Below are positions 1 to 64,000 of a stretch of DNA of 64,000 nucleotides, in pieces (within the stretch, counting starts at the first letter, position 1; every line of letters begins with the position of its first letter). Under the pieces are notes generated by a model. That model had not been told where the DNA came from, ran no database searches, and was given only the letters and a program-made list of their open reading frames with translations. Origin of the DNA: Kiloniellaceae bacterium (lineage in GTDB: Bacteria; Pseudomonadota; Alphaproteobacteria; Kiloniellales; J153). Both the position numbers and the translations under genes were made by a program. The stretch spans positions 1 through 64,000 of the forward strand of contig JAJFGL010000037.1 of NCBI GenBank assembly GCA_021776135.1, read 5' to 3'.

Positions 1-1078
<1,078 letters not shown>

Positions 1079-1393
1079 TTAGGCAGCTTTACGTGAGGTC
1101 TTGGCGCTCGCGGTCACGCCCATGATGTCGGACTCTTTCATAATCAAGAGCTCATCGCCGTCTAGCTTGATCTCGGTGCCCGACCACTTGCCGAACAGAA
1201 CCCGGTCGCCGGCCTTGACGTCGAGGGCCACGATCTCGCCCTTGTCGTTGCGCGCGCCCGGCCCAACCGCCAGGATTTCACCCTCCATGGGCTTTTCCTT
1301 CGCCGTGTCGGGAATAATGATCCCACCGGCCGTCTTGGTTTCTTCGTCGAGCCGGCGGACGACGACACGGTCGTGCAATGGCCTGAATTTCAT
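1079..1393 (-). CDS. groES: 10 kDa co-chaperonin GroES
   Basis: This 104-residue co-chaperonin caps the GroEL ring. It begins [18 protein letters not shown] and contains the mobile-loop segment [18 protein letters not shown], followed by [16 protein letters not shown]; all are family hallmarks. The length is normal for the family (about 95-105 residues). An AAGGAGG Shine-Dalgarno sequence sits just upstream of the ATG on the minus strand. It is the first gene of the groESL operon, and the CIRCE element about 45 bp upstream indicates HrcA control. Confidence 0.98.
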
Positions 1394-1435
1394 GGATAAC
1401 CTCCTTGCTTGAACAAAACTAGAACATTCAAATTG

Positions 1436-1462
1436 TTAGCACTCTTTCTCAACGAGTGCCAA
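1436..1462 (-). promoter_or_regulatory. CIRCE operator (HrcA binding site) of groESL
   Basis: TTAGCACTC, a 9-bp spacer and GAGTGCCAA match the CIRCE inverted repeat (TTAGCACTC-N9-GAGTGCTAA) with one mismatch. The site lies 43 bp upstream of the groES start, where HrcA represses groESL in alphaproteobacteria. HrcA itself is not in this window. The element also lies upstream of the divergent MetE-like gene, but more than 190 bp from its start. Confidence 0.93.
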
Positions 1463-1656
1463 ACGTCCGCCAGGAGATAGGCATTTTCCGCCTTGAGGTC
1501 AAGGGCACGGGTGTGGAAACAGGGCTTGAATTCAACCGGGCGGTGCGATTTACCGCACAGTCTGGCATTGCCGCGAATCGCCGTTCATGCCAGGGTCGCG
1601 CGGCAAAAACCCACCGCGCTGCATCGGCGCTGTTTCTTGGTCTTAGGGGTGATGTC

Positions 1657-2709
1657 ATGGGTCTTCTAACCACCACCATTGGCGCCTATCCAAAGCCGGA
1701 TTTTGTCCCGGTTCCCGATTGGTTCCGGGCCAAGGCCGGTCCCGACACCGCCGATCCGACAGATGGCTACCTGGAGGCCCTGGCCGCCATGGGCGATGAA
1801 GCCGAGGCACTGTTCGAGCGCGGCGTCCGCCAGGTGGTGGAGGACCAAGTCGGCGCCGGGATCGATATTCCGACCGACGGTGAGATCCGGCGCGAAAACT
1901 ATATCCACTATCATTGCCGCCACCTCGACGGCATTAGTTTTGATACGCTGACTTCAAAGCAAGTGCGTGGCGGCACTTATCGGGCCGATTTACCCTCGAT
2001 TATCGGAACCGTCAGGGCGCGCGACCGTTTCCTGGCGGCGGACTGGGCCATGGCCCAGGCGGTGACGGAGCGGCCGGTCAAGATTACCTTGCCCGGCCCC
2101 ATGACCATCGCCGATACCACGGTCGATCTGTTTTACAACGACCACCCAAGACTGTGCGCCGATTTGGCCGCGGCCGTGAATGTCGAGGTGCGCGCCCTGG
2201 CGGAGGCGGGGTGCACCTGGATCCAGATCGACGAGCCGGTTTTCGCCCGTAAGCCGGATATCGCCTTGAGCTACGGCATCGCTAATCTGGAGCGCTGTTT
2301 CCATGGGGTGCCGAAGCAGGTCATAAGGACCATGCATATGTGCTGCGGCTATCCGGACAAGATTGACCGGGACGACTATCCCAAGGCCGATCTGGATGCT
2401 TACACGCGTTTGGCCGGCGCCGTGGACCGTTCCTGTGTCGATGTGGTCTCGATCGAGGACGCCCATCGTTACAACGATTTATCGCTGCTGGATCTTTTCG
2501 CCAACACCAAGGTGATCCTCGGTGTCGTGGCGATCGCTAAAAGCCGGGTTGAGCCGGTGGAAGAAATCAAGGCCCGCTTAGAAGCCGCCCTCGACCATAT
2601 CGATCCTGAGCGCCTGATCGCGGCGCCCGATTGCGGCCTGGGCATCCTGGGCCGGGATCTGGCTTTGGTGAAGCTGCGTAATCTGTGTACGGCGGCGCAT
2701 GCGATTTAA
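1657..2709 (+). CDS. MetE-like cobalamin-independent methionine synthase C-terminal domain protein
   Basis: This 350-residue protein corresponds to the zinc-binding C-terminal barrel of MetE, which transfers a methyl group to a thiol such as homocysteine. The four zinc ligands of that fold are visible: His and Cys in HMCCGYP, Glu in VSIEDAH, and Cys in APDCGLG. TIGAYPKP at the N-terminus and QIDEPVF in the middle are typical of the family. The frame is open upstream, but the ATG at 1657 begins right at the conserved TTTIGAYPKP block, so I chose it. Single-domain MetE-like proteins often use substrates other than methyltetrahydrofolate-triglutamate, so the exact reaction is uncertain. Its 3' end overlaps the convergent hydroxylase gene by 4 bp. 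Confidence 0.85.
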   Translation: MGLLTTTIGAYPKPDFVPVPDWFRAKAGPDTADPTDGYLEALAAMGDEAEALFERGVRQVVEDQVGAGIDIPTDGEIRRENYIHYHCRHLDGISFDTLTSKQVRGGTYRADLPSIIGTVRARDRFLAADWAMAQAVTERPVKITLPGPMTIADTTVDLFYNDHPRLCADLAAAVNVEVRALAEAGCTWIQIDEPVFARKPDIALSYGIANLERCFHGVPKQVIRTMHMCCGYPDKIDRDDYPKADLDAYTRLAGAVDRSCVDVVSIEDAHRYNDLSLLDLFANTKVILGVVAIAKSRVEPVEEIKARLEAALDHIDPERLIAAPDCGLGILGRDLALVKLRNLCTAAHAI

Positions 2710-3299
2710 CGCGATGGCGGTAAGGCGGCGTGGGAGTCCGGACGGCCTTCGCCGGCGCCACCGCCGCGCGCGTCGCAAATGACCAGGTGATAGCGCGGTT
2801 CGCGGCTGGCGTTTATGGCCGTGTGGGTTAGGCGGGCATCCATCTCATAGAGATAGCCATCCGCCGGCACATGGCGGAAATGGCCGATGTCGCCGTCCAT
2901 GAAGACCAGATAGCAAGCTGGATTCGTGACCACCGCGAAATGGTATCGCAGCGATGAATCCCAGTGGATGGACAGGCTGCTTTTTTTCGGCATGCGCATC
3001 AGGCGCGTCCGGCCGAAATCAAACGGCAGCTTGCCAAGCAATTCCTCGATGGCGGTGCCGCGGAACTCAGGGTTGACGATTTTGAAGTCGCGCTCCCGAA
3101 CCCCATCCGGCAGCCAGCCGATGCCGTCCTTGAGTGGCCGCTCGGCGCCTGGGCGGGAGGTGACCGAAATGACATTGTCGTCGTCGAACAGGGGCTTGAC
3201 GGCCTGCAGCACCGCGCGCACCGGTTCGATATCTTGATAGACTTCGGTGCGCCGAAGCATGATTGCGTCCTTCACGTCCGGCCTGGCATCCTGGGTCAT
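2706..3299 (-). CDS. Aspartyl/asparaginyl beta-hydroxylase-like protein
   Basis: This 197-residue protein has the double-stranded beta-helix pattern of the Asp/Asn beta-hydroxylase (LpxO/AspH-like) Fe(II)/2-oxoglutarate family. The metal-site motif is SIHWDSSLRYHFAV, with a later LTHTAINAS providing the distal His. The segment EPRYHLVICD carries the Arg expected to bind 2-oxoglutarate. The start is the ATG at 3297-3299, which overlaps the stop of the upstream methyltransferase by 4 bp, so the two are co-translated. The substrate is unknown. The pairing with a methyltransferase suggests two-step modification of one small molecule or protein (inference). Confidence 0.72.
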   Translation of the reverse strand: MTQDARPDVKDAIMLRRTEVYQDIEPVRAVLQAVKPLFDDDNVISVTSRPGAERPLKDGIGWLPDGVRERDFKIVNPEFRGTAIEELLGKLPFDFGRTRLMRMPKKSSLSIHWDSSLRYHFAVVTNPACYLVFMDGDIGHFRHVPADGYLYEMDARLTHTAINASREPRYHLVICDARGGGAGEGRPDSHAALPPSR

Positions 3300-3922
3300 G
3301 AGGGGCGCCGGAATACGCGCACGGCGCGCACGGCGCGGTGATCGTCGAGGCCGTAGTCGAGATCGCAACTTGCGATCGGCGTATAGCGGCCGGCGATTAA
3401 GGGCGCCATGTTGGCCCAGTGGGGGGCCACCATTTCCAGGATGACGATCGCCTCCGGCGCCAGCCAGGCTTCGGCGCGTTCCAGTATATCCAGCCAATCC
3501 TCGAAGTGGCCCTTGCGGCCGTCTCGGGTCCAGGTCCGTCCGATACCGGCCCAAACCAAGCAATCCAAATCCGTAACCGGGCAGGTCCAGTCGCGGAAGG
3601 TCGCGGCGTGGAACCCGGCATTTGTCCAAGCGGCGTGGCGCCGCTTCGCCGTCTCGATCGCGGTGGGCGATATATCGATGCCGGTATAAGTCACTTGCCA
3701 GTCGAGTTGGCCAAGCAGCAGGCCGGTTCCGCACCCCACATCCAGAATCCGGCTCAGGCCCAGATGGCGGATATAGCCCGCCAGGACGCCCATGCGGGGG
3801 GCCATCTCCAGGTTTTCGACAAAATCGTAGGCGCCCTCCCGGTACGCCTGATCTTGCGTTTCGGCGGCATACCGTAGGATCTGAAGGGCGTCGACCGGGC
3901 GGTCATCCTGGGCTTCGGCCAT
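3296..3922 (-). CDS. Class I SAM-dependent methyltransferase
   Basis: This 208-residue Rossmann-type methyltransferase has motif I ILDVGCGTGLLLGQL near residue 60, followed by the acidic strand end GIDISPTAIETA that should bind the SAM ribose. It is the first gene of a two-gene unit with the beta-hydroxylase-like gene and overlaps it by ATGA. No substrate-recognition domain was recognised. Length and motifs fit the broad Methyltransf_11/25 group. A small-molecule or lipid substrate is possible, but nothing in the sequence decides this. Confidence 0.78.
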   Translation of the reverse strand: MAEAQDDRPVDALQILRYAAETQDQAYREGAYDFVENLEMAPRMGVLAGYIRHLGLSRILDVGCGTGLLLGQLDWQVTYTGIDISPTAIETAKRRHAAWTNAGFHAATFRDWTCPVTDLDCLVWAGIGRTWTRDGRKGHFEDWLDILERAEAWLAPEAIVILEMVAPHWANMAPLIAGRYTPIASCDLDYGLDDHRAVRAVRVFRRPS

Positions 3923-3994
3923 GATGCTTTCTTGTGCTTTCGCTCATTTTCGACGAGCCCCCACGTTACCCAAGCCGTAAGCCTTGGCAAGTCC

Positions 3995-4276
3995 TCAGCG
4001 CACTGTATTCAGGTTGCGCAGAGCGGCGAAGGTTTGTCCAAGCTGTTCCGTCTCGGGCGCGATTTGGCGCAAGGCCCAGCGGACCGCGAAGGCATCGTCA
4101 GCAAGATGCCCGGCTTCCGCCTCCGCTTGCGGATTGAAGCCGCCGTTACGAATAAGACCTGCCTGATGCTCGAGCCTGGCGGCCAAGTCGCGAAGGTGGG
4201 TCAGCGAACGGCGAGCCCCCTTAACGGCGTTTAGCTCAGCGCTTCGCTCGAGATCGTTGCCTGGGGGGTGGTTCAT
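3995..4276 (-). CDS. Unknown 93-aa protein with its own repressor-type operator
   Basis: This gene was not recognised. It encodes a 93-residue, charged, probably all-helical protein with runs such as RRSLTHLRDLAARLEHQ and no membrane segment or signal peptide. Two signals argue that it is real. An AGGAGG Shine-Dalgarno sequence sits 7 nt before the ATG. The 15-bp palindrome ATGCGTATTGCGCAT (4296-4310) lies just upstream, and near-copies of it occur in the repressor/gafY divergent promoter. It therefore probably belongs to the regulon of the neighbouring S24 repressor. A role as anti-repressor or GTA accessory factor is speculation. Confidence 0.68.
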   Translation of the reverse strand: MNHPPGNDLERSAELNAVKGARRSLTHLRDLAARLEHQAGLIRNGGFNPQAEAEAGHLADDAFAVRWALRQIAPETEQLGQTFAALRNLNTVR

Positions 4277-4293
4277 GGCGGCGCCTCCTAGTT

Positions 4294-4313
4294 TTATGCG
4301 TATTGCGCATAAT
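4294..4313. promoter_or_regulatory. Operator O1, upstream of the 93-aa gene
   Basis: TTATGCG, a 5-bp spacer and CGCATAA form a near-perfect palindrome 18 bp before the 93-aa gene start. Its 15-bp core ATGCGTATTGCGCAT differs from O2 (ATGCGTATAGCGCAT) at one spacer base. The position over the expected promoter of the 93-aa gene suits repression by the adjacent HTH/S24 protein. The link is inferred from sequence identity with the sites in the divergent promoter. Confidence 0.7.
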
Positions 4314-4353
4314 TAGAAGACAGCTGTCAATTGCAAGCTTGTGGGAAAACGTC

Positions 4354-4989
4354 CTAGCTGGGCCGAATCGACAAAACCGGCGCGGCCCAGTCGAGCCGGA
4401 TATCCTCCATGGGCGGCGCGTTCCAACTCGACAAGACGAAATGGTTGCCGCGGTAACCGCGGCGCAGTTCCTTGACCAGGATCGGGCCCTCGTCCGCCAC
4501 CTTGACGATGCACAAGCGGTTCAGGCAATCGTCCTGCACGCCGTGGTCCTCGCGCCGGTAAAATAGCAGCCAGCCGTCGCGCATGGGGTGCATGGAATCG
4601 CCGCGCACGCGCACCGCGACCATGGGCGTATCACCGTCGCCTTCGGGCGCCCCGACCTCTTCCAGGCCGCCGCCCAGAGCGTGGTCGTCATAGGCCAAAA
4701 CCTCTTGTCCGGCGCCGACATAGCCGACGACGGCGACGGCCTCGGCGGGCGGCTTGGGGGGCTCCTCGGATGCCTCGCCATAGCGGAACTGAGCCAGGGG
4801 GCACTGGGCTAAATCGGCCATGCGGCGGATGTGAGGATCGTCGGGAATGGCGCCGTTTTCCCAGCGCGAAACATTGGATTGATCGACCCCGGCCAGCTCG
4901 GCGAAGCCGGCTTGGGAGAGGGCGAGGCCGTGGCGGAGGGCGCGGATCCGCGCCGCCAGTTCCAGGTCTTTTCGCGCGTCCTTGGGCAT
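4354..4989 (-). CDS. CI/LexA-type repressor (XRE HTH + S24 peptidase), RogA-like
   Basis: This 211-residue repressor has an N-terminal helix-turn-helix (LSQAGFAELAGVDQSNVSRWENG) and a C-terminal S24 self-cleaving peptidase domain. The cleavage-type Ala-Gly lies in YVGAGQEV, the nucleophile Ser in RVRGDSMHPMRDG, and the general-base Lys in PILVKELRRG. It is divergent from the GafY-like gene, and the space between them holds two copies of a palindromic operator. In Caulobacter the XRE-family repressor RogA controls gafYZ, and the arrangement here is equivalent. The intact peptidase site suggests induction by RecA-linked DNA damage (inference). A GTG at 4996-4998 is an alternative start. Confidence 0.88.
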   Translation of the reverse strand: MPKDARKDLELAARIRALRHGLALSQAGFAELAGVDQSNVSRWENGAIPDDPHIRRMADLAQCPLAQFRYGEASEEPPKPPAEAVAVVGYVGAGQEVLAYDDHALGGGLEEVGAPEGDGDTPMVAVRVRGDSMHPMRDGWLLFYRREDHGVQDDCLNRLCIVKVADEGPILVKELRRGYRGNHFVLSSWNAPPMEDIRLDWAAPVLSIRPS

Positions 4990-5030
4990 GGTTCTCACGG
5001 CCTCAGCGAGAATTCTTCCACAGGTTAATA

Positions 5031-5045
5031 ATGCGTATAGCGCAT
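5031..5045. promoter_or_regulatory. Operator O2 in repressor/gafY divergent promoter
   Basis: ATGCGTATAGCGCAT is a palindrome with perfect ATGCG/CGCAT half-sites and a 5-bp spacer. It lies 41 bp upstream of the repressor start, in the short region shared by the two divergent promoters. Its centre is 32 bp (about three helical turns) from the centre of O3, which would allow cooperative binding of dimers on one DNA face. Confidence 0.75.
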
Positions 5046-5062
5046 ATATTCCTTGACGATAA

Positions 5063-5077
5063 ATGTATAATGCGCAT
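5063..5077. promoter_or_regulatory. Operator O3 overlapping the gafY promoter
   Basis: ATGTATAATGCGCAT has one perfect half-site (CGCAT) and one with two mismatches compared with O2. It overlaps a TATAAT hexamer at 5066-5071 and lies immediately before the first possible start codons of the GafY-like gene. Repressor bound here would block transcription of gafY-gafZ. A TTGACG at 5053-5058 lies too near this TATAAT to pair with it, so the exact promoter elements are unclear. Confidence 0.62.
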
Positions 5078-5087
5078 TATGCATGAT

Positions 5088-5690
5088 ATGAAAAATAACG
5101 CAAGCAACCTTCGCCCGGCGCTTGAGCGCCCTCACGGGGTTCTCCTGCCTGGGCAAATCGCCGCCATGTGGCGCAGCGGCATGTCCGCGACCGCGATCCG
5201 GCGCGCTCTGGGTCTGACCGCCAAAGCGGCCCTTGCCGCCGGTATCATCGCGATCCCGCAGCGGGCATCGCGGCGCCGCGCGGGCCGTTCGTCCCCCAGA
5301 GGCAAGATATCCGCCGCCGCTTCCGGCCCCGGGCTGGCGCCAGCGCTCTCATCCTCGTCCTCGCTCTCATCCTCGTCCCAGGCCGGGCCGGCCATGGCCG
5401 GGGTCTTGAACGCCGTCGCCCAGGCGGCCGGGGTCGCGGCGGACGGCCTGCTGGGCCCCGGCCAGGAGCGGGCCTTGGCGCGGCCCCGGCATTTGGTCAT
5501 GTATTTGCTGCGCGAGCTGTGCGCGGGCGCGACCCTGCCGGCCATCGGCCATTTCCTGGACCGCGATCACACCACGGTGCTTTACGGCTGCCGCCGGGCC
5601 GTGGTTTTGCTGGCCAGGGATCCCGGTTTCCGCCGCTGGCGTGACGAGGCGCTCCGGCTGCTCAAGCACACGCCCGCCCGCCTGCAATGA
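5088..5690 (+). CDS. gafY: GafY-like GTA activator with DnaA domain IV
   Basis: This protein of about 200 residues has a C-terminal module matching DnaA domain IV: RPRHLVMYLLRELC, then LPAIGHFLDRDHTTVLYGCRRAV, which holds the DnaA signature DHTTVL. The N-terminal part (QIAAMWRSGMSATAIRRALG) looks like the GcrA-type HTH. A Ser-rich linker joins them. There are no AAA+ motifs, so it is not a replication initiator. In Rhodobacter GafA and in Caulobacter GafY a DnaA-IV-like domain binds GTA promoters. It is divergent from the repressor and overlaps the GafZ-like gene by ATGA. In-frame ATGs at 5070 and 5079 are alternative starts. Confidence 0.78.
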   Translation: MKNNASNLRPALERPHGVLLPGQIAAMWRSGMSATAIRRALGLTAKAALAAGIIAIPQRASRRRAGRSSPRGKISAAASGPGLAPALSSSSSLSSSSQAGPAMAGVLNAVAQAAGVAADGLLGPGQERALARPRHLVMYLLRELCAGATLPAIGHFLDRDHTTVLYGCRRAVVLLARDPGFRRWRDEALRLLKHTPARLQ

Positions 5691-6214
5691 CCAGGCGCCG
5701 CGCCAAGCCCGCCCTGCCCAAGCGAGAGGGCGCCGACACTTCGGCGCACGCGGGCGCCGACGCCGGGCCGCCCGAGCGTTACCGCCACGGCGACACGATC
5801 CAAAGCGAGCCGGGCGACCGGGCCGGGCTCGAGGTTCGCCGGGTCATGACCCAGAACGTCCTCGACCGCTACCTGATCCGCGACTCCATCGAGCGGCGCC
5901 AGTTCGATGCCGGCATGAAGCTGTTCCGGCTCTGGCGCGCCTCGGGCGGCAGCCCACGGGTGATCGCCAGCTACGGCCCCCGGGCGGGGGATGCACAGGA
6001 CGCCCACGACCTCAGCGACCGCCAGGCGGCCTTACGCGCCAGCGTGACCGGGGTGCTGCGCCGCATGGGCCCGCTGTCGGGCATCCTGGTTCATGTCTGC
6101 ATCTGCGACGAGTCGGCGCGCGCCTGGGCCACGGCCCGCGGCCAGGCGCCCCAAGGCGGCATCGTGGTCCTGCGCCTGGCCCTGGACGCCCTCGCCGATC
6201 ACTGGCGGCTTTAG
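5687..6214 (+). CDS. gafZ: GafZ-like GTA activator (DUF6456-type)
   Basis: This 175-residue protein matches the C-terminal half of GafA, or Caulobacter GafZ. The recognisable block is YRHGDTIQSEP, then VMTQNVLDRYLIRDSIERRQF and GMKLFRLWRASG. In the family this part works with RNA polymerase to fire the GTA promoter. The start codon overlaps the gafY stop (ATGA), so the pair is translationally coupled, as expected for two proteins that are fused as GafA in Rhodobacterales. The N-terminal 30 residues are basic and low-complexity. The assignment rests on recall of the family pattern and on context, not on a search. Confidence 0.74.
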   Translation: MTRRRAKPALPKREGADTSAHAGADAGPPERYRHGDTIQSEPGDRAGLEVRRVMTQNVLDRYLIRDSIERRQFDAGMKLFRLWRASGGSPRVIASYGPRAGDAQDAHDLSDRQAALRASVTGVLRRMGPLSGILVHVCICDESARAWATARGQAPQGGIVVLRLALDALADHWRL

Positions 6215-6240
6215 CCTCGCCGGCACGGAAACGAAAGCTT

Positions 6241-6324
6241 GTCATCCCGGACCCCGATCCGGGATCTTCTGTTAGAGCCCGACTCGCCACATGCCAAAGA
6301 TCCCGGATCGTAGTCCGGGATGAC
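6241..6324. repeat. Intergenic palindromic repeat (two 28-bp arms)
   Basis: The left arm 6241-6268 starts GTCATCCCGGAC and the right arm 6297-6324 ends GTCCGGGATGAC. They are near-perfect inverted copies with about two or three mismatches and a 28-bp loop. A half copy (GGATCGTAGTCCGGGATGAC) recurs at 7353-7372. This looks like a dispersed intergenic palindrome. It may form an mRNA hairpin after gafZ, but there is no U-tract to call it an intrinsic terminator. Confidence 0.75.
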
Positions 6325-6471
6325 GAACGCTTAAGGGCGACTGCCGCCATTGCCCGGATATCACGTTAATCCACCATTAACCATGGCTGGGGCAAGCTGG
6401 CTTCATGGCGGCGCGCTTGAGCGGCTCCGCCGGACACCTTCTTCAGCGATCATAGGCAAGGCAGGACGATC

Positions 6472-6987
6472 ATGTTTGGCAAAGACAGCAAGACCACCGC
6501 AAGCACCCCCACTCCCACAGCCACGGCCGCGCCCAAGGGCGAGACCCCGGCCAAGGCCGGCAGCAATGTTCCTTCCATTATTTCCGCCGATTTGAAAATC
6601 ATCGGCGATTTGAAGTGCGCCGGCGATATCCAGATCGACGGCACGGTCGAGGGCGATATCCACAGTCGCCTCTTGATCGTTGGCGCGGGGGCGCGCATCG
6701 AAGGCTCGATCTCCGCCGAGACGGTGCGCGTTTCCGGCGCCGTTCATGGCCAGATCAAGGCCAAGACCGTCGCCATGGACAAGACCGCCAAGGTGGTCGG
6801 CGACGTCATCCACGAAAACCTGACCATGGAGGCCGGCGCCTTCCTGGAAGGCGGCGTGCGCCGGATCGAGAAATCCGACCCCAGCGCCAGCATCTCGCCC
6901 CTGCGCCCCGGCGCCGGCGGACAGGGCGCCGCCAACGGCCAAAGCGGCACAACCCCAGGCGACGCCCAGCGTTCTTCGGTACTTTAG
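6472..6987 (+). CDS. Bactofilin (polymer-forming cytoskeletal protein)
   Basis: This 171-residue bactofilin forms nucleotide-independent filaments at the inner face of the membrane that scaffold cell-wall and shape enzymes. The central right-handed beta-helix is evident as repeats around residues 40-130: GDLKCAGDIQIDGTVEGDI, then GAGARIEGSISAETVRVSGAV, then GQIKAKTVAMDKTAKVVGDV. Flexible Pro/Thr/Ala-rich and Gly-rich tails flank the core, as usual. It probably stands alone as a host gene between the regulatory island and the oxygenase gene. A strong hairpin terminator follows at 7060-7095. Confidence 0.92.
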   Translation: MFGKDSKTTASTPTPTATAAPKGETPAKAGSNVPSIISADLKIIGDLKCAGDIQIDGTVEGDIHSRLLIVGAGARIEGSISAETVRVSGAVHGQIKAKTVAMDKTAKVVGDVIHENLTMEAGAFLEGGVRRIEKSDPSASISPLRPGAGGQGAANGQSGTTPGDAQRSSVL

Positions 6988-7059
6988 TTTTCCGGCCCCG
7001 CGCCACGGGGGAGCAAGTGGCAAAGCGGCACAAGAGCGCATCGTCCAAGCCTTGAGCCC

Positions 7060-7095
7060 AGCCCCGCCGGCGACCCCGGCGGGGCTTACTTTTTG
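7060..7095 (+). terminator. Rho-independent terminator after bactofilin gene
   Basis: An 11-bp GC stem (AGCCCCGCCGG / CCGGCGGGGCT, 7060-7070 with 7076-7086) with a 5-nt loop is followed by TACTTTTT. It lies 73 bp after the bactofilin stop. Confidence 0.82.
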
Positions 7096-7130
7096 GTCTG
7101 GGCCCCGAACGGGCTCCCGGCACCGCAAGT

Positions 7131-7277
7131 CCCCCCACCCCGACCCTCCCCCTCAAGGGGGGAGGGAGAAAAAGGCGGCGTTCTTCCTCTAACTCCCTCC
7201 CCTCAAGGGGGGAGGGGGAAGTAAGTGTCTTTCTTTTACTCCCTCCCCCTTCGACGGGGGAGGGCCGGGGTGGGGGT
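7131..7277. repeat. Nested palindromic repeat cluster
   Basis: Three short hairpins of the type CCCTCCCC-loop-GGGGAGGG (near 7144-7166, 7194-7216 and 7241-7264) sit inside an outer inverted pair (CCCCCACCCCGACCCTCCCC and its complement at about 7256-7276). The element fills most of the 508-bp space between bactofilin and the oxygenase gene. It resembles the dispersed palindromic intergenic elements found in many alphaproteobacteria. No coding potential was seen. Confidence 0.75.
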
Positions 7278-7352
7278 GACAGTCTCGCCAAGTCCTCGCG
7301 GCGCCCGAAGACACGCCGCTTTTCTGTCTTCACAATTAAACCGGACGCCAAT

Positions 7353-7372
7353 GGATCGTAGTCCGGGATGAC
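7353..7372. repeat. Half copy of the 6241-6324 palindrome arm
   Basis: GGATCGTAGTCCGGGATGAC is identical to the last 20 bases of the right arm at 6305-6324. It shows that the element is dispersed in this genome. Confidence 0.7.
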
Positions 7373-7495
7373 GGCCGATGGGGGATCTTGCCCGGCGGGG
7401 CATTGACCCCTGGCCCCCCGGCTGGGTATCAAGTCTAGGCCCGCCGCCAAGCCAAGCCCCGTGCGGGTCCGTGACGCAAGGGAGCCCGATACGCC

Positions 7496-8158
7496 ATGTT
7501 CGAAAAAATCACGCCTCAGCCCCTCTTCGCCTCCACCATCTGGATTCACCACTTGAAGGCGGAGGTCGCCGGGCCCCTGAACCAGCACCTGGCGCGCCAG
7601 ATCGACCGCCTGATATCGCCCAAGCCGCCGCGCGCGCCGGGGGAGACCTGGCAGACCGAGGCGCGCCTGCACACCCTGCCCGAATTCAGCGATCTGACCG
7701 CCCTCTTCATGACCGCGGCCAAGGGCGTGCTGGAAAAGCTTGAGATCGACTACGGCGAATTCGAAATCACCGGCTGCTGGGCCAACGTGAACCCCAAGGG
7801 CGGCATCCACCCGGTCCACAATCACCCGAACAATTATTTGAGCGGCGTTTACTACGTCCAAATTCCGCCCGGCGCCGACGCGATTCAGTTTCATGATCCG
7901 CGTCATCAGCCGACCTTGATCGCGCCCCGGATCAAGAACTACAACGCCTACAACTCCATCGCCGCCCACGCCCGCGCCCGGCCGGGCCAGATGATTTTGT
8001 TTCCGGCCTGGCTGGTCCACTCGGTCGACCCCAACCCCAGCGACGAGGTGCGCATCAGCATCAGCTTCAACATCATGTTCTCCGACTACGTGCAACGCAT
8101 GAGCTACCCCAAGTGGGACGGCATCGCCCTGGAAAGACACAAAAACACGGGTGGGTGA
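7496..8158 (+). CDS. 2OG-Fe(II) oxygenase, TIGR02466-like
   Basis: This 220-residue protein resembles the TIGR02466 group of putative 2-oxoglutarate/iron oxygenases, often found in phages and marine bacteria. Likely iron-site residues lie in GGIHPVHNHPNNYLSGVYY (His) and in the C-terminal LFPAWLVHSVDPN (His). The following SDEVRISISFNIMF carries the Arg expected to bind 2-oxoglutarate. The substrate is unknown. The gene stands alone between palindromic repeats and a terminator (8251-8288). Because the family is frequent in phages, it could be part of the GTA-associated island, but nothing proves this. Confidence 0.8.
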   Translation: MFEKITPQPLFASTIWIHHLKAEVAGPLNQHLARQIDRLISPKPPRAPGETWQTEARLHTLPEFSDLTALFMTAAKGVLEKLEIDYGEFEITGCWANVNPKGGIHPVHNHPNNYLSGVYYVQIPPGADAIQFHDPRHQPTLIAPRIKNYNAYNSIAAHARARPGQMILFPAWLVHSVDPNPSDEVRISISFNIMFSDYVQRMSYPKWDGIALERHKNTGG

Positions 8159-8250
8159 AACGCGCCTGTGTTTTCAACAGGGCGCGGGCTTAACGGCGTA
8201 ATGCCGGGGTGCTAAAAGAGGCTAGGCTCGCGTAAAAGCGCCGACCGGAG

Positions 8251-8288
8251 AAAACCCGCCAGCGGGGAAAATCGCGGCGGGTTTTTTT
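8251..8288 (+). terminator. Rho-independent terminator
   Basis: A 10-bp perfect stem (AAAACCCGCC at 8251-8260 with GGCGGGTTTT at 8276-8285) is followed by a T-run. It closes the oxygenase transcription unit and separates it from the restriction gene 75 bp later. The stretch 8159-8250 before it contains a further imperfect hairpin (GCGCCTGT.../...ACAGGGCGC) but no recognised RNA. Confidence 0.85.
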
Positions 8289-8363
8289 GTGCGGGGGGGT
8301 GGGGGACGCCAGCGAATTATGATGTTATAGGGAGCGCCAGGAACCATCGACTATTGACAGCAA

Positions 8364-11216
8364 ATGCGCCTGAGTTGGAACGAAATTAGAGCCCGTGCCG
8401 CAACCTTCGCTCAGGATTGGGCCGGCGAGGGTTATGAGAAGGGCCAGACGCAGCTCTTCTATCGGGATTTCTTTGAGGTCTTCGGGGTGCCGGTGCGCCG
8501 CGTCGCGGCTTTCGAGGAACCGGTCAAGAAACTCGGCGACAAGCGCGGTTTCATCGATCTGTTCTGGAAGGGTGTTCTTCTGGTCGAGCAGAAGAGTGCC
8601 GGCCGCGATCTAAAAAAGGCCAAGGCACAGGCGTTCGATTATTTTCCTGGGCTGAAGGACGCCGACCTTCCCAGGTATATCCTTTTAAGCGACTTCCAAA
8701 CCTTCGAACTCTACGACCTGGAAGAGAGCGAATCAATTTCCTTCCCGCTGACGGACCTTCACGATCATGTTGAGAACTTCGGGTTCATCATCGGCGTTCA
8801 AAGACGGACCTTTCGGGATCAAGACCCGGTAAACGTCCGCGCCTCCGAATTGGTGGGTAAGCTCCACGATGCCCTGGAAGACTCGGGCTACACCGGACAC
8901 GATCTCGAACAGTTTCTGGTTCGCACAGTCTTTTGCCTTTTCGCCGACGATACCGGCATTTTCGAACCCCGCGATAGTTTCCTCGACCTCTTGGAGAACC
9001 GCACGCGGGAAGACGGCTCGGACCTCGGCGGTTGGTTCGCGCAACTTTTCCAGGTTTTGAACACACCGGAAGATGGCAGGGCGAAGAATATCGACGACGA
9101 TCTCGACCGCTTCCCCTATATCAACGGCGATCTGTTTCGCGACCCACTTCTTATTCCGTCCTTCGATGCGGCCATGCGCCAACGCTTAATCGACGCTTGC
9201 CAGTTCGATTGGTCGGGAATCTCGCCGGCCATTTTCGGCTCGCTGTTCCAATCGGTCATGAACAAGGCCGAGCGTCGGGCGCAGGGCGCTCACTACACCA
9301 CCGAGAAGAACATTCTCAAGGTCATCGAACCCTTGTTTCTGGATGACTTGAGGGCGGAACTCAAACACTTGAAATCGCGGAGGGATAGCCGCCGTCTGAC
9401 CGGACTGCTGGTGTTTCAGGAACGGCTGGGTCGCTTGCGGTTTCTCGACCCGGCTTGCGGTTGCGGCAATTTCCTCATCATCGCCTACCGCGAATTGCGG
9501 GCCTTGGAGATCGAAGTTCTTAAGGAGGTGCGTCCGCGCGGGCAATTGGACGTTTTGGCGGAGTTGTTGTCCGTCATCAATGTGGATCAGTTCTACGGGA
9601 TCGAGATTGGAGAATTCCCGGCCCGCATCGCAGAAACCGCGTTGTGGATGATGGACCACATCATGAACAACGCGCTGAGCCTGGAGTTCGGGCAAACCTA
9701 TGTCCGTATCCCGCTACGCAAGTCGCCGCATATCTTGCATGCCGATGCCCTGGAGACCGACTGGGCAGAACTTTTGCCGCCTAAGGATTGCTCTTACGTG
9801 CTCGGTAATCCACCTTTCGCCGGGGCCAAGTACCAGAGCGAAGAGCAGCGCGCTCAAGTGCGCCGAATTGCGGCGCTCGGCAAGTCCGGCGGCACCCTCG
9901 ACTATGTGACCGCATGGTTCATCACCGCCGGACAATACATCCAAGCGGGTTCCGCGCAGATCGGTTTCGTCGCGACCAACTCGATCACCCAGGGCGAGCA
10001 GGTAGCGCAGCTTTGGCCGATCCTTTTCGACCGCTGTAAGCTGGAGATCGCCTTCGCGCACCGCACCTTCGCGTGGGGATCGGACGCGCGTGGCAAGGCC
10101 CATGTCCATGTCGTCATTATCGGCTTGGCCATGGTAGCCGAGGCTCCGAAGGACAAGCGCCTGTTCTCTTACGACGATATCGACGGCGAACCGCACGAGA
10201 GCGTACACGGCGCGCTCACGCCCTATCTTTTCGATGCGGGCGCGGTGGCCGACCCACACCTTGTGGTGAGGGAGGCAAGCCAACCGCTAAATGGATTGCT
10301 AAAGCTGATTATCGGCACGAAGCCAATTGATGGCGGGTATTATATCTTTACGGAAGAAGAGCGGGCGCACTTCCTTTCTGAAGAGCCTAAAGCGGCACCC
10401 TTGATGCATCCCTACATCGGAAGCCGAGAGTTCCTCGGCGGAGGGAAACGATCAATATTGGCTTTGGCAGAAATTTCACCGGACGTGCTTCAGGCATTGC
10501 CGAAGGTCAGGGAACGAATTGCGGCTGTGCGGGAGTACCGGCTTGGGATGAGGCCCCCAAACGGTAAACCGGAAACCAAACTCAAGACTCCGGGTGTTTC
10601 TTCACTTGCGCTAGCGGAAACGCCACGGAAATTTCATGTAACGGTGATTCCTACCACATCGTTTCTCGTTGTGCCGGAAGTCAGTTCGGAAAGGCGCGAA
10701 TATGTACCCATTGGCTGGATGGAACCGCCAACCATACCCAGCAACCTCGTTCGCATCATAGAAGACGCGACCATATCTCTGTTCGGCCTCCTCACCTCCG
10801 CGATGCACATGTCTTGGTTGCGGCATATCGGTGGGCGGCTAAAAAGCGATTATCGCTATTCCATCGGTCTCGTTTACAACACCTTCCCCATGCCGCCGGT
10901 TCCGAAAATGAAACTAGATAAGTTGGAACCCCTGGCCCAAGCGGTGCTCGACGCTCGTTCCGAGCATCCGGATGCGACCCTAGCAGAGCTCTACGATCCC
11001 GACTTGATGCCCGGAAACCTGCGCAAGGCCCACCGGACGCTCGACCGGGCCGTGGACCGGCTTTATCGCCGCAAGGCCTTCGGTTCGGACCGGGAGCGGG
11101 TTGAGCATTTGTTCGGGCTCTACGAGAAAATCATCGAACCCCTGGAGGCCGCGCGCCGGGCGAAAGAGAAAAAGCCCCGCCGCCGGAAAATAAAGGCTCC
11201 GCAGAAGTCCCCATAG
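8364..11216 (+). CDS. MmeI-family (type IIL) bifunctional restriction-modification enzyme
   Basis: This 950-residue single-chain enzyme probably both methylates adenine and cleaves DNA. The N-terminal nuclease has a PD-(D/E)xK-like core with Asp65 and Glu75-x-Lys77 in FIDLFWKGVLLVEQKSAG. The methyltransferase follows, with SAM motif I FLDPACGCGNFL near residue 360 and the N6-adenine motif NPPF near 481. The C-terminal third carries the target-recognition region and a Lys/Arg-rich tail. MmeI-family enzymes usually methylate only one strand and need no separate restriction subunit. The gene is convergent with the EVE/nuclease-like gene, making a small defence-like island beside the GTA-like cluster. 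Confidence 0.85.
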   Translation: MRLSWNEIRARAATFAQDWAGEGYEKGQTQLFYRDFFEVFGVPVRRVAAFEEPVKKLGDKRGFIDLFWKGVLLVEQKSAGRDLKKAKAQAFDYFPGLKDADLPRYILLSDFQTFELYDLEESESISFPLTDLHDHVENFGFIIGVQRRTFRDQDPVNVRASELVGKLHDALEDSGYTGHDLEQFLVRTVFCLFADDTGIFEPRDSFLDLLENRTREDGSDLGGWFAQLFQVLNTPEDGRAKNIDDDLDRFPYINGDLFRDPLLIPSFDAAMRQRLIDACQFDWSGISPAIFGSLFQSVMNKAERRAQGAHYTTEKNILKVIEPLFLDDLRAELKHLKSRRDSRRLTGLLVFQERLGRLRFLDPACGCGNFLIIAYRELRALEIEVLKEVRPRGQLDVLAELLSVINVDQFYGIEIGEFPARIAETALWMMDHIMNNALSLEFGQTYVRIPLRKSPHILHADALETDWAELLPPKDCSYVLGNPPFAGAKYQSEEQRAQVRRIAALGKSGGTLDYVTAWFITAGQYIQAGSAQIGFVATNSITQGEQVAQLWPILFDRCKLEIAFAHRTFAWGSDARGKAHVHVVIIGLAMVAEAPKDKRLFSYDDIDGEPHESVHGALTPYLFDAGAVADPHLVVREASQPLNGLLKLIIGTKPIDGGYYIFTEEERAHFLSEEPKAAPLMHPYIGSREFLGGGKRSILALAEISPDVLQALPKVRERIAAVREYRLGMRPPNGKPETKLKTPGVSSLALAETPRKFHVTVIPTTSFLVVPEVSSERREYVPIGWMEPPTIPSNLVRIIEDATISLFGLLTSAMHMSWLRHIGGRLKSDYRYSIGLVYNTFPMPPVPKMKLDKLEPLAQAVLDARSEHPDATLAELYDPDLMPGNLRKAHRTLDRAVDRLYRRKAFGSDRERVEHLFGLYEKIIEPLEAARRAKEKKPRRRKIKAPQKSP

Positions 11217-11248
11217 CATGAGAATGACGTTTTACAGGACGCTGCCTG

Positions 11249-12376
11249 TCAATCTTCCGCCAGTTCCTCGAATTCCGCGATAATGGAATCGTTCATGTGA
11301 CTTAAATGTTCGGTATTTCCTAGAGAATCAATCGATACGTAAGATAAGTAGGTACACTTTTCATAGAGTGGAGCCTGATCCAGAAGCGAGAAGACAGGCC
11401 GCCTGATTTGCTGAAGAACTTTGTCGCGCCTTTCGTCCGGCGCAACAATGTGAAGATGAATATTCATGTTCGGCTGCAGTGCGAGCAGGTCCGCCATACG
11501 TAAGAGGCCCGAGTAAATCGCCGTCGTGTGCTCGATTTCGAAGGCGCGGGCCATGGAACGGCCTTTCAACCAAATAACGTCGATTTGCTCGATAGTACTC
11601 AAGGTCGCGTCGTCGTAATTGAGGGGCAAGATTTCTAGGAAAGTCTTGCTGATATCCTCGGGGATAAATTCCATAACCCGGACGCGATCGCCACGCGGCA
11701 CCCAAATACGGAATCCCATTTCAGCACCGATCTGCGCGACCTTTGCCTGCATTTGAATGGACTGGCGTTCTGTATCCGGCGTTGGTGATTGAGCCGAGTC
11801 GGTTTCGGCAATCGTTTCGTTTTCGTCTCTCTCTGGGACTTCCACCGTGACTTCGCGGTCAAGAGTGCGAACCTTACGTTTTCGGGCGAGTTGGCGTTTG
11901 TCGCGGTCGGTAAGGGGATAAATCCGCTTTTCTTCCTGTTGCTTCTTTAGGAGTGAAAGCAAGAGATGCCCGTCAGGGTCCTCCATCCGCCGTAGAGATC
12001 CGCGAAAGTAGCCGGTCCACCCGGTTGACCCCTTCGGTGCCTGCCGGGTTTCGGAGAGTACATCCCAGATTTCGTTCTCGAAGATCGGTATGGATTCTTC
12101 TTGATCGAGAAGAACGAGCGGTGTCACCTTGAAACGGACTATAAACGGATCTGGATCGCTGAAGATCGGTGCATCGTCATCGAAGGTATCCGATGTTACT
12201 TTCAATGCCCCGCACCAGCGTGATAGACGAACCAAATAACAAAGAAAAATATCGCCCGGTTTGATCCGTTCTTGTGCGATATGCCTCTGACGTTCGCGAA
12301 ACCCACTAACGGCGGCGCCATGTGTGCGAAACGCGGTCCAAGTTTCCGGCGTAAAGAGATTGAGAATGTATGCCAT
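11249..12376 (-). CDS. EVE/PUA-like domain protein with C-terminal nuclease-like region
   Basis: This 375-residue protein has an N-terminal segment of EVE/PUA type (residues 1-130: FRERQRHIAQERIKPGDIFL, CYLVRLSRWCGALKV), a fold that reads modified bases. A charged linker (about 150-215) leads to a C-terminal domain with DVIWLKGRSMARAFEIEHTT. This segment is suggestive of a PD-(D/E)xK-like core, although the Lys of a classical ExK is replaced by His. Similar fusions act in modification-dependent restriction. It is convergent with the MmeI-like gene, with 32 bp between stops. A modification-dependent defence role is inferred. Confidence 0.6.
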   Translation of the reverse strand: MAYILNLFTPETWTAFRTHGAAVSGFRERQRHIAQERIKPGDIFLCYLVRLSRWCGALKVTSDTFDDDAPIFSDPDPFIVRFKVTPLVLLDQEESIPIFENEIWDVLSETRQAPKGSTGWTGYFRGSLRRMEDPDGHLLLSLLKKQQEEKRIYPLTDRDKRQLARKRKVRTLDREVTVEVPERDENETIAETDSAQSPTPDTERQSIQMQAKVAQIGAEMGFRIWVPRGDRVRVMEFIPEDISKTFLEILPLNYDDATLSTIEQIDVIWLKGRSMARAFEIEHTTAIYSGLLRMADLLALQPNMNIHLHIVAPDERRDKVLQQIRRPVFSLLDQAPLYEKCTYLSYVSIDSLGNTEHLSHMNDSIIAEFEELAED

Positions 12377-12541
12377 TCAGTCAGGTTAACGACCTACTGC
12401 ACGAGGCTCAACGAATAATGGTTGCCTCGGTTTCAGATAAATAAACAATCTTCCACAGCCCACCGTCTTCCCGGCGGAACGCTAAAATGCTACCCATAAT
12501 CACACTCAAGAATTGAACGTCGCGAAGAGCAACCCGCCCGG

Positions 12542-12588
12542 ACTTCCGTCCTTCGACAGGCTCAGGATGAGGCCGCTCGGGTCGGCGG
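12542..12588. repeat. Short dispersed intergenic repeat before terS
   Basis: CCTTCGACAGGCTCAGGATG is a motif I know as a recurring intergenic element in many proteobacterial genomes. It sits in the 242-bp space between the EVE-like gene and terS, between short arms CCCGCC (about 12532) and GGCGGG (about 12581) that could pair. No clear promoter was recognised here, although the GTA late promoter is expected in this stretch. Confidence 0.4.
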
Positions 12589-12618
12589 GTTTCGTTTGCT
12601 CGCTGGGAGGGCTGATAC

Positions 12619-13248
12619 TTGGCGGGGCACCGGCGTCTTACGGCGATGCAGCGGCGCTTCGCCGAGGAATATATCGTCGATCTCAATGCCACCCAGGCGG
12701 CCTTGCGGGCCGGTTATAGCGCCGGCTGCGCCAAGACTCACGGCCACAAGGTGTTGCGGCGGCCCGATGTGGCGGCCCTGATCGCCGAGGCGAAAGCCAT
12801 GCGCGCGGCGCGGGTCGGCCTGACCGCCGACCGGGTGGTGAGCGAGCTGGCCAAGGTCGCCTTCGGCGATCCGCGGCGGCTGTTCTCCCTGGGCGCGAAG
12901 GGCGCGACCCTGCGCGCGCCGAAGGAACTGACCGACGCCGAAGCGGCGCTGATCTCGGAAATAACGGAAACCACCTCGGCCTCCGGCGCCGGCACCAAGC
13001 GCATCAAGCTGCATTGCAAAATGGCCGCCCTCATGGCCCTGGCCAAGCATCTGGGCATGTTCGCCGGCACGGGCAAACTGACCCTGGGGCAGAATGACGA
13101 CAACGCCGAAAGCGGCCAAGACGGCCAAGACGGCGGGGGCGGGGGCGGGGGCGGGGAGAGCGCCCGCGACGCCCTCGCTCGCCGTATCGCTGGCATCGCT
13201 GAGCGCCTTGAAGCGGACGCCGCTGCTGGCGCCTCTAAGCGAGGCTGA
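12619..13248 (+). CDS. Terminase small subunit (GTA gp1-like)
   Basis: This 209-residue protein should recognise DNA for packaging and load the large terminase. Its N-terminus (LTAMQRRFAEEYIVDLNATQAALRAGYS) is the signature of the Terminase_2/P27-type small subunits. I chose the TTG at 12619 because GGAGG lies 8 nt upstream and this start keeps the conserved N-terminus. The C-terminal tail contains eight successive Gly encoded by a G-rich tract (13135-13156), then a helical end. It overlaps the large subunit gene by 155 bp. Confidence 0.88.
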   Translation: MAGHRRLTAMQRRFAEEYIVDLNATQAALRAGYSAGCAKTHGHKVLRRPDVAALIAEAKAMRAARVGLTADRVVSELAKVAFGDPRRLFSLGAKGATLRAPKELTDAEAALISEITETTSASGAGTKRIKLHCKMAALMALAKHLGMFAGTGKLTLGQNDDNAESGQDGQDGGGGGGGGESARDALARRIAGIAERLEADAAAGASKRG

Positions 13249-14491
13249 AGCCGCCGCGTTTCATTTCGATTGGCGCTTCTGGGCCCGGCCGCAACAGTTG
13301 CCGCCGCCCGGCGATTGGACCACTTGGCTGGTGCTGGCCGGGCGCGGCTTCGGCAAGACCCGCTGCGGCGCCGAATGGGTGCGGGCCATGGTCTGCGGCG
13401 CCACGCCTTTAAGCGCCGGGGCCCATCGCCGGGTCGCCCTGGTGGCGGAAACCGCCGCCGATGCCCGCGATGTCATGGTCGAGGGCGAAAGCGGTTTACT
13501 GGCGGTGCACCCAAAGGGCTTCCGCCCCCTTTACGAGCCGTCCAAGCGGCGCCTGACCTGGCCCAACGGGGCACGCGCGATTCTCTATAACGCGGTCGAG
13601 CCGGATCAGTTGCGCGGGCCTCAGCACGACCTGGCCTGGGCCGACGAACTGGCCAAGTGGCGCCACGCTCAGGCGGCCTGGGATCAACTGCAATTCGGCC
13701 TGCGCCTGGGCGCGCGGCCGCGCCAGTGCGTGACCACCACGCCCCGCCCCATCGCGGTGCTGAAAGCCCTGATCGAAGACCCGGACACGGCGGTCACGCG
13801 CGGGTCGAGCTATGACAACATCACCAATCTGGCGCCGGCCTTCATGGCCCGCATCGTGCGCCGCTACGAAGGCACGCGCCTGGGCCGCCAGGAACTGAAC
13901 GGCGAGATACTGGAACAAGCCCCCGGCGCCCTGTGGAACCGGACCGCCATCGATATCTTACGCCGGCGCGAGGCCAAGGACCTGATCCGCATCGTGGTCG
14001 CGGTCGATCCCGCCGCCGGCTCGGGGGCAAACAACGACGAGACCGGCATCGTGGTCGCCGGCCTGGGCGCCGACGGCCATGGCTATGTGCTGGAGGATCT
14101 GTCCCTGCGCGCCAGCCCCGATACCTGGGGCCGGGTGGCGGTGGGCGCCTACTGGCGCTGGAACGCGGACCGCATTATCGGCGAAGTGAACAACGGCGGC
14201 GAGATGATCGAACATGTTCTGCGCACCGTCGATCCAAGCGTCGCCTACAAGGCGGTGCGCGCCAGCCGGGGCAAGGCGGTGCGCGCCGAGCCGGTGGCCG
14301 CCCTCGACGAACAGGGGCGGGTTCACCACGTCGGCGCCTTTCCCGAGATGGAGGACCAAATGTGCGCCATGACCGCCGATTTCGACCGCGCCACGGCCGG
14401 CTTCAGCCCCGACCGCGCCGATGCCCGGGTCTGGGCCCTGAGCGAGCTCATGCTCGCCCGGCCGGGCGCGCCGCGTATCGAGGGACTGTGA
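13094..14491 (+). CDS. Terminase large subunit (GTA gp2-like)
   Basis: This 465-residue packaging motor has an ATPase with Walker A LAGRGFGKTRCG (about residues 81-92) and Walker B DLAWADEL (about 179-186). The C-terminal RNase H-like nuclease has VAVDPAAGS near residue 302 and DRADARVWAL near 440. In GTAs it packages random host DNA by the headful mode. The start is uncertain: the first 40 residues are Ala-rich and lie in the overlap with terS, and a TTG near 13208 could also serve. It is followed by the portal gene after 1 bp. Confidence 0.95.
   Translation: MTTTPKAAKTAKTAGAGAGAGRAPATPSLAVSLASLSALKRTPLLAPLSEAEAAAFHFDWRFWARPQQLPPPGDWTTWLVLAGRGFGKTRCGAEWVRAMVCGATPLSAGAHRRVALVAETAADARDVMVEGESGLLAVHPKGFRPLYEPSKRRLTWPNGARAILYNAVEPDQLRGPQHDLAWADELAKWRHAQAAWDQLQFGLRLGARPRQCVTTTPRPIAVLKALIEDPDTAVTRGSSYDNITNLAPAFMARIVRRYEGTRLGRQELNGEILEQAPGALWNRTAIDILRRREAKDLIRIVVAVDPAAGSGANNDETGIVVAGLGADGHGYVLEDLSLRASPDTWGRVAVGAYWRWNADRIIGEVNNGGEMIEHVLRTVDPSVAYKAVRASRGKAVRAEPVAALDEQGRVHHVGAFPEMEDQMCAMTADFDRATAGFSPDRADARVWALSELMLARPGAPRIEGL
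13135..13156 (+). other. G-quadruplex-type tract at terS/terL overlap
   Basis: Four G-runs (5, 5, 5 and 4 bases) separated by single C bases fulfil the G-quadruplex pattern on the coding strand. In terS it encodes polyglycine; in the overlapping terL frame it encodes alternating Ala/Gly. It could fold in mRNA and affect the switch from terS to terL translation (inference). Confidence 0.6.
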
Positions 14492-14492
14492 C

Positions 14493-15686
14493 ATGACCCT
14501 GCGCCATGCCTGGAAGGCCCTCTGGACCGAGGAAACCAAAGCCTCCGCCGCCGGGCCCTTGATCGCCATGCGCGCGCCGGGGCGCGCGGTCTGGTCGCCG
14601 CGCCGTTTCGATGCTTTCGCCGAGGAAGGCTACCGCCGCAACGTCATCGCCTACCAGGCGGTCAACCGGGTCGCCCGGGCGGTGGCATCCGTGACCTGGC
14701 GCGCCTTCGAGGGCCGCCGGGCGCTGGAGTCTCATCCCATTCTGGCGCTGCTGGCGCGGCCCAATCCGGTCATGGCGCGCGGCGAGTTTCTGGAGGCCGT
14801 TACCGGCTATCTCCTGATCGCCGGCAACAGCTATGTCGAGGCGGTGGCGGCCGGCGGCACGGGAAGCCCGCGCGAACTCTGGCCCCTGCGGCCCGACCGC
14901 ATGAAGGTGATCGCCGGCAAGTCCGGCCTGCCCCAGGGCTACCTCTACAGCCTCGGCGGCGCCGAACAGCGCTGGGACGCGGACCCGCTCACCGGCGCTT
15001 CCGCGATCTTGCACCTCAAGACCTTTCACCCCCTGGACGATTGGTACGGCCTTTCCCCGGCTGAGCCGGCGGCGGCGGCGATCGATCAGCGCAACGAATC
15101 CGACAAGTGGAACATGGCGCTGCTGCAAAACGGCGCCCGTCCTTCCGGGGCCCTGGTCTACGAGCCCAAGGGCGCCGAGGGCGCCAACCTCAGCGACGCG
15201 CAGTTCGCCCGCCTGAAAAAAGAAATCGCCAGCCAATTCAGCGGCGCGGGTAACGCCGGCCGGCCCTTGCTGCTGGACGGCGGGCTGACCTGGCAGGAGA
15301 TGAGCCTCTCGCCCAAGGACTTGGATTTTCTGGAAACCCGTCACGCCGCCGCGCGCGATATCGCCTTGGCCTTCGGGGTGCCGCCGCAGCTGCTCGGGAT
15401 TCCCGGCGACAACACCTACGCGAACTACCGCGAGGCGCGCCTGGCCCTCTGGGAAGAAACCGTGATCCCCCTGCTCTGTCATCTGCGCGACGAGTTCAAT
15501 GCCTGGCTGGCGCCGCAATTCGACGGGGAGGTAAGCCTTAAATTCGATCTGGACGACGTGCCCGCCCTGACGTTACGGCGCCAGAAAGTCTGGGCCCGGC
15601 TTCAGGCCGCCGATTTCCTGACCCTCAACGAAAAGCGCCAGGCCGTTGGCCTGGACGCTCTCGAGGGCGGGGATAGTCTCGCTTAG
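14493..15686 (+). CDS. Phage portal protein, HK97 family (GTA gp3-like)
   Basis: This 397-residue protein forms the dodecameric portal ring through which DNA enters and leaves the capsid. Typical HK97-family segments are visible: YQAVNRVARAVASVTW, HPILALLARPNP, LLIAGNSYVE and FGVPPQLLGIPGDNTYANYREARLALWEET. The length is normal. The ATG is 1 bp after the terL stop. Its 3' end overlaps the last bases of a gene on the opposite strand, an unusual interruption of the late operon. Confidence 0.94.
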   Translation: MTLRHAWKALWTEETKASAAGPLIAMRAPGRAVWSPRRFDAFAEEGYRRNVIAYQAVNRVARAVASVTWRAFEGRRALESHPILALLARPNPVMARGEFLEAVTGYLLIAGNSYVEAVAAGGTGSPRELWPLRPDRMKVIAGKSGLPQGYLYSLGGAEQRWDADPLTGASAILHLKTFHPLDDWYGLSPAEPAAAAIDQRNESDKWNMALLQNGARPSGALVYEPKGAEGANLSDAQFARLKKEIASQFSGAGNAGRPLLLDGGLTWQEMSLSPKDLDFLETRHAAARDIALAFGVPPQLLGIPGDNTYANYREARLALWEETVIPLLCHLRDEFNAWLAPQFDGEVSLKFDLDDVPALTLRRQKVWARLQAADFLTLNEKRQAVGLDALEGGDSLA

Positions 15687-16168
15687 TAAAGGTAGCCCAT
15701 GAAGTAGCGGCTGCCGGGGGCGATATAACCGCGACCGTAGCTGTCGTAGCACATGGTGCCGCCGTAGCGCGCCGTGCGGCCCTGGTAGGTGTGGGTGCCG
15801 GTGGTCGCATGGCAGTCGCGCCGGTACGGCTGGGCCGCCGGTGCGTAGTTATTTTGCGTCCTATAGCTTGGCTGGGACAGCAAGTGGCCGAGCACGACGC
15901 CGCCGGCCAGGGCGCCGGCGATGGCCGGACCGTAGTCATAGCTTTTGCGGCCGCGATACCCGTATCCGCGACGCCCGTATCCGCGATTCTTGTAACTGCG
16001 ATTCTTGTAACTGCGAGGTCCGTAACCATGGCGCTTGTAGCCATGACCGTAGCTCTTGGAAGAGTGCCCGCTGTAGCCGCGGCTCTCGTGGCGGTTACCG
16101 TCGGCGAAGGCCGGCGCGCTGGCGAACAGCAGGGCGGCGGCGGATAAGGCAAGGGCAAGGCGTTTCAT
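15683..16168 (-). CDS. Secreted Gly/Arg/Tyr-rich protein with glycine zipper
   Basis: This 161-residue exported protein has a clear signal peptide (MKRLALALSAAALLFASAPAFA). It continues with a very basic Gly/Tyr/Arg/Lys/Ser-rich stretch, including the near-repeats SYKNR SYKNR GYGRRGYGYRGRK. A short glycine-zipper segment follows (AIAGALAGGVVLGHLL), then a C-terminal domain with two Cys. It was not recognised beyond that. AAAGGA upstream on the minus strand supports the start at 16168. It is antisense to the late operon, between portal and protease genes, so it has its own promoter. Such genes inserted in virion clusters are often independently expressed cargo. Envelope association is likely. 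Confidence 0.72.
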   Translation of the reverse strand: MKRLALALSAAALLFASAPAFADGNRHESRGYSGHSSKSYGHGYKRHGYGPRSYKNRSYKNRGYGRRGYGYRGRKSYDYGPAIAGALAGGVVLGHLLSQPSYRTQNNYAPAAQPYRRDCHATTGTHTYQGRTARYGGTMCYDSYGRGYIAPGSRYFMGYLY

Positions 16169-16275
16169 AGCGGGTGTCCTTTCGTTCATGGTCAAGGGTA
16201 CTACGCGAGCGCTGGCTCCGCCATCCCCGCCCTGAGCCAAGGTACTGGAATATCAAGGCAATGAGAGGTTCAAGC

Positions 16276-17031
16276 ATGCGATCCAAGGCCGTGAGCGACC
16301 CTGGCGATTTCGGCGCGCCGGAGCGCCTGAACATCCCCTTCGAGCTGAAGTCCCTGGCCACCAGGCGGATCGGGGAAGGCTTGGAAATAGGGGTTTTCGA
16401 CGGTCTGGCCTCCACCTTCGGCACCCCTGACCGGGCTGGGGACGTGATTGAGCCGGGCGCCTTTCGCGATAGCTTGGCGCGCGCCGGGCGGATCAAGATG
16501 CTGTGGCAACACGACCCCCGGGCGCCGATCGGCATCTGGGAGCATATCGAAGAAACCGCGGCCGGCCTGGCGGTCAAGGGCCGCCTGGTCCTGGAGGTGC
16601 AACAGGCGCGCGAGGCCCTGGCCCTGCTGCGCGCCGGCGCCGTCGATGCTTTATCGATTGGCTTTTCGGTGCCCCGCGCGGGCGCCAGTTTCGACCGAGA
16701 ATCTTCGCTGCGGCGCCTGAACCGGATCGATCTTTGGGAGGTTTCCATCGTGACCTTCCCCGCCAACCCGGACGCCCGTGTGGCCCGGGTCAAGGGCTGG
16801 GGCGGAGCCGGATCCGGAAACCGCCTACCCAGCGAACGAGACTTCGAGCGCTACCTGACGCGGGATGCCGGGTTCAGCCGCTCGCAGGCCCGGACCATTG
16901 TCGGTTCCGGGTACAAGGCCCTCACGCCCAGGCGGGATGCCGGGTGCGATTCGGCCAAGAACCTCGAGGATCTGGCGGCGCGCTTGCGGCGCGTCGCCGG
17001 CCTCGTGGCGGCCGGTTCGCGGCCTCTCTAA
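16276..17031 (+). CDS. HK97-type prohead protease (GTA gp4-like)
   Basis: This 251-residue S78-family serine protease processes capsid protein during head maturation. The catalytic residues are evident: His in MLWQHDPRAPIG (near residue 78), Ser in DALSIGFSV (near 127), and Glu in DLWEVSIVTFPANP (near 155). The C-terminal region after residue 175 is Arg-rich. GAGAGG lies 7 nt before the ATG at 16276; ATG 16261 is possible but has no Shine-Dalgarno sequence. It sits upstream of the capsid gene in the usual order. Confidence 0.93.
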   Translation: MRSKAVSDPGDFGAPERLNIPFELKSLATRRIGEGLEIGVFDGLASTFGTPDRAGDVIEPGAFRDSLARAGRIKMLWQHDPRAPIGIWEHIEETAAGLAVKGRLVLEVQQAREALALLRAGAVDALSIGFSVPRAGASFDRESSLRRLNRIDLWEVSIVTFPANPDARVARVKGWGGAGSGNRLPSERDFERYLTRDAGFSRSQARTIVGSGYKALTPRRDAGCDSAKNLEDLAARLRRVAGLVAAGSRPL

Positions 17032-17063
17032 ATCAATCGGAATCTTCAGCCAGGAGGACCATC

Positions 17064-18227
17064 ATGGAAATCGAACAGGTCAAGGACGCGGTCGACGAGC
17101 TCGGCCGTACCTGGACCGCCTTTCAGGATCGAAACGACCGCCGCGCCGATAGCGACCAAGCCGTCCTGTCGAAAATGAACACGCGCATGGATCAACTCGA
17201 AGGCGTCATCCGCCGCGCCAACCGCGGCGTGACGGCGACCGGCGCCGGGCCGGATTACGGCGCCGAGGCCAAGGCCTATTTCGACTATCTGCGTCACGGT
17301 ACGCGCGATGAGCCGAATGCCAACACGGCCGCCCTGTCGCGTGAGGAGATGAAGGCGCTAAGCGCCGGAAACGATCCGACGGCGGGGTATCTGGCCCCGG
17401 TCGAATTCGCCCGCGAGATCATCAAGTCGGAGATCGAGTTTTCGCCTCTGCGCGCGGTCGCCCGGGTGCGTCAAACCTCGCGCCGTTCCTTGCAGATGCC
17501 CAAGCGGCGCGGCACCTTCGGCGCCCTTTGGACCGCCGAGGCGGCGGTTCGCGCCGAGACCGAGGGGCTGACTTACGGGCTGGAAGAATTTCCGACCCAT
17601 GAGATGTACGCCTTGCTCGACGTTTCCGAACAGATGATGGAGGATTCCGAATTCAGCCTCGAAGAGGAGCTGCAAAACGAGTTCTCCGAACAGTTCGCCG
17701 TCACCGAAGGCACGGCCTTCGTAACCGGCAACGGCAGCGGCAAACCCGAAGGCATCCTCCAAAACAGCGAGGTCGGCGAGACCAACTCCGGCAGCGCCGC
17801 CTCCCTGGCCGACGCGACCGGCCAGGCGAACGGCCTGATCGACCTCTATCACGACCTGAAAACCGGTTACGCCCTTCAGGGCTGGTGGTTGCTCAACCGG
17901 GCGACGCTTGGCGAGGTCCGTAAGCTGAAGGACGGCCAGAATAACTACATCTGGGCGCCGGGCCTGGCCAATGGGGTGCCGAACACCATTCTCGGCCAGC
18001 CTTATCTGGAAGTGCCCGACATGCCGGACGTGGCGGTCGGGTCCACGCCAATCATGTTTGGCGATCTGCGCCGGGCCTACACCATTGTCGACCGGATCAG
18101 CCTGTCGATTCTGCGCGACCCCTTCACCCAGGCAACCAGCGGCAACATCCGTTTCATCGCCCGGCGCCGTGTCGGCGGGCAGGTGGTTCTGGCCGAGGCG
18201 ATCCGCAAACTCAAAGTCAGCGCCTAA
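17064..18227 (+). CDS. Major capsid protein, HK97 fold (GTA gp5-like)
   Basis: This 387-residue capsid subunit has an N-terminal scaffold-like helical region (about 1-100: MEIEQVKDAVDELGRTW, NTRMDQLEGVIRRA), probably removed by the gp4-like protease. Capsid-fold segments follow: GYLAPVEFAREIIKSEIEFS, DVSEQMMEDSEF, GNGSGKPEGIL and a C-terminal VGGQVVLAEAIRKLKV. An AGGAGG lies 6 nt before the ATG, as expected for the most abundant particle protein. It is 32 bp after the protease gene. Confidence 0.95.
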   Translation: MEIEQVKDAVDELGRTWTAFQDRNDRRADSDQAVLSKMNTRMDQLEGVIRRANRGVTATGAGPDYGAEAKAYFDYLRHGTRDEPNANTAALSREEMKALSAGNDPTAGYLAPVEFAREIIKSEIEFSPLRAVARVRQTSRRSLQMPKRRGTFGALWTAEAAVRAETEGLTYGLEEFPTHEMYALLDVSEQMMEDSEFSLEEELQNEFSEQFAVTEGTAFVTGNGSGKPEGILQNSEVGETNSGSAASLADATGQANGLIDLYHDLKTGYALQGWWLLNRATLGEVRKLKDGQNNYIWAPGLANGVPNTILGQPYLEVPDMPDVAVGSTPIMFGDLRRAYTIVDRISLSILRDPFTQATSGNIRFIARRRVGGQVVLAEAIRKLKVSA

Positions 18228-18240
18228 GGAGGGACCGCTC

Positions 18241-18696
18241 ATGACCATGCAAGACCTGAATAGCAACGTCGCGCCGGTCCAGGCCCTCGCGGCCGGGACG
18301 ATCAATCAAGGAACCGGCGCCTTGGTGTCCGGCAACGTCGATCTGGCCGGGTTTAACGCGGCGCAAATCGTCGTTCATTTCGGCGCCATTACCGAGATGG
18401 GCGTCCCGCCAACCGGCGCGGCGCAGATCGCCGTCAAACTGGAACACGCCGATGACGACGGGGCCGGCGCACCCGCCGCCTATGCCGAGGTGAGCGATGC
18501 GGATGTCACCGGTATCGCCGGGGTCACCGCCGGCGTGATCGCGACGCCAAGCAGCGACCTGGCGCCGGTCACCGCCGGCTACGTGGGCGGCAAGCGATTC
18601 CTTCGCGCTACCCTGACGCCAACGGACCTGACAATTGGTGGGCCCGTGGGCGTGATCGTGAACAAAGGGCATCCCCGGCACGCGCCGGTGGCTTGA
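18241..18696 (+). CDS. Probable head-associated protein (unknown family)
   Basis: This 151-residue, mostly beta-rich protein (TGALVSGNVDLAGFNAAQIVVHFGAI, then VTAGYVGGKRFLRATLTPTD) lies 13 bp after the capsid gene with GGAGG upstream. Proteins of this type, with a sentence-like alternation of short strands, are often found next to capsid genes in alphaproteobacterial prophages. It could be a decoration protein. I cannot assign a named family. Confidence 0.6.
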   Translation: MTMQDLNSNVAPVQALAAGTINQGTGALVSGNVDLAGFNAAQIVVHFGAITEMGVPPTGAAQIAVKLEHADDDGAGAPAAYAEVSDADVTGIAGVTAGVIATPSSDLAPVTAGYVGGKRFLRATLTPTDLTIGGPVGVIVNKGHPRHAPVA

Positions 18697-18726
18697 GCCC
18701 GGTTTTACCTGCCTCCCTGAACCTGC

Positions 18727-18746
18727 GGCGGGGCTTTGGCCCCGCC
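18727..18746 (+). other. Hairpin within the head gene region
   Basis: GGCGGGGC, loop TTTG and GCCCCGCC form a perfect 8-bp stem between the two putative head-decoration genes. It is followed by GGCTCTTTC rather than a true U-run. It may damp transcription after the capsid and decoration genes, or protect the capsid mRNA 3' end. Confidence 0.55.
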
Positions 18747-18794
18747 GGCTCTTTCATCGAGGCACAAGCATGAACAGTAGTCAGGAACTCATCC

Positions 18795-19202
18795 ATGGCT
18801 GAAGACATTCGCCAGAATTTCGGCACCGATAGCGCCGTCACCGTCACGCTGGCGAGCTTGGCCGACGCGGCGAGCGCGGTTTCCAATGCCATCGACCTGG
18901 GCTTGCTAGCGCCCTTCGCGCTGAGCATCGAGGCCAAGCTCGACGGCAGCGCAGCAGGTAATACCGGGCTGATCGAAATTTACGCCCAGTGGTCAAATGA
19001 GAACACGGATTTCTCGGATTCTGGGAATGACCTCCTGGCCGGCGTGGTGCAGATGAACGGCACCACGGCGGTTATCAAGGTGTTTAGCGCGCCGGTGCAC
19101 GCCCGCTACGTGAAGTTCCGGGTTGCGAACGCCTCCGGCGCGGCGCTGGCCGCCACCGGTAACGCTTTGCGCTACGTGCCGGTGAGCGTGGATCAAGTCT
19201 AA
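18795..19202 (+). CDS. Probable particle structural protein (unknown)
   Basis: This 135-residue, beta-rich protein (AVTVTLASLADAASAVSNAIDLG, then VHARYVKFRVANASG) is not recognised by name. The pattern resembles small phage proteins encoded between capsid and head-tail connector genes. The stop codon overlaps the ATG of the LamG-domain gene (TAATG), so the two are translationally coupled and perhaps assemble together. Confidence 0.58.
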   Translation: MAEDIRQNFGTDSAVTVTLASLADAASAVSNAIDLGLLAPFALSIEAKLDGSAAGNTGLIEIYAQWSNENTDFSDSGNDLLAGVVQMNGTTAVIKVFSAPVHARYVKFRVANASGAALAATGNALRYVPVSVDQV

Positions 19203-20647
19203 TGCGCCTCGACCCCGCGCACTTTAGCCAGGCGATAGGGAACAGGGCGCCGCGCGGCCCTATTTCCCTGAACCGCGCCAGCCCGCAAGCCTTGGGCCTC
19301 GCCGCCGTTTGGCCCCTGTTCGCCGGGCCGGGCCTGGGCCTGCGCGATCTATCGGGCAAGGGCGCGCATCTGACGCGGGGAGCCGGCGTGCAAACCCCGG
19401 CCTGGACGGTGCGTGGCGGCCTGGACGGCTACGCCCTCGATTTCGACGGCGGGGACGAGGCCCATGTGGCCGGCGGGGACGTTCCGTCCCTCGATATTAC
19501 CGGCGACAAGATCACGTTATCGTGTTGGATCAAGCCGGACACACAAGGCACCTCCGGCGGCAGCCGCGTTATCTCAAAACGCAACGACGCGGGCGGCAGC
19601 GATGTCTATGCGCTGTTCACTTTGGACGGGGTGAGCCCTGGCAATGACGGGTTCTGGTTCCGGCTGATTAGCGGCGGCAGCACCACTAGCCTGATCCATA
19701 ACGTCCTGGTCACGGCCGGCGTCTGGCAGCACTGGTGCGGCACCTACGACGGCGCAACCATGCGGCTTTACCGCAACGGCGTGCAGGTCGCCAGCACCGC
19801 CAAGACCGGCAATATCGACGCCTCGGCCCGCGCCGTTCACCTGGGACACCGGGAGGGCGAAACCCGGTATTTCGACGGCGCCATGACCGATGTCCGGGTT
19901 TATAACCGGGCGTTAAGCGCGCGGGAGGTTTTCGCCCTCTACGACCCTGGGACCCGCTGGGGCCTGTACCGCGAGGATGCTGTGCCGCGTGTGTGGCCCA
20001 AGGCTGCGGCGGGTGGGGCGGTTACACGCACGGCGATCGGGTCGTTGGAGGCGGCGCTGCAACGCCAGCTGACTTTACCGGCGGCGGCGGGCGCGGCCTT
20101 GCAAGCCGGATTTCTCACGCCGGCACTCGCGGACGCGGCTCTTGTGCGCACCGAATCGAGGGACGAGACTCTCGATTCTGCACTCCAAGCGCTCGGAAGT
20201 GTCCAAGCCGATTTGGACTCGGCACTTATACGCTCACTTGGCCTGACCGCCGGGCTCGATGCAAATCTTGGCGTATTGGGCACTTCCAGCCTCGGCGTTA
20301 CTCTCGATAGTGCGATCCGGCGGCTCAATCTATTAAGCGCATCGATGGAAGCGGTGTTGCGCGCTAGGAATTTGGATACGGCGGCATTCGATGCCTGGCT
20401 TGCCTTGAGGGTCGAAGCCGCCGCCGGTTTAGACGCCGTGGCGCTGCACCGCCGCTTAATTTCCGGCCCCGCCTTGCAAGGCATTTTACGCGCCCGTCTC
20501 GTCCACGCCGCGGGGCTGGATGCGGTCATTGGAATAGTGGCTACGACGGCGGGAAGCCGGACCCATAAGCTTAGCGCGCGCGGCCGGCACAGGGTAAGCG
20601 CCGGGCAGCGCAGTAGTGTAGTTCCACCCGGAAACAGGAGGCATTGA
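19202..20647 (+). CDS. LamG/concanavalin-like domain structural protein, putative head fibre
   Basis: This 481-residue protein has an N-terminal LamG-type jelly-roll (about residues 35-255). Its hallmarks are YALDFDGGDEAHVAGGD, ITLSCWIKPDTQGT, VWQHWCGTYDGATMRLYRNGVQV and the closing AMTDVRVYNRALSAREV. LamG folds commonly bind sugars. The C-terminal half is a series of imperfect 20-24-residue repeats with LDSAL/LDANL/LDAVI motifs, likely a helical shaft. The position between capsid and connector genes suggests a particle-surface fibre that binds cell-surface polysaccharide (inference). RcGTA head spikes are encoded elsewhere and are of a different type. Confidence 0.72.
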   Translation: MRLDPAHFSQAIGNRAPRGPISLNRASPQALGLAAVWPLFAGPGLGLRDLSGKGAHLTRGAGVQTPAWTVRGGLDGYALDFDGGDEAHVAGGDVPSLDITGDKITLSCWIKPDTQGTSGGSRVISKRNDAGGSDVYALFTLDGVSPGNDGFWFRLISGGSTTSLIHNVLVTAGVWQHWCGTYDGATMRLYRNGVQVASTAKTGNIDASARAVHLGHREGETRYFDGAMTDVRVYNRALSAREVFALYDPGTRWGLYREDAVPRVWPKAAAGGAVTRTAIGSLEAALQRQLTLPAAAGAALQAGFLTPALADAALVRTESRDETLDSALQALGSVQADLDSALIRSLGLTAGLDANLGVLGTSSLGVTLDSAIRRLNLLSASMEAVLRARNLDTAAFDAWLALRVEAAAGLDAVALHRRLISGPALQGILRARLVHAAGLDAVIGIVATTAGSRTHKLSARGRHRVSAGQRSSVVPPGNRRH

Positions 20648-20648
20648 T

Positions 20649-21200
20649 ATGGCCGCAAACGTTGTCATCAACGAATATAATGGCACGGCGCCAGGCGCCA
20701 AAGCCGTCAAGACCGCGGGAACAATACGATTTAAAAACGCCGACGATGCCAATGTCGATCTGAGCGACCCCTTGGTGGTGCCGGGCAGCGGGCAGGAATA
20801 TTCTTTCGAGAAGTGGCTGCGCTTGGAAATATCCGGGGGAGTCTTTACCCAAATCAGCAACCTGCGCGCCTATTCGGACGGCGTCAACGGGTTCGGTTCC
20901 GGGGTCAAGCTCTGGTATGCGGTAACCGGCGCCTACATCCAGCCGGTCGTGCCAAGCGAGGCCGTGGATCCGCCGCAATCAGCCGCCGCGGGTTCACCGG
21001 TAGAAAACATGGCTGACTTTTTCACCACGACCCAAGGCGCTCCCATCGATTTGGATGGCATTAACATCGGGCCTTTTACCGACGGTTCCCCCCGCGAAGA
21101 CATCGGCGATTTCCTGGTGCTGGTCATGGAAGTCGAACCGGTGGCCAGCAACGGCGTTTTGGCCGCCGAAACCCTGACCTTCGCCTTCGACGAGATTTGA
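20649..21200 (+). CDS. Probable structural protein (unknown)
   Basis: This 183-residue, acidic, beta-rich protein starts MAANVVINEYNGTAPGAK and has an internal segment FEKWLRLEISGGVFTQISNLRAYSD. AGGAGG sits upstream of the ATG within the end of the LamG gene. There is no signal peptide or enzyme motif. Similar small proteins lie in phage head/fibre gene groups. A second surface component acting with the LamG protein is plausible but unproven. Confidence 0.55.
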   Translation: MAANVVINEYNGTAPGAKAVKTAGTIRFKNADDANVDLSDPLVVPGSGQEYSFEKWLRLEISGGVFTQISNLRAYSDGVNGFGSGVKLWYAVTGAYIQPVVPSEAVDPPQSAAAGSPVENMADFFTTTQGAPIDLDGINIGPFTDGSPREDIGDFLVLVMEVEPVASNGVLAAETLTFAFDEI

Positions 21201-21202
21201 GC

Positions 21203-21454
21203 GTGGCTGAATTCACAATCGCCGGCCAGGACGGCGAGGAACAGCATGCGACCAACGGCCGTGTGGCGTTCACGCTCATGCCCGATACCCTTGGCGCGAA
21301 GCTGCGCAAACGTAACGCCATCAAGAATGCCTGCACGCCCAGGGCGCGGCGGGAGCAATGGCTGTACGGAGAACTGGACGGCGTGCGCTGCTACGTCAAG
21401 GACGAGGGCGCGCAAGTTCACATCGTCATGACCAAACAGGATCTGTATCCCTGA
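21203..21454 (+). CDS. Small phage-type protein (unknown, 83 aa)
   Basis: This small protein (VAEFTIAGQDGEEQHATNGR, then RREQWLYGELDGVRCYVKDE) is coupled to its neighbours. The frame can start at GTG 21203, or at TTG 21197, which overlaps the previous stop. Its TGA overlaps the next ATG (TGATG). No family was recognised. Its place among structural genes suggests a minor particle component. Confidence 0.5.
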   Translation: MAEFTIAGQDGEEQHATNGRVAFTLMPDTLGAKLRKRNAIKNACTPRARREQWLYGELDGVRCYVKDEGAQVHIVMTKQDLYP

Positions 21455-21738
21455 TGCCATACCGTCTGATAGATCCCGGCGAAACCCTGGACTACGCCTG
21501 CGACTGGGGCGATTTCCTGGCCGATGGCGGCAGTTCGGGCGACACAATTCAAACCAGCCTGTGGTCGGTCGAACCCCCTGGGCCAACGCTGACCGGCGCC
21601 TCCGTTTTAGGCGGGATAACCCGTGTCTTTCTCTCCGGCGCCCAAGCCGGCCAAGTTTACCGCCTAACCAACACCGCCACGACCGCCTTGGGGCGAACGG
21701 CGGAACAAAGCTGGACTCTGCGATGCGAGAACCGTTGA
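21454..21738 (+). CDS. Small phage-type protein (unknown, 94 aa)
   Basis: This 94-residue protein starts MPYRLIDPGETLDYACDWGDFL and has GGITRVFLSGAQAGQVYRLT. The latter resembles the small proteins with a beta-sandwich fold that sit before head-tail connectors in many phages (the pattern of duplicated Ig-like stretches that restrain tail or fibre subunits). Coupled upstream by TGATG, it overlaps the connector gene by 16 bp. Confidence 0.55.
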   Translation: MPYRLIDPGETLDYACDWGDFLADGGSSGDTIQTSLWSVEPPGPTLTGASVLGGITRVFLSGAQAGQVYRLTNTATTALGRTAEQSWTLRCENR

Positions 21739-22373
21739 AACTCCAACTCACGGCGCCGCCCGCGCGGCTGCCGGTTGATTTGAACGAACTAAGGGCGCAG
21801 GTGCGTCTCGAGGATGACCGGACGGACGAAGACGCCATCCTGCTCGCTAATTTGCGGGCCGCGGCCGAGGCTTGTGAAACTTACACGGGCCGGTCCTTGA
21901 TTACCCAAACCTGGACCCAATTCCGCGATGCTTGGCCGGACGCCGAACTTGGCGATGCCTTGCACGAGGGATGGCGCGAAGGGCCGCTTGATATATCGGG
22001 CACGGGCGCGTTGCTTCTGCCGCGCCCGCCCTTGCAAGCTGTCGTGCACGTCAAGACTTTCTCGGCGGAGGATGCGGAAACTCTGTGGCCGGCAAGCGCC
22101 TATTTCGTTGATACGGCCGGGCTTCCCGGGCGATTGGTCCCGCGTAAAGGGCAGGTTTTCCCGGTGGTGGGGCGGGGCGCCAATGGCATTGAAATCCAAT
22201 TTATCGCCGGTCATGGCGATGCGCCCGGCGACGTGCCCTCGCAATTGCGTCAGGGCATCGTTCAGCTGGCGGCCTATCTGTTCGAGAATCGCGGCGATGG
22301 TTTGACCGGCTCGGCCCTGACTGCATCGGGGGCCGAGAGCCTATGGCGAGCTTCGATCGTGGCGCGGCTTTAG
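21723..22373 (+). CDS. Head-tail connector protein (GTA gp6-like)
   Basis: This 216-residue connector attaches below the portal ring. Its N-terminal helices include PVDLNELRAQVRLEDDRTDEDAILL, then LRAAAEACETYTGRSLITQTW, a typical phiE125 gp8 / Phage_connect pattern. It continues with a beta-rich middle and a C-terminal helix (PSQLRQGIVQLAAYLFENR). The ATG at 21723 gives the natural N-terminus (MREPLKLQLTAPP). It is 1 bp from the next gene. Confidence 0.88.
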   Translation: MREPLKLQLTAPPARLPVDLNELRAQVRLEDDRTDEDAILLANLRAAAEACETYTGRSLITQTWTQFRDAWPDAELGDALHEGWREGPLDISGTGALLLPRPPLQAVVHVKTFSAEDAETLWPASAYFVDTAGLPGRLVPRKGQVFPVVGRGANGIEIQFIAGHGDAPGDVPSQLRQGIVQLAAYLFENRGDGLTGSALTASGAESLWRASIVARL

Positions 22374-22374
22374 C

Positions 22375-22725
22375 ATGGCGGCGCGGCAAATTTTAGCCGG
22401 GACTATGCGTCACCGCTTGGTTCTGCAAGCCCGCAACCCAATCGCCGATGGTGGCGGCGGACAAGGCGGCGATCCCTGGGCGGCCCCGGTCACGGTCGCT
22501 GCGGTTTGGGGACGGTTAGAACCGCTTAGCGGCAACGAGCGGCTGCACGCCATGCAACTGGAGAGCCGTGTGTCCCATCGCATTACCATTCGCTACCGTC
22601 CTGGCGTGACCGCCGGGATGCGATTGGTTCTCGGCACGCGGCATTTCAATATCCGCACGGTCATGGATGTCGAAGAGCGCCGCCGCAGGCTCCAACTGCT
22701 GTGTGAAGAAGGTGTGGCGACATGA
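22375..22725 (+). CDS. Head closure / head-tail adaptor protein (GTA gp7-like)
   Basis: This 116-residue protein of the SPP1 gp16-type stopper family has the classic LAGTMRHRLVLQARNP start, WAAPVTVAAVWGRLEPLSGNE, RITIRYRPGVTAGMRL and a C-terminal LQLLCEEG. It closes the portal channel and docks the tail. The stop overlaps the next ATG by 4 bp. Confidence 0.9.
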   Translation: MAARQILAGTMRHRLVLQARNPIADGGGGQGGDPWAAPVTVAAVWGRLEPLSGNERLHAMQLESRVSHRITIRYRPGVTAGMRLVLGTRHFNIRTVMDVEERRRRLQLLCEEGVAT

Positions 22726-23102
22726 TCCGTATACGCTTAACCGGCCGGCGCGGCGTGCCCAAGGTGCTTCAAGAGAGCTTAACGCGCGCCGTCGCCGAAA
22801 GCGCCGGGGAGTTGCGCGATACCGCGCGGGATCTTCTTGACCGTTCCGGCGGCGATTCGCGCCCGGGCGAAGCGCCGCGCCGGGATAGCGGACGCTTGCG
22901 CGACAGCCTTTTCGTGCGCGCCAACGGCCTTTCGGCGGAGGTCGGTACGGCGCTTGGCTACGGCGCACATTTGGAATTCGGAACCCAGAACATGGCGGCG
23001 CGGCCTTGGCTGCAGCCCGCGTTCGAAGCCAGCAAGGACCGGATTAAGGCGCGGTTAAAGACGGCCGTGCGCGCGGCCTTGCGGGGGAGGGGTTTCTCAT
23101 GA
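22722..23102 (+). CDS. HK97 gp10-like tail component
   Basis: This 126-residue protein matches the HK97 gp10 minor-tail/neck family: long N-terminal helix (PKVLQESLTRAVAESAGELRDTARDL), DSGRLRDSLFVRANG, GTALGYGAHLEFGTQNMAARPWLQPAF and a final helix. It overlaps neighbours on both sides by 4 bp. Confidence 0.88.
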   Translation: MIRIRLTGRRGVPKVLQESLTRAVAESAGELRDTARDLLDRSGGDSRPGEAPRRDSGRLRDSLFVRANGLSAEVGTALGYGAHLEFGTQNMAARPWLQPAFEASKDRIKARLKTAVRAALRGRGFS

Positions 23103-23512
23103 GCGCGGATTCGCAATGGGCCCTGCAGAAAGCGATCTTCGCCGCCCTAAGCGCGGATGCGGGTATCAAGGCCCTGATAGGAGACCCTCCGCGTATCTTC
23201 GATCATGTACCGCCGCAGAGCATTTTTCCCTACCTCGCGATCGGCGAAACGAGTTCGCGGCCTTTCGACGTGAAGACCAATGAAGGTATGGAGCAGACCC
23301 TAACGCTTCATTCATGGTCGCGCTATCGCGGCCTGAAGGAAATCAAGGATATCATGGCGGCGGTGGTGACTGCGGTGGACCGGCAGGCCTTGAGTTTAGC
23401 CGGGCACACACTCGTTCTGTTACGTTTCGAACTCGGCACGACATTTCTGGATAGCGACGGCCTGACCCGTCACGGCGTGCAAAGGTTCCGGGCCATCACC
23501 CAGGCATCGTGA
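23099..23512 (+). CDS. Tail terminator, DUF3168 family (GTA gp8-like)
   Basis: This 137-residue protein caps the tail tube. Family signs are LQKAIFAALSADAGIKALIGDPPRIFDHVPP, FPYLAIGETSSRPFDVK, LTLHSWSR and the C-terminal DGLTRHGVQRFRAI. Its TGA overlaps the GTG of the MAF-like gene that opens the glycosylation-type cassette. Confidence 0.9.
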   Translation: MSADSQWALQKAIFAALSADAGIKALIGDPPRIFDHVPPQSIFPYLAIGETSSRPFDVKTNEGMEQTLTLHSWSRYRGLKEIKDIMAAVVTAVDRQALSLAGHTLVLLRFELGTTFLDSDGLTRHGVQRFRAITQAS

Positions 23513-24153
23513 CGGCTTCCATGGCGGGGTATTGGGCGGTTCCGCGTCTCTGGCCCGCCTCCACCATCGTCTGCCTTGGCGGCGGCCCTAGTCTGACGGC
23601 GGAACAAGTGGCCCTGCTACGCGGCCGGGCCCGATGCCTGGCCATCAACGATGCCTGGCGCTTGGCGCCCTGGGCCGATGTTCTTTACGCCTGCGACGGG
23701 CGCTGGTGGCGAAAGCACGGCGGCGTGCCGGATTTCAAGAACCTCAAGGTGACGCTCTCCAACGGTGCGGATCAAGTCCGGGCCTGGCCTGAGATCGAGG
23801 TTCTGAAAAACACCGGCACCGAGGGTCTCGAGATATCGCCGCAAGGTTTACGCACCGGCCGCAACGGCGGCTATCAAGCGATCAATTTGGCGGTCCATCT
23901 GGGCGCCAGGCGCATTCTGCTTCTCGGCTACGACATGAAAGCGGATGCGCGCGGACGCACCCATTGGTTTGGCGATCACGATGATTGGCCGACCCGCCCA
24001 AATCTTTACCGCGATGTCTTTTTACCCCACTTCGAGGGATTGGCCCATGCCTTGGATGCGCACGGCGTCGCCACCGTTAACTGCACGCCCGGCAGCGCCC
24101 TCGATGTCTTTCCCAAGGCGTCCCTCGAGCAAGCGCTCGCCGACGGCCTATAA
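23509..24153 (+). CDS. MAF/DUF115-like protein (glycosyltransferase-associated)
   Basis: This 214-residue protein carries the DUF115 / MAF-like fold core: VCLGGGPSLTAEQVALLRGRA, then CLAINDAWRLAPWADVLYACDGRWW and GRNGGYQAINLAVHLGARRILLLGYDMK. In larger MAF proteins this domain transfers nonulosonic acids to flagellin. An alternative relative is the MptE 6-hydroxymethylpterin diphosphokinase, which fits the context less well. It begins at GTG 23509, overlapping the tail terminator stop, or at ATG 23521. It is the first of four genes placed between tail terminator and major tail protein. Confidence 0.7.
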   Translation: MTASMAGYWAVPRLWPASTIVCLGGGPSLTAEQVALLRGRARCLAINDAWRLAPWADVLYACDGRWWRKHGGVPDFKNLKVTLSNGADQVRAWPEIEVLKNTGTEGLEISPQGLRTGRNGGYQAINLAVHLGARRILLLGYDMKADARGRTHWFGDHDDWPTRPNLYRDVFLPHFEGLAHALDAHGVATVNCTPGSALDVFPKASLEQALADGL

Positions 24154-24934
24154 CCTGCTGCCAAGCCGCTTCGCCGATGGCCGCCACGAAACCATTCTGG
24201 GCGGGCTCCGGCGCGCCGGCTGGCGTATCGCCGAGGGACCTGGGCATCCGCGGTGCCGCCAAGACCTGCTGGTCACCTGGACCCGCCATCGCGGCGCCAA
24301 GGAGGACGCGGCGCGCGCCTTCGAAGCCGCCGGCGGGCAAGTCCTGGTATGCGAGGAAGCCTATCTGCGCCAGGTCAGGGGAGAGCGGGCCTTCGCCATC
24401 TCCCTGCACGATCACAACGGGGCGGGCCGCTGGCGCCCAGGCGGCCCGGAACGCTGGACCTCCTTCGGCATCGAGCTTCGGCCATGGCGCCGGGCTGGCA
24501 CGCATATCCTGCTTGCGGAACAACGCGGGATAGGCAGCCGGCGCATGGCCAGCCCGCCCTTGTGGCATGACGATGCCGGGGCCCGTTTAAAACGCCTATC
24601 GAAAAGGCCGGTCCTGTTTCGCGCCCACCCGAAAAGCCGCCTCTATCCCGAACTGGCGCAAGCTCAAGGATCGCTGGATGAGGCCCTGACAGGCGCGCAC
24701 GCCCTTGTCATCTGGGCCGGGAGCGCCGCGGTGCGGGCCTTGATACAAGGCGTGCCGGTTTTTTACGAAGCGCCCGAGTTGATTTGCGCGGGCGCCTGCC
24801 AGCGCGGTCTTGACGATATCGAGATACCGGCCTACCCGGATCGCCTGCCGGCGCTGGAACGCCTGGCCTGGGCGCAATGGAATGTCAGCGAAATCGCCAG
24901 CGGCGCGCCCTTCGATTGGTTGATGGCGGCATGA
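24104..24934 (+). CDS. Glycosyltransferase-like protein (surface polysaccharide type)
   Basis: This protein of about 276 residues has a C-terminal half resembling polysaccharide transferases of the capsule (KpsC/KpsS-like) type: RPVLFRAHPKSRLYPELAQAQGS, DEALTGAHALVIWAGSAAVRALIQGVPVFYEAP. The first part has WRIAEGPGHPRCRQDLLVTW. No ATG lies after the upstream stop in this frame before the conserved part, so ATG 24104, giving a 50-bp overlap, is the best start. The ATGA overlap with the next gene shows coupling. The donor sugar is unknown. Confidence 0.62.
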   Translation: MSFPRRPSSKRSPTAYNLLPSRFADGRHETILGGLRRAGWRIAEGPGHPRCRQDLLVTWTRHRGAKEDAARAFEAAGGQVLVCEEAYLRQVRGERAFAISLHDHNGAGRWRPGGPERWTSFGIELRPWRRAGTHILLAEQRGIGSRRMASPPLWHDDAGARLKRLSKRPVLFRAHPKSRLYPELAQAQGSLDEALTGAHALVIWAGSAAVRALIQGVPVFYEAPELICAGACQRGLDDIEIPAYPDRLPALERLAWAQWNVSEIASGAPFDWLMAA

Positions 24935-25446
24935 GCGAAGGCGCCCTGATCGGGCAATACCGGCTCATGCATGCGCGCGGTGGAACCTTCGCCGGCCGTT
25001 CCCTCTTGCGGGTCGCCTGGCGGGTTTACGATGCCGTACAGCGCCATGGGGCGGTGAGCTTGCTCGACTACGGCTGCGGCCAGGGCCAGCAGTACGAGCG
25101 CTATAAGGTCCATGAGTGGTGGGGCGTGCCGCGCCCGGCGCTCTACGATCCCGCCGTCCCACGATATGCCGAGCGGCCGTCCGTTACCTTCGACGGCGTG
25201 ATTTGCAGCGATGTCCTGGAACACGTTCCCCGCGACGAGCTGGACGGCGTGCTGAGCGATTGTTTCGAATCCGCGCACAAGTTCGTTTTCTTCTCCATTT
25301 GCTGCCGGCCCGCCTACAAGTCGCTGCCCAATGGCATGAATTGCCACGTCACCGTCGAACAACCGCCGTGGTGGAACAGCCGTCTGCAGGAATTCAAGGC
25401 CTCGCGGCGGCACGAGGCGGAGCTGATAACGGTTTTCTCTCACTAA
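24931..25446 (+). CDS. SAM-dependent methyltransferase in the glycosylation-type cassette
   Basis: This 171-residue class I methyltransferase is compact. Motif I is SLLDYGCGQGQQYERYK, and the catalytic-region segment is DGVICSDVLEHVPRDELDG, as in phage and polysaccharide-cluster methyltransferases. The acidic ribose-binding residue after motif I is not obvious in the normal place (WWGVPRPALYDPAV follows). It overlaps the preceding gene by ATGA and is 19 bp before the glycosyltransferase. It may methylate a sugar built by the cassette (inference). Confidence 0.7.
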   Translation: MSEGALIGQYRLMHARGGTFAGRSLLRVAWRVYDAVQRHGAVSLLDYGCGQGQQYERYKVHEWWGVPRPALYDPAVPRYAERPSVTFDGVICSDVLEHVPRDELDGVLSDCFESAHKFVFFSICCRPAYKSLPNGMNCHVTVEQPPWWNSRLQEFKASRRHEAELITVFSH

Positions 25447-25465
25447 ACAAACGGAGAGTACCATC

Positions 25466-26158
25466 CTGAAGATCTACATCGGCTGGGATCAACGCGATAT
25501 CGCCGCTTTCGAGGTTTGCCGCCGCTCCTTGCTGCGCCATGCCTCTTGCCCGCTCGAGATCGTGGCGCTTAAGGATTTGGAGCTGCGCGCCAAGGGTATT
25601 TACTGGCGGCCCTATTCGGTCGACGAACGCGGCCAGATGTGGGATGCGCGCGACGGGCGGCCCTTCTCGACCAACTTCAGCTATACGCGCTTTTGTATTC
25701 CGCTACTGGAGGAATTCGGGCCCGGCCCGGCCGTTTTTTGCGATGCCGACATGCTGTGGCGCGCGGATGTCGCGGAGCTACTCGAGATAGCCGGTGACGC
25801 CCCGGTGGCCTGCGTGAAACACCAGCACCGGCCGCGCGAACGCGAAAAAATGGCGGGCCTTATTCAAACGGTCTATCCGCGTAAGAACTGGTCCAGTCTC
25901 ATGGTCTTGCGCCCCGAACGCTGTGCCGCTCTGACCCCCTACGCGGTCAACAACCGTAGCGGCGCCTGGCTGCATGGCATGAACTGGATCGACGAGGCAT
26001 CGATCAAGGCTTTACCGGAATCCTGGAACTGGCTGGAAGGATGGTCGGATCCGGGGATCGAAGCCAAGATCGCGCACTTCACGCGCGGCACACCCGATAT
26101 GGCCGGGTGCGAAACGGCCACCCATGCCGAGGAATGGCGAAACTGCATTCGCCCGTAA
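25466..26158 (+). CDS. GT8-like glycosyltransferase with non-ATG start
   Basis: This protein of about 230 residues shows a glycosyltransferase fold: KIYIGWDQRDIAAFEVCRRS at the N-terminus, FSYTRFCIPLLEEFG, and the donor/metal motif AVFCDADMLWRADV, a DxD-type signature (DAD). It continues with VYPRKNWSSLMVLRPERC and HGMNWIDEASI. The essential first strand lies upstream of the first ATG in frame (25529), so translation must begin earlier. CTG 25466 is preceded 7-8 nt upstream by GGAGAGT; ATC at 25463 is the other option. This is a rare start or a sequence error. It is the last cassette gene; the major tail protein follows after 34 bp. Confidence 0.8.
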   Translation: MKIYIGWDQRDIAAFEVCRRSLLRHASCPLEIVALKDLELRAKGIYWRPYSVDERGQMWDARDGRPFSTNFSYTRFCIPLLEEFGPGPAVFCDADMLWRADVAELLEIAGDAPVACVKHQHRPREREKMAGLIQTVYPRKNWSSLMVLRPERCAALTPYAVNNRSGAWLHGMNWIDEASIKALPESWNWLEGWSDPGIEAKIAHFTRGTPDMAGCETATHAEEWRNCIRP

Positions 26159-26192
26159 TATCTATTCACATACTTAGAGGAGGAACCGAACA

Positions 26193-26609
26193 GTGGCGGC
26201 ACAAAAAGGTAAACTCGTTCTCTTGAAGGCCGACCTGACCGGCGCTTCGCCCCAGGTTTTCACAACCCTGGCGGGCCTGCGCACGACGACCTGGACCATC
26301 AACGGCGAAGACGTCGATGTCACCACCAAGGACGATAACGGCTGGCAGCAGCGCTTGTCCGGCGCCGGCGTGCGTTCGCTCAATATTTCCGCGGGCGGCG
26401 TCTTTCAAGATAGCGCCGGCGAGGAGGCCGTGCGCCAGTGGGCCTTCAATCAGAGCATCAACCGCTTCGAAATTACATTCGAGAACGGCGACCGCCTGGA
26501 ATGCGCGTTTCAAATCTCCAACTACGAGCGGGCCGGGGACCATGACGGGGCGGAGACCTACTCGCTCACGCTCAATTCCCACGGCACGCCCGTTTACGTG
26601 GCGCTCTGA
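26193..26609 (+). CDS. Major tail protein (GTA gp9-like)
   Basis: This 138-residue tail tube subunit is of TP901-1 / GTA gp9 type. Typical segments are GKLVLLKADLTGASPQVFTTLAGLRTT, then WTINGEDVDVTTKDDNGWQQ, SGAGVRSLNISAGGVFQDS and FQISNYERAGDHDGAETYSLTLNS. The start is GTG 26193, with GAGGAGG about 10 nt upstream. It precedes the two tail assembly chaperone-type genes. Confidence 0.92.
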   Translation: MAAQKGKLVLLKADLTGASPQVFTTLAGLRTTTWTINGEDVDVTTKDDNGWQQRLSGAGVRSLNISAGGVFQDSAGEEAVRQWAFNQSINRFEITFENGDRLECAFQISNYERAGDHDGAETYSLTLNSHGTPVYVAL

Positions 26610-26611
26610 GC

Positions 26612-26986
26612 ATGGCCAACAAAGCGCGCGGTGAGGTCAAGCTGGAGCTGGGCGGGGAGACCTACGTTCTCCGTCCCACCTTCGGCGCGGTTTGCGAGAT
26701 CGAAGACGCGATCGGCGCCAACCTCTTCGATATGGGCCGCAAACTCGAGCGGGCCGAGATCACGGCGCGGGACTTGGTCAAATTTACCCAAGCCTGCATC
26801 GCGCAATCGGGAACTTCGATCGATGTGGATAAGCTGGGGGAGGCGATCGTCGCGCAAGGCTCTCTCGGCGTCGTCACGGCCTTGGTCGGGTTCTGTCAAA
26901 GCTACGCCTTTGGCGGGAGCGGGGAAAAAAAAGCCGCCAATCCGCCCGCGCCGAAACTTCCGGCGGTGACGGCGCCTACGTCCTAG
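26612..26986 (+). CDS. Gene transfer agent family protein, tail chaperone (GTA gp10-like)
   Basis: This 124-residue protein matches the gene transfer agent family (Phage_TAC_11): RGEVKLELGGETYVLRPTFGAVCEIEDAIG, then LGVVTALVGFCQSYA. In GTAs and related phages it is thought to assist tape measure and tail tube assembly. It lies 2 bp after the major tail gene. The C-terminus is Pro/Ala-rich. This family name and its place next to rcc01693-like gp10.1 are strong evidence for GTA ancestry. Confidence 0.93.
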   Translation: MANKARGEVKLELGGETYVLRPTFGAVCEIEDAIGANLFDMGRKLERAEITARDLVKFTQACIAQSGTSIDVDKLGEAIVAQGSLGVVTALVGFCQSYAFGGSGEKKAANPPAPKLPAVTAPTS

Positions 26987-26991
26987 CCTAC

Positions 26992-27207
26992 ATGAAGGTC
27001 GCGCTCGGCCGCCTCGGCTGGGCGCCGCCGGTATTCTGGGCCGCGACCCCGCAAGAATTCTGGGCCGCCTTCGACGATTGGGTGAGCGTCAATTGCATCC
27101 AAAAAGACGCCGGCGCCTTGAGCGGGGACGAGGTCGAACGCCTGGAAGATATGAAGCGGCGGTTTCCGGATCGGGCTGAGGCGCCCATGCCTAACCGCGC
27201 CACCTGA
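26992..27207 (+). CDS. rcc01693-like tail assembly chaperone (GTA gp10.1-like)
   Basis: This 71-residue protein has the family pattern LGWAPPVFWAATPQEFWAAFD of the rcc01693 / Phage_TAC_6 group. It starts 5 bp after the gp10-like gene. In RcGTA the tape measure gene follows at once, but here 3.2 kb of interrupting genes and remnants come first. Its 3' end overlaps by 17 bp the remnant of an opposite-strand secreted-protein copy. Confidence 0.88.
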   Translation: MKVALGRLGWAPPVFWAATPQEFWAAFDDWVSVNCIQKDAGALSGDEVERLEDMKRRFPDRAEAPMPNRAT

Positions 27208-27560
27208 TATTCAAAAAACTGGTGAAGTATCTCATCTTACCTGGGTACGAATAAGTAACTTCTATTTCGCAAATTCGGTAAGGAAGTTCCGGGTCTGCCG
27301 TGATTGGACAGAAAAACTGTAGCCAGTACTCATGCGCCGGAGTCGGGCCGCGTAAGCCGCAGCGTAGTACGTCTACTTTGACAACGCCTGGCCGCATAAC
27401 ATCTCTTAGTTCGAGTCGACATCCTATGCGCCAAATCTCCTTGCTCGGTATGACCGCTTCGGGTGTGGCGCATACAGGTCTTGTATTGTTCGGAACTGCG
27501 AACCTGCATCCTAGGCGTGCGATCTTCTCGTAGTCTTCTCGACGGTACGGAAAACAATGG
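27191..27560 (-). pseudogene. Decayed, chimeric copy of the four-Cys exported protein family
   Basis: The last 68 codons (27191-27397) match the exported protein at 28948-29445 (DVLRCG..., FxxPITxDPELPY, NIRWRG at the end). The frame continues upstream with RPVCATPEAV, lacking about 15 residues compared with that copy. Further upstream it has ARLGCRFAVP, a motif that belongs after, not before, RPVC. That order suggests that two copies recombined. No start or signal peptide was found, so this is a broken fourth copy. Confidence 0.72.
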
Positions 27561-27610
27561 CAGGGTATATGACGCTCAGGCTCTCGCGTATGACACGCGC
27601 TCTGCGAGGT

Positions 27611-28036
27611 TCAGCGCCAGGCGCCTAGTAGATTTTCACGATATGTATAGAAAATTTTGACCCATTGACCCGGGTGCCATGCTTGTATCTCACAGACCTT
27701 CTCCGGAAGCACCGGTTTCCAGTCAATGATATCTGAATACATGACGACACCCCGAATGCCTTTGGGTGTGCCGGGACCGCAACGAATCGTATGAAGCCAA
27801 ATTTCTGATGGCAGCATTATTCTGCATCCCAAACGCGCCAGCCCGTCCTTATCCAAGGCCGGCCTTGCCCACGCCGCAGATTCTAGCGCCGCTAGATCCT
27901 CACAAATGGGCCATCGTTCAAGGAGGGACACTGCATGAGCCTCTCGATGAGTCATTGTAGACCATGCCAAGGTAACAAACACAGTGCACAATGTTGCTAT
28001 AACGTTTGTACCAACAAAGCTTTCAGTGACTTTCAA
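27611..28036 (-). CDS. Exported four-Cys protein, copy 2
   Basis: This 141-residue protein belongs to a family seen only in this block. A signal peptide-like N-terminus ends near REAHA. The mature part has four Cys in contexts shared with the other copies: PICEDL, ARLGCRIMLP, HTIRCGPGTP and EKVCEIQAW, then an aromatic-rich end (FYTYRENLL). Two disulfides in the periplasm are likely. The start is TTG at 28034-28036, with AGGA upstream. It is antisense to the late operon and AT-richer than the surroundings. Function is unknown. Confidence 0.7.
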   Translation of the reverse strand: MKVTESFVGTNVIATLCTVFVTLAWSTMTHREAHAVSLLERWPICEDLAALESAAWARPALDKDGLARLGCRIMLPSEIWLHTIRCGPGTPKGIRGVVMYSDIIDWKPVLPEKVCEIQAWHPGQWVKIFYTYRENLLGAWR

Positions 28037-28127
28037 CGGAAGTCATCCTAAATCTTGCAACATAAAAATGGTATTTAAGTAAACGGTATTTTTAAGTATG
28101 TGTTGAGTAGATACGTTATTGCCATGC

Positions 28128-28559
28128 TCATGGCAGCCCGCTTTGAACGTTGTAGAGAAATGTAAACAAGGTGCCTCGCCACCGTCGCGGCCACACAATA
28201 TCAATTTCGCATACCCCTATTGGAAGTTTCGCATCGAGAGAAATAGGGTAGTTAAATTTGTCCCGAGATTTTTTCGATATACCCGCTTCGCAGCGAAGCA
28301 CGCGAACTCGTACTGTATCCGGTACCGCGATGAGGCATCCAAGGCCGATAATTCCTTTCGTATTGCCCTCAAGGAAGAATCTCAGCGCCGGCCTGACTGA
28401 TAAAGGGTCGTTACACGTCGGCACACTGTTAGACAAAGTTCCGGCTTTGACATTAGTCGCAAAAATGGTGCTAAGGAAAATTAATACGGCCAGGCATGTA
28501 ATGGATAGAAATATTGGCCTTGTGCTCATTCCTTCTTGCTCGTTCAAGTGAATCTCCAT
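28128..28559 (-). CDS. Exported four-Cys protein, copy 3
   Basis: This protein of up to 143 residues has a strongly hydrophobic signal segment (PIFLSITCLAVLIFLSTIFA) and a cleavage-type end NVKAG. The mature part repeats the family pattern: TCNDPLSVRPAL, IGLGCLIAVP, RVRVLRCEAG and IGVCEIDIVW. Starts at 28559 or 28529 are possible; the latter has AAGAAGG only 1 nt away, so 28559 is kept. It is paralogous to, but well diverged from, the copies at 27611 and 28948. Confidence 0.7.
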   Translation of the reverse strand: MEIHLNEQEGMSTRPIFLSITCLAVLIFLSTIFATNVKAGTLSNSVPTCNDPLSVRPALRFFLEGNTKGIIGLGCLIAVPDTVRVRVLRCEAGISKKSRDKFNYPISLDAKLPIGVCEIDIVWPRRWRGTLFTFLYNVQSGLP

Positions 28560-28720
28560 CCATTTAGGTAGGCGATTTAGAGTCAGATACGATGGTATTA
28601 ATTCAAATCAAAATCCAACTAACCGAGACATAGTTTGTCAGAATCCGGCGCTCCGTTAAGCTCCCGGGGAGTTGAACTGACGCTAACCTAGGTGACCCTT
28701 CAACACAACCAGGGTAAGTC

Positions 28721-28951
28721 ATGGAAACCGAAGGAATCAGATTTGAGATATTGGCCGAAACCAAAGGCCTCGATGCGGCGCTTAACAAGATTGAGCAGTC
28801 GACGGACGGTTTGGCCAAAAAATTAAATACCGGTTTCAATATCGCCGATCAAACGTACGCGGCGCAGAAAGGCTTGGAGCAGGATATCCTGCGTACCCTG
28901 ACCCGCTGGTTTTTCATGCACTGTCCGGGTCATGAGGTGCTGGCGGCCTAA
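28721..28951 (+). pseudogene. Tape measure protein remnant 1 (5' end plus internal piece)
   Basis: This 76-codon frame starts METEGIRFEILAETKGLDAAL, laid out like the N-terminus of the tape measure protein at 30427. It then jumps to KGLEQDILRTLTR, which matches GLEQDILRILTR from the middle of that protein and is close to it even at the DNA level. After that the frame is unrelated. It is a tape measure copy that lost most of its length by internal deletion. Confidence 0.7.
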
Positions 28952-29445
28952 TTTTCCACGGCACCACGCTTGGTTGGCGGCGTATGGGTCGCCTTCGAAC
29001 CGCGCCATCTGATGTTCACATAGCTGGTGTAGTATCTTAATTTGCCTTGGTAGGAGAAAGTAGCTTCTATTTCGCAAACTTGGTAAGGAAGTTCCGGGTC
29101 CACCGTGATTGGATAGAAAAACTGTAACCCGTACTCTTGCTCCGGAGTCGGGCCGCGTATGCCGCAGCGCAGTACATCTATTTCGTCAACGCCTCGTACG
29201 CCCAATTCGCCATCGCTTAGCTTGATAACATGTCTTAGTACAAGATCGCATCCGAGGCGCCTAATCTCCTTGAGGCGCCAAAAAATGTCCTCGTCCTGAT
29301 TACGCCAAATCTCCAGGCTCGGCACGACCGCTTCGGGTGTTTCGCATACCGGCCTTATATTGAGTAGCTCCTCAGCGATCGCGTTATGGTTCATAGGCGA
29401 TAAAAGAATTAACGCGGTGAATAAACTAAGCCTAGAAAATTTCAT
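28948..29445 (-). CDS. Exported four-Cys protein, copy 4
   Basis: This 165-residue protein has a clear signal peptide (MKFSRLSLFTALILLSPMNH...AIA) and the best conserved mature domain of the set: RPVCETPEAVVPSLEIW, RRLGCDLVLRHVIK, IDVLRCGIRGPTP and YQVCEIEATFSYQGKL, followed by YYTSYVNIRWRG. The four Cys are shared with the three other copies. Its 3' end abuts tape measure remnant 1 and its 5' end faces remnant 2. No family was recognised. Periplasmic location is likely. Confidence 0.74.
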   Translation of the reverse strand: MKFSRLSLFTALILLSPMNHNAIAEELLNIRPVCETPEAVVPSLEIWRNQDEDIFWRLKEIRRLGCDLVLRHVIKLSDGELGVRGVDEIDVLRCGIRGPTPEQEYGLQFFYPITVDPELPYQVCEIEATFSYQGKLRYYTSYVNIRWRGSKATHTPPTKRGAVEN

Positions 29446-29570
29446 GCCTTGGCCTATCGGTAACCGTTTTCAAGCACAAACATGTCCATACACATGCTGG
29501 CTTAAGGACGGTAACAGCATATCGGCATGAATCAGGGTTGTCAGCCGGTAAAGAAGGGAGGACGGATATA

Positions 29571-29714
29571 GTGGAAACCGAGACCGATAGGCTTTCAATC
29601 AGGATCGAGGCGGATGCTAGTCCCTTGGAAGCGTCATTCAAGCGGATCGAACGCTCAACGAAAAACTTAAACGAAAACTTGAAAGGGGCTTTAGGTTTCT
29701 CGTTGCGCGAATAG
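29571..29714 (+). pseudogene. Tape measure protein remnant 2 (5' end only)
   Basis: This 47-codon frame from GTG 29571, with an excellent AAGGGAGGA upstream, reads METETDRLSIRIEADASPLE and then a Lys/Asn-rich helix, ending at TAG. It parallels the first 45 residues of the tape measure gene at 30427 and of remnant 1. The translation start signals are intact although nothing else of the tape measure remains. It could be a leftover or a short expressed peptide. Confidence 0.62.
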
Positions 29715-29879
29715 CAAATACCAATGGCAGGTGCTGTTGCGGTTCCGATCAAAATAAATCGGAAGTGATAATATTTTTACTAGCAAGACCCGCACTCAAA
29801 AACGGTCGATTATATACCGTGCCGGATGACCAATGATAGGTGGCGAAATCGATAGGATTCTGCGGCGAACTGCGTGATC

Positions 29880-30041
29880 TTAAGAGAGATGGCTGTGCAA
29901 ATAATAGAAAAGGATAACAATCATCATCACACGCAAAAACATATAAATTCGGCCGTTATTCATAATCCTGCCGCAATGCGGGCATTCAACGGCCACGGAA
30001 CTAACTTGTTTGCGGCAATCGGTGCAAAACTTTAATGCCAT
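29880..30041 (-). CDS. Zinc-ribbon membrane microprotein 1
   Basis: This 53-residue protein has MALKFCTDCR, then AVECPHCGRI, a four-Cys zinc ribbon (CxxC...CxxC). A single membrane span follows (MFLRVMMIVILFYYL) with a short basic tail. It is similar in layout and sequence to the next gene at 30087-30251. It is antisense to the late operon, between tape measure remnant 2 and the intact tape measure gene. It is probably an inner-membrane protein; function unknown. Confidence 0.66.
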   Translation of the reverse strand: MALKFCTDCRKQVSSVAVECPHCGRIMNNGRIYMFLRVMMIVILFYYLHSHLS

Positions 30042-30086
30042 GGTGGATTTCCCTGGTTCGGCGGCAAGCCAGTACGCATGGCGCGG

Positions 30087-30251
30087 CTATAGGTCAAAGA
30101 AAACTATGTAGATACCCACGAATAGAGTAATGATCGGCACGCCGACAAAGAAATTGACAACCTCCCAGTGAGTGATCCAACCGCAATGCGGGCAACGCCG
30201 GGCGCTTGTGCTGATATCGTTAGAGCAATCGTGGCAGCGTCTTAGGGCCAT
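30087..30251 (-). CDS. Zinc-ribbon membrane microprotein 2
   Basis: This 54-residue paralogue of the preceding microprotein has MALRRCHDCS, then ARRCPHCGWI, followed by a membrane span (VVNFFVGVPIITLFVGIYIVFF). The two share the MAL start, the CxxC spacing and the order ribbon then membrane, but differ in most other residues, as expected of an old duplication under selection. It is 45 bp from its neighbour. The space 30252-30426 before the tape measure gene holds no other gene. Confidence 0.66.
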   Translation of the reverse strand: MALRRCHDCSNDISTSARRCPHCGWITHWEVVNFFVGVPIITLFVGIYIVFFDL

Positions 30252-30426
30252 GGAATCCCTTTTGTAAAAATGCGACCAACCCAGATCAACATGAGCAAAT
30301 GTAGCTTGATGTGGCGATTGACTAAAAAATTATCGCACCTTAGCACAAGCACTAAAAATACGCGATTCGATATCTTCGATCAATCGAAAGCTTCACATAC
30401 GATCTCTAATTCTTGAGGATATGACT

Positions 30427-31773
30427 ATGCCGGAAGTGGACAGCTTGACCCTTCGTATAGAGGTTGATTTGAGCGACCTAAGAAGCGGGCTCAGCGAGGC
30501 TAACCGGCTTGTGAGCGAGTCGAGCCGGAGCATGATCCAATCGCTTGCTGGTGTCGAAAAGTCTCTGGGAAGAATCGGATCCATGAGCGCCACGCTCCAG
30601 CCGCCGGTGGGTAAACCAGAGCGCCAAATTTCTGCGGAAGATAGGATAGCGGGCGCGGGCCTAGGCGCAACTATTGCGGGCGGTGCGGCAGCAATAGCTG
30701 TAGCATTGGGAGCCGCCGTAGCCGTCACAGCCGCCGCAATTACATTAGCTTTGGCTGCTGGCGCGGTTTTGGGCGCGTTCATCCCCGATGTCAGGGCAAC
30801 GCTATCCGATGCGCTTGCAGAGCGATCATCTGCGGAGCGGCTCGCCGACCTCGAAAGCCGGATTAGCCAACTCCAAAGCATGCAAGGGAAACGAACCGAC
30901 ATAGAGTTTGGGGATGCCACCCGGGAGAAAGAACTAGCGGAGAAAATTGACCGCTTGCAGAAAGAGCGTTCCGAATTACTGCGTTTGCTGGAAAAAGTAT
31001 CAGCGATTCCGGAAGCTATGGACCTCGGCCAAGGCGGGACGATCGGGGGCTCCGATAGTTTCGGAACGCTTACCGGTGGAGCTGGTGGCGATATCCTGCT
31101 GACCACAGAGCGTGTTGAAGATCTCGGCACGGCCTTCGAGGGCGCAGGCGCTAAGGCTGAAAATTTCGCGGAAATACAGTCCAATGGCCTTGATACCCTT
31201 GCGCAAAAGTCCGAAGAAACACGTAACTCCATACGTAACCTCGACAGCGCCGCGCGTGACCTGGGGTTCACCTTCGCTTCTTCCTTCGAGGACGCCGTAG
31301 TTAAAGGCCGGAGCCTGTCCGATGTGCTGCAGGGCTTGGAACAGGACATTCTGCGTATCCTGACCCGCAAGCTTGTGACCGAACCCCTGGCGGGCGCTGT
31401 CACGGGGTTGATCGGAAGCGGCCTCGGCGTGCTTTCCGGGGAGTTTCACGGTGGCGGCCGGGTTGGGTCGGCGTCCGTTTCGGATCGTGTGGTGCCGGCC
31501 TCGCTTTTCGCCGGGGCGCCGCGCTTCGCCGGCGGCGGCCTGGTCGGGCGGGTGCCGCGCTTGGCCCCCGGCGAGGTGCCGGCCATCCTGCACCGCGGCG
31601 AGATCGTGCGCACCCCCGCGCAAGAGGCCGCGTTGCGGCGAAGCGGCGGCGGCGGCGATACGCAAATCGTGGTGAACATTCAAACGCCCAACCCGCGCGC
31701 CTTCAACGAATCGCGCGGCCAGATACAGGCCATGCTGGCCGATGCCGTCGGCGCCGGCCGCCGCAACCGCTAA
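30427..31773 (+). CDS. Tape measure protein (GTA gp11-like)
   Basis: This protein of about 448 residues sets tail length and threads DNA into the target cell. It starts MPEVDSLTLRIEVDLSDLRSGL and has a hydrophobic Ala/Gly-rich membrane-active segment (about 85-125). A coiled coil follows (ADLESRISQLQ..., LAEKIDRLQKERSELLRLLEKV), then a conserved C-terminal part: DVLQGLEQDILRILTRKLV and the Gly-rich FAGGGLVGRVPRLAPGEVPAILHRGEIV. The last segment is a mark of GTA/lambdoid tape measures. ATG 30427 has GAGG at 8 nt; ATG 30421 is too near. It is clearly longer than the short RcGTA gp11. Confidence 0.9.
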   Translation: MPEVDSLTLRIEVDLSDLRSGLSEANRLVSESSRSMIQSLAGVEKSLGRIGSMSATLQPPVGKPERQISAEDRIAGAGLGATIAGGAAAIAVALGAAVAVTAAAITLALAAGAVLGAFIPDVRATLSDALAERSSAERLADLESRISQLQSMQGKRTDIEFGDATREKELAEKIDRLQKERSELLRLLEKVSAIPEAMDLGQGGTIGGSDSFGTLTGGAGGDILLTTERVEDLGTAFEGAGAKAENFAEIQSNGLDTLAQKSEETRNSIRNLDSAARDLGFTFASSFEDAVVKGRSLSDVLQGLEQDILRILTRKLVTEPLAGAVTGLIGSGLGVLSGEFHGGGRVGSASVSDRVVPASLFAGAPRFAGGGLVGRVPRLAPGEVPAILHRGEIVRTPAQEAALRRSGGGGDTQIVVNIQTPNPRAFNESRGQIQAMLADAVGAGRRNR

Positions 31774-31805
31774 TCCTTCCATCATCGCAGTAAGAGAGAT
31801 CGAAC

Positions 31806-32414
31806 ATGAGCTTTGATGAAGTCCGCTTGCCCAGCAAGATCGAATTCGGCGCCCAGGGCGGCCCGCGATTCCGCACCGAGGTGGTGGTGCTTGGCAGCGG
31901 TCACGAACAGCGCAATGCCGAGTGGAGCGCCACCCGCGCCGCTTGGGATGTGGCGCCCGGTATCCAAAGCACGGCGGACTTGGACGCCATGATCGCCTTT
32001 TGGTACGCGCGCCAGGGTCGCCTGCGCGGTTTCCGCTTCAAGGACCACACGGATTTCTCGGTTACCGGCCAGGTTCTGATCGCGGCGGTGGCGGGCGGGG
32101 AGACCGGCGTTCAGCTCGTGCGCAGCTATGAAAGCGGCGGGCGCAGCTTCACCCGCGAGGTAACCAAGCCGGTGGCGGGCAGTGTGCAGCTTTTCCTGGA
32201 CGGCGTACCCCTGGCCTCCAGTACCGATACCGCGACCGGCATGGTCAGCTTCGCCGCCTTGCCGGGCGGCTCGCCGCAAGCCGTGTTAAGCGCCGACTTC
32301 GCCTTCGACGTGCCGGTGCGCTTCGATACGGACAACCTGGAAATACGCCAGGTCACCCACGCCCGCGACGCGGTGCAATCTCTGCCCATCGTCGAAATTC
32401 GCGACATCGCATGA
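31806..32414 (+). CDS. Distal tail protein, DUF2460 family (GTA gp12-like)
   Basis: This 202-residue protein matches DUF2460 / TIGR02217. Signs include FDEVRLPSKIEFGAQGGPRF, RNAEWSATRAAWDVAPGI, AFWYARQGRLRGFRFKDHTDFS, the tail DVPVRFDTDNLEI and IVEIRD. It forms the ring at the tail end before the hub. The stop overlaps the next ATG (ATGA). Confidence 0.95.
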   Translation: MSFDEVRLPSKIEFGAQGGPRFRTEVVVLGSGHEQRNAEWSATRAAWDVAPGIQSTADLDAMIAFWYARQGRLRGFRFKDHTDFSVTGQVLIAAVAGGETGVQLVRSYESGGRSFTREVTKPVAGSVQLFLDGVPLASSTDTATGMVSFAALPGGSPQAVLSADFAFDVPVRFDTDNLEIRQVTHARDAVQSLPIVEIRDIA

Positions 32415-33499
32415 AGACCATCAGTCCCGAGTTGACCGCGCACCTGGCCGGCGCCGCGCTCACGCTCGCCACCTGCTGGAAGATAGAGCGCCGCGACGGC
32501 GTTGTCCTCGGTTTCACCTCTCACGACCGCGACTTGACGTTCGACTTACTGGACGGCGGCGGGCCGCTCGCCTATGTGGCGGCCAGCGGCTTCACCCGCA
32601 GTAACATCGCCGGCCTGGCCGGTTTCGCGGCCGACAATCTGGATGTGGAAGGGGTTCTGGATTCCGCCGCCATCACCCTGGAGGATCTGCGGGCAGGGCG
32701 TTACGACTTTGCCGAAATCAAGGTCTTCGAGGTCAATTACACAGACCTTGGCCAAGGCGCCTTGAAGCTGCGCCGGGGCCAGGTCGGCCAGACCCGCGCC
32801 GAGGGCCAGGTGTTCGTCGCCGAACTGCGCGGTCTGGCCGAGCGTTACAGCCAAGAGATCGGCGAGCTCTACAGCCCCTCGTGCCGGGCCGATTTGGGCG
32901 ATGAGCGTTGCGGCGTCCGCCTGCCGCCGCCTGCTTGGCAGGCCAGTACCGCTTATACGCTCCCCCAGGTGCGCGACGCGGGCACGGGATCGGTTGTGCG
33001 TCCCTCGGCCTTCAACGATCGGCACTTCCGCTGCGTCCAGGCCGGCGCCAGCGGCGGCGCCGAACCGGCCTGGAACCTTAGTCTGGGTGGCCAAACCCTG
33101 GACGGCGGCGCGATTTGGGAAACCGGACGGGCCCTCACAATCGAGGCCACGGTCGCCGCGGTCACCGACAATCGCGCCTTTACGCTGAGCTATGGCGGCG
33201 ATGCGCCCGATGCGCTTCTGACCGGCGGCGTCTTGACCTTCACGGCCCTCGCCAGCCCGGCGCCCGCGAACCTCGATCTTAAGATGGAGGTGAAGTCATG
33301 GAACTTGGCGGCCAAGGCCATGACTCTGTTCCTGCCCATGCCCTTCGACGTTGCGCCGGGCGATAGCGTGAGCATCTCGGCGGGCTGCGACAAGTCGCTC
33401 GCCGTATGCCGCGACACCTTCGACAACTTGCTCAATTTCCGCGGCGAGCCTTACGTGCCGGGTAACGACCTTTTGCTGCGTACGCCCGATGCCCGCTAG
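32411..33499 (+). CDS. Baseplate hub, DUF2163 family with extra module (GTA gp13-like)
   Basis: This 362-residue protein has DUF2163 signs TCWKIERRDGVVLGFTSHDRDL and LRGLAERYSQEIGELYSPSCRADLGD. Cys157, Cys166, Cys325 and Cys333 (ERCGV, GCDKSLAVC) fit the four ligands of the iron-sulfur cluster seen in the RcGTA hub. Residues about 175-240 carry an additional W...STAYTLPQV / HFRCVQAGASGGAEPAW / DGGAIWE module, typical of sugar-binding inserts in phage proteins, making it longer than RcGTA gp13. It overlaps both neighbours. Confidence 0.93.
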   Translation: MKTISPELTAHLAGAALTLATCWKIERRDGVVLGFTSHDRDLTFDLLDGGGPLAYVAASGFTRSNIAGLAGFAADNLDVEGVLDSAAITLEDLRAGRYDFAEIKVFEVNYTDLGQGALKLRRGQVGQTRAEGQVFVAELRGLAERYSQEIGELYSPSCRADLGDERCGVRLPPPAWQASTAYTLPQVRDAGTGSVVRPSAFNDRHFRCVQAGASGGAEPAWNLSLGGQTLDGGAIWETGRALTIEATVAAVTDNRAFTLSYGGDAPDALLTGGVLTFTALASPAPANLDLKMEVKSWNLAAKAMTLFLPMPFDVAPGDSVSISAGCDKSLAVCRDTFDNLLNFRGEPYVPGNDLLLRTPDAR

Positions 33500-33908
33500 A
33501 TCCGACCTGGTGATCGAGGCGCGGCGCTGGATCGGCACTCCATGGGTTCCGGCCGGGTCCGAGCGAGGGGTGGGGGCGAACTGCCTGGGGTTCCTGGCCG
33601 GGGTCGCGCGTAATCTCGGATTGAGCGACTTGGCCGGCGCCTTCATGCCCTATCGCGGCCATGCCGCGCCGCCGACCTCCAAGACCCTGTTGCTGGGTCT
33701 GCGCCGGCATCTGCGGCGCTGGCCCTTGGCGGCGGCCGCGCCCGGCGACTTGTTGCTGTTCGATCTGGGCGCGGGCCTGCGCCATGTCGCCATGTTGAGC
33801 GCCCAGGACACCATCGTCCATGCCCATCAGGCTCAAGGGAAGGTAGTCGAACAGCGCCTGGCCTGGGCGCCGCACAGCGCCTACCGCATTCCCGGATTAT
33901 TAGATTAG
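33489..33908 (+). CDS. NlpC/P60-type cell wall peptidase (GTA gp14-like)
   Basis: This 139-residue tail peptidase has the catalytic Cys in GVGANCLGFLAGVAR and the His in LRHVAMLS, with a third polar residue at VHAHQAQG. WIGTPWVPAGS at the start is typical. It probably opens peptidoglycan for DNA entry. It overlaps gp13 by 11 bp and is followed by the megatron gene after 18 bp. Confidence 0.92.
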   Translation: MPARSDLVIEARRWIGTPWVPAGSERGVGANCLGFLAGVARNLGLSDLAGAFMPYRGHAAPPTSKTLLLGLRRHLRRWPLAAAAPGDLLLFDLGAGLRHVAMLSAQDTIVHAHQAQGKVVEQRLAWAPHSAYRIPGLLD

Positions 33909-33926
33909 GACCGAGGAGCGACGCAC

Positions 33927-36900
33927 ATGGCGACTTTAGCACTCAGCCTGGGCGGCGCCGTGGCGGGCGGTCTTATCGGTGGGCCGACTGGCGTTCAGGC
34001 GGGTTTTCTCGCCGGGCAGTTCGCGGGCAATGTCATATTCGGCAACGGCGACGATCGTATCGCCGAAGGGCCGCGTTTGACCGACTTAACGGTCACATCT
34101 TCCACATACGGCCGGCCGATCCCTATTATATATGGTAGTTTCCGTCTTGGCGGTAATGTCGTCTGGTCGCCGGGGATAAAGGAGCTTCGTCAGGAGCAAA
34201 CCCAAGGCGGCAAGGGCGGCGGGGCGGCGCAAACAAGCGTAACCTTCCGCTATACCGCCGACTTCCGCATAGCCTTGTGCGAAGGGCCGATTCAAGCGGT
34301 CTTGCGGGTTTGGGCCGATGGTAAATTGATCGTCGATTTCACCGGCATGGCGCCCGTGTTCGGCGGCAAGATACGCCAGGCTCAAATGCGGGTTTACCTG
34401 GGCGGCGAAGCGCAGCAACCGGATCCGGCGGAACAGGCCGACCGCGGAATCGAGAATGCCCCCGCTTATCGCGGCCAGGCCGGGATCGTGTTCGAAAATC
34501 TGCCTCTTGAAGACTTCGGCAACCGCATACCGCAGATCACGGCGGAGATCGCGACCGCCGCCAACGAAACCTTCCCGACCGCCAGTGCGGCGACCTTCGC
34601 CACGCCGATCACGCAACTGGCGCGTTGGAGCCACGATCGCCGGTTCCTCTACACGCTCTCGACCGATGGGGTCGCTACCAAGTGGGATGTGGCCGAGCGC
34701 CGGCAGTCGGTTGGCAAGGATATCGGTGTCGGGGAAGCCTTCTGTCCCGGACTTGACCGCGACGGAAACCTGTATTCCGGGAACGGATTTGGCAAAGTCG
34801 TGAAGTATGACGATTCTTGGACCCAAATCGGCATTTCACCCACGGCGATGACGCAGAACTTCGCCAATCTTATCGTCGCCGGCCAAGCCGGATTCGAGCG
34901 TGTTATCGCTCAAGGCTTAACCGGGAATATTGGAATATTTTCCGCGACAACGCAGAAGCTTCTCAACGAGCTTAAGCTTTCGGATTTTGCCGCACCGACC
35001 GCCGGCACCTACCGGGCGACACTGGACCGCAACGGCATGGCGGCCGATGCGGAGGGTTTCGTCTGGACCCTGGTGGTCGATGGCGCGGCCGATGGATATC
35101 TTTTCAAGATCGATCCCGGCATAGGATCGGTGCGCGAGCGCCATGTCCTAACCGGAAAGAACGGGGCGCGCTACCTATCCTATGACGAAACGACCAATAG
35201 TCTGATCGTCGAGGAAAGCGGTGCGGCCGGTCTATTTCGCTTTAGCCTCGACACCTTAACCATCGACGCCAGCTTGGCTGTCGTTCTGAACGCGACCGTC
35301 GATAACCGCACTCAGTATTGTAATGGTCCCTTGGGAGGGCGGTTATGGTTGCAGGCAACGACGATCGCCTTCGAGATCGATACCGCCAGTTTCACGGTCC
35401 TGCGCATCGTATCTATTACGAGCTGGCCCACGATCCCGCCGGTGCAGCAGATGGTTTACGATGCCTTGAACAACGCACATATCTGGTTCGATGCTTTTCC
35501 CTCGACGCTGTACTGGGCCTATCTCGACCGTCAAACCGGTTTAACGGTTACTCTGGGCGGTATTGTCGACGATGTCTCTAGCCGGGTCGGGCTCACCCCG
35601 CTCGGCGATCTCGATACCTCGGCGCTTGGCGGCGCCGTGACTGGATTTGCGATCACGGATCGTATGAGCGCGCGGGCGGCCTTGGAGCCCTTGGCAAGCG
35701 CCTATTTCTTCGATGCGCGGGAAGAAGATTTCAAGGTCGTCATGTTGGCGCGCGGCGGCGCGCCGGTGGTCACGATCCCTGAATCGGATCTTGGCGCCCG
35801 GGCTTTTGGCGACACCGGTTTCGTGCCCTTGCTGGGGGAGGAACGTATCCAGGAGATTGAACTGCCCCGGCGTATAGATGTGACCTACGCCGACCCGTCC
35901 CTGGATTATCAAACCAACACTCAGTTCTTTCAGCGCGTGCGTGAGGCGGTCGCCACACGGGCCCTCAAGGTCATCCGTCTGCCCCTCGCCCTGAGCGAAG
36001 CAGAGGCCGCGCAACGGGTCGAGAAGGTCGGTTTCCAAACCTGGCAGGCGCGCACCCCTTACGACCTGCGCGTTTCGCGAAAACATGCCCGGATCAGCGC
36101 CGGTGATGTCATCAGCGTGACCGCCAAGGGCGCCACCGCCAGCTTACGGGTCGAGTCCCTTGACTATGGGGCCGATGGGGTGATCCGTGTACGCGGCGTG
36201 TCCGAGGATGCTGTTGTCTACGATAGTTCGGCGGCCGGCGTCGCGGGCCTGGGGGTTCCGGCGCAATCCATTGCCCTGGCCGGACCTACGGCATTTTTCC
36301 TCATGGATACGCCGCTTCTGCGCGACGCGGAGGAGGGCTTGGGGATCTACGCCGCCGCCGGCGCCTTGGGGACGGAAACCTGGCCCGGCGTTTCGATATT
36401 GAAGTCGGCCAATGGCGAGGCCTTCGACGCGCCCTTCCTCTTCGTGCCGGGCACCCGCAATGCGGTTCATGGCGCCAGCGAAACCATACTGCCGGATCAT
36501 GGCGCCCGCACCTGGGATCGCGTTAATTCCTTGACCCTGCGTCTGGCGCGCGGCGCCTTGGTTTCGGTCAGCGAGGCGGACGTCTTGAATGGCGCCAATG
36601 CTCTGTTGATCGGCGATGAAATCATTCAGTTCGCCGGCGCCAATCTCAACGCCGACGGGTCTTATACACTGGATACATTACTGCGCGGAAGACGCGGCAC
36701 CGAGTGGGCGGCCGGCGGCCATGGCCTGGGGGAAAGGGCCGTACTGCTCAGCGATGCAAGCTTGAGTCGCGTCAATCTGCCCGATACCGATGTGGGGGCG
36801 GTACGCTTCTACAAGGGCGTGACCTTGGGCGGCCCGGTGAGCGAGGGAACGCAGAAAACATTCACTCTTATCGGGCGTTCCCTCATGCCTTACGCCCCGG

Positions 36901-37250
36901 TCGATATTCGTGGCGCGCAAAGCGGATCGCCTAGCGACTGGACCCTAACCTGGCAAAGACGCACGCGCCTGGGCGGCGCCTGGAAGGACGCGGTCGATGT
37001 GCCTCTCGGCGAGGAAAGCGAAGCCTATGAGGTCGATATCCTGAATGGACCGGCGGTCGTGCGCACCATAACCGCCGTGGCTTCCAGCGGCGGCTCGCTT
37101 GTCACGCCCAGCACCCGGCAAGCCGTGTATTCAGGCGCGGATCAGATCGCCGATCTTGGCGGCGAGCAAGCCTCGCTCAGCCTTCGCGTTTATCAAATGA
37201 GCGCGACGCTGGGACGCGGATTTCCCGGATCGGCCGTGGTTGCCGGATGA
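33927..37250 (+). CDS. Megatron host-specificity protein with beta-propeller-like insert (GTA gp15-like)
   Basis: This 1107-residue protein forms the spike and central fibre. The N-terminus (GGAVAGGLIGGPTGVQAGFLAG; STYGRPIPIIYGSFRLGGNVVWS) and the C-terminal parts (PLASAYFFDAREEDFKVV, DVISVTAKGATASLRVES, LLRGRRGTEWA) match GTA phage-tail proteins. Residues about 225-540 instead look like a beta-propeller: RFLYTLSTDGVATKWDVAER, FCPGLDRDGNLYSGNGFGKV, GFVWTLVVDGA, NSLIVEESGAAGLFRFSLDT. I see no TIM-barrel glycoside hydrolase of the kind in RcGTA gp15. Receptor binding by the propeller is plausible. Confidence 0.9.
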   Translation: MATLALSLGGAVAGGLIGGPTGVQAGFLAGQFAGNVIFGNGDDRIAEGPRLTDLTVTSSTYGRPIPIIYGSFRLGGNVVWSPGIKELRQEQTQGGKGGGAAQTSVTFRYTADFRIALCEGPIQAVLRVWADGKLIVDFTGMAPVFGGKIRQAQMRVYLGGEAQQPDPAEQADRGIENAPAYRGQAGIVFENLPLEDFGNRIPQITAEIATAANETFPTASAATFATPITQLARWSHDRRFLYTLSTDGVATKWDVAERRQSVGKDIGVGEAFCPGLDRDGNLYSGNGFGKVVKYDDSWTQIGISPTAMTQNFANLIVAGQAGFERVIAQGLTGNIGIFSATTQKLLNELKLSDFAAPTAGTYRATLDRNGMAADAEGFVWTLVVDGAADGYLFKIDPGIGSVRERHVLTGKNGARYLSYDETTNSLIVEESGAAGLFRFSLDTLTIDASLAVVLNATVDNRTQYCNGPLGGRLWLQATTIAFEIDTASFTVLRIVSITSWPTIPPVQQMVYDALNNAHIWFDAFPSTLYWAYLDRQTGLTVTLGGIVDDVSSRVGLTPLGDLDTSALGGAVTGFAITDRMSARAALEPLASAYFFDAREEDFKVVMLARGGAPVVTIPESDLGARAFGDTGFVPLLGEERIQEIELPRRIDVTYADPSLDYQTNTQFFQRVREAVATRALKVIRLPLALSEAEAAQRVEKVGFQTWQARTPYDLRVSRKHARISAGDVISVTAKGATASLRVESLDYGADGVIRVRGVSEDAVVYDSSAAGVAGLGVPAQSIALAGPTAFFLMDTPLLRDAEEGLGIYAAAGALGTETWPGVSILKSANGEAFDAPFLFVPGTRNAVHGASETILPDHGARTWDRVNSLTLRLARGALVSVSEADVLNGANALLIGDEIIQFAGANLNADGSYTLDTLLRGRRGTEWAAGGHGLGERAVLLSDASLSRVNLPDTDVGAVRFYKGVTLGGPVSEGTQKTFTLIGRSLMPYAPVDIRGAQSGSPSDWTLTWQRRTRLGGAWKDAVDVPLGEESEAYEVDILNGPAVVRTITAVASSGGSLVTPSTRQAVYSGADQIADLGGEQASLSLRVYQMSATLGRGFPGSAVVAG

Positions 37251-37271
37251 GCTATTAGGAGCAGATTGGCC

Positions 37272-37685
37272 ATGACAAATCTCGACAACCTCGGCACCCA
37301 TGCGGACGGTGCCTTGATCGCGCAATCGCAAGCGCAGAAGGAGGTAACCTCCAACGCGCTCGACAATCTGCTGTCCAATGCGACGCAAGCGGCCTTGAGC
37401 GTGACCATCGCCGACGGCATCGGTTCCCCGACCGCCGCCGAGCGTAGCTTGAGCAACGATGAGTTCTTCGGGAATTTCCTTTTTTCCCTGACCGGCACGC
37501 CCAGCCTAGCCTTCGATGTGATCATCCCGGCCTCTGGCGGGCACTGTTTCGCGGTGGTCAATCAAACCGGGCAAACCGCGACGCTGCGGGCCGGTGCCGG
37601 GGCTAGCGTGGCGGTCGCCACGGCCACCGCGCGTTTATTGCACAGCGACGGCACCGACGTGATCGCCCTCGCCCCGGCAGGCTAG
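37272..37685 (+). CDS. Small tail-associated protein (unknown, DUF2793-like context)
   Basis: This 137-residue protein starts TNLDNLGTHADGALIAQSQAQKEVTSNALDNLL, a pattern of phage proteins encoded after the host-specificity gene. It ends with a Gly/Ala-rich beta-part (HCFAVVNQTGQTATLRAGAG). The stop codon TAG (37683-37685) lies inside the terminal repeat of the MITE-like element, so the insertion fixed the present C-terminus. The original may have been longer. Confidence 0.65.
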   Translation: MTNLDNLGTHADGALIAQSQAQKEVTSNALDNLLSNATQAALSVTIADGIGSPTAAERSLSNDEFFGNFLFSLTGTPSLAFDVIIPASGGHCFAVVNQTGQTATLRAGAGASVAVATATARLLHSDGTDVIALAPAG

Positions 37686-37949
37686 AGCCCTTTCCGATCA
37701 TACAGCCTCATTTGACCGGTTTTTCGCGTCTGCTGGCAAGGCGCGGTTCGCGCCGCGGTCTTTATGACAGCAAGCGATCCGCAACGACGTCCAGCGGGCG
37801 CGAAAAACCGGCCTGCGGTGGGCCATATCCGCCCATCGGCGTCGCTTCGCCGCTTGTCCGATGCCCCACATCGCGCGGCGCGCCGAAGCTTAACCGAGTG
37901 AACGAATCTGGCCCATCAAATGGGTCTGTATGATCGGAAAGGGCTCTAG
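37682..37949. mobile_element. 268-bp MITE-like element with 34-bp terminal inverted repeats
   Basis: Left arm 37682-37715 (starting CTAGAGCCCTTTCCGATC) and right arm 37916-37949 (ending GATCGGAAAGGGCTCTAG) are inverted copies; the outer 24 bases are identical and the inner 10 differ at a few. The ends begin and finish in CTAG, which may be a 4-bp target duplication. The inside is non-coding, with a smaller palindrome near GGTTTTTCGCG / CGCGAAAAACC. It separates the tail-associated gene from the putative holin gene. Confidence 0.82.
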
Positions 37950-37952
37950 GCC

Positions 37953-38192
37953 ATGGCGCAACCCACCCACAGCGATCTCTTCGCCGAAATCTCGTCCTTG
38001 CGCGCGTTTGCCGAGACTGAGCTCAAGAACTTGAGCCAGCGCATGGTGCAGGTCGAAATCACGCAACGCGAGCTGGTAAACGTGGCGACACAAGGAAAGA
38101 CGGGCTTGCGTGTATTCCTGTGGCTCGGAGGTTTTCTAACCGCCGGCGCCACGGTGCTCACCGCGATCTGGAGCGATCTCTTCGGACGCTAA
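37953..38192 (+). CDS. Putative holin or coiled-coil membrane protein
   Basis: This 79-residue protein has an N-terminal amphipathic coiled coil (DLFAEISSLRAFAETELKNL) and one C-terminal membrane span (VFLWLGGFLTAGATVLTAIW). That is the layout of XhlA-type holin-associated proteins. It follows the MITE by 3 bp and is followed by a lipoprotein gene. A role in lysis or particle release is inferred from its place at the end of the cluster. Confidence 0.6.
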   Translation: MAQPTHSDLFAEISSLRAFAETELKNLSQRMVQVEITQRELVNVATQGKTGLRVFLWLGGFLTAGATVLTAIWSDLFGR

Positions 38193-38210
38193 CTCAATCG
38201 GAGGACCACA

Positions 38211-38477
38211 ATGATGCGCTTTTTCTCATCGGCGCGCCTCGCCGGCGTGCTTCTGGGCAGTTTCCTGATGTTTGGATGTACGACCGGTCAACGGCTCTCC
38301 GTGGACAGCGGCCTTCTAAGCGCGCAACGGGTAAAGGACACCGAGGCGCGGGTCTTGAAAGCCTCGGTATGCGCGATGTCCATTGGCGCCTACTACCGTA
38401 TCAACAGAGAAATCGAACGCCGGGCGCTATTCATCCTCTGCGGTGGATTGGATGGCCGCCCTGACTTGCGTTTGTAA
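38211..38477 (+). CDS. Small lipoprotein
   Basis: This 88-residue protein has a lipoprotein signal (VLLGSFLMFGC, lipobox LMFGC) and a basic start MMRFFSSAR. The mature part has VCAMSIGAYYRINREIERRALF. TCGGAGGACC lies before the ATG at 38211. Next to a putative holin it could be a spanin-like outer membrane lysis protein, but the sequence alone does not show it. It is the last gene of the late cluster. Confidence 0.65.
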   Translation: MMRFFSSARLAGVLLGSFLMFGCTTGQRLSVDSGLLSAQRVKDTEARVLKASVCAMSIGAYYRINREIERRALFILCGGLDGRPDLRL

Positions 38478-38490
38478 TCTGAAAGCCGCG

Positions 38491-39513
38491 CTAATATGCG
38501 CGCTCCACGCAAAAGTCGATGAGCTCAAGCATCTCCTGCTTAATCGGCGACTCGGGGAAGACCGCCAGCGCCTCGCGCGCGTCGGAGGCGTAGGCCCGCG
38601 CATAGGCCGCCGTGTCCTTCAAAACGCCATGGCGGCGCATGAGTTCGATCGCATGACCCAAGTCCGATTCCGTTTGCTCCATGTCTTCAAGGCAGCGGCG
38701 CCAAAAGGACTTTTCGGCCTCGTCCGCGCGGGCGAAAGCGAGGATCACCGGTAGGGTGATCTTGCCTTCCCGAAAATCGTCCCCAATGGTTTTGCCAAGC
38801 TCGCCCTGGCTGGCGGAATAATCGAGCAGATCGTCGATGATCTGAAAGGCGATGCCAAAGTTCCGCCCGTAACTCTCCAGCGCGCTTTCCTCATTTTCCG
38901 GGCGCTCGCTCACCACCGCGCCGATTTGGCACGCGGCGGAGAACAAGGCGGCGGTCTTCGCGCCGACCACGGACAGGTAATCTTTCTCGCTCGTCGCGGT
39001 GTCGTTGGTGGTGATGAGCTGTTGCACCTCGCCCTCGGCGATGACCGCCGAGGCATCCGAAAGTATCTTGAGAACCTTCAAGGATCCGTCGGCGACCATG
39101 AGCTGAAACGCGCGGCTGAATAGAAAATCGCCGACCAGGACGCTAGGCTGATTTCCCCAAAGGGCGTTGGCGGTCGAGAGGCCCCGGCGTAAATTGCTTT
39201 GGTCCACCACATCGTCGTGCAGCAATGTGGCGGTATGGATAAATTCGACACAGGCGGCCAGGCGGATATGGCGCCGCCCCCGATAGGCGCACAGCCGCGC
39301 CGATGCGAGGGTCAGTATGGGGCGCAGACGCTTGCCGCCCGCGGCAACGATGTGACCCGCGAGCTGGGGAATCAGGCTGACCCGCGAGTTCATGTGCTGC
39401 AGAATCAAGCGGTTGACCGCTTGAAGATCGTCCTGGACCAAGGCGGTCAAGGGCGCGAGCCCGGATCGTGGCGCGGTCTCCTGCGCGATTTCTATGCTGG
39501 CAAACCCGGTCAA
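38491..39513 (-). CDS. ispB: Polyprenyl (octaprenyl-type) diphosphate synthase
   Basis: This 340-residue trans-isoprenyl diphosphate synthase makes the quinone side chain by adding IPP units. The two Asp-rich motifs are LLHDDVVDQSNLRRG and FQIIDDLLDYSASQGELGKTIGDD. GGKRLRP and GAKTAALF are also conserved. It is convergent with the end of the GTA-like cluster, only 13 bp from the lipoprotein stop, and divergent from the DUF2007 gene. Exact chain length cannot be read from sequence. Confidence 0.94.
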   Translation of the reverse strand: MTGFASIEIAQETAPRSGLAPLTALVQDDLQAVNRLILQHMNSRVSLIPQLAGHIVAAGGKRLRPILTLASARLCAYRGRRHIRLAACVEFIHTATLLHDDVVDQSNLRRGLSTANALWGNQPSVLVGDFLFSRAFQLMVADGSLKVLKILSDASAVIAEGEVQQLITTNDTATSEKDYLSVVGAKTAALFSAACQIGAVVSERPENEESALESYGRNFGIAFQIIDDLLDYSASQGELGKTIGDDFREGKITLPVILAFARADEAEKSFWRRCLEDMEQTESDLGHAIELMRRHGVLKDTAAYARAYASDAREALAVFPESPIKQEMLELIDFCVERAY

Positions 39514-39662
39514 AGACCTTTTCCTTCACTTTGCCGTACTTGGTATAAAAGTAATCTTATCCCTTATTGGCTCCAAGCGTGCCATAATTCATCGAGGATA
39601 GGTCGATCCAACCGCCGGTCAAGTCAATCGCTCACGATTGCGCACATCGCGAGAGCATTTCC

Positions 39663-39878
39663 GTGAAAAACATACTGCATACGAACGACATCGTGAAGCT
39701 TTCTTGGATTCAGGCGCTTTTGGCGGATGCCGGGGTGGAAACGGTCGTGCTGGACGTTCACACCAGCGTGATCGAAGGCTCCATCGGGGCGATTCCACGC
39801 CGTCTGGCGGTTCTCGACGAGGATTACCCCCGGGCGCGCAGGGTGCTTGAGGAAGCCGGGGAGGATCTTCCCTCGTGA
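39663..39878 (+). CDS. DUF2007 family small protein
   Basis: This 71-residue protein matches DUF2007: MKNILHTNDIVKLSWIQALLADAGVE, then HTSVIEGSIGAIPRRLAVLDEDYPRAR. The start is GTG 39663. The last codons overlap the methyltransferase start. DUF2007 proteins are often annotated as putative signal-transducing proteins and are commonly linked to tRNA1(Val) methyltransferase genes in alphaproteobacteria. Confidence 0.85.
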   Translation: MKNILHTNDIVKLSWIQALLADAGVETVVLDVHTSVIEGSIGAIPRRLAVLDEDYPRARRVLEEAGEDLPS

Positions 39879-40672
39879 ATCCGGACCCAAACCGGATCGG
39901 TTCGCCGGAAACCCCTGGCTTGCCGGAAACCCATGGCGAAAACGGGAACGCGGACCTCCTTTTGGGGGGCCGGGTTTCCTTGGCGCAACCCCCGTCCGGG
40001 TATCGGGCCGCGATCGACCCGGTCATGCTGGCGGCCGCGGTTGCCGCTTCCGCTGGGGACAGCATTCTCGATCTTGGTTGCGGCGCCGGCGCCGGCGCCT
40101 TGTGTTTGCTGGCGCGGGTGCCCGGTATTCGCGTGACCGGACTGGACCTGCAGATCGACTTGGTGCGCCTGGCCGGCGAGAACGCCAAGCGTAACGGGGT
40201 CGCCAACCGCTTCCTCCCCATGGCCGGGGATGTCGCCAGGCTGCCGCCCCGCCTCGCCCCGGCCAGCTTCGATCATGTCATGTGCAACCCGCCCTACCTT
40301 AAGTCAGGCGCCGCCCGCGCGAGCGCCAACCCCGGGCGTGATATCGCCAATCGCGAGGGCGCGGCGGGTCTTGCCGTTTGGGTTTCCGCCGCCCTGATCA
40401 TGGTGCGCGCCAAGGGCTGGATTACCTTTATTCACCGGGCCGACCGGCTCGACGACCTTCTGGCCGCGCTCCATGGCCGCGCCAGCGGCATCGCGGTGTT
40501 CCCCTTGTGGCCCGGTCCCGGCAAGCCGGCCAAGCGGGTTATCGTCCAGGCGCGCAAAGGTGCGGCGAGCCCCTTGCGTTTCTTGCCGGGCCTGGTCCTG
40601 CACCAGCCCAGCGGCGCCTACACGGCCGCCGCCGATGCGATACTTAGAGACGCGGCCCCGCTCAGCTTCTAA
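39875..40672 (+). CDS. tRNA1(Val) (adenine-N6)-methyltransferase family
   Basis: This 265-residue enzyme of the TrmN6/YfiC group has GGRVSLAQPPSGYRAAIDPVML at the start, motif I ILDLGCGAGAGALCLLARV and the N6-adenine motif CNPPYLKSG. The start is GTG 39875, overlapping the DUF2007 stop. It probably methylates tRNA or another RNA adenine in the cytoplasm. Confidence 0.87.
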   Translation: MNPDPNRIGSPETPGLPETHGENGNADLLLGGRVSLAQPPSGYRAAIDPVMLAAAVAASAGDSILDLGCGAGAGALCLLARVPGIRVTGLDLQIDLVRLAGENAKRNGVANRFLPMAGDVARLPPRLAPASFDHVMCNPPYLKSGAARASANPGRDIANREGAAGLAVWVSAALIMVRAKGWITFIHRADRLDDLLAALHGRASGIAVFPLWPGPGKPAKRVIVQARKGAASPLRFLPGLVLHQPSGAYTAAADAILRDAAPLSF

Positions 40673-40721
40673 TTTTTTTGGACTGTTGTTCCAGGCGCCG
40701 CCCGTCTCTATATCTCCGCTC

Positions 40722-41591
40722 ATGGATATCGGGAGTCTTCTCGCCTACTTGCCCTTGCGGCGCTTCAAGGAACCGCCGCCCGTGGTCGGCGTGCTCCGGC
40801 TTGGCGGTGTGATCGGCGATGCCGGGCCCTTGCGTCCGGGCATGACCCTGTCGACCCTGGAAAGCCTGATCGAGCGGGCTTTCAAGCTGCCGCGTCTCAA
40901 GGCCGTTGCCTTGGCGGTCAATTCGCCCGGCGGCTCGCCCACCCAATCGGACCTGATCGCCAAGCGGATTCGCGACCTGGCCCAGGAACATGACGTCAAG
41001 GTCTTCGCCTTTTGCGAAGATGTCGCGGCCTCGGGCGGTTACTGGCTGGCCTGCGCCGCCGATGAGATTTTCGCCCGCGAGACCTCCATTATCGGCTCCA
41101 TCGGGGTGATTTCCGCCGGCTTCGGGTTTCCCGAGCTGCTCAAGCACCATGGGATCGAGCGGCGGGTCCATACCTCGGGCGACAAGAAAGCCATGCTCGA
41201 CCCCTTCCGACCGGAAAAGAAGGACGATCTCGCCCGGCTCAAGGCCCTGCACAAGGAAATCCACGATAGCTTCATCGCCACCGTGCGCGACCGCCGGGGC
41301 GGCCGCCTCAAGGGTGGCGACGACACCCTGTTCAGCGGCGAGTTTTGGACCGGCAAGGCGGCCCTCGACCTGGGCCTGATCGATGGCTTGGGCGAGTTGC
41401 GCCAGGTCATGCGCGAGCGCTACGGCGAAAAGGTCGTCTTGAAAAAAATCGACGGCGCCAAGCCCTGGTGGCGCCGGCGTCTGGGCCTCGGCGCCGGGCT
41501 TGGCGGCCGGGCATTCGATGCCCAGGGCGCCGTGAGCGGCCTGCTCGCCGCCGCCGAGGAACGTGCCCTCTGGGCCCGCTACGGGCTTTAG
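40722..41591 (+). CDS. S49 family signal peptide peptidase-like serine protease
   Basis: This 289-residue protease of the SppA/SohB group has VVGVLRLGGVIG, LAVNSPGGSPTQSDLIAKRI, the nucleophile region EDVAASGGYWLACAADEI, SIIGSIGVIS and the Lys region TSGDKKAMLDPF. There is no clear N-terminal membrane span, unlike classical SppA. It probably degrades signal peptides or membrane-associated substrates. ATG 40722 precedes the conserved domain with normal spacing. Confidence 0.9.
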   Translation: MDIGSLLAYLPLRRFKEPPPVVGVLRLGGVIGDAGPLRPGMTLSTLESLIERAFKLPRLKAVALAVNSPGGSPTQSDLIAKRIRDLAQEHDVKVFAFCEDVAASGGYWLACAADEIFARETSIIGSIGVISAGFGFPELLKHHGIERRVHTSGDKKAMLDPFRPEKKDDLARLKALHKEIHDSFIATVRDRRGGRLKGGDDTLFSGEFWTGKAALDLGLIDGLGELRQVMRERYGEKVVLKKIDGAKPWWRRRLGLGAGLGGRAFDAQGAVSGLLAAAEERALWARYGL

Positions 41592-41638
41592 CGCCCCTCC
41601 TTGACCGCGCTACGCGCGGGCCTCTACAACCTTCACCC

Positions 41639-41914
41639 ATGTTCGGTTTTTCGCTTCAGAAAATCTTGGTCCTGGCCGCCGTGATCGCGGCGGTGTGGTA
41701 CGGGTTCAAGTGGATCTCGCGCCTGCAAGAGGTGCGGGACGCGCAAGAAGGCGGAAAGCCCAAGAAAAAGCGCCGCTGGCCTGGGACCGCCCGCCGCGCG
41801 AAGGAAGAGCCGCCTGCAAGCGCGGCCGAAGATATGACGGCGTGCCCGGTCTGCGGCACTTACGTCGCTACGCGCGGGGCCGCCAACTGCGGCCGCGCCG
41901 ACTGTCCCTACTGA
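41639..41914 (+). CDS. Membrane-anchored C-terminal Cys-motif protein, PP0621-like
   Basis: This 91-residue protein has an N-terminal membrane span (ILVLAAVIAAVWYGFKWI), a basic Lys/Arg-rich linker, and a C-terminal CPVCGTYVA...CGRADCPY cluster able to bind zinc. The layout recalls the PP0621 family. It is the last small gene before glyQ. Confidence 0.65.
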   Translation: MFGFSLQKILVLAAVIAAVWYGFKWISRLQEVRDAQEGGKPKKKRRWPGTARRAKEEPPASAAEDMTACPVCGTYVATRGAANCGRADCPY

Positions 41915-42050
41915 TCCCCCCCGACTACTCCCCTCCCGGCGATGCTCCCCCGAAGACCGCTCCTATCCTCCCTCCCCATGCTTGATCGACTCTACGGGCA
42001 GGGCTAATGTGCGCGCGCTTATCCCGCAGTGCACAAACTTTTGACGGCAG

Positions 42051-42959
42051 ATGACCAAGGCCGCCCCCCAGCCCAAGGCCGATCCCCAGACTTGTTTCCA
42101 GCGTCTGATCCTGAAGCTTCAGGATTATTGGGCGGGGCAGGGCTGTGTGATTCTGCAGCCTTACGATATGGAAGTCGGCGCCGGGACCTTTCACCCGGCC
42201 ACGACCCTGCGCGCGCTCGGCCCCGGCGTTTGGAACGCGGCCTATGTGCAGCCCTCGCGCCGGCCCACCGACGGCCGCTATGGCGACAATCCGAACCGCC
42301 TGCAGCACTACTACCAGTTCCAGGTCATCATGAAGCCGTCGCCGCCCGACGCCCAGGCGCTTTACCTGGGTTCCCTGGGCGCCCTCGGCCTCGATCCCCT
42401 GGCCCACGATATCCGTTTTGTCGAGGACGATTGGGAAAGCCCGACCCTGGGCGCCTGGGGCCTGGGCTGGGAGGTCTGGTGCGACGGCATGGAGGTGACC
42501 CAGTTCACCTATTTCCAGCAGGTCGGCGGCATCGACTGCGATCCGGTTTCGGTCGAGCTGACCTACGGTCTGGAACGCCTGGCCATGTATGTGCAGGGGG
42601 TGGAGAACGTTTACGATCTGGATTGGGACGGGGTGCCCAAGGACCGGGGCGGCAAGACCTATGGCGACATCTTCCTGCAGGCGGAGCGCGAATTCTCGGC
42701 CTACAACTTCGAGCGCGCGGAGACCGAGGCCCTGGTCCGGCATTTTCAGGACGCCGAAGCCGAATGCGGACGGCTGCTGAGCGGCGAGGAGAAGCTGGCC
42801 CTGCCGGCTTACGACCAGTGCATGAAGGCCAGCCACCTGTTCAACCTTCTGGATGCCCGGGGCGTCATTTCGGTGACCGAGCGCCAATCCTATATCGGCC
42901 GGGTGCGGGCGCTGGCCAAGGGCTGTTGCGAGGCTTGGGTCGCCGGCCAGCATGGCTGA
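42051..42959 (+). CDS. glyQ: Glycyl-tRNA synthetase alpha subunit
   Basis: This 302-residue alpha subunit of the bacterial tetrameric GlyRS activates glycine. Signature segments are [65 protein letters not shown] and [10 protein letters not shown] (each quoted from a continuous conserved run). It overlaps glyS by 8 bp, the usual operon arrangement. Confidence 0.98.
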
Positions 42960-45039
42960 TCTTCTCATCGAACTTTTGTCGGAGGAAATCCCGGCGCGTA
43001 TGCAGGCCCGCGCCGCCGCCGATTTGGGCCGCTTGCTGTCGGAACGCTTGACGGCGGCGGGCCTGGATCACGAAACACCCCAGGTTTTCGCCACCCCGCG
43101 ACGACTTGCTGTTGCGATTGCTGGGCTGCCCAAGAAACAACCCGATGCGAGCGAGGAGCGGCGCGGCCCCCGCGTCGGCGCCCCCGAAAAGGCGGTGCAG
43201 GGCTTCCTCAAGGCCAATGGCCTGAAATCGCTCAAGCAGGCCGAGGTGCGAAGCCTCGACAAGGGCGAGTTCTACTTCGCGGTCAAGAAAACCAAGGGCC
43301 AGGCGACGGCGGATGTGCTGCCCGGCTTGATAAGGGGCGCGATACAAGCGCTTAGCTGGCCGAAATCCATGCGCTGGACCGCGGGATCGTTCCGCTGGGT
43401 CCGCCCCTTGCAGTCGGTTCTGGCGGTCTTCGCTGGGCAAGCCTTGGCGGGGGAGGTGCCCCTGGGCGGTGAAACCGCGCTGGTCTTCGGCAACGCGACC
43501 CTCGGCCATCGTTTCCTGGCGCCCAAGCCCTTCAAGGTGCGGGGCTTCGCCGACTATGAGACCAAGCTGCGCAAGGCCTATGTCATTCTCGATCCCGAGG
43601 AACGCAAGGCGGAAATTCTAAAACAGTCCAAGCGGCGCCTGGCCCGCGCCAAGCTCAAACTCAAGGACGATCCGGCCCTGCTTGACGAGGTCGTGGGCTT
43701 GGTCGAGTGGCCGGTCGTGCTCATGGGCAGCATCGACGCGCAATTCATGGACCTGCCGGCGGAGGTGCTGACCACCTCCATGCGCAGCCACCAAAAGTAT
43801 CTTTCGCTGCTCGATAGCAAGGGCCGGCTGTCCTCTAGCTTTCTGCTGGTCGCCAACATGGCGGCGGCGGACAAGGGCAAGGCCATCGTGGCCGGTAACG
43901 AGCGCGTCCTGCGCGCCCGCCTGGCCGATGCGCGCTTCTTCTGGGATCAGGACCGTAAACAGACCCTGGCCAGCCGCGCCGCGCGCCTGAACGACATCGT
44001 GTTTCACGAAAAGCTCGGCACCCTGGATGCAAAGGTCGATCGCGTTCAGGCCTTGGCGACGGAAATCGCGGGCTATGTGTCCGGCGCGGACAAGGACCGG
44101 GTACGCTCGGCGGCGCGCCTGGCCAAGGCCGATCTGGTGACCGGCATGGTCGGCGAGTTCCCGGAACTGCAGGGCATCATGGGGCACTACTATGCCTTGC
44201 ACGACGGCGAGCACGCGGATGTGGCGCGCGCCATCGCCGAGCACTATTCGCCCCTGGGACCTAGCGATATCTGCCCCTCGGCGCCGACCTCGGTCGCTGT
44301 CGCCCTGGCCGATAAGATCGATACCCTGGCCGGATTCTTCGCCATCGGCGAGAAGCCGACCGGGTCCAAGGATCCCTATGCCCTGCGCCGCACGGCGCTG
44401 GGGATCATTCGCTTGATCCTGGAAAACCGCTTGCGTCTGCCTTTGCTGAAGGCCTTCGATCTAGCCGCGCTCGCGGCCCCCGCCGAGCGGCGCGCCGATT
44501 TGCGCGGGACCGCTGGCGCCTTGCTAGATTTCTTCGCCGACCGGCTCACGGTCACCTTGCGCGGCGAGGGGGTGCGCCACGATCTTATCGCGGCCGTCTT
44601 CGCCGTGGGTGGGGAGGACGACCTGGTTCGTCTGCTGGCCCGGGTCGCGGCTTTGGGGGTGTTCCTGAAAACCGGCGATGGCGCCAATCTACTGGTTGCC
44701 TACCGCCGGGCGGCGAACATCGTGCGGATTGAGGAAAAGCGCGACGGGCGCTCCTACGACGAAGAGATAGACCCGGCCGCCCTGGATCAGGAAGAGGAAC
44801 GCGATCTATACCGCGCCCTGGGCGCCGTCTCCGCGACCTCGCGCCGGGCGCTCTCTTCGGAAGATTTCAGGGGCGCCATGACCGCCCTTGCCTCGCTGCG
44901 TAAACCGGTCGATAGCTTTTTCGACAAGGTAACCGTCAACGCGGACGATCCCGAATTGCGCGCCAACCGCTTGCGTTTGCTGGGACGCATACGCGTGACC
45001 CTCGACCGGGTCGCGGATTTTTCTAAGATCGAAGGATAG
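42952..45039 (+). CDS. glyS: Glycyl-tRNA synthetase beta subunit
   Basis: This 695-residue beta subunit binds tRNA-Gly. It starts [15 protein letters not shown] and contains [29 protein letters not shown] and [19 protein letters not shown], followed by [22 protein letters not shown], all typical. It is coupled to glyQ and 10 bp upstream of ppdK. Confidence 0.98.
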
Positions 45040-45049
45040 GGAGAGCCGG

Positions 45050-47790
<2,741 letters not shown>

Positions 47791-47794
<4 letters not shown>

Positions 47795-48576
47795 CCGGCC
47801 TCTTCCTCCAGTGCGCGTTCCACGACAATCTGAAAGCGGTAGGGCGATTCTAAACCGCCGGCCTGGATGGAGGTGGTGCCGTAACTCAAATCGGCGGCGC
47901 TGAATTCTTCGAAATGCCCGATCCGCTGGCCGGCGACCATGGTTCCCAGATGGCTACCTAAATCCCGGACGATGAGCCGGCCTTCCTTATTCTCAATCGC
48001 GAAGTGCAGGGGTGAGATTTCGTCGCCGTGAGAGGCTTGGACCATGAGGTCGGCCTTGTGCACGGTGGTTTTTTCTTCTGGCTGCAGGTGCCGCCCGACG
48101 TGGTAGGGCAGGGTTCCGACGGTCGTGCCTTCGGAACCGAGCTGGCTCAACATCTCCGGCGATTCCCCCATCAAGTGGATCGAACGAACCGCGCGGTAGG
48201 GGGCGCCCTCGCTATACAATTGGTGAACCATGAGTTGGCTTTGCGCCGTCGCCAAGCGGTCGCAAAGCGCGCGCAGCAGGGTCAGGGCGAGTGGATTTTC
48301 GCGCCTGAAAACCGATAGGAAGGCGTCTTTTGGAATCACCATCAAGGAGACCGGGGTGACGGCGCGGACGGTGGTCGAGCGCGCGGTGTTCCGCAGGACG
48401 CCCGATTCCCCAAAAATCGCCCCCTTGCCCAGAACCGCCAAGCGCACATGATCGTCGCCGATCTGGCGGGCCACCTCCACCTTGCCGTCGGTCACGATGA
48501 AAACGGCGTCGCCAGGACCGCCTTCCTCATAGATAACCTTGCCGGCGGGCAGGGATTTTTCTTCAAGTTCCTTCAT
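47791..48576 (-). CDS. Cyclic nucleotide-binding and FHA domain protein
   Basis: This protein of about 261 residues has an N-terminal CRP-like cyclic nucleotide-binding fold (VIYEEGGPGDAVFIVTDGKVEV, KGAIFGESGVL, RSTTVRAV). It has no DNA-binding helix-turn-helix. The C-terminal part is FHA-like (LPYHVGRH, HFAIENKEGRLIVRDLGSHLGTMV). It is probably a cytoplasmic sensor/adaptor that binds phosphoproteins. A GTG or earlier start up to 48648 is possible, and the downstream ATG lacks a Shine-Dalgarno sequence. Confidence 0.78.
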
Positions 48577-48674
48577 GGGGCCGATTTTGATCCGGGCCCC
48601 TTTAGGAAGGATTAAGGATACCCGTGCCGCGCGAATCGCGCTCCACACGCGGCCGTATTCGGGTGGTTACCGGC

Positions 48675-49574
48675 TTAGAAACGCGCCCAGGCCATTTTTT
48701 TGGGGATCAGTTTTGCCTCTCCCGCCATCAAGGGCTGGGTGGAGGATTCCAGGGCGTCGAGCCGCAGCAGCGCGAGCCCGAGGTGTTCGAGACCTGACCT
48801 CATGGTGCCGAGATCCTTGCCGCCGCGCAGTATGGGCGTGCCGGGGGCCGGGGTGGGGCCGTCGATCTCAACCGGCATCAGGCGCTTCTTGATAAGTGCG
48901 CGATACTTCGTCCGCGCGGTCAATTCCTGGCCCATGAAACACCCCTTGTCCCAATCCACGCCATTGAGCTCGTCGAAGCCGTTCTCGAGCAAGGGCGAAC
49001 GCTCGACTTCCAGATCGCGGCTGCCGTCGGGAACGCCGAGCGACATGCGCAGGCGGTCGTAGGCGGCGGGACTGGCGGCGGTGAAACCGGCCTGCTTTAA
49101 AGCCGCGTCCGCTTCGCCGCGCGGTAGGACGGCGCGCGCGCCCAGGTCCGGCAGGCGGGGATCCATATAGGCCAGCCCGCCCCCAAGAGGCGCCGCTGCG
49201 CCGGCGGTTTCCGGTAGCGCCAGGGCCGCGGCCGTGCCGGCGCCGAAGAGGGCCGCGACCGCGTAGCGCGCGCCCGCATCCTCGATTTCCACCTTGGAGC
49301 GCAGCTTATATAGGGATAACCGGCGTTTCAGGTCGTTCAGCCGGGCCGCTTCGCAATCGATCAGGATGGCTTGCGGATCCCGCGGGTCCAGGCACAGGAA
49401 GAATTCGTGCAGGAACTTGCCTTGGGGGGTCAGAAACGCGGCCCAGATGGCGCGTTCCGGGGTTAGTTTCCCGATATCGTTCGAGATCATGCCTTGCAGA
49501 AAATCGCGCGAATCCATGCCTGTGACGCACAACACCGCGCGCGACTCCAGGACCAAGGCTGCAGGTTCCGTCAT
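48675..49574 (-). CDS. ygfZ: YgfZ/GcvT-type folate-binding iron-sulfur biogenesis protein
   Basis: This 299-residue protein has the family signature KGCFMGQELTARTKYRALIKKRL with its conserved Cys. The N-terminal part is VTGMDSRDFLQGMISNDI. YgfZ uses folate to support maturation or repair of certain Fe-S enzymes. The gene is divergent from the glycosyltransferase gene at 49697. Confidence 0.93.
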   Translation of the reverse strand: MTEPAALVLESRAVLCVTGMDSRDFLQGMISNDIGKLTPERAIWAAFLTPQGKFLHEFFLCLDPRDPQAILIDCEAARLNDLKRRLSLYKLRSKVEIEDAGARYAVAALFGAGTAAALALPETAGAAAPLGGGLAYMDPRLPDLGARAVLPRGEADAALKQAGFTAASPAAYDRLRMSLGVPDGSRDLEVERSPLLENGFDELNGVDWDKGCFMGQELTARTKYRALIKKRLMPVEIDGPTPAPGTPILRGGKDLGTMRSGLEHLGLALLRLDALESSTQPLMAGEAKLIPKKMAWARF

Positions 49575-49696
49575 TTTAACCCCTTTTCTAAGTCTAGAAG
49601 GTGGCGCTGGACGGCGGCTTTGGCAAGCGCGCCTTGGCTGCGGGCCGCGGATTCTGTTATAAGCTTGCCGCTGTACCGCTGGGAAGGACGCGAAGC

Positions 49697-50428
49697 TTGC
49701 AAACCGTTATTTGCATGAAATGGGGCACGCTCTACGGCGTGGATTACGTCAACCGCCTTCACAGCATGGTGAAACGGCACACCCGCCATTCCTTGCGCTT
49801 TGTCTGCTTCACGGACGATCCGGCGGGCATGGACCCCGTGGTCGAGGTCCAGCCCCTTCCGGACATGGAACTGCCGGAACGGGTGCGCTGGAAGGGCTGG
49901 CGTAAACTGTCGGTTTTCAAGCCGGGGCTTGGCGATCTCCAAGGCGATGTTCTGTACCTCGATATCGATCTCGTCCTCACCCAATCGATCGATTGCTTTT
50001 TTGAGTTCGAGCCGGCCTCCAGCTACTGTGTCGCGGAGAATTGGACCCAGGCCGGGCTGGGTATCGGCAACACCTCGGTTTTTCGCTATCGCGCCGGCGT
50101 CCATGGCTACCTCCTCGATAACTTCGTGGCGGACCCGGAATCGAAACTGGCGAAGTACCGCAATTCGCAAACCTATATCTCCCGCGAGGTGTCGGAGATG
50201 GTCTTCTGGCCAAGCGACTGGTGTGTGAGTTTCAAGGCTAACCTGGTGCCGCGCTGGCCCATGAACTTCCTCAAGGTGCCGCCGCTGCCTAAGAATACAC
50301 GTATCGTCGCCTTCACCGGAGAGCCTAATCCCGATGCCGCGCGCGACGGTTACTGGCCCGATTCATGGCGTAAGAAGATCTACAAGCGGGTGCGCCCGAC
50401 GCCTTGGATCGCCGAGCATTGGCGCTAG
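49697..50428 (+). CDS. Glycosyltransferase-like protein
   Basis: This 243-residue protein has VICMKWGTLYGVDYVNRLHS, then the donor/metal-type DVLYLDIDLVLTQSIDCFFEF (DxD), WRKLSVFKPGL and GNTSVFRYRAG. It is related in style to the GT8-like cassette protein at 25466 but not a close copy. The TTG at 49697, with GGAAGGA at 8 nt, is preferred to the internal ATG at 49715 because the conserved strand starts before the ATG. It is followed by a GT4 gene after 2 bp. It probably makes a surface glycan. Confidence 0.78.
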   Translation: MQTVICMKWGTLYGVDYVNRLHSMVKRHTRHSLRFVCFTDDPAGMDPVVEVQPLPDMELPERVRWKGWRKLSVFKPGLGDLQGDVLYLDIDLVLTQSIDCFFEFEPASSYCVAENWTQAGLGIGNTSVFRYRAGVHGYLLDNFVADPESKLAKYRNSQTYISREVSEMVFWPSDWCVSFKANLVPRWPMNFLKVPPLPKNTRIVAFTGEPNPDAARDGYWPDSWRKKIYKRVRPTPWIAEHWR

Positions 50429-50430
50429 AA

Positions 50431-51474
50431 ATGAAGGTCATGCAGGTCATGGCGGGTGGGGAACACGGCGGCGCCGAGACCTTCTTTGTCGATTTGGTGA
50501 CGGCCTTGCAGCGCCGGGGCCTGGATCAGCGCGCGGTTATCCGCCGCAATCCGGCCCGTTCCAAGATTTTGCGCGATGCCGGCGTGCCCCTGGCGGAATA
50601 CCGCTTCGGCGGTCCCCTCGACATCGTGACCAAGCTGGCCTTGCGCCGGGAAATCGCGCGCTTTCAGCCCGATATCGTGCAAACCTGGATGGTGCGGGCG
50701 ACCAAGGCCTGTCCGCGCGGCACCTTTGTTCACATCGGCTGGCTGGGCGGCTATTATAAACCGATGCATTTTCAGGATTGCGATCATGTCGTCGGCGTGA
50801 CCCAGAGCATCGCCGATCATATGAGCGCCGCCGGTTGGACCGGGGCGCGATCCCATTTTCTGCCCACCTTCGCGGTGCGCCAGCCCGCCGAAGCCTTGAA
50901 GCGCGCCGACTACGGCACGCCGGAAGATGCGCCGCTGTTATTGGCGCTGGGCCGGCTGCACGCCAAAAAGGCCTTCGATATCCTCCTGAAGTCCTTGGTT
51001 TCCGTCCCCAAGGCCTGGTTGTGGATCGCCGGGGAGGGGGAACTGCGCGGGGAGTTGGAGGCCATGGCGGCGGACTTGGGGCTTATCGATCGGGTGCGCT
51101 TCCTCGGCTGGCGCTATGACCGGGAGGCCTTGCTGGCGACCGCCGACATCTGCGTTTTTCCATCCCGCTACGAACCCTTCGGCACCGTGACCATCGAAGC
51201 CTGGGCCTGCGATACCCCGCTGGTGGCGGCGGCCAGCGCCGGGCCGGCGGCGGTTATCCGCGACGGCGAAGATGCGCTTCTGGTGCCGGTCGACGACGCC
51301 GGGGCGCTGGCGGCGGCCATCAACCGCCTGCTGGACGAGCCTGCCTTGGCGGCAAAGCTGGTTGCCGCCGGGCGCCGGCGCTACGAGGCTGAATACACCG
51401 AGGAAGCCTGCGCCAAACGCTACCTCGCCTTCTACCAGGGTCTTTTGGACGCCCGGAACCTGGCCGCCCAATGA
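50431..51474 (+). CDS. GT4-family glycosyltransferase
   Basis: This 347-residue GT-B enzyme has MQVMAGGEHGGAETFFVDLV at the start, LLALGRLHAKKAFDILLKSL, and the C-terminal FPSRYEPFGTVTIEAWACDTPLVA with the donor-binding Glu-x7-Glu pattern. It should transfer a sugar from a nucleotide donor to a lipid- or polymer-linked acceptor. It is coupled to the previous gene and overlaps the dihydroorotase-like gene by 4 bp. Confidence 0.9.
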   Translation: MKVMQVMAGGEHGGAETFFVDLVTALQRRGLDQRAVIRRNPARSKILRDAGVPLAEYRFGGPLDIVTKLALRREIARFQPDIVQTWMVRATKACPRGTFVHIGWLGGYYKPMHFQDCDHVVGVTQSIADHMSAAGWTGARSHFLPTFAVRQPAEALKRADYGTPEDAPLLLALGRLHAKKAFDILLKSLVSVPKAWLWIAGEGELRGELEAMAADLGLIDRVRFLGWRYDREALLATADICVFPSRYEPFGTVTIEAWACDTPLVAAASAGPAAVIRDGEDALLVPVDDAGALAAAINRLLDEPALAAKLVAAGRRRYEAEYTEEACAKRYLAFYQGLLDARNLAAQ

Positions 51475-52820
51475 ACGCCACTCCCTTCGATCTGATCCTC
51501 AAGGGCGGCACGCTGGTTACCCCGGCGGGCCTGCGCGCGGGGGATGTCGGCGTGCGCGGCGGGCGCATCGCCGAAATCGGCAAGCTGGAGAGCGAGGCCG
51601 CGGCCGAGATTATCGAGGCGCGCGGGCTTCATGTCTTGCCGGGGGTCATCGATACCCAGGTTCATTTCCGCGAGCCGGGCCTGGAGCATAAGGAAGACCT
51701 GGCCAGCGGCACGGCGTCGGCGGCCCTGGGCGGGGTCACGGCCGTGTTCGAAATGCCCAACACCACGCCCTCGACCCTGACCGCCGCCGACATGCAAGAC
51801 AAGCTGCGCCGTGCCCAGGGGCGGGCCTGGACCGATCATGCCTTTTTCATGGGCGTGGCGGCGGAAAACGCCGGGCATCTGGCCAGCTTGGAAAACGAAC
51901 CCGGCTGTTGCGGGCTCAAGGTCTTCATGGGCTCCTCCACCGGCAGCCTGCTGGTCGATGACGACGAAACTCTTCTTCAAGCCTTGCGCAGCGGCCGCCG
52001 GCGCATGGCGGTCCATGCCGAGGACGAGGCCCGTTTGCGCGAACGCCTGGCGCTGGTGCGCGGCGGCGCCGATGTGGCGCGGCATCCCGAATGGCGCGAC
52101 GTGGAAACGGCGCGCCTGGCGACGGAGCGGGTGCTGGGGCTCGCCCGGCGCGCCGGGCGCCGGGTTCACGTTCTGCATGTGACCACGGCGGAAGAAATCC
52201 CGCTTCTGGCCGCCAACAAGGACATTGCGACGGTTGAGGTCACGCCCCAGCATCTGACCCTGACGGCGCCGGAGTGCTACGAACGCCTGGGCACCTTCGC
52301 GCAAATGAACCCGCCCATACGCGAGGCCCGGCACCGGGAGGCCCTGTGGCGCGCCATCGACCAGGGAGTGGTCGATGTGATCGGCACCGACCACGCGCCC
52401 CACACCCGCGAGGAAAAGGCGCGGGACTACCCGGCCTCGCCCTCGGGCATGCCCGGCGTTCAGACCCTGATGCCGATCATGCTCGATCACGTCAATGCCG
52501 GGCGGCTGACCCTGACGCGCTTGGTGGATTTGTTGTGCGCGGGGCCGCAAAGAATATACGGGATCGTTGCTAAGGGCCGGATCGCGGTTGGTTACGACGC
52601 CGACTTCACCGTCGTCGATTTAGCGGCGCGGCGCGAGATCACGGCCTCGTGGCTGGCCGCCAAATGCGGCTGGTCGCCTTTCGAAGGCATGACCGTCACC
52701 GGCTGGCCGAAAGCCACCATCGTGCGCGGCCGCACGATCATGCGCGAGGATGAACTGCTGGGCCCGCCCCAAGGACAGCCGGTACGTTTTCTGGAGACCC
52801 TAGCGCGCAAGCGGGGGTGA
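51471..52820 (+). CDS. Dihydroorotase-type amidohydrolase (PyrC-like)
   Basis: This 449-residue cyclic amidohydrolase resembles class I dihydroorotases of alphaproteobacteria. In the metal motif the first His of the usual HxH is Gln: VIDTQVHFREPGLEHKED. Other sites are present: GLKVFMGSSTGSLLVDD (Lys), RMAVHAEDEA, VHVLHVTTAEEI and IGTDHAPH. It could hydrolyse dihydroorotate in pyrimidine synthesis. The Gln is a recurring variant in this group as I recall, but it means the active metal site should be checked. Confidence 0.82.
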   Translation: MNATPFDLILKGGTLVTPAGLRAGDVGVRGGRIAEIGKLESEAAAEIIEARGLHVLPGVIDTQVHFREPGLEHKEDLASGTASAALGGVTAVFEMPNTTPSTLTAADMQDKLRRAQGRAWTDHAFFMGVAAENAGHLASLENEPGCCGLKVFMGSSTGSLLVDDDETLLQALRSGRRRMAVHAEDEARLRERLALVRGGADVARHPEWRDVETARLATERVLGLARRAGRRVHVLHVTTAEEIPLLAANKDIATVEVTPQHLTLTAPECYERLGTFAQMNPPIREARHREALWRAIDQGVVDVIGTDHAPHTREEKARDYPASPSGMPGVQTLMPIMLDHVNAGRLTLTRLVDLLCAGPQRIYGIVAKGRIAVGYDADFTVVDLAARREITASWLAAKCGWSPFEGMTVTGWPKATIVRGRTIMREDELLGPPQGQPVRFLETLARKRG

Positions 52821-52884
52821 CAAGTTAGCCGTTTAAAAACCGCCGTTCATTTTGAGTCGAACACTTAGCGGGGAGCGTTGGAGA

Positions 52885-53229
52885 CTAGTTCTCGCTCGAG
52901 GGGACTTCGGCGGTCAGTTCCCACTCGGCCGGCTGCATGATGCCGACATAGCCGATGCGCACCGAATGCAGGGTGCCGTCCAGCTTGGTTTCCCAGTAGC
53001 CGAGGAACTCGTTCAGCTTGGGGAAATCGGGCACCCGGTCGAGGGATTGCCACAGGTAGCTTTGCAAGAGTTCCGGATAATCCGGCATTTTGTATAGAAT
53101 TTCCGCCGTGGTTAGGCGAAAATCCTGCATCAAGCCTTCTGGCTGTTCCATGGGGCCCTCCTGGCTCTCCTGGATGCGGCGGCCGGGCACCTGCCCAGGA
53201 CGCGCCTTCAATCGTTCGGTATCGCTCAT
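52885..53229 (-). CDS. usg: Usg family protein
   Basis: This 114-residue protein contains the Usg block: MQDFRLTTAEILYKMPDYPELLQSYLWQ, DRVPDFPKLNEFLGYWETKLDG and LHSVRIGYVG. Usg is an alphaproteobacterial protein of unknown role, named from its position upstream of a trp gene. Here it stands alone between the dihydroorotase-like gene and a PEP mutase-like gene. The N-terminal 30 residues are not conserved, so a later start (MEQPEGLM) is possible. Confidence 0.85.
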   Translation of the reverse strand: MSDTERLKARPGQVPGRRIQESQEGPMEQPEGLMQDFRLTTAEILYKMPDYPELLQSYLWQSLDRVPDFPKLNEFLGYWETKLDGTLHSVRIGYVGIMQPAEWELTAEVPSSEN

Positions 53230-53236
53230 ATCCCAT

Positions 53237-53411
53237 GATTGCCGGAAATCTCTGTTATTCCGTTAAATTTTATAACTATATGATAATATTGATATAATTA
53301 CATCTTATCTAGGAACTGAGTTGCGACCCGAAATCGGGAGGAAGATAGAGACTCCTGACACTGCCTTTTCAGGAGCGATGAGTTACGAATGAGCCTTTGG
53401 GGGATAAAACC
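53237..53411 (+). promoter_or_regulatory. AT-rich leader with hairpin before PEP mutase-like gene
   Basis: The stretch 53250-53310 is strikingly AT-rich (for example TATGATAATATTGATATAAT) in an otherwise GC-rich region, suitable for a promoter. A perfect 7-bp stem CTCCTGA / TCAGGAG with a 10-nt loop lies at 53352-53375, between it and the start at 53412. No named riboswitch was recognised. Confidence 0.4.
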
Positions 53412-54254
53412 ATGAAACCGGCGAGCGAAAATAAAGGCGACGTCTTCCGCGCCCTGCATGAGCGGCCCGGCGCCTTCGTCATTCCCAATCCCTGGGACGT
53501 GGGGAGCGCGCGCATTCTGGCCTCGGCGGGATTCGAGGCCCTGGCCACCACCAGCGCCGGCCTGGCATTCTCCCTCGGCTTGCCGGAGGGGCGGGTGTCC
53601 CGGGACCAGGTGCTGGCGCACTGCCGCGACCTGGCGGCGGCGAGCGATCTGCCGGTTTCCGCCGATCTGGAGAAAGGCTTCGGTGATTCGCCGCGAGAGG
53701 TGGCGGAAACCATCCGCGCCGCCGCCGAGACCGGCCTGGCCGGCTGCTCGATCGAGGATTACACCGGGCGGCCGGGCGATCCGATCTACGGCTTCGATGA
53801 GGCGGTGGCGAGAATCGCGGCGGCGGCCGAGGCGTGCCGCGCCTTGCCGCACGACTTCGTGCTGACCGCGCGGGCGGAAAACTTTCTCCATGGCCGCCCG
53901 GACCTGGAGGATACCGTCAAGCGCCTGCAAGCCTTCGAGGCGGTGGGCGCCGATGTGCTCTATGCGCCGGGCCTGGGCGATTTGGAGACTATCCGCAAGG
54001 TTTGCGCGGCGGTCGGCAAGCCGGTCAACGTGGTCATGGGTCTGCCCGGCCCAAGCTTCGGGGTGCAAGAGCTGGCCGAAGCCGGTGTGACCCGCATCAG
54101 CGTCGGCGCCGCTATCGCCCGCCTGGCCTACGGCGCCGTTATCGAGGCGGCACGGGAAATAGTGGAACAAGGCACCTTCGATTATTCCCGCGGGCTCATA
54201 GGCTTCAAGACGTTTGAAGATATCTTCGCGCCCTACACCACCTCGAAACCATGA
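53412..54254 (+). CDS. Isocitrate lyase/PEP mutase family protein
   Basis: This 280-residue TIM-barrel protein has AFVIPNPWDVGSARILASAGFEALATTSAGLA, then VSADLEKGFGDSPREVAETIR, GCSIEDYTGRPGDPIYGFDEA and FVLTARAENFLHGRPDLEDTV. The catalytic KKCGH of isocitrate lyase is missing, as in PEP mutase-like members, so the substrate is unclear. GGGGGAT lies 8 nt before ATG 53412. Its end overlaps the convergent racemase gene by 22 bp. Confidence 0.82.
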   Translation: MKPASENKGDVFRALHERPGAFVIPNPWDVGSARILASAGFEALATTSAGLAFSLGLPEGRVSRDQVLAHCRDLAAASDLPVSADLEKGFGDSPREVAETIRAAAETGLAGCSIEDYTGRPGDPIYGFDEAVARIAAAAEACRALPHDFVLTARAENFLHGRPDLEDTVKRLQAFEAVGADVLYAPGLGDLETIRKVCAAVGKPVNVVMGLPGPSFGVQELAEAGVTRISVGAAIARLAYGAVIEAAREIVEQGTFDYSRGLIGFKTFEDIFAPYTTSKP

Positions 54255-55240
54255 GCGTAGGGGTCGCGCTCGTCGATGAAGATGGTGTTGTAGCCGGTCA
54301 TGCGCGCCCAGCCTTGGATCGAGGGCAGAATGGCGGCGTGATTGCCGAGCTTTGTCGCGGCCTCGACCTTGCCGTGAAATAGAGAGCCGATGATGCTCTC
54401 GTGCACGAAGCTATCGCCCGGCTTCAGCTTCCCGCGCGCCGCCAGCTGCGCCATGCGCGCCGAGGTGCCGGTGCCGCAAGGGCTGCGGTCTATGGCCTTG
54501 CTGCCGTAGAAGACCGCGTTGCGGGCATGGGCTTGCCGGTGCTTGGGGGCGCCGGTCCAGAGGATATGGGTAACCCCCCGGATGGTCGGGTCTTCGGGGT
54601 GGACGACCTCGACGGCCTCGTTGAGGGTCCGGCGCAAAACCAGCGACATGGCGATAAGCTCCCCGGCCGTGAAATCGGCCATGTCGCGGTAGTTTTCTTG
54701 GGCATCGACGATGGCGTAGAAATTTCCGCCATAGGCGACATCGACCGTGATTTTCCCCAGTCCGGGACATACGGTTTCGATATTCTCCAACGCCAAATAC
54801 GATGCGATGTTATGCAGGCGGACGCTTTCTATATACGAATCTTGCAAGGAATAATACGCATCGACCCGCCCCGCCGGGGTGTCCAGGCGCAACACGCCCG
54901 CGTCGCGCGGCTGGACCAGGCCGCGCTCCAGGGCGAAGGTGACCATGCCGATGGTGGCGTGGCCGCACATGGGCAGGCAGCCCGTGGTCTCGATATATAT
55001 GACCCCGATATCGCAATCGGGGCGTGTCGGCGGATACAGGAGCGCGCCGGACATCATGTCGTGACCGCGCGGTTCGAACATCAGGCCGGTGCGGATCCAG
55101 TCGTAACGGGCAAGGAAATCCTGGCGTTTTTCGCTCATGCTCGCGCCGGTCAGGGGCGGCGCGCCGCCCGCGATCAGGCGCACCGGATTGCCGCAGGTGT
55201 GGCCGTCGATGCAAAAAAAGGTGTTGGGTTTTACCGTCAT
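54233..55240 (-). CDS. Proline racemase family; probable 4-hydroxyproline 2-epimerase
   Basis: This 335-residue enzyme has both catalytic Cys of the family: Cys15 in CIDGHTCGNPVRLIAGG and a second near residue 254 in DRSPCGTGTSARMAQLAARG. Two Cys indicate racemase/epimerase activity rather than the dehydratase variant, which has Thr in the second place. GHATIGM is also present. Substrate preference for hydroxyproline is likely because a Pyr4H2C deaminase-like gene lies 5.4 kb away (60679). Confidence 0.84.
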   Translation of the reverse strand: MTVKPNTFFCIDGHTCGNPVRLIAGGAPPLTGASMSEKRQDFLARYDWIRTGLMFEPRGHDMMSGALLYPPTRPDCDIGVIYIETTGCLPMCGHATIGMVTFALERGLVQPRDAGVLRLDTPAGRVDAYYSLQDSYIESVRLHNIASYLALENIETVCPGLGKITVDVAYGGNFYAIVDAQENYRDMADFTAGELIAMSLVLRRTLNEAVEVVHPEDPTIRGVTHILWTGAPKHRQAHARNAVFYGSKAIDRSPCGTGTSARMAQLAARGKLKPGDSFVHESIIGSLFHGKVEAATKLGNHAAILPSIQGWARMTGYNTIFIDERDPYAHGFEVV

Positions 55241-55327
55241 GGGCGAAGCTTAGCCGCTTGGCCCGCGGCCCGCCAGCCCGTGACAGAGTGGCGGTCTTAG
55301 GGCAGTTTAGGCGCGGAAGGATAGGCC

Positions 55328-56077
55328 ATGAACGAAGAGAGAATTTTGCGGCCCGGCGCGGTCGCCCTGGTGACCGGCGCCAGCGCCGGGATCGGCCTCG
55401 CGACGGTGGAAGCCCTGGCCGCCAAGGGTCTTCGCGTGATCTGCGCGGCGCGCGATAAGCCGCGCTTGGATAAATTAGCCGCGCGCCTGGACGGCGCCCA
55501 TGCCCTGGAGCTCGACGTGACCGATGCCGAGGCTTGCGCCGGCATTTTGGACCGCTTGCCCGGGGACTTGCGCGAGATCGACATCCTGATCGCCAATGCC
55601 GGCGGCGATGTCGGCGGCCGCAAGCGTTTCGACGAAGGCGAGGTCGAGGACTGGGCGCGGACCGTGGAAACCAATGTCACCGGCATGATCCGCACCTGCC
55701 ATGCGGTGATCCCCGGCATGTTGGCGCGCGGCCGCGGCCATGTGGTGACCCTGGGGTCGATCGCCGGCTTGCGGACCTTCACCCATGGCTCCATCTACGC
55801 CGCGACGAAATTCGCGGTTCGCGCCTTTACCCAAGGCTTGCGGGCCGACTATGCCGACACCGATTTGCGGATCACCGAAATCTTGCCCGGCATGACCCAA
55901 ACCGAATTCGCGGCGCGCCGCTTCCATGGCGACGAGAAGCGGGGCCAGGAGTTCTATGAAACTTTCCCCGCGAATCTGGGCGCCGTGGATATCGCCAATG
56001 CCATTCTTTATGCCCTGGAGCAGCCGCCGCAAGTGACCGTCGCGCAGATGGTGGTCGTCCCAACCCGCGAACGATAA
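55328..56077 (+). CDS. Short-chain dehydrogenase/reductase (YdfG-like)
   Basis: This 249-residue NAD(P)-binding enzyme has VTGASAGIGLATVEALAAKG, IAGLRTFTHGSIYAATKFAVRAFT (Tyr and Lys of the YxxxK motif) and LPGMTQTEF, resembling 3-hydroxy acid dehydrogenases of the YdfG group. It is 10 bp upstream of the alpha/beta hydrolase gene. The natural substrate is not shown. Confidence 0.9.
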   Translation: MNEERILRPGAVALVTGASAGIGLATVEALAAKGLRVICAARDKPRLDKLAARLDGAHALELDVTDAEACAGILDRLPGDLREIDILIANAGGDVGGRKRFDEGEVEDWARTVETNVTGMIRTCHAVIPGMLARGRGHVVTLGSIAGLRTFTHGSIYAATKFAVRAFTQGLRADYADTDLRITEILPGMTQTEFAARRFHGDEKRGQEFYETFPANLGAVDIANAILYALEQPPQVTVAQMVVVPTRER

Positions 56078-56086
56078 CCGAAGGCG

Positions 56087-56863
56087 ATGGCGGCCTTTTT
56101 CATCGAGGCGGCGGGGCGGCGTTTACGCGCGCAATGGATTGGCGGCGTTGCCGGCAGGGAAACGCCGGTCCTGGTGTTTCTGCACGAGGGCCTTGGCGGC
56201 ATAGGGCAATGGCGGGGCGTCCCCGAGGACTTGTGTCAGCGAACCGGGCTGAAAGGCCTTGTTTACGAGCGCTGGGGCTTTGGGGAATCCGACCGCCTCA
56301 CCCTGCCCAGGCCGCTGGACTACATGGCCCAGGAAGCCGAGGAGGCCTTGCCGGATGTCCTCAAGGCTTGCGGAATTTCCCGGCCAATTCTGATCGGCCA
56401 TAGCGATGGCGGTTCCATCGCGCTGCTTCATGCCTCCGCGCATCCGGAAAATACCAGGGCCTGCGTTTGTATCGCGGCCCATGTTTTTGTCGAGGACATT
56501 ACGCTAGAGGGAATTCGCGGGGTTCTTGGCCATTGGGAAGGCGGCGATTTGAAACCGCGCCTGGCGCGTTATCATGGCGCCAATACCGAGGCCATGTTCA
56601 GGGGTTGGGCGGAGACTTGGCTGCACCCCGACTTTCGCGGTTGGAATATCGAGGCGTGCTTGCCGGCGGTCGCTTGTCCCCTCCTGGTCATGCAAGGCGA
56701 AAACGACGAGCACGCCACCCTGGCTCAGGTCGAGGCCATAACCGGCGGCGTCTCAGGCCCAGCCGAAACCTGCATCGTACCCGCCTGCGCCCATAGCCCG
56801 CATCTGGAGGCGCGCGAGGATGTACTGACGCATATGGCGGCGTTTATCGCGGCGTTGGATTGA
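56087..56863 (+). CDS. Alpha/beta hydrolase
   Basis: This 258-residue hydrolase has the oxyanion region VFLHEGLGGIGQWRGVP, the nucleophile elbow LIGHSDGGSIALLH, and late acid and base residues (MQGENDEHATL; CAHSPHLE). It is co-directional with the SDR gene. The substrate is not evident; esters and peroxidase-type acids are both possible in this group. Confidence 0.87.
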   Translation: MAAFFIEAAGRRLRAQWIGGVAGRETPVLVFLHEGLGGIGQWRGVPEDLCQRTGLKGLVYERWGFGESDRLTLPRPLDYMAQEAEEALPDVLKACGISRPILIGHSDGGSIALLHASAHPENTRACVCIAAHVFVEDITLEGIRGVLGHWEGGDLKPRLARYHGANTEAMFRGWAETWLHPDFRGWNIEACLPAVACPLLVMQGENDEHATLAQVEAITGGVSGPAETCIVPACAHSPHLEAREDVLTHMAAFIAALD

Positions 56864-56870
56864 TCCGGCT

Positions 56871-57677
56871 CTAGTCAGGCACGTCGCCGCGCACCGCCCA
56901 GGCGCGGGCGGTCAAGTGGATACGCCCGTCCGCTTCCGCCGGCAGGGAGTCTTCCAGTTTATCGCGCAAGGCGGCGCGCGCCTCCTCGTCCAGGGACACG
57001 CAGTAAGCGGGCGCCGGGCCGACGCCGGCCAGAAAGGGGGCCCAGTAATCCTCGAAATCCTCGAAGATGGTCGGGACCTCAATGGTGTACTCCTCGACCT
57101 CCTCAAGCCCGGACGACTCAAATAACTGCCTCAGGGGGCCGGGGGCGGCGAGGGGAAAGCGGCTTCCCTCATCGAGGTCTTTCGCCCTTGGGTCCAGGGC
57201 GGCGGCCGCGTCCCAGAAGCGCCGTATCAGTTGCATCTCCCCGGCGTAATCCCAAACGAAGGCGGCCACCGTGCCGCCGGAGCAAACCGCGCGGCGCATT
57301 TCCGCGATGCCCTTGGCGGGATCGGGCAGAAAATTCAGAACCAGGCCGCTGACCGCGATATCGAAGGTATTGTCGTTGACCGGCAAGGCCTCGGCCGCGC
57401 CGATACGGAAATTGACCGCCGGGTGCCGTTCCTTGCCGCGGGCGTAGGCCAGAAATCCATCCGATGGGTCGACCCCGACAACCCGGCTGGCCAGGCCATG
57501 TTCCAGGGCGACCTGGGTTAGAATACCGGTACCGCAGCCGACATCCAGCCACCGCCTGTCCGGCGGTTCGGCCAGCCAATCGACAAAGGCATGTCCCGCG
57601 AAATAACTCCAGCGCCCAATATAAGGATCGTAGGCCTCGCCCGCTGCCCAGTTATCCTCAACGCCCTGGCGTGTCAT
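56871..57677 (-). CDS. SAM-dependent methyltransferase
   Basis: This 268-residue class I methyltransferase has motif I WLDVGCGTGILTQVALEHG and GVDPSDGFLAYARGKE, then ALPVNDNTFDIAVSGLVLNFL. It resembles UbiE-like small-molecule methyltransferases. It is convergent with the hydrolase gene and co-directional with the P-type ATPase gene upstream. Confidence 0.86.
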   Translation of the reverse strand: MTRQGVEDNWAAGEAYDPYIGRWSYFAGHAFVDWLAEPPDRRWLDVGCGTGILTQVALEHGLASRVVGVDPSDGFLAYARGKERHPAVNFRIGAAEALPVNDNTFDIAVSGLVLNFLPDPAKGIAEMRRAVCSGGTVAAFVWDYAGEMQLIRRFWDAAAALDPRAKDLDEGSRFPLAAPGPLRQLFESSGLEEVEEYTIEVPTIFEDFEDYWAPFLAGVGPAPAYCVSLDEEARAALRDKLEDSLPAEADGRIHLTARAWAVRGDVPD

Positions 57678-57738
57678 TATCCGGCCGCCCCCTGGATTGT
57701 TTCTCTACTAGCGATCCAGCTTAATGGACCCGAGGTTT

Positions 57739-60444
57739 TTATCCTAGGGTTGTATTGCGGTAATCGCGCCACCTGCGTATGGCCCATTTCTCCAGTTCAA
57801 CCAAGACATAGACCGACGAGGAGATCGCGACCAATCTGATCCAGGCCGCAAGCGGAAGCGGACGCGTGTCGAACAAGACCTGCATGAAACCCGCGTAGGT
57901 GAACGCGATTTGCAGGGCGATGACCAGACCAGCGGCTAGGAGCAATTGGCGGCTCCCAAAAAGGCCCTGCCATGTAAAAGTGTTGGCGCCGAGGTAACGT
58001 GTGCTCACGGCATAAAATATCTCGAACATGACCAAGGCGTTGACCGCTACGGTGCGGGCGGCCGCTACCTCGGCGCCATGATTAATCTCCCATAGAAAAA
58101 GCCCGAAGGTGCCGGCCAGCATGATCGTGGAGACGAAAGCGATCCGCCATATCAGGAAATGCGAAAGGATAGGTTCGGCCGGTGGGCGCGGCGGCCGCGC
58201 CATGACATCATGCTCGGCCGGTTCGAAGGCCAGCGCCAGCGCCAAGGTTACGGCGGTGATCATATTCACCCAAAGAATCTGAACCGGCGTGATCGGCAGG
58301 GCGTGCCCCAAGGCGATCGCGGCGACGATCATCAAGGCCTCGCCGCCATTGGTTGGCAGGATGAAGGTGATGGCTTTCTTCAGATTGTCGTAGACCGTGC
58401 GCCCTTCTTCGACCGCGTGGGCGATGGAGGCGAAGTTATCGTCCGCCAAGACCATTTCGGCCGCGTCCTTGGCGGCCTCGGTCCCCTTTTGCCCCATGGC
58501 CACGCCGACATTGGCGCGTTTCAGCGCCGGTGCGTCGTTCACGCCGTCACCGGTCATGGCGACGATATGCCGGCCCGCCTGCAGCGCCTGAACAAGCCGT
58601 AACTTGTGCGCCGGGCTGGCGCGGGCAAAAACATCCACATCGCCAATCCGGGCCCGCAGTTCCGGATCGTCCAGGGCGTCGATCTGCCGCCCGGTCAAAA
58701 CCGCCTCCGGCCTTGCAAGTCCCAGTTGCTGGGCAATGGCGGTAGCGGTGCCCGCGTGGTCGCCGGTGATCATTTTGACCCGTATTCCGGCGCTCTGGCA
58801 GCGTGCGACGGCCTCAATGGACTCCGCGCGCGGTGGGTCGGCCAGACCGAAGAGCCCTAAAAGCGTGAGCCCGGAGGCGACATCCGAAAACTTCAGCTCC
58901 GTATGATCTGGCCGCGTGGCCAGCACCGCCAGCGCCAGCACCCGTTGCCCCCGCCGTGCGGTATCCGTAATTTCCCGCTGCCAGTAAGCCTGGTCCAAGG
59001 GCGCCTCGCCGGTCTCGGTGCACTGCCGGCCGCACATCTCCAAAATCCGCTCCGGCGCCCCTTTCACATGGATCAGCATGGTCCCTTCAATGTTGCGGTG
59101 CAGGGTCGCCATGAAGCGGTGTTCCGCATCGAAAGGGATGACGTCCATGCGTGCCCAGGCGGCGTTCTCGGCCTCGGGGTCGATCCCCGCCTTGCGGGCG
59201 AAAGCGATCAAGGCGCCTTCCATGGGGTCGCCGTCGACGGTCCAATCGCCGTCGGCATGACGCAGACTCGCATCGCTGCATAGAAAAGCGCCTCTCGCCA
59301 AGGCGTGCAGCAGGGGATCGCGGCCCGCGTCGGCCGGTCGCCCCGCGAGCCGGATTTCGCCTTCCGGCGAATATCCCGAGCCCGTCACTTCGAACACGTT
59401 TTGCCCGGCGGCGACGCCCATCACCGCCATCTCGTTGCGGGTCAGTGTCCCGGTTTTATCGGAGCAGATAATCGATACGGCACCCAAGGTCTCGACCGCG
59501 GGCAGCCGGCGGATAATGGCATTGCGGCGCGCCATGCGCTCGACGCCGACGGCCAGGGCTATGGTCATGATGGCCGGCAGGCCTTCGGGGATGGCGGCCA
59601 CGGACAAGCCGACGGCGGCCAGGAACATTTCGTCCGCGCCGTAGTCGCGAAGGGTGACCCCAAACACGAAGGTGCCGGCGGCGATGGCTAGGATCGCGAA
59701 GGTCAGAACGCGGCCGAAAACCGCCATCTGCCGCATCAAGGGTGTGGTCAGCGGCCGGATTTGAGTCAGCATGGCGCTGATGTGGCCGATCTCGGTCGCC
59801 GCTCCGGTGGCGGCCACGACCCCCGCGCCGACACCCGCCCCAACCAGGGTTCCGGCGTAGGCCATGCAAGACCTCTCGGCCAGGGGTGTGTCCGCGGATA
59901 CCGGGACAATTCCCTTGTCGACGGCCAAGGATTCTCCGGTCAAGGCGGCTTCCTGAAGACGCAGGCCCTTGGTTTGTACCAGACGCAGGTCGGCGGGAAC
60001 TTTATCGCCCGAGCTCAAAAAGACGATATCGCCCGGAACCAGATCGCGCGCGGCAATGGGGATGCGATGACCGTCGCGCAGGGTCAGGGCTTGCGGAGAA
60101 AGCATGCGCCGAATTGAGTTCAGCGCGGATTCAGCCTTGCCCTCTTGCACGAAGCCGATTGCCGCGTTGATCAGGACAACGCCGAAAATGACCGCCGAAT
60201 CGATGGCGTGGCCCAGAGCCGCCGTGATCGCGCCGGCCGCGATCAAAACGTAGATCAAGACGTTGTGGAATTGATCCAGAAAACGCAAAAAGGGCGCGCG
60301 CACGCGTGGCGGCGGTAGCTCGTTGGGGCCATGGCGCGCGCGCCGCCTATCGGCCTCGTCCGTGGACAGACCGTGCAGCTTGGCGCCCAACTGCTCAAGC
60401 ACCAGGTCGTGACGGGCGGCATGCCAAGAGGACGGCAAAGTCAT
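57739..60444 (-). CDS. P-type cation-transporting ATPase (P2-type)
   Basis: This protein of about 901 residues is an ion pump with GDIVFLSSGDKVPADLRLV, EAALTGESLAV, PEGLPAIMTIALAVG in M4, the phosphorylation motif ICSDKTGTLTRNEMAV, the nucleotide site HVKGAPERIL, and MTGDGVNDAPALKRANVGVAM. About ten membrane spans are expected. PEGLP in M4 and the cation-ATPase ends suggest Ca2+/Na+ or a mixed monovalent role. ATG 60442-60444 fits a short N-terminal helix; the longer frame to 60531 is unlikely. Confidence 0.9.
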   Translation of the reverse strand: MTLPSSWHAARHDLVLEQLGAKLHGLSTDEADRRRARHGPNELPPPRVRAPFLRFLDQFHNVLIYVLIAAGAITAALGHAIDSAVIFGVVLINAAIGFVQEGKAESALNSIRRMLSPQALTLRDGHRIPIAARDLVPGDIVFLSSGDKVPADLRLVQTKGLRLQEAALTGESLAVDKGIVPVSADTPLAERSCMAYAGTLVGAGVGAGVVAATGAATEIGHISAMLTQIRPLTTPLMRQMAVFGRVLTFAILAIAAGTFVFGVTLRDYGADEMFLAAVGLSVAAIPEGLPAIMTIALAVGVERMARRNAIIRRLPAVETLGAVSIICSDKTGTLTRNEMAVMGVAAGQNVFEVTGSGYSPEGEIRLAGRPADAGRDPLLHALARGAFLCSDASLRHADGDWTVDGDPMEGALIAFARKAGIDPEAENAAWARMDVIPFDAEHRFMATLHRNIEGTMLIHVKGAPERILEMCGRQCTETGEAPLDQAYWQREITDTARRGQRVLALAVLATRPDHTELKFSDVASGLTLLGLFGLADPPRAESIEAVARCQSAGIRVKMITGDHAGTATAIAQQLGLARPEAVLTGRQIDALDDPELRARIGDVDVFARASPAHKLRLVQALQAGRHIVAMTGDGVNDAPALKRANVGVAMGQKGTEAAKDAAEMVLADDNFASIAHAVEEGRTVYDNLKKAITFILPTNGGEALMIVAAIALGHALPITPVQILWVNMITAVTLALALAFEPAEHDVMARPPRPPAEPILSHFLIWRIAFVSTIMLAGTFGLFLWEINHGAEVAAARTVAVNALVMFEIFYAVSTRYLGANTFTWQGLFGSRQLLLAAGLVIALQIAFTYAGFMQVLFDTRPLPLAAWIRLVAISSSVYVLVELEKWAIRRWRDYRNTTLG

Positions 60445-60678
60445 GAATTCGATCTTGGAACGGTGGTCCGGTGGCCCCAACGGCAGGGGCCGCGTCAAGC
60501 ATATGGGTGTTTTTTTGCCGCAGCGCAACATAGTACGCCGCGACCTGGCTTAATCGGTGCGGCCGGACGGCGGCGTTTCAGCCAAGTCCCTGGTTTCCCG
60601 GCCGGCAAGCGTTCCTTTCTGTCCGATAGATGCTAACTTGACCGTGTTAGATACACGCATGACAAAGGTGGGCGACGT

Positions 60679-61581
60679 ATGAAGGTTTCTTGGAAAGGGG
60701 TGTTCCCGGCGGCGACAACGCAGTTTCGGGCCGATCAATCGTTGGACCTCGAGGCGACGGCGGCGCACGCGGATACCATGATCGGCGCCGGGGTGGATGG
60801 TCTAGTCATGCTGGGAACCCTGGGCGAAAGCACGACCATGACGGCCCAGGAAAAGCGCGACGTCTTGAAAGCGACAATGGAGACCGCGGCGGGCAGGGTG
60901 CCGGTTCTGGCCGGGGTGGCGGAGTTTTCGACCGCCGCCGCCTGCCGCCTGGCCGAAGACGCGCAAGACCTCGGCCTTGACGGTCTCATGGTCCTGCCGG
61001 GCATGGTTTACAAATCCGACCTGCGCGAGACCCTGCACCATTTCAAGACGGTCGCGGGCGCCAGCGGCCTGCCGATCATGATCTATAACAATCCCGTGTC
61101 CTACGGCGTCGATATCCCGCCAGAGGGCTTCATGGAGCTTGCCGAACACGACACCCTGGTCGCGATCAAGGAATCTTCCGACGATCCGCGCCGGATCACC
61201 GATATCTTCAACGCCTGCGGCGACCGCTATATTTTATTTTGCGGCGTCGACGATTTGGCCATGGAGGCCGCCATGCTGGGCGCGGTGGGCTGGGTCGCGG
61301 GCCTGGTCAATGCCTTCCCCCGTGAGACCGTGCAGCTATGGCGGCTGGTTTCCCAGGGGCGCTGGGACGAGGCGCGCGGCCTCTACCGCTGGTTCACACC
61401 GGCGCTGCATCTCGATTGCCATGTCAAGCTTGTGCAGTATATCAAACTGGCTCAGGCCATGGCCGGCATGGGCACGGAAACGGTGCGCGGCCCGCGCATG
61501 ACCCTGGAAGGCGAGGAACGCGCGCAGGTCGCCGATATCGTGCAACGCGCCCTCGATTCCCGGCCCGGAAAGGCGGCTTGA
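60679..61581 (+). CDS. DapA-family enzyme; probable pyrroline-4-hydroxy-2-carboxylate deaminase
   Basis: This 300-residue aldolase-fold protein has WKGVFPAATTQF, GTLGESTTMTAQEKR, the Tyr in MIYNNPVSYGVDI, the Schiff-base Lys in VAIKESSDDPRRITD, and FCGVDDLAMEAAMLGAVGWVAGLVNAFP. The last segment and YKSDLRETLHHF resemble hydroxyproline-pathway deaminases more than DHDPS. With the epimerase at 54233, two steps of hydroxyproline catabolism are present. It is divergent from the P-type ATPase gene across 234 bp that show no other gene. Confidence 0.83.
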   Translation: MKVSWKGVFPAATTQFRADQSLDLEATAAHADTMIGAGVDGLVMLGTLGESTTMTAQEKRDVLKATMETAAGRVPVLAGVAEFSTAAACRLAEDAQDLGLDGLMVLPGMVYKSDLRETLHHFKTVAGASGLPIMIYNNPVSYGVDIPPEGFMELAEHDTLVAIKESSDDPRRITDIFNACGDRYILFCGVDDLAMEAAMLGAVGWVAGLVNAFPRETVQLWRLVSQGRWDEARGLYRWFTPALHLDCHVKLVQYIKLAQAMAGMGTETVRGPRMTLEGEERAQVADIVQRALDSRPGKAA

Positions 61582-61589
61582 GGACCGAT

Positions 61590-62636
61590 ATGATCTTCCG
61601 CCAGCTCTTCGATAGCGTCTCCTGCACCTATACCTACCTGATCGCCAGCCGGCACGGCGGCGAGGCGCTGATTATCGACCCCGTGCTCGACAAGGTGGAA
61701 CGCTATCTGCAACTTCTTACCGAGTTGGATCTCAAGCTGGTCAAGGCGATCGACACCCACGTACATGCCGATCACATAACCGGCGTGGGCGCCCTTCGCG
61801 ACCGCACCCACTGCGTCACGGTCATGGGGGAGCAAAGCGGTGTCGATGTGGTTTCGGTCCGGGTAAGAGACGGCGATTGTATCGATGCCGAGGGTATCAG
61901 TCTGCGCGTGTGCTACACGCCGGGCCATACCGACGATTCATACAGCTTTCTTATGGCGGACCGGGTTTTTACCGGCGATACGCTGCTGATACGCGGCACC
62001 GGGCGGACCGACTTTCAGCGTGGCGACCCCGAGGCCCAGTACGATTCGCTTTTCAACAAATTGCTGAAGCTGCCGGAGGAGACTCTGGTTTACCCGGCGC
62101 ACGATTATAAGGGCGACACAGTCAGCACCATCGCCGAGGAGCGGGCCTTCAATCCCCGCCTTCAAGTCGCTTCGCGCGCGGAATACGTCGAACTCATGAA
62201 CAATCTCAAACTGCCCAACCCTAAAATGATGGACGTGGCGGTGCCGGCGAATTTGCGTATGGGCCTTCATCAGGACGAGATCGAGGCGCGCGGCTGGTCT
62301 TTGACTTGCGACGAAGCGACAGGGCTGCTCGGCGCGCCGGATGTGGTTTTGGTCGATTTGCGCGAAGCGGCGGAGCGCGAACGGCACGGCGAGATTCCCG
62401 GCTGCGTTCACGCGCCCTACGCGGAATTGCGGGAGAACGTCGCCGCCGGCGGTTTGCTGCACGTTCTGGCGGCGGCGGCGGGAAAGCGGCTGGTGTTCTA
62501 TTGCGCCTATGGCGAACGTTCCGCCATGGCCGTGCAGAGCGCGCAGGAAGCCGGATTGACGCGGGCCTGCCACATTAAAGGCGGGCTCGATGCTTGGAAG
62601 AAAGCGGACGGCGCGGTCTCGGAAACCTCCGTTTGA
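61590..62636 (+). CDS. Persulfide dioxygenase-rhodanese fusion
   Basis: This 348-residue protein has an ETHE1-like metallo-beta-lactamase domain (IDTHVHADHITGVGALRDR, CYTPGHTDDSYSFLM, DTLLIRGTGRTDFQRGD, VYPAHDYKGDT). It is joined to a C-terminal rhodanese domain with active Cys in LVFYCAYGERSAMAVQ. Such fusions oxidise glutathione persulfide to sulfite and move sulfane sulfur. It starts 8 bp after the deaminase gene. Confidence 0.9.
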   Translation: MIFRQLFDSVSCTYTYLIASRHGGEALIIDPVLDKVERYLQLLTELDLKLVKAIDTHVHADHITGVGALRDRTHCVTVMGEQSGVDVVSVRVRDGDCIDAEGISLRVCYTPGHTDDSYSFLMADRVFTGDTLLIRGTGRTDFQRGDPEAQYDSLFNKLLKLPEETLVYPAHDYKGDTVSTIAEERAFNPRLQVASRAEYVELMNNLKLPNPKMMDVAVPANLRMGLHQDEIEARGWSLTCDEATGLLGAPDVVLVDLREAAERERHGEIPGCVHAPYAELRENVAAGGLLHVLAAAAGKRLVFYCAYGERSAMAVQSAQEAGLTRACHIKGGLDAWKKADGAVSETSV

Positions 62637-62678
62637 TGGCGCCGCGAAGATAGGATCCCGCATGAAGGTGGACTTGGC

Positions 62679-64000
62679 ATGCATGACCTTGTGATCCGCG
62701 GTGCGCGGCTGATCGATGGAACCGGGGCGCCGGAACGGGCCGCCGATCTGGCCGTGCGCGGCGATCTGATTGCCGAAATTGGACCGTCGTTGGGGCCCGG
62801 GCGCGAGGAGATAGAGGCGGACGGCCTGGCGCTGTGCCCCGGCATTATCGACACCCACACCCACTACGATGCGCAGATCACCTGGGATCCAGGTGTCGCG
62901 CCCTCGCCGGAGTTAGGGGTAACCACCGCCGTGATCGGTAATTGCGGCTTCACCATAGCCCCGTGCAAGCCACGGGACCGCGATCTGACCATGCGCAATC
63001 TAACCCATGTCGAGGGCATGTCCTTGGAGGCGTTGCGTGACGGCATAAGCTGGGAATTCGAGACCTTCCCGCAATACCTCGACTTTCTGGAGGCGGCGGG
63101 CACGGTACCGAACATCGCCGCCTTCATCGGCCATTCTTCGCTGCGCACCTGGGTCATGGGCGAGGACGCGACAAAGCGCACCGCCACGCCCGGGGAGATT
63201 GACGAAATGCGCGCGATCGTGCGCGAGGCGCTCAAGGTGGGCGCCGTGGGTTTCGCGACCTCGACCGCCGGTCAACACAACGGCGAGGCTGGGGTGCCCA
63301 TGCCCTCGCGATTGGCCGGCGAAACCGAGTTGCGCGCGCTGACCGGCGCCTTGGGCGAGGCCGGGCGCGGGCTCTTCATGCTGACCAAGGGCTCGGGAAC
63401 CAGCATCGAGTTCCTGGAGGACCTGGCCGCCGCCAACGGCCGGCCGGCCATGATCGCCGCCTTGCTGCACAACAGCACGCGCCCGGATCAGGTGTTCGAG
63501 GATTTGCGCCGGATTGGCGCGGCGCAGGGGCGCGGCCGCGCGCTTTACGGTCAGGTTTCCTGCTGTCCGCTGACCAACGACTTCACCATGCGTTCGCCCT
63601 ATCCCTTCGAGGGTTTCGCCGCCTGGCTGCCCGCCATGCAGGCCCAAGGGGATGAGGTGAAGGCGGTCTTCGCCGATTCCGGCTTCCGCGCCCGTGTGAA
63701 AGCGGAGTTGAAGATTCCGGCGGCCGTGCGCCTGTTCAACGGGGAATGGGATAAGCTTAATCTCCTTGAATCCGCGCTGGCGGAGAACCGGAACCTGGAA
63801 GGCCAAAGCGTGGCCGCTTTGGCCAAGGCGGCCGGCCGGGACCCGCTGGATTGGATGCTCGATTTCAGCCTCTCCGAGAACCTCGATACCGTCTTCACGG
63901 CCGTCCTCTTGAATTCGGACGAAGCCGCTGTCGGGCGCATGCTGCGCGACCCCCATGCCAGTATCGCGCTGTCGGATGCCGGCGCGCATTTGACCTTTTT
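62679..64000 (+). CDS. N-acyl-D-amino acid deacylase-type amidohydrolase (cut at window end)
   Basis: This is the first 440 codons of an amidohydrolase with LVIRGARLIDGTGAPERAADL, the metal motif GIIDTHTHYDAQITWDPG and GVTTAVIGNCGFTIAP. These three together are typical of D-aminoacylases. HNSTRPDQVFEDLRRIG follows, and the C-terminus continues past the window edge. The ATG at 62679, with AAGGTGG upstream, fits. It is co-directional with the sulfur gene, so a role in amino acid use is likely. Substrate is not known. Confidence 0.85.
   Translation, partial: MHDLVIRGARLIDGTGAPERAADLAVRGDLIAEIGPSLGPGREEIEADGLALCPGIIDTHTHYDAQITWDPGVAPSPELGVTTAVIGNCGFTIAPCKPRDRDLTMRNLTHVEGMSLEALRDGISWEFETFPQYLDFLEAAGTVPNIAAFIGHSSLRTWVMGEDATKRTATPGEIDEMRAIVREALKVGAVGFATSTAGQHNGEAGVPMPSRLAGETELRALTGALGEAGRGLFMLTKGSGTSIEFLEDLAAANGRPAMIAALLHNSTRPDQVFEDLRRIGAAQGRGRALYGQVSCCPLTNDFTMRSPYPFEGFAAWLPAMQAQGDEVKAVFADSGFRARVKAELKIPAAVRLFNGEWDKLNLLESALAENRNLEGQSVAALAKAAGRDPLDWMLDFSLSENLDTVFTAVLLNSDEAAVGRMLRDPHASIALSDAGAHLTF

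Follow-up and report, generated by a model that had tools for sequence, protein, structure and literature searches.

The 64,000-nucleotide stretch of DNA analyzed here (the window) is one contig, C31, in a genome of 3.96 Mb, and the named relatives are Kiloniellaceae MAGs. At positions 4354 to 6214, an XRE/S24 repressor gene, the product of which is here designated RogA-S24, is divergent from a gene pair encoding GafY-like and GafZ-like proteins. RogA-S24 (4354 to 4998, minus strand) contains an XRE HTH domain (Pfam HTH_31; E value, 6.5e-11) and a Peptidase_S24 domain (Pfam; E value, 6.2e-6); its likely start is the ATG at 4989, from which residues are numbered below. The gafY-like gene (5088 to 5690, plus strand) is predicted to encode an N-terminal HTH-like stretch and a C-terminal DnaA domain IV with a DHTT motif (Bac_DnaA_C; E value, 7.1e-17, and alignment). 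Its mechanical ORF begins at 4770, and footprints across genomes support the ATG at 5088. The gafZ-like gene (5687 to 6214, plus strand) encodes a DUF6456 protein (E value, 3.6e-10, and alignment). The initial annotation had described a DnaA domain IV protein without an AAA+ domain that overlaps a DUF6456 protein by ATGA, and this was confirmed: no Pfam match to an AAA+ domain was found in the GafY-like protein, and the two genes overlap at 5687-ATGA-5690. Orthologues of the repressor, gafY, and gafZ were found in identical order in four further genomes of the family, so the layout is not due to chance. The window family thus has five members across two genera, the relatives being mostly MAGs. 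In all five, the repressor gene adjoins orf93 (3995 to 4276, minus strand), which encodes a small conserved helical protein.

The module lies upstream of a set of structural genes, and the spacing of about 6.4 kb reported earlier proved correct when taken from the gafZ stop to the start of the terS ORF at 12619. Host-type genes lie in between, encoding a bactofilin (6472 to 6987, plus strand; PF04519, 1.6e-24) and a 2OG-Fe(II) oxygenase (7496 to 8158, plus strand; PF13759, 6.7e-28). In one relative (G022, locus L010), the terS-type promoter has a further, nearly identical copy upstream of the 2OG oxygenase gene (positions 11217 to 11266 of L010, minus strand), which suggests that the oxygenase belongs to the regulon. 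Between the oxygenase gene and the terS promoter, the window also has an MmeI-type restriction-modification gene and an ORF of no assigned function (8364 to 12376); no MmeI match was found at the corresponding place in the relatives' loci compared.

The structural genes form an HK97-type head-tail cluster of ~25 kb (12.6 to 37.7 kb) that is related to RcGTA and homologous to the RcGTA-like (type I) head-tail gene set in content and order. It begins with terS and terL (12619 to 14491, plus strand; Terminase_2, 1.8e-32; Terminase_6N, 6.4e-30), followed by the genes for the portal, prohead protease, and major capsid protein (14493 to 18227, plus strand; RcGTA portal, 4.3e-103, and capsid, 5.7e-44). 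Profile matches identified the connector, head closure, tail tube, tape measure, Dit (Rcc01695 family), hub, NlpC, and megatron genes (21561 to 37250, plus strand), and the cluster carries both the Rcc01695 and the baseplate-hub families. The best solved match of the portal, the capsid, and the megatron (6e-61) was RcGTA. The megatron scored below the NCBI GTA_megatron cutoff, and no match to the GTA TIM-barrel domain was found in it: its C-terminal half (gene at 33927 to 37250) is of the RcGTA type, and for its N terminus the match is not to the GTA TIM-barrel region but to the megatron chain of PDB 8gtc.

The cluster also has several additional genes. A glycosyltransferase and methyltransferase cassette (23509 to 26158), an unusual cargo for a GTA, is conserved at 78 to 84% in two relatives. 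A conserved antisense gene between the portal and protease genes (15683 to 16240, minus strand) encodes a glycine/tyrosine-rich, apparently secreted product with no Pfam match. Before the tape measure gene, three adjoining small proteins with secretion-like starts (27611 to 29445, minus strand) all match one ORF per relative and represent a local expansion.

A 19-bp operator, TTATGCGYATWRCGCATAA, was found with up to three mismatches at three sites in the module and at two weaker sites elsewhere in the 3.96-Mb genome. The module sites are (i) O_L, TTATGCGTATTGCGCATAA (4294 to 4312), at the orf93 promoter, which is conserved and has 0 mismatches; (ii) O_R1 (5029 to 5047), just upstream of the gafYZ -35; and (iii) O_R2 (5068 to 5086), which overlaps the gafYZ -10. 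O_R1 and O_R2 were identified by the genome-wide site search and in footprints. The gafYZ promoter, PgafYZ, reads TTGACG-16-CATTAT (5053 to 5080, plus strand) and is conserved in the footprints, which in five genomes placed one operator over the orf93 promoter and two at PgafYZ, with conservation over the -35 and -10. The conserved gafY ATG is located only 7 to 8 nt past the -10, suggesting that the gafYZ mRNA is probably leaderless. The operators make orf93 a predicted target of the repressor as well. A relative of orf93 was found on a viral contig next to apparent phage early genes; the AlphaFold model of orf93 was too weak for a fold search. The overall plan, with a central repressor and operators on left and right promoters, resembles that of lambda.

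Another conserved element, TTCCACA(G), lies before both gafY and terS, and a variant is present at orf93. Footprints and a genome pattern search placed the DnaA-box-like element TTCCACAG at gafYZ/rogA (5016 to 5023, plus strand), and footprints placed its variant, TTTCCCACA, at orf93 (4340 to 4348, minus strand). A block conserved in the relatives (12451 to 12500, plus strand) contains a candidate GTA promoter, TTCCACAG-N37-ATAAT, which has no recognizable -35 and is followed by a long 5' leader to terS. The pattern TTCCACAG-N25-50-ATAAT had exactly two matches in 3.96 Mb, before gafY and terS, and a reversed-pattern control likewise had two. In G018, the gafY and terS sites have both changed together to CTTCCCCAG. 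DnaA contacts its box through a DHTT motif. Since GafY retains this motif, TTCCACAG is proposed to be the GafY site. An action of gafYZ on terS is supported at the sequence level by the presence of the box before both genes together with the DHTT motif of GafY. The GafY motif of Caulobacter crescentus has been hard to define (PMC11150451), and TTCCACAG provides a defined candidate to examine for GafY binding.

The analysis shows the genes with their domains and key residues, the positions of operators and boxes, and the conservation, synteny, and purifying selection of the locus, and from these we infer binding, repression, cleavage, activation, and particle production as follows. RogA-S24 would occupy the TTATGCG-type operators at the leftward orf93 and rightward gafYZ promoters and keep both off. 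Its removal, for which RecA-stimulated self-cleavage at the Ala93-Gly94 bond through Ser132 and Lys173 is the most likely route, would allow gafYZ to be transcribed as a leaderless mRNA. GafY would then bind TTCCACAG in the promoters of gafYZ and terS, and GafZ would load on RNA polymerase and take the enzyme along the long leader and across the 25 kb of the cluster, a GafYZ mechanism shown for C. crescentus (PMC11150451, PMC9632790). Control of gafYZ by the repressor is very likely, and control of the cluster by gafYZ is nearly as well indicated.

The C. crescentus system is the closest in kind: a LexA-like XRE repressor controls gafYZ, GafY has DnaA domain IV, GafZ corresponds to the C-terminal half of GafA, the cluster is related to RcGTA, and the promoter has an upstream activator site and a long 5' leader (PMC9632790, PMC11150451). 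However, rogA, gafYZ, and the cluster of C. crescentus occupy three loci (CCNA_00080, CCNA_01111-01112, and CCNA_02880-02861), whereas in the window all lie within ~9 kb. C. crescentus RogA also lacks the cleavage residues (PMC9632790) and uses GGAA-N4-TTCC, whereas in RogA-S24 the residues are intact and the predicted operator is of the TTATGCG type; GGAA-N4-TTCC was absent from the repressor-gafY intergenic region, where a different palindrome is present. In Rhodobacter capsulatus, the halves of GafA correspond to GafY and GafZ, and the portal, capsid, and tail tip are homologous, but GafA is one fused, unlinked protein under the control of CtrA and quorum sensing, and no S24 repressor has been described (PMC6363796, PMC9638019). 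The proposal of a split GafA (GafY/GafZ) beneath a divergent S24-type repressor and tightly linked to an RcGTA-like structural cluster is supported.

The initial annotation had also set this linkage against the well-known systems. The contrast holds for R. capsulatus and C. crescentus, in which the activator is unlinked, but tight linkage was rejected as a unique feature, being common in Sphingomonadales loci. In 28 Sphingomonadales-type loci (L040 to L082), a divergent S24-derived repressor adjoins a gafZ-like gene, and terL lies within ~10 kb downstream in 18. The linkage distance is 3.5 to 9 kb in many Sphingomonas genomes, and the spacing between gafZ and terL is 22 to 54 kb in eight other gaf-bearing genomes. 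Unlike in the window, the repressors of the Sphingomonadales loci are degenerate at all cleavage positions, the model detects no DnaA domain IV partner, and TerL belongs to another clade. In a class-wide sample, a RogA-type repressor was divergent from gafZ or gafYZ in 21 genomes of seven families. On the basis of these two sets, the divergent module and its linkage are common and probably old. The arrangement is not new: RogA-type repressors transcribed divergently from gafYZ are found widely, and an S24-like repressor of gafYZ is already known from C. crescentus (PMC9632790).

The genuine difference is the intact S24 dyad of the window family. The scissile Ala93-Gly94, Ser132, and Lys173 of RogA-S24 are invariant in all five members, so that the earlier description of an intact self-cleavage site is right by motif, whereas the Ala-Gly bond, the catalytic Ser, and the Lys are missing from 49/49 RogA-type repressors beside gafZ or gafYZ elsewhere (those of the 28 Sphingomonadales-type loci and the 21 class-wide genomes). 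In a profile comparison that did not include Caulobacter RogA, RogA-S24 and the RogA-type repressors matched in 38 HTH columns (probability, 20%), and a search of G000 with the RogA-type model gave no match. Because the two match in the HTH alone, the window repressor is probably a different repressor in the same seat. A PDB sequence search with RogA-S24 alone gave no match, its profile reached essentially HTH proteins only, and the S24 half of its AlphaFold model was of low confidence (pLDDT, <50). Among the named phages, the C-terminal half of RogA-S24 is closest to repressors such as that of the RcGTA-related, mitomycin C-induced Mesorhizobium prophage vB_MseS-P1 (PP232116, PMC11409702), which has the same cleavage motifs (GYVGAG, RGDS, and LVKK) and 41% identity over 104 amino acids. 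vB_MseS-P1 differs in being a true temperate phage with an integrase. Its overlapping, DnaA-annotated gp23 and gp24 were rejected as a GafYZ pair, since the DnaA-C match of gp23 was weak and gp24, the protein tested beside it, had no DUF6456 match.

DNA-damage (SOS) induction is plausible, and no other single reading fits the intact repressor better, although we put it at slightly below even odds. GTAs induced by mitomycin and other DNA-damaging agents are known in Brachyspira (BhGTA, or VSH-1; PMC9662315). BhGTA comes from another phage lineage. We know of no GafYZ in BhGTA. The intact dyad is no proof of SOS control, because XRE-S24 proteins of the same order that have neither a gafYZ link nor a phage context also keep it. 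These proteins fit the principal alternative, namely, that RogA-S24 senses growth state or another ligand in the manner of RogA, that the dyad is kept for folding or another reason, and that DNA damage is not involved. C. crescentus RogA works without the cleavage residues (PMC9632790), and the 49 other repressors beside gafZ or gafYZ also lack them. Stationary phase or nutrients are the cues to which the known alphaproteobacterial GTAs respond. However, the invariance of the Ala-Gly bond, Ser, and Lys across two genera and a dN/dS of 0.12 for RogA-S24, a constraint as strong as that on host genes, speak against this alternative, which is considered less likely than the main reading.

A further alternative is that the module and cluster form an ordinary temperate prophage with an immunity region, and not a GTA. 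The CI-like repressor is intact, the operators are lambda-like, orf93 is phage related, the 25-kb cluster carries accessory genes, its TerL groups with phages, and pairs of S24 and DUF6456 genes do occur in real prophages. Two such cases, G417 and G136, with DUF6456 matches near S24 genes, were rejected as GTAs on account of their prophage contexts. Against this, in two congeneric genomes the block has the same host neighbors at either end, with groES, metE-like, hydroxylase, and methyltransferase genes to its left and polyprenyl synthetase and methyltransferase genes to its right, together with SppA and glyQS in one relative reaching that far. In another genus (G018, L012), the left flank is conserved along with the module and terL. 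The distance from the module to terL is ~4.5 to 7 kb in relatives with both; in G020, the module and cluster are on separate contigs. Bactofilin and 2OG oxygenase genes of host type separate the two parts, and the protein identities of the element are near those of neighboring core genes. No integrase or replication genes were recognized among the ORFs scanned, which were a part of all ORFs, and dN/dS in all genes tested ranged from 0.05 to 0.40, the fastest evolution being that of GafY, GafZ, and orf93. Since the element occupies one chromosomal locus in related MAGs, is under purifying selection, and has no integrase that was found, it is read as a domesticated element, not a fresh prophage, and the prophage explanation is improbable. 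Within the family, the homologues are linked to the GTA-like cluster by conserved synteny and by one candidate GafY box before both gafY and terS, and are not ordinary prophage regulators devoid of such a link. The idea that the element is a conserved remnant that has lost particle production, for which the incompleteness of related contigs might speak, is also improbable, as the identified head, packaging, and tail genes are open and dN/dS is well below 1 throughout.

GafZ itself gave no tblastn match in the named phages. Many IMG/VR contigs (L085 to L131) have a lone GafZ-like DUF6456 gene, mostly with 35 to 46% identity, and in the inspected contigs it occupies the place expected of a late antiterminator. 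These relatives were rejected as GTA regulators, since those inspected lie downstream of replication genes in phage contigs and no GafY was detected.

In the TerL tree, the window family fell outside the sampled GTA-bearing genomes and grouped with six phages (support, 99/97), and in the portal tree it was also outside the sampled GTAs (split, 99/100). AU tests against a grouping of GTAs with the window family gave p values of 0.039 and 0.011. In these trees, phages branch within the GTA group as well, and the named rows do not include R. capsulatus or C. crescentus. The cluster may represent a separate domestication, which is favored but not proved because phages fall among the GTAs and there are no named RcGTA or CcGTA rows. 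Given this position in both trees relative to the sampled alphaproteobacterial GTAs, the cluster is called a GTA by resemblance and synteny, not by membership.

As a whole explanation, a domesticated RcGTA relative under a linked, phage-type immunity region is given a probability of about 0.6. More tentatively, and with the odds somewhat against it, the element could be an independently domesticated GTA close to its phage ancestor. Directly upstream of gafYZ and the structural genes, it would have kept a working CI-type repressor that is open to SOS cleavage and has operators on its left and right, and DNA damage would induce it. If so, the degenerate RogA family would illustrate the outcome of a longer domestication for a repressor of this sort. 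Five Kiloniellales genomes in an earlier survey yielded no RcGTA-like cluster (PMC6821227). The natural signal for GTA production in C. crescentus is unknown (PMC13236601). With a GTA-like element that has kept the cleavage machinery, one can ask directly whether DNA damage triggers some of the alphaproteobacterial GTAs and whether domestication includes a step in which cleavage is lost.

What the first reader, a model, noticed from the sequence alone, without database searches (positions are those of the whole stretch)
27191..30251. Array of four-cysteine exported proteins antisense to the tail operon, next to the tape measure gene
Four paralogues (one decayed and chimeric) share an export signal where intact and four Cys in fixed contexts (PxC, LGC, xRCxxG, VCEI). 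They lie on the opposite strand between tail chaperone genes and tape measure gene, in AT-richer DNA. I know no family with this pattern. Proteins that block DNA entry are often encoded near tape measure genes and act at the inner membrane or periplasm, so a superinfection- or entry-exclusion role in GTA recipients is a reasonable hypothesis. The copies diverge strongly while keeping Cys, suggesting diversifying selection.
Basis: partly seen in the sequence, partly recalled or inferred. Interest (0 to 1): 0.9.

Follow-up and report, generated by a model that had tools for sequence, protein, structure and literature searches.

The report
Periplasmic proteins paired with tape-measure alleles
Beside the gene for the tail "ruler" that a bacterial gene-transfer particle injects into its neighbours, this genome carries a pile-up of small exported proteins left over from earlier ruler versions, which probably block or screen incoming particles that carry the matching ruler.

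Summary
Three intact paralogues and one chimeric pseudogene, each with four invariant cysteines and (where intact) a signal-peptide-like start, lie antisense between tail-chaperone and tape-measure (TMP) genes of a vertically inherited, RcGTA-type gene transfer agent (GTA) cluster in a Kiloniellaceae MAG. The Cys family was found only at GTA TMP loci: three of four congeners, one viral contig, one genome of another order. It co-occurs exactly with one TMP N-terminal type. TMP alleles turn over at a fixed locus; displaced TMPs are always broken while accessories mostly stay intact (0/7 versus 13/15), under purifying, not diversifying, selection. Elsewhere in Alphaproteobacteria unrelated envelope-protein genes also sit divergently beside TMP, and HK97's exclusion protein gp15 occupies the same chaperone-TMP slot. 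Best reading: TMP-allele-linked entry-exclusion modules acting in the periplasm. Function is inferred; sequence cannot tell whether they block or admit particles.

The parts
26193..27207 (+). GTA g9 (26193-26609, major-tail-protein position), g10 (26612-26986, PF11836 GTA-gp10) and TAC g10.1 (26992-27207, PF09550): upstream boundary of the TMP slot
   Evidence: Pfam hits for g10 and TAC; g9 by position and 80-94% identical homologues in relatives
27191..27547 (-). CysA: chimeric, decayed copy of the four-Cys gene (G002-like 5' piece fused to a CysD-like body)
   Evidence: tblastn to CysD E 1e-40; frame reading; 85% DNA identity to the CysD gene over 197 nt
27611..28036 (-). CysB: intact four-Cys exported protein (141 aa, TTG start), no TMP remnant left beside it
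   Evidence: (profile E 6e-58)
28128..28559 (-). CysC: intact four-Cys exported protein (143 aa); AF2 model of an alpha+beta domain, mean pLDDT 81
28721..28951 (+). Remnant of a type-2 TMP: about 50 N-terminal codons fused to a shard of the conserved C-terminal region (GLEQDILRTLTR), divergent from CysC
   Evidence: 49% identity over 51 aa to G002 TMP2; TMP2-N profile E 9e-9; 79% DNA match to TMP1 31317-31368
28948..29445 (-). CysD: intact four-Cys exported protein (165 aa)
29571..29714 (+). Second TMP 5' remnant (47 codons then stop), divergent from CysD
   Evidence: blastp to short GTA TMPs E 2e-6 and to G069 TMP E 1e-5; TMP2-N profile E 5e-4
29880..30041 (-). ZnRa: 53-aa zinc-ribbon plus one TM helix; accessory of TMP type 1
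   Evidence: homologues in G002 and L043
30087..30251 (-). ZnRb: 54-aa zinc-ribbon plus one TM helix; accessory of TMP type 1
   Evidence: its G002 orthologue matches zinc-ribbon models below cut-off
30421..31773 (+). Active TMP type 1 (450 aa): type-1 variable N-terminal/middle region with a hydrophobic hairpin, and the conserved GTA C-terminal region (about residue 265 on)
31806..37250 (+). g12 (DUF2460), g13 position, g14 (NlpC/P60), g15 megatron (Rcc01698_C): downstream GTA tail genes
   Evidence: Pfam, except g13 (32411-33499), which is named by position only; same neighbours at the same locus in relatives

Best explanation
The four-Cys genes are accessory halves of two-gene modules [exported or membrane protein <- | -> tape measure with its own variable N-terminal/middle region] that are swapped into the TMP slot of a resident GTA cluster. 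SHOWN BY SEQUENCE: the Cys gene travels with one TMP type (TMP2) and a zinc-ribbon/TM pair travels with another (TMP1). A new module ends up fused to a copy of the resident TMP C-terminus and leaves the old TMP truncated. The displaced TMP decays while the accessory gene mostly stays intact. INFERRED MECHANISM: the Cys protein is secreted to the periplasm and folds with disulfides. When a GTA particle (or phage) carrying a TMP2-type tape measure ejects it into the periplasm, the Cys protein binds that variable region and blocks the DNA conduit, excluding particles with the matching TMP. ZnRa/ZnRb would do the same at the inner membrane for TMP1, whose middle region has a hydrophobic hairpin. 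Old accessory genes are kept because relatives still make particles with the older TMP.
For: (1) The family is found only at GTA TMP loci: 3 of 4 congeners, one genome of another order, one viral contig; not elsewhere among 63 order, 385 class and 399 phylum genomes (overlapping samples), nor in phages/plasmids. (2) Cys and the TMP2 N-region occur in the same genomes, and no other sampled class genome has either; TMP2-N is homologous between orders (E 2.6e-21) while the TMP1 middle is unrelated. (3) Accessories intact 13/15 versus displaced TMPs 0/7, p=2e-4. (4) Purifying selection: dN/dS 0.15 and 0.27. (5) Displaced and active TMP C-termini are 92.5-95% identical within a genome versus 79-85% between genomes, in three genomes. 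(6) Antisense and exported, so not co-transcribed with the late operon and not placed for cytoplasmic tail assembly. (7) HK97 gp15 lies exactly between tail chaperone and TMP; its exclusion is escaped by hybrids with HK022 tail-tube and TMP genes, and the Ltp block is overcome by TMP changes (PMC10883804). (8) RcGTA is described as ejecting TMP and DNA into the periplasm (PMC7296036). (9) Unrelated envelope genes lie divergently beside TMP in G019, G143, G185 and G367.
Against: No functional data. Few genomes carry the family, and they are MAGs, one on a short contig (G069, 3.7 kb). The L043 copy has a stop in the signal peptide and CysA has decayed, so the genes are not indispensable. TMP genes are about three times longer than the accessories and the swap itself truncates them, so the intact/broken contrast is partly mechanical. 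TMP1-ZnR and TMP2-Cys pairing rests on six adjacencies, not all independent. Why a GTA-producing population should exclude GTAs is not obvious. No recognised Sie domain or fold.
Confidence: 0.5

Rival explanations
1. Kin-specific acceptor: the exported protein helps cells receive DNA from particles with the cognate TMP (an entry factor rather than a block), so the GTA locus encodes both donor TMP and recipient partner.
For: Same linkage and retention evidence. GTA systems are known to make recipient-side proteins needed for DNA uptake (abstract of PMC9765227). It would explain why a GTA, whose role is delivery, keeps the gene.
Against: The described TMP-linked envelope proteins (HK97 gp15, Ltp) block entry (PMC10883804). 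Most GTA clusters surveyed have no such gene, so it is not generally needed.
Confidence: 0.13
2. Effector-immunity: the variable TMP region damages recipients (for example as a pore), and the exported protein is the periplasmic immunity protein, in the manner of displaced Rhs/CDI modules that keep immunity genes.
For: Displaced, decayed 'effector' with retained intact partner; module exchange at a fixed locus; TMP1 has a hydrophobic hairpin. Periplasmic disulfide-bonded immunity proteins exist (colicin M immunity protein, from memory).
Against: No toxin domain by Pfam or PHROG. The TMP2 region is predicted all-helical with very low confidence and still aligns weakly with tape-measure profiles.
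Confidence: 0.13
3. Ordinary morons: the TMP flank is simply a tolerated insertion site for genes that benefit the host in ways unrelated to particle entry.
For: Different unrelated genes occupy the site in different lineages, including a DUF805 protein and a lipoprotein on the other side of TMP. None has a known function.
Against: Genes directly divergent from TMP are envelope proteins in 6 of 6 unrelated cases, against 13% of background genes by the same hydrophobicity rule (heuristic). Specific co-occurrence with one TMP type across orders.
Confidence: 0.14
4. Tail-assembly or particle component dedicated to the long TMP.
For: Adjacency to TMP and tail chaperones; pairing with long TMP types.
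Against: Signal peptides and conserved Cys imply the periplasm, whereas tails assemble in the cytoplasm; the genes are antisense to the late operon; they are retained after their TMP is lost.
Confidence: 0.04
5. Non-functional debris of a decaying prophage region.
For: CysA, two TMP fragments and the L043 nonsense codon show active decay.
Against: Thirteen of 15 accessory copies are intact; copies only 24-34% identical keep all four Cys; dN/dS is well below 1; the flanking GTA genes are under strong constraint (g9 0.055, g12 0.10).
Confidence: 0.06

Closest known systems
HK97 gp15 moron (superinfection exclusion protein)
   Same: Same slot: a small envelope-protein gene between tail assembly chaperone and tape measure genes. 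HK97 hybrids with HK022 tail-tube and TMP genes escape its exclusion (PMC10883804).
   Different: gp15 is one 62-aa predicted inner-membrane protein on the sense strand in an active phage. Here there are exported four-Cys proteins (and zinc-ribbon/TM pairs), antisense, in several copies with decayed TMP fragments, in a GTA. No sequence relation detected.
Ltp of Streptococcus phage TP-J34, and Glo of Vibrio cholerae
   Same: Ltp is an exported exclusion protein outside the cytoplasmic membrane whose target was identified as the TMP; Glo is described as a soluble periplasmic sie protein (PMC3952083; PMC10883804).
   Different: ltp sits in the lysogeny module, not beside TMP. Neither was compared by sequence here.
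RcGTA-type gene transfer agents
   Same: Gene order, TAC/gp10/DUF2460/Rcc01698_C families, and chromosomal inheritance at a fixed locus.
   Different: Typical clusters have a short TMP (about 175-245 aa) directly after TAC with no accessory gene. Here the TMP is about 450 aa and comes with accessory genes and relics.
SNIPE (membrane-bound nuclease defence associating with siphovirus TMPs)
   Same: A host envelope protein that associates with TMP during genome injection (PMC13190303).
   Different: SNIPE is a DUF4041 membrane nuclease; no such domain here.
Rhs/CDI polymorphic toxin arrays with orphan immunity genes
   Same: Displaced modules accumulate; the partner gene outlives the displaced effector.
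   Different: The variable part is N-terminal/middle and the constant part C-terminal; no toxin domain seen. The comparison is from memory.

Membership tests
RcGTA-type gene transfer agent | Terminase, portal, S78 protease, capsid, gp10, TAC, TMP, DUF2460, NlpC/P60, megatron in RcGTA order | tested here: met
RcGTA-type gene transfer agent | Vertical inheritance at a fixed chromosomal locus | tested here: met
   Polyprenyl-synthase-like gene downstream at the same place in G000-G003; no integrase noted beside the cluster by eye
RcGTA-type gene transfer agent | Particles package random host DNA | not testable with these tools
   needs experiment
TMP-targeting superinfection exclusion morons (HK97 gp15 type) | Gene in the chaperone-TMP interval | tested here: met
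TMP-targeting superinfection exclusion morons (HK97 gp15 type) | Envelope-located product | tested here: met
   By prediction only: signal-peptide-like N-terminus (Cys) and TM helix (ZnR) by hydrophobicity; AF2 gives an N-terminal helix 14-34
TMP-targeting superinfection exclusion morons (HK97 gp15 type) | Own promoter and terminator | tested here: inconclusive
   One promoter-like site upstream of CysD, fewer than in shuffles; no terminator. Antisense orientation still implies separate transcription.
TMP-targeting superinfection exclusion morons (HK97 gp15 type) | Sequence homology to a known Sie protein | tested here: not met
   No Pfam, PHROG, NCBIfam or PADLOC family for the Cys proteins, no phage hit for CysD, no structural match
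TMP-targeting superinfection exclusion morons (HK97 gp15 type) | Blocks DNA entry of particles with a matching TMP | not testable with these tools
   Only genetic linkage to TMP2 shown
Polymorphic toxin-immunity module | Recognisable toxin domain in the variable part | tested here: not met
   AF2 of TMP2-N uninformative
Polymorphic toxin-immunity module | Displaced modules with partner gene retained | tested here: met
   13/15 accessories intact versus 0/7 displaced TMPs

The most novel reading that the evidence does not exclude
GTA loci carry exchangeable two-gene specificity modules, in which a TMP variable region is matched to a divergently transcribed envelope protein in the recipient. Serial replacement leaves a stack of old recipient-side genes, so a cell's repertoire of accessory proteins determines which relatives' particles can or cannot deliver DNA: an allele-matched compatibility system for gene transfer agents.
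Probability: 0.33. Interest if true: 0.9.

Novelty: new variant of a known kind. Interest (0 to 1): 0.72.

Why it matters
If right, gene transfer agents would have TMP-matched exclusion (or acceptance) factors, giving a testable genetic basis for who exchanges DNA with whom among alphaproteobacteria. The decayed TMP copies make the history of replacement readable. It would also extend TMP-targeted exclusion from phages to GTAs, to a new protein family and to a soluble periplasmic mode, and it suggests a simple screen: look for envelope genes divergent from TMP.

Tried and rejected
Pfam, PHROG, NCBIfam and PADLOC give no family for the Cys proteins. PDB by sequence and Foldseek against PDB and BFVD give no significant match; the best viral hit (A0A6H0X4V2, probability 0.96, E 0.08, TM 0.39/0.54) has no name and is too weak to use. 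Two weak class-level hits (G208, G372) lie in frames overlapping what look like an RND outer-membrane factor and an ABC solute-binding gene and were rejected. Diversifying selection rejected at gene level. The promoter scan was uninformative. AF2 of TMP2-N is low confidence (pLDDT 41) and was not used for a fold search. A tail-assembly role was rejected on export and strand.
Full report
WHAT IS THERE. The window is the first 64 kb of a 96-kb contig of a 3.96-Mb genome. Its relatives are Kiloniellaceae MAGs (OFTM series). At 12.6-37.2 kb lies an RcGTA-like cluster: terminase, portal, S78 protease, capsid, GTA-gp10, TAC, TMP, DUF2460, NlpC/P60 and megatron. The same cluster with the same downstream polyprenyl-synthase-like gene occurs in G001, G002 and G003, so it is vertically inherited like a GTA. 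On the minus strand between TAC and TMP are CysB, CysC and CysD (intact) and CysA (chimeric pseudogene). Four Cys are invariant in the mature parts of all homologues although identity to CysC is only 24-34%.

Between the Cys genes, on the plus strand, lie two decayed TMP 5' ends: 28721-28951 (N-terminal codons of a TMP fused to a C-terminal shard) and 29571-29714. Two 53-54 aa zinc-ribbon/TM genes precede the active TMP. The repeating unit is therefore a divergent pair: accessory gene <- | -> TMP.

RELATIVES. In G001 the order is TAC, broken old TMP, Cys <-, TMP type 2 ->, g12. In G002 it is TAC, ZnR pair <-, TMP type 1 (C-terminally truncated), Cys <-, TMP type 2 ->, g12. In G003, G005 and G008 a short TMP (230-261 aa) follows TAC directly and there is no accessory gene. 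Viral contig L043 has TAC, broken TMP, Cys (one stop in the signal peptide), intact ZnR pair, contig end. In G069, of another order, TAC is followed by a TMP remnant, a gp10-like gene, Cys <- | -> TMP fragment, then Cys <- | -> long TMP. The family was not found in other genomes: 63 of the order, 385 of the class, 399 of the phylum, plus phage and plasmid collections. These are samples that partly overlap, not complete collections.

PAIRING. The N-terminal/middle region of TMP2 is homologous between G001/G002 and G069 (E 3e-19 and 3e-21), while the TMP1 middle region is unrelated; all Kiloniellaceae types share the same C-terminal region. A TMP2-N profile finds only G000 (both remnants) and G069 among 289 class genomes, the same two genomes that carry Cys genes in the class sample. 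Among the congeners it finds G001, G002 and the G000 remnant, not G003. Adjacent pairs seen are ZnR-TMP1 (G000, G002) and Cys-TMP2 (G001, G002, G069, and CysC with a TMP2 remnant). The numbers are small and G000 and G002 are not independent.

TURNOVER. Within a genome the displaced and active TMP copies share a C-terminal segment at 92.8% (G001), 95.3% (G002) and 92.5% (G069) DNA identity, against 79-85% between genomes. Each replacement thus fused a new N-region to a copy of the resident C-terminus and left the old gene truncated. Accessory genes: 13 of 15 intact; displaced TMP copies: 0 of 7 (Fisher p=2e-4; the tally is mine). Caveat: TMP is longer, and truncation is part of the exchange.

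SELECTION. NG86 dN/dS: Cys L043-G002 0.15, G069 pair 0.27; ZnRb 0.25; ZnRa 0.09 (dS saturated); TMP1 N-region 0.22; TMP C-region 0.11; g12 0.10; g9 0.055. This is purifying selection, weaker than on structural genes. Pairwise counts cannot exclude a few diversifying sites.

A WIDER PATTERN. Among class genomes with a GTA-type TAC (45 of 385), most have TMP directly after TAC and, where g12 was recognised, a TAC-g12 distance near 650 bp. Exceptions carry envelope genes at the TMP: a membrane protein in G019, an exported protein in G185, a two-TM protein in G143 and a lipoprotein in G367, all antisense and directly upstream of TMP; also a DUF805 protein (G337) and a lipoprotein (G198) between TMP and g12. 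With Cys and ZnR, six of six unrelated families divergent from TMP pass a hydrophobicity rule that 13% of background genes pass. ORF calling here was heuristic, the G019 call competes with an overlapping ORF, and CysD itself falls below the cut-off although its family passes.

STRUCTURE. AlphaFold2 of CysC with the eight-sequence alignment gives pLDDT 81 and pTM 0.68, with an N-terminal helix and a mature alpha+beta domain. No significant structural relative. The TMP2-N model is all-helical and unreliable.

HOW IT PROBABLY WORKS. RcGTA is described as ejecting its TMP with DNA into the periplasm, where DNA waits for the competence machinery (PMC7296036). A secreted, disulfide-bonded protein is in the right compartment. 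TMP is the specificity determinant for known exclusion proteins: HK97 hybrids with HK022 tail-tube and TMP genes escape gp15, and TMP alterations overcome the Ltp block (PMC10883804); SNIPE probably binds siphovirus TMPs (PMC13190303). HK97 gene 15 lies between tail chaperone and TMP in the record. I therefore propose that the Cys proteins, and in the same way ZnR, are TMP-type-specific entry-exclusion factors kept after their TMP has been replaced. Shown: anatomy, linkage, turnover, constraint. Inferred: export, binding, block. An acceptor role, or immunity to a harmful TMP region, fits the same sequence facts.

NOVELTY. The Cys family has no match in any library searched. The literature searches here showed no description of TMP-linked exclusion genes in GTAs among the titles and abstracts listed, but only a few of those papers were opened and most subscription papers are not held. 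The working principle has precedent, so I call it a new variant of a known kind.

Noticed in passing
window 23509-26158: Extra genes inside the GTA cluster between the g8 and g9 positions (weak MptE-like match, a gene at 23945-24934 not annotated here, a methyltransferase-like gene and a glycosyltransferase-like gene). The first or last of them, or both, are found in the same place in G001, G002, G003 and G005; not part of the RcGTA cluster as I remember it, possibly glycan modification.
   Followed up: partly
window 19202-20647: 481-aa protein that looks like a LamG/concanavalin-type lectin domain by eye, encoded among the GTA head-tail genes after the capsid gene; possible surface-binding decoration.
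   Followed up: no
window 8364-12376: Large type IIG restriction-modification-like gene (950 aa, by eye) and a 375-aa gene on the opposite strand, in lower-GC DNA directly upstream of the GTA cluster.
   Followed up: no
L022 (G007) 4033-4740 and L038 (G069) 636-1022: Repeated or displaced gp10 copies: two gp10-like genes in a row in G007, and in G069 a gp10-like gene after the first TMP remnant, so exchange may sometimes take gp10 along.
   Followed up: partly
L106 2710-3234; L107 3317-3859; L085 1712-3016: Other envelope or exported genes near TMP or TAC in distant alphaproteobacteria: a DUF805 membrane protein (antisense), a lipoprotein (sense) and a signal-peptide Sel1-repeat protein (sense, after TAC).
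   Followed up: partly
L092 6-269 (-) and 455-910 (+): G185: an exported-protein gene intact beside a TMP N-terminus that ends at a stop after 87 codons, the same intact-accessory/broken-TMP pattern with an unrelated accessory; the contig is only 3 kb.
   Followed up: partly
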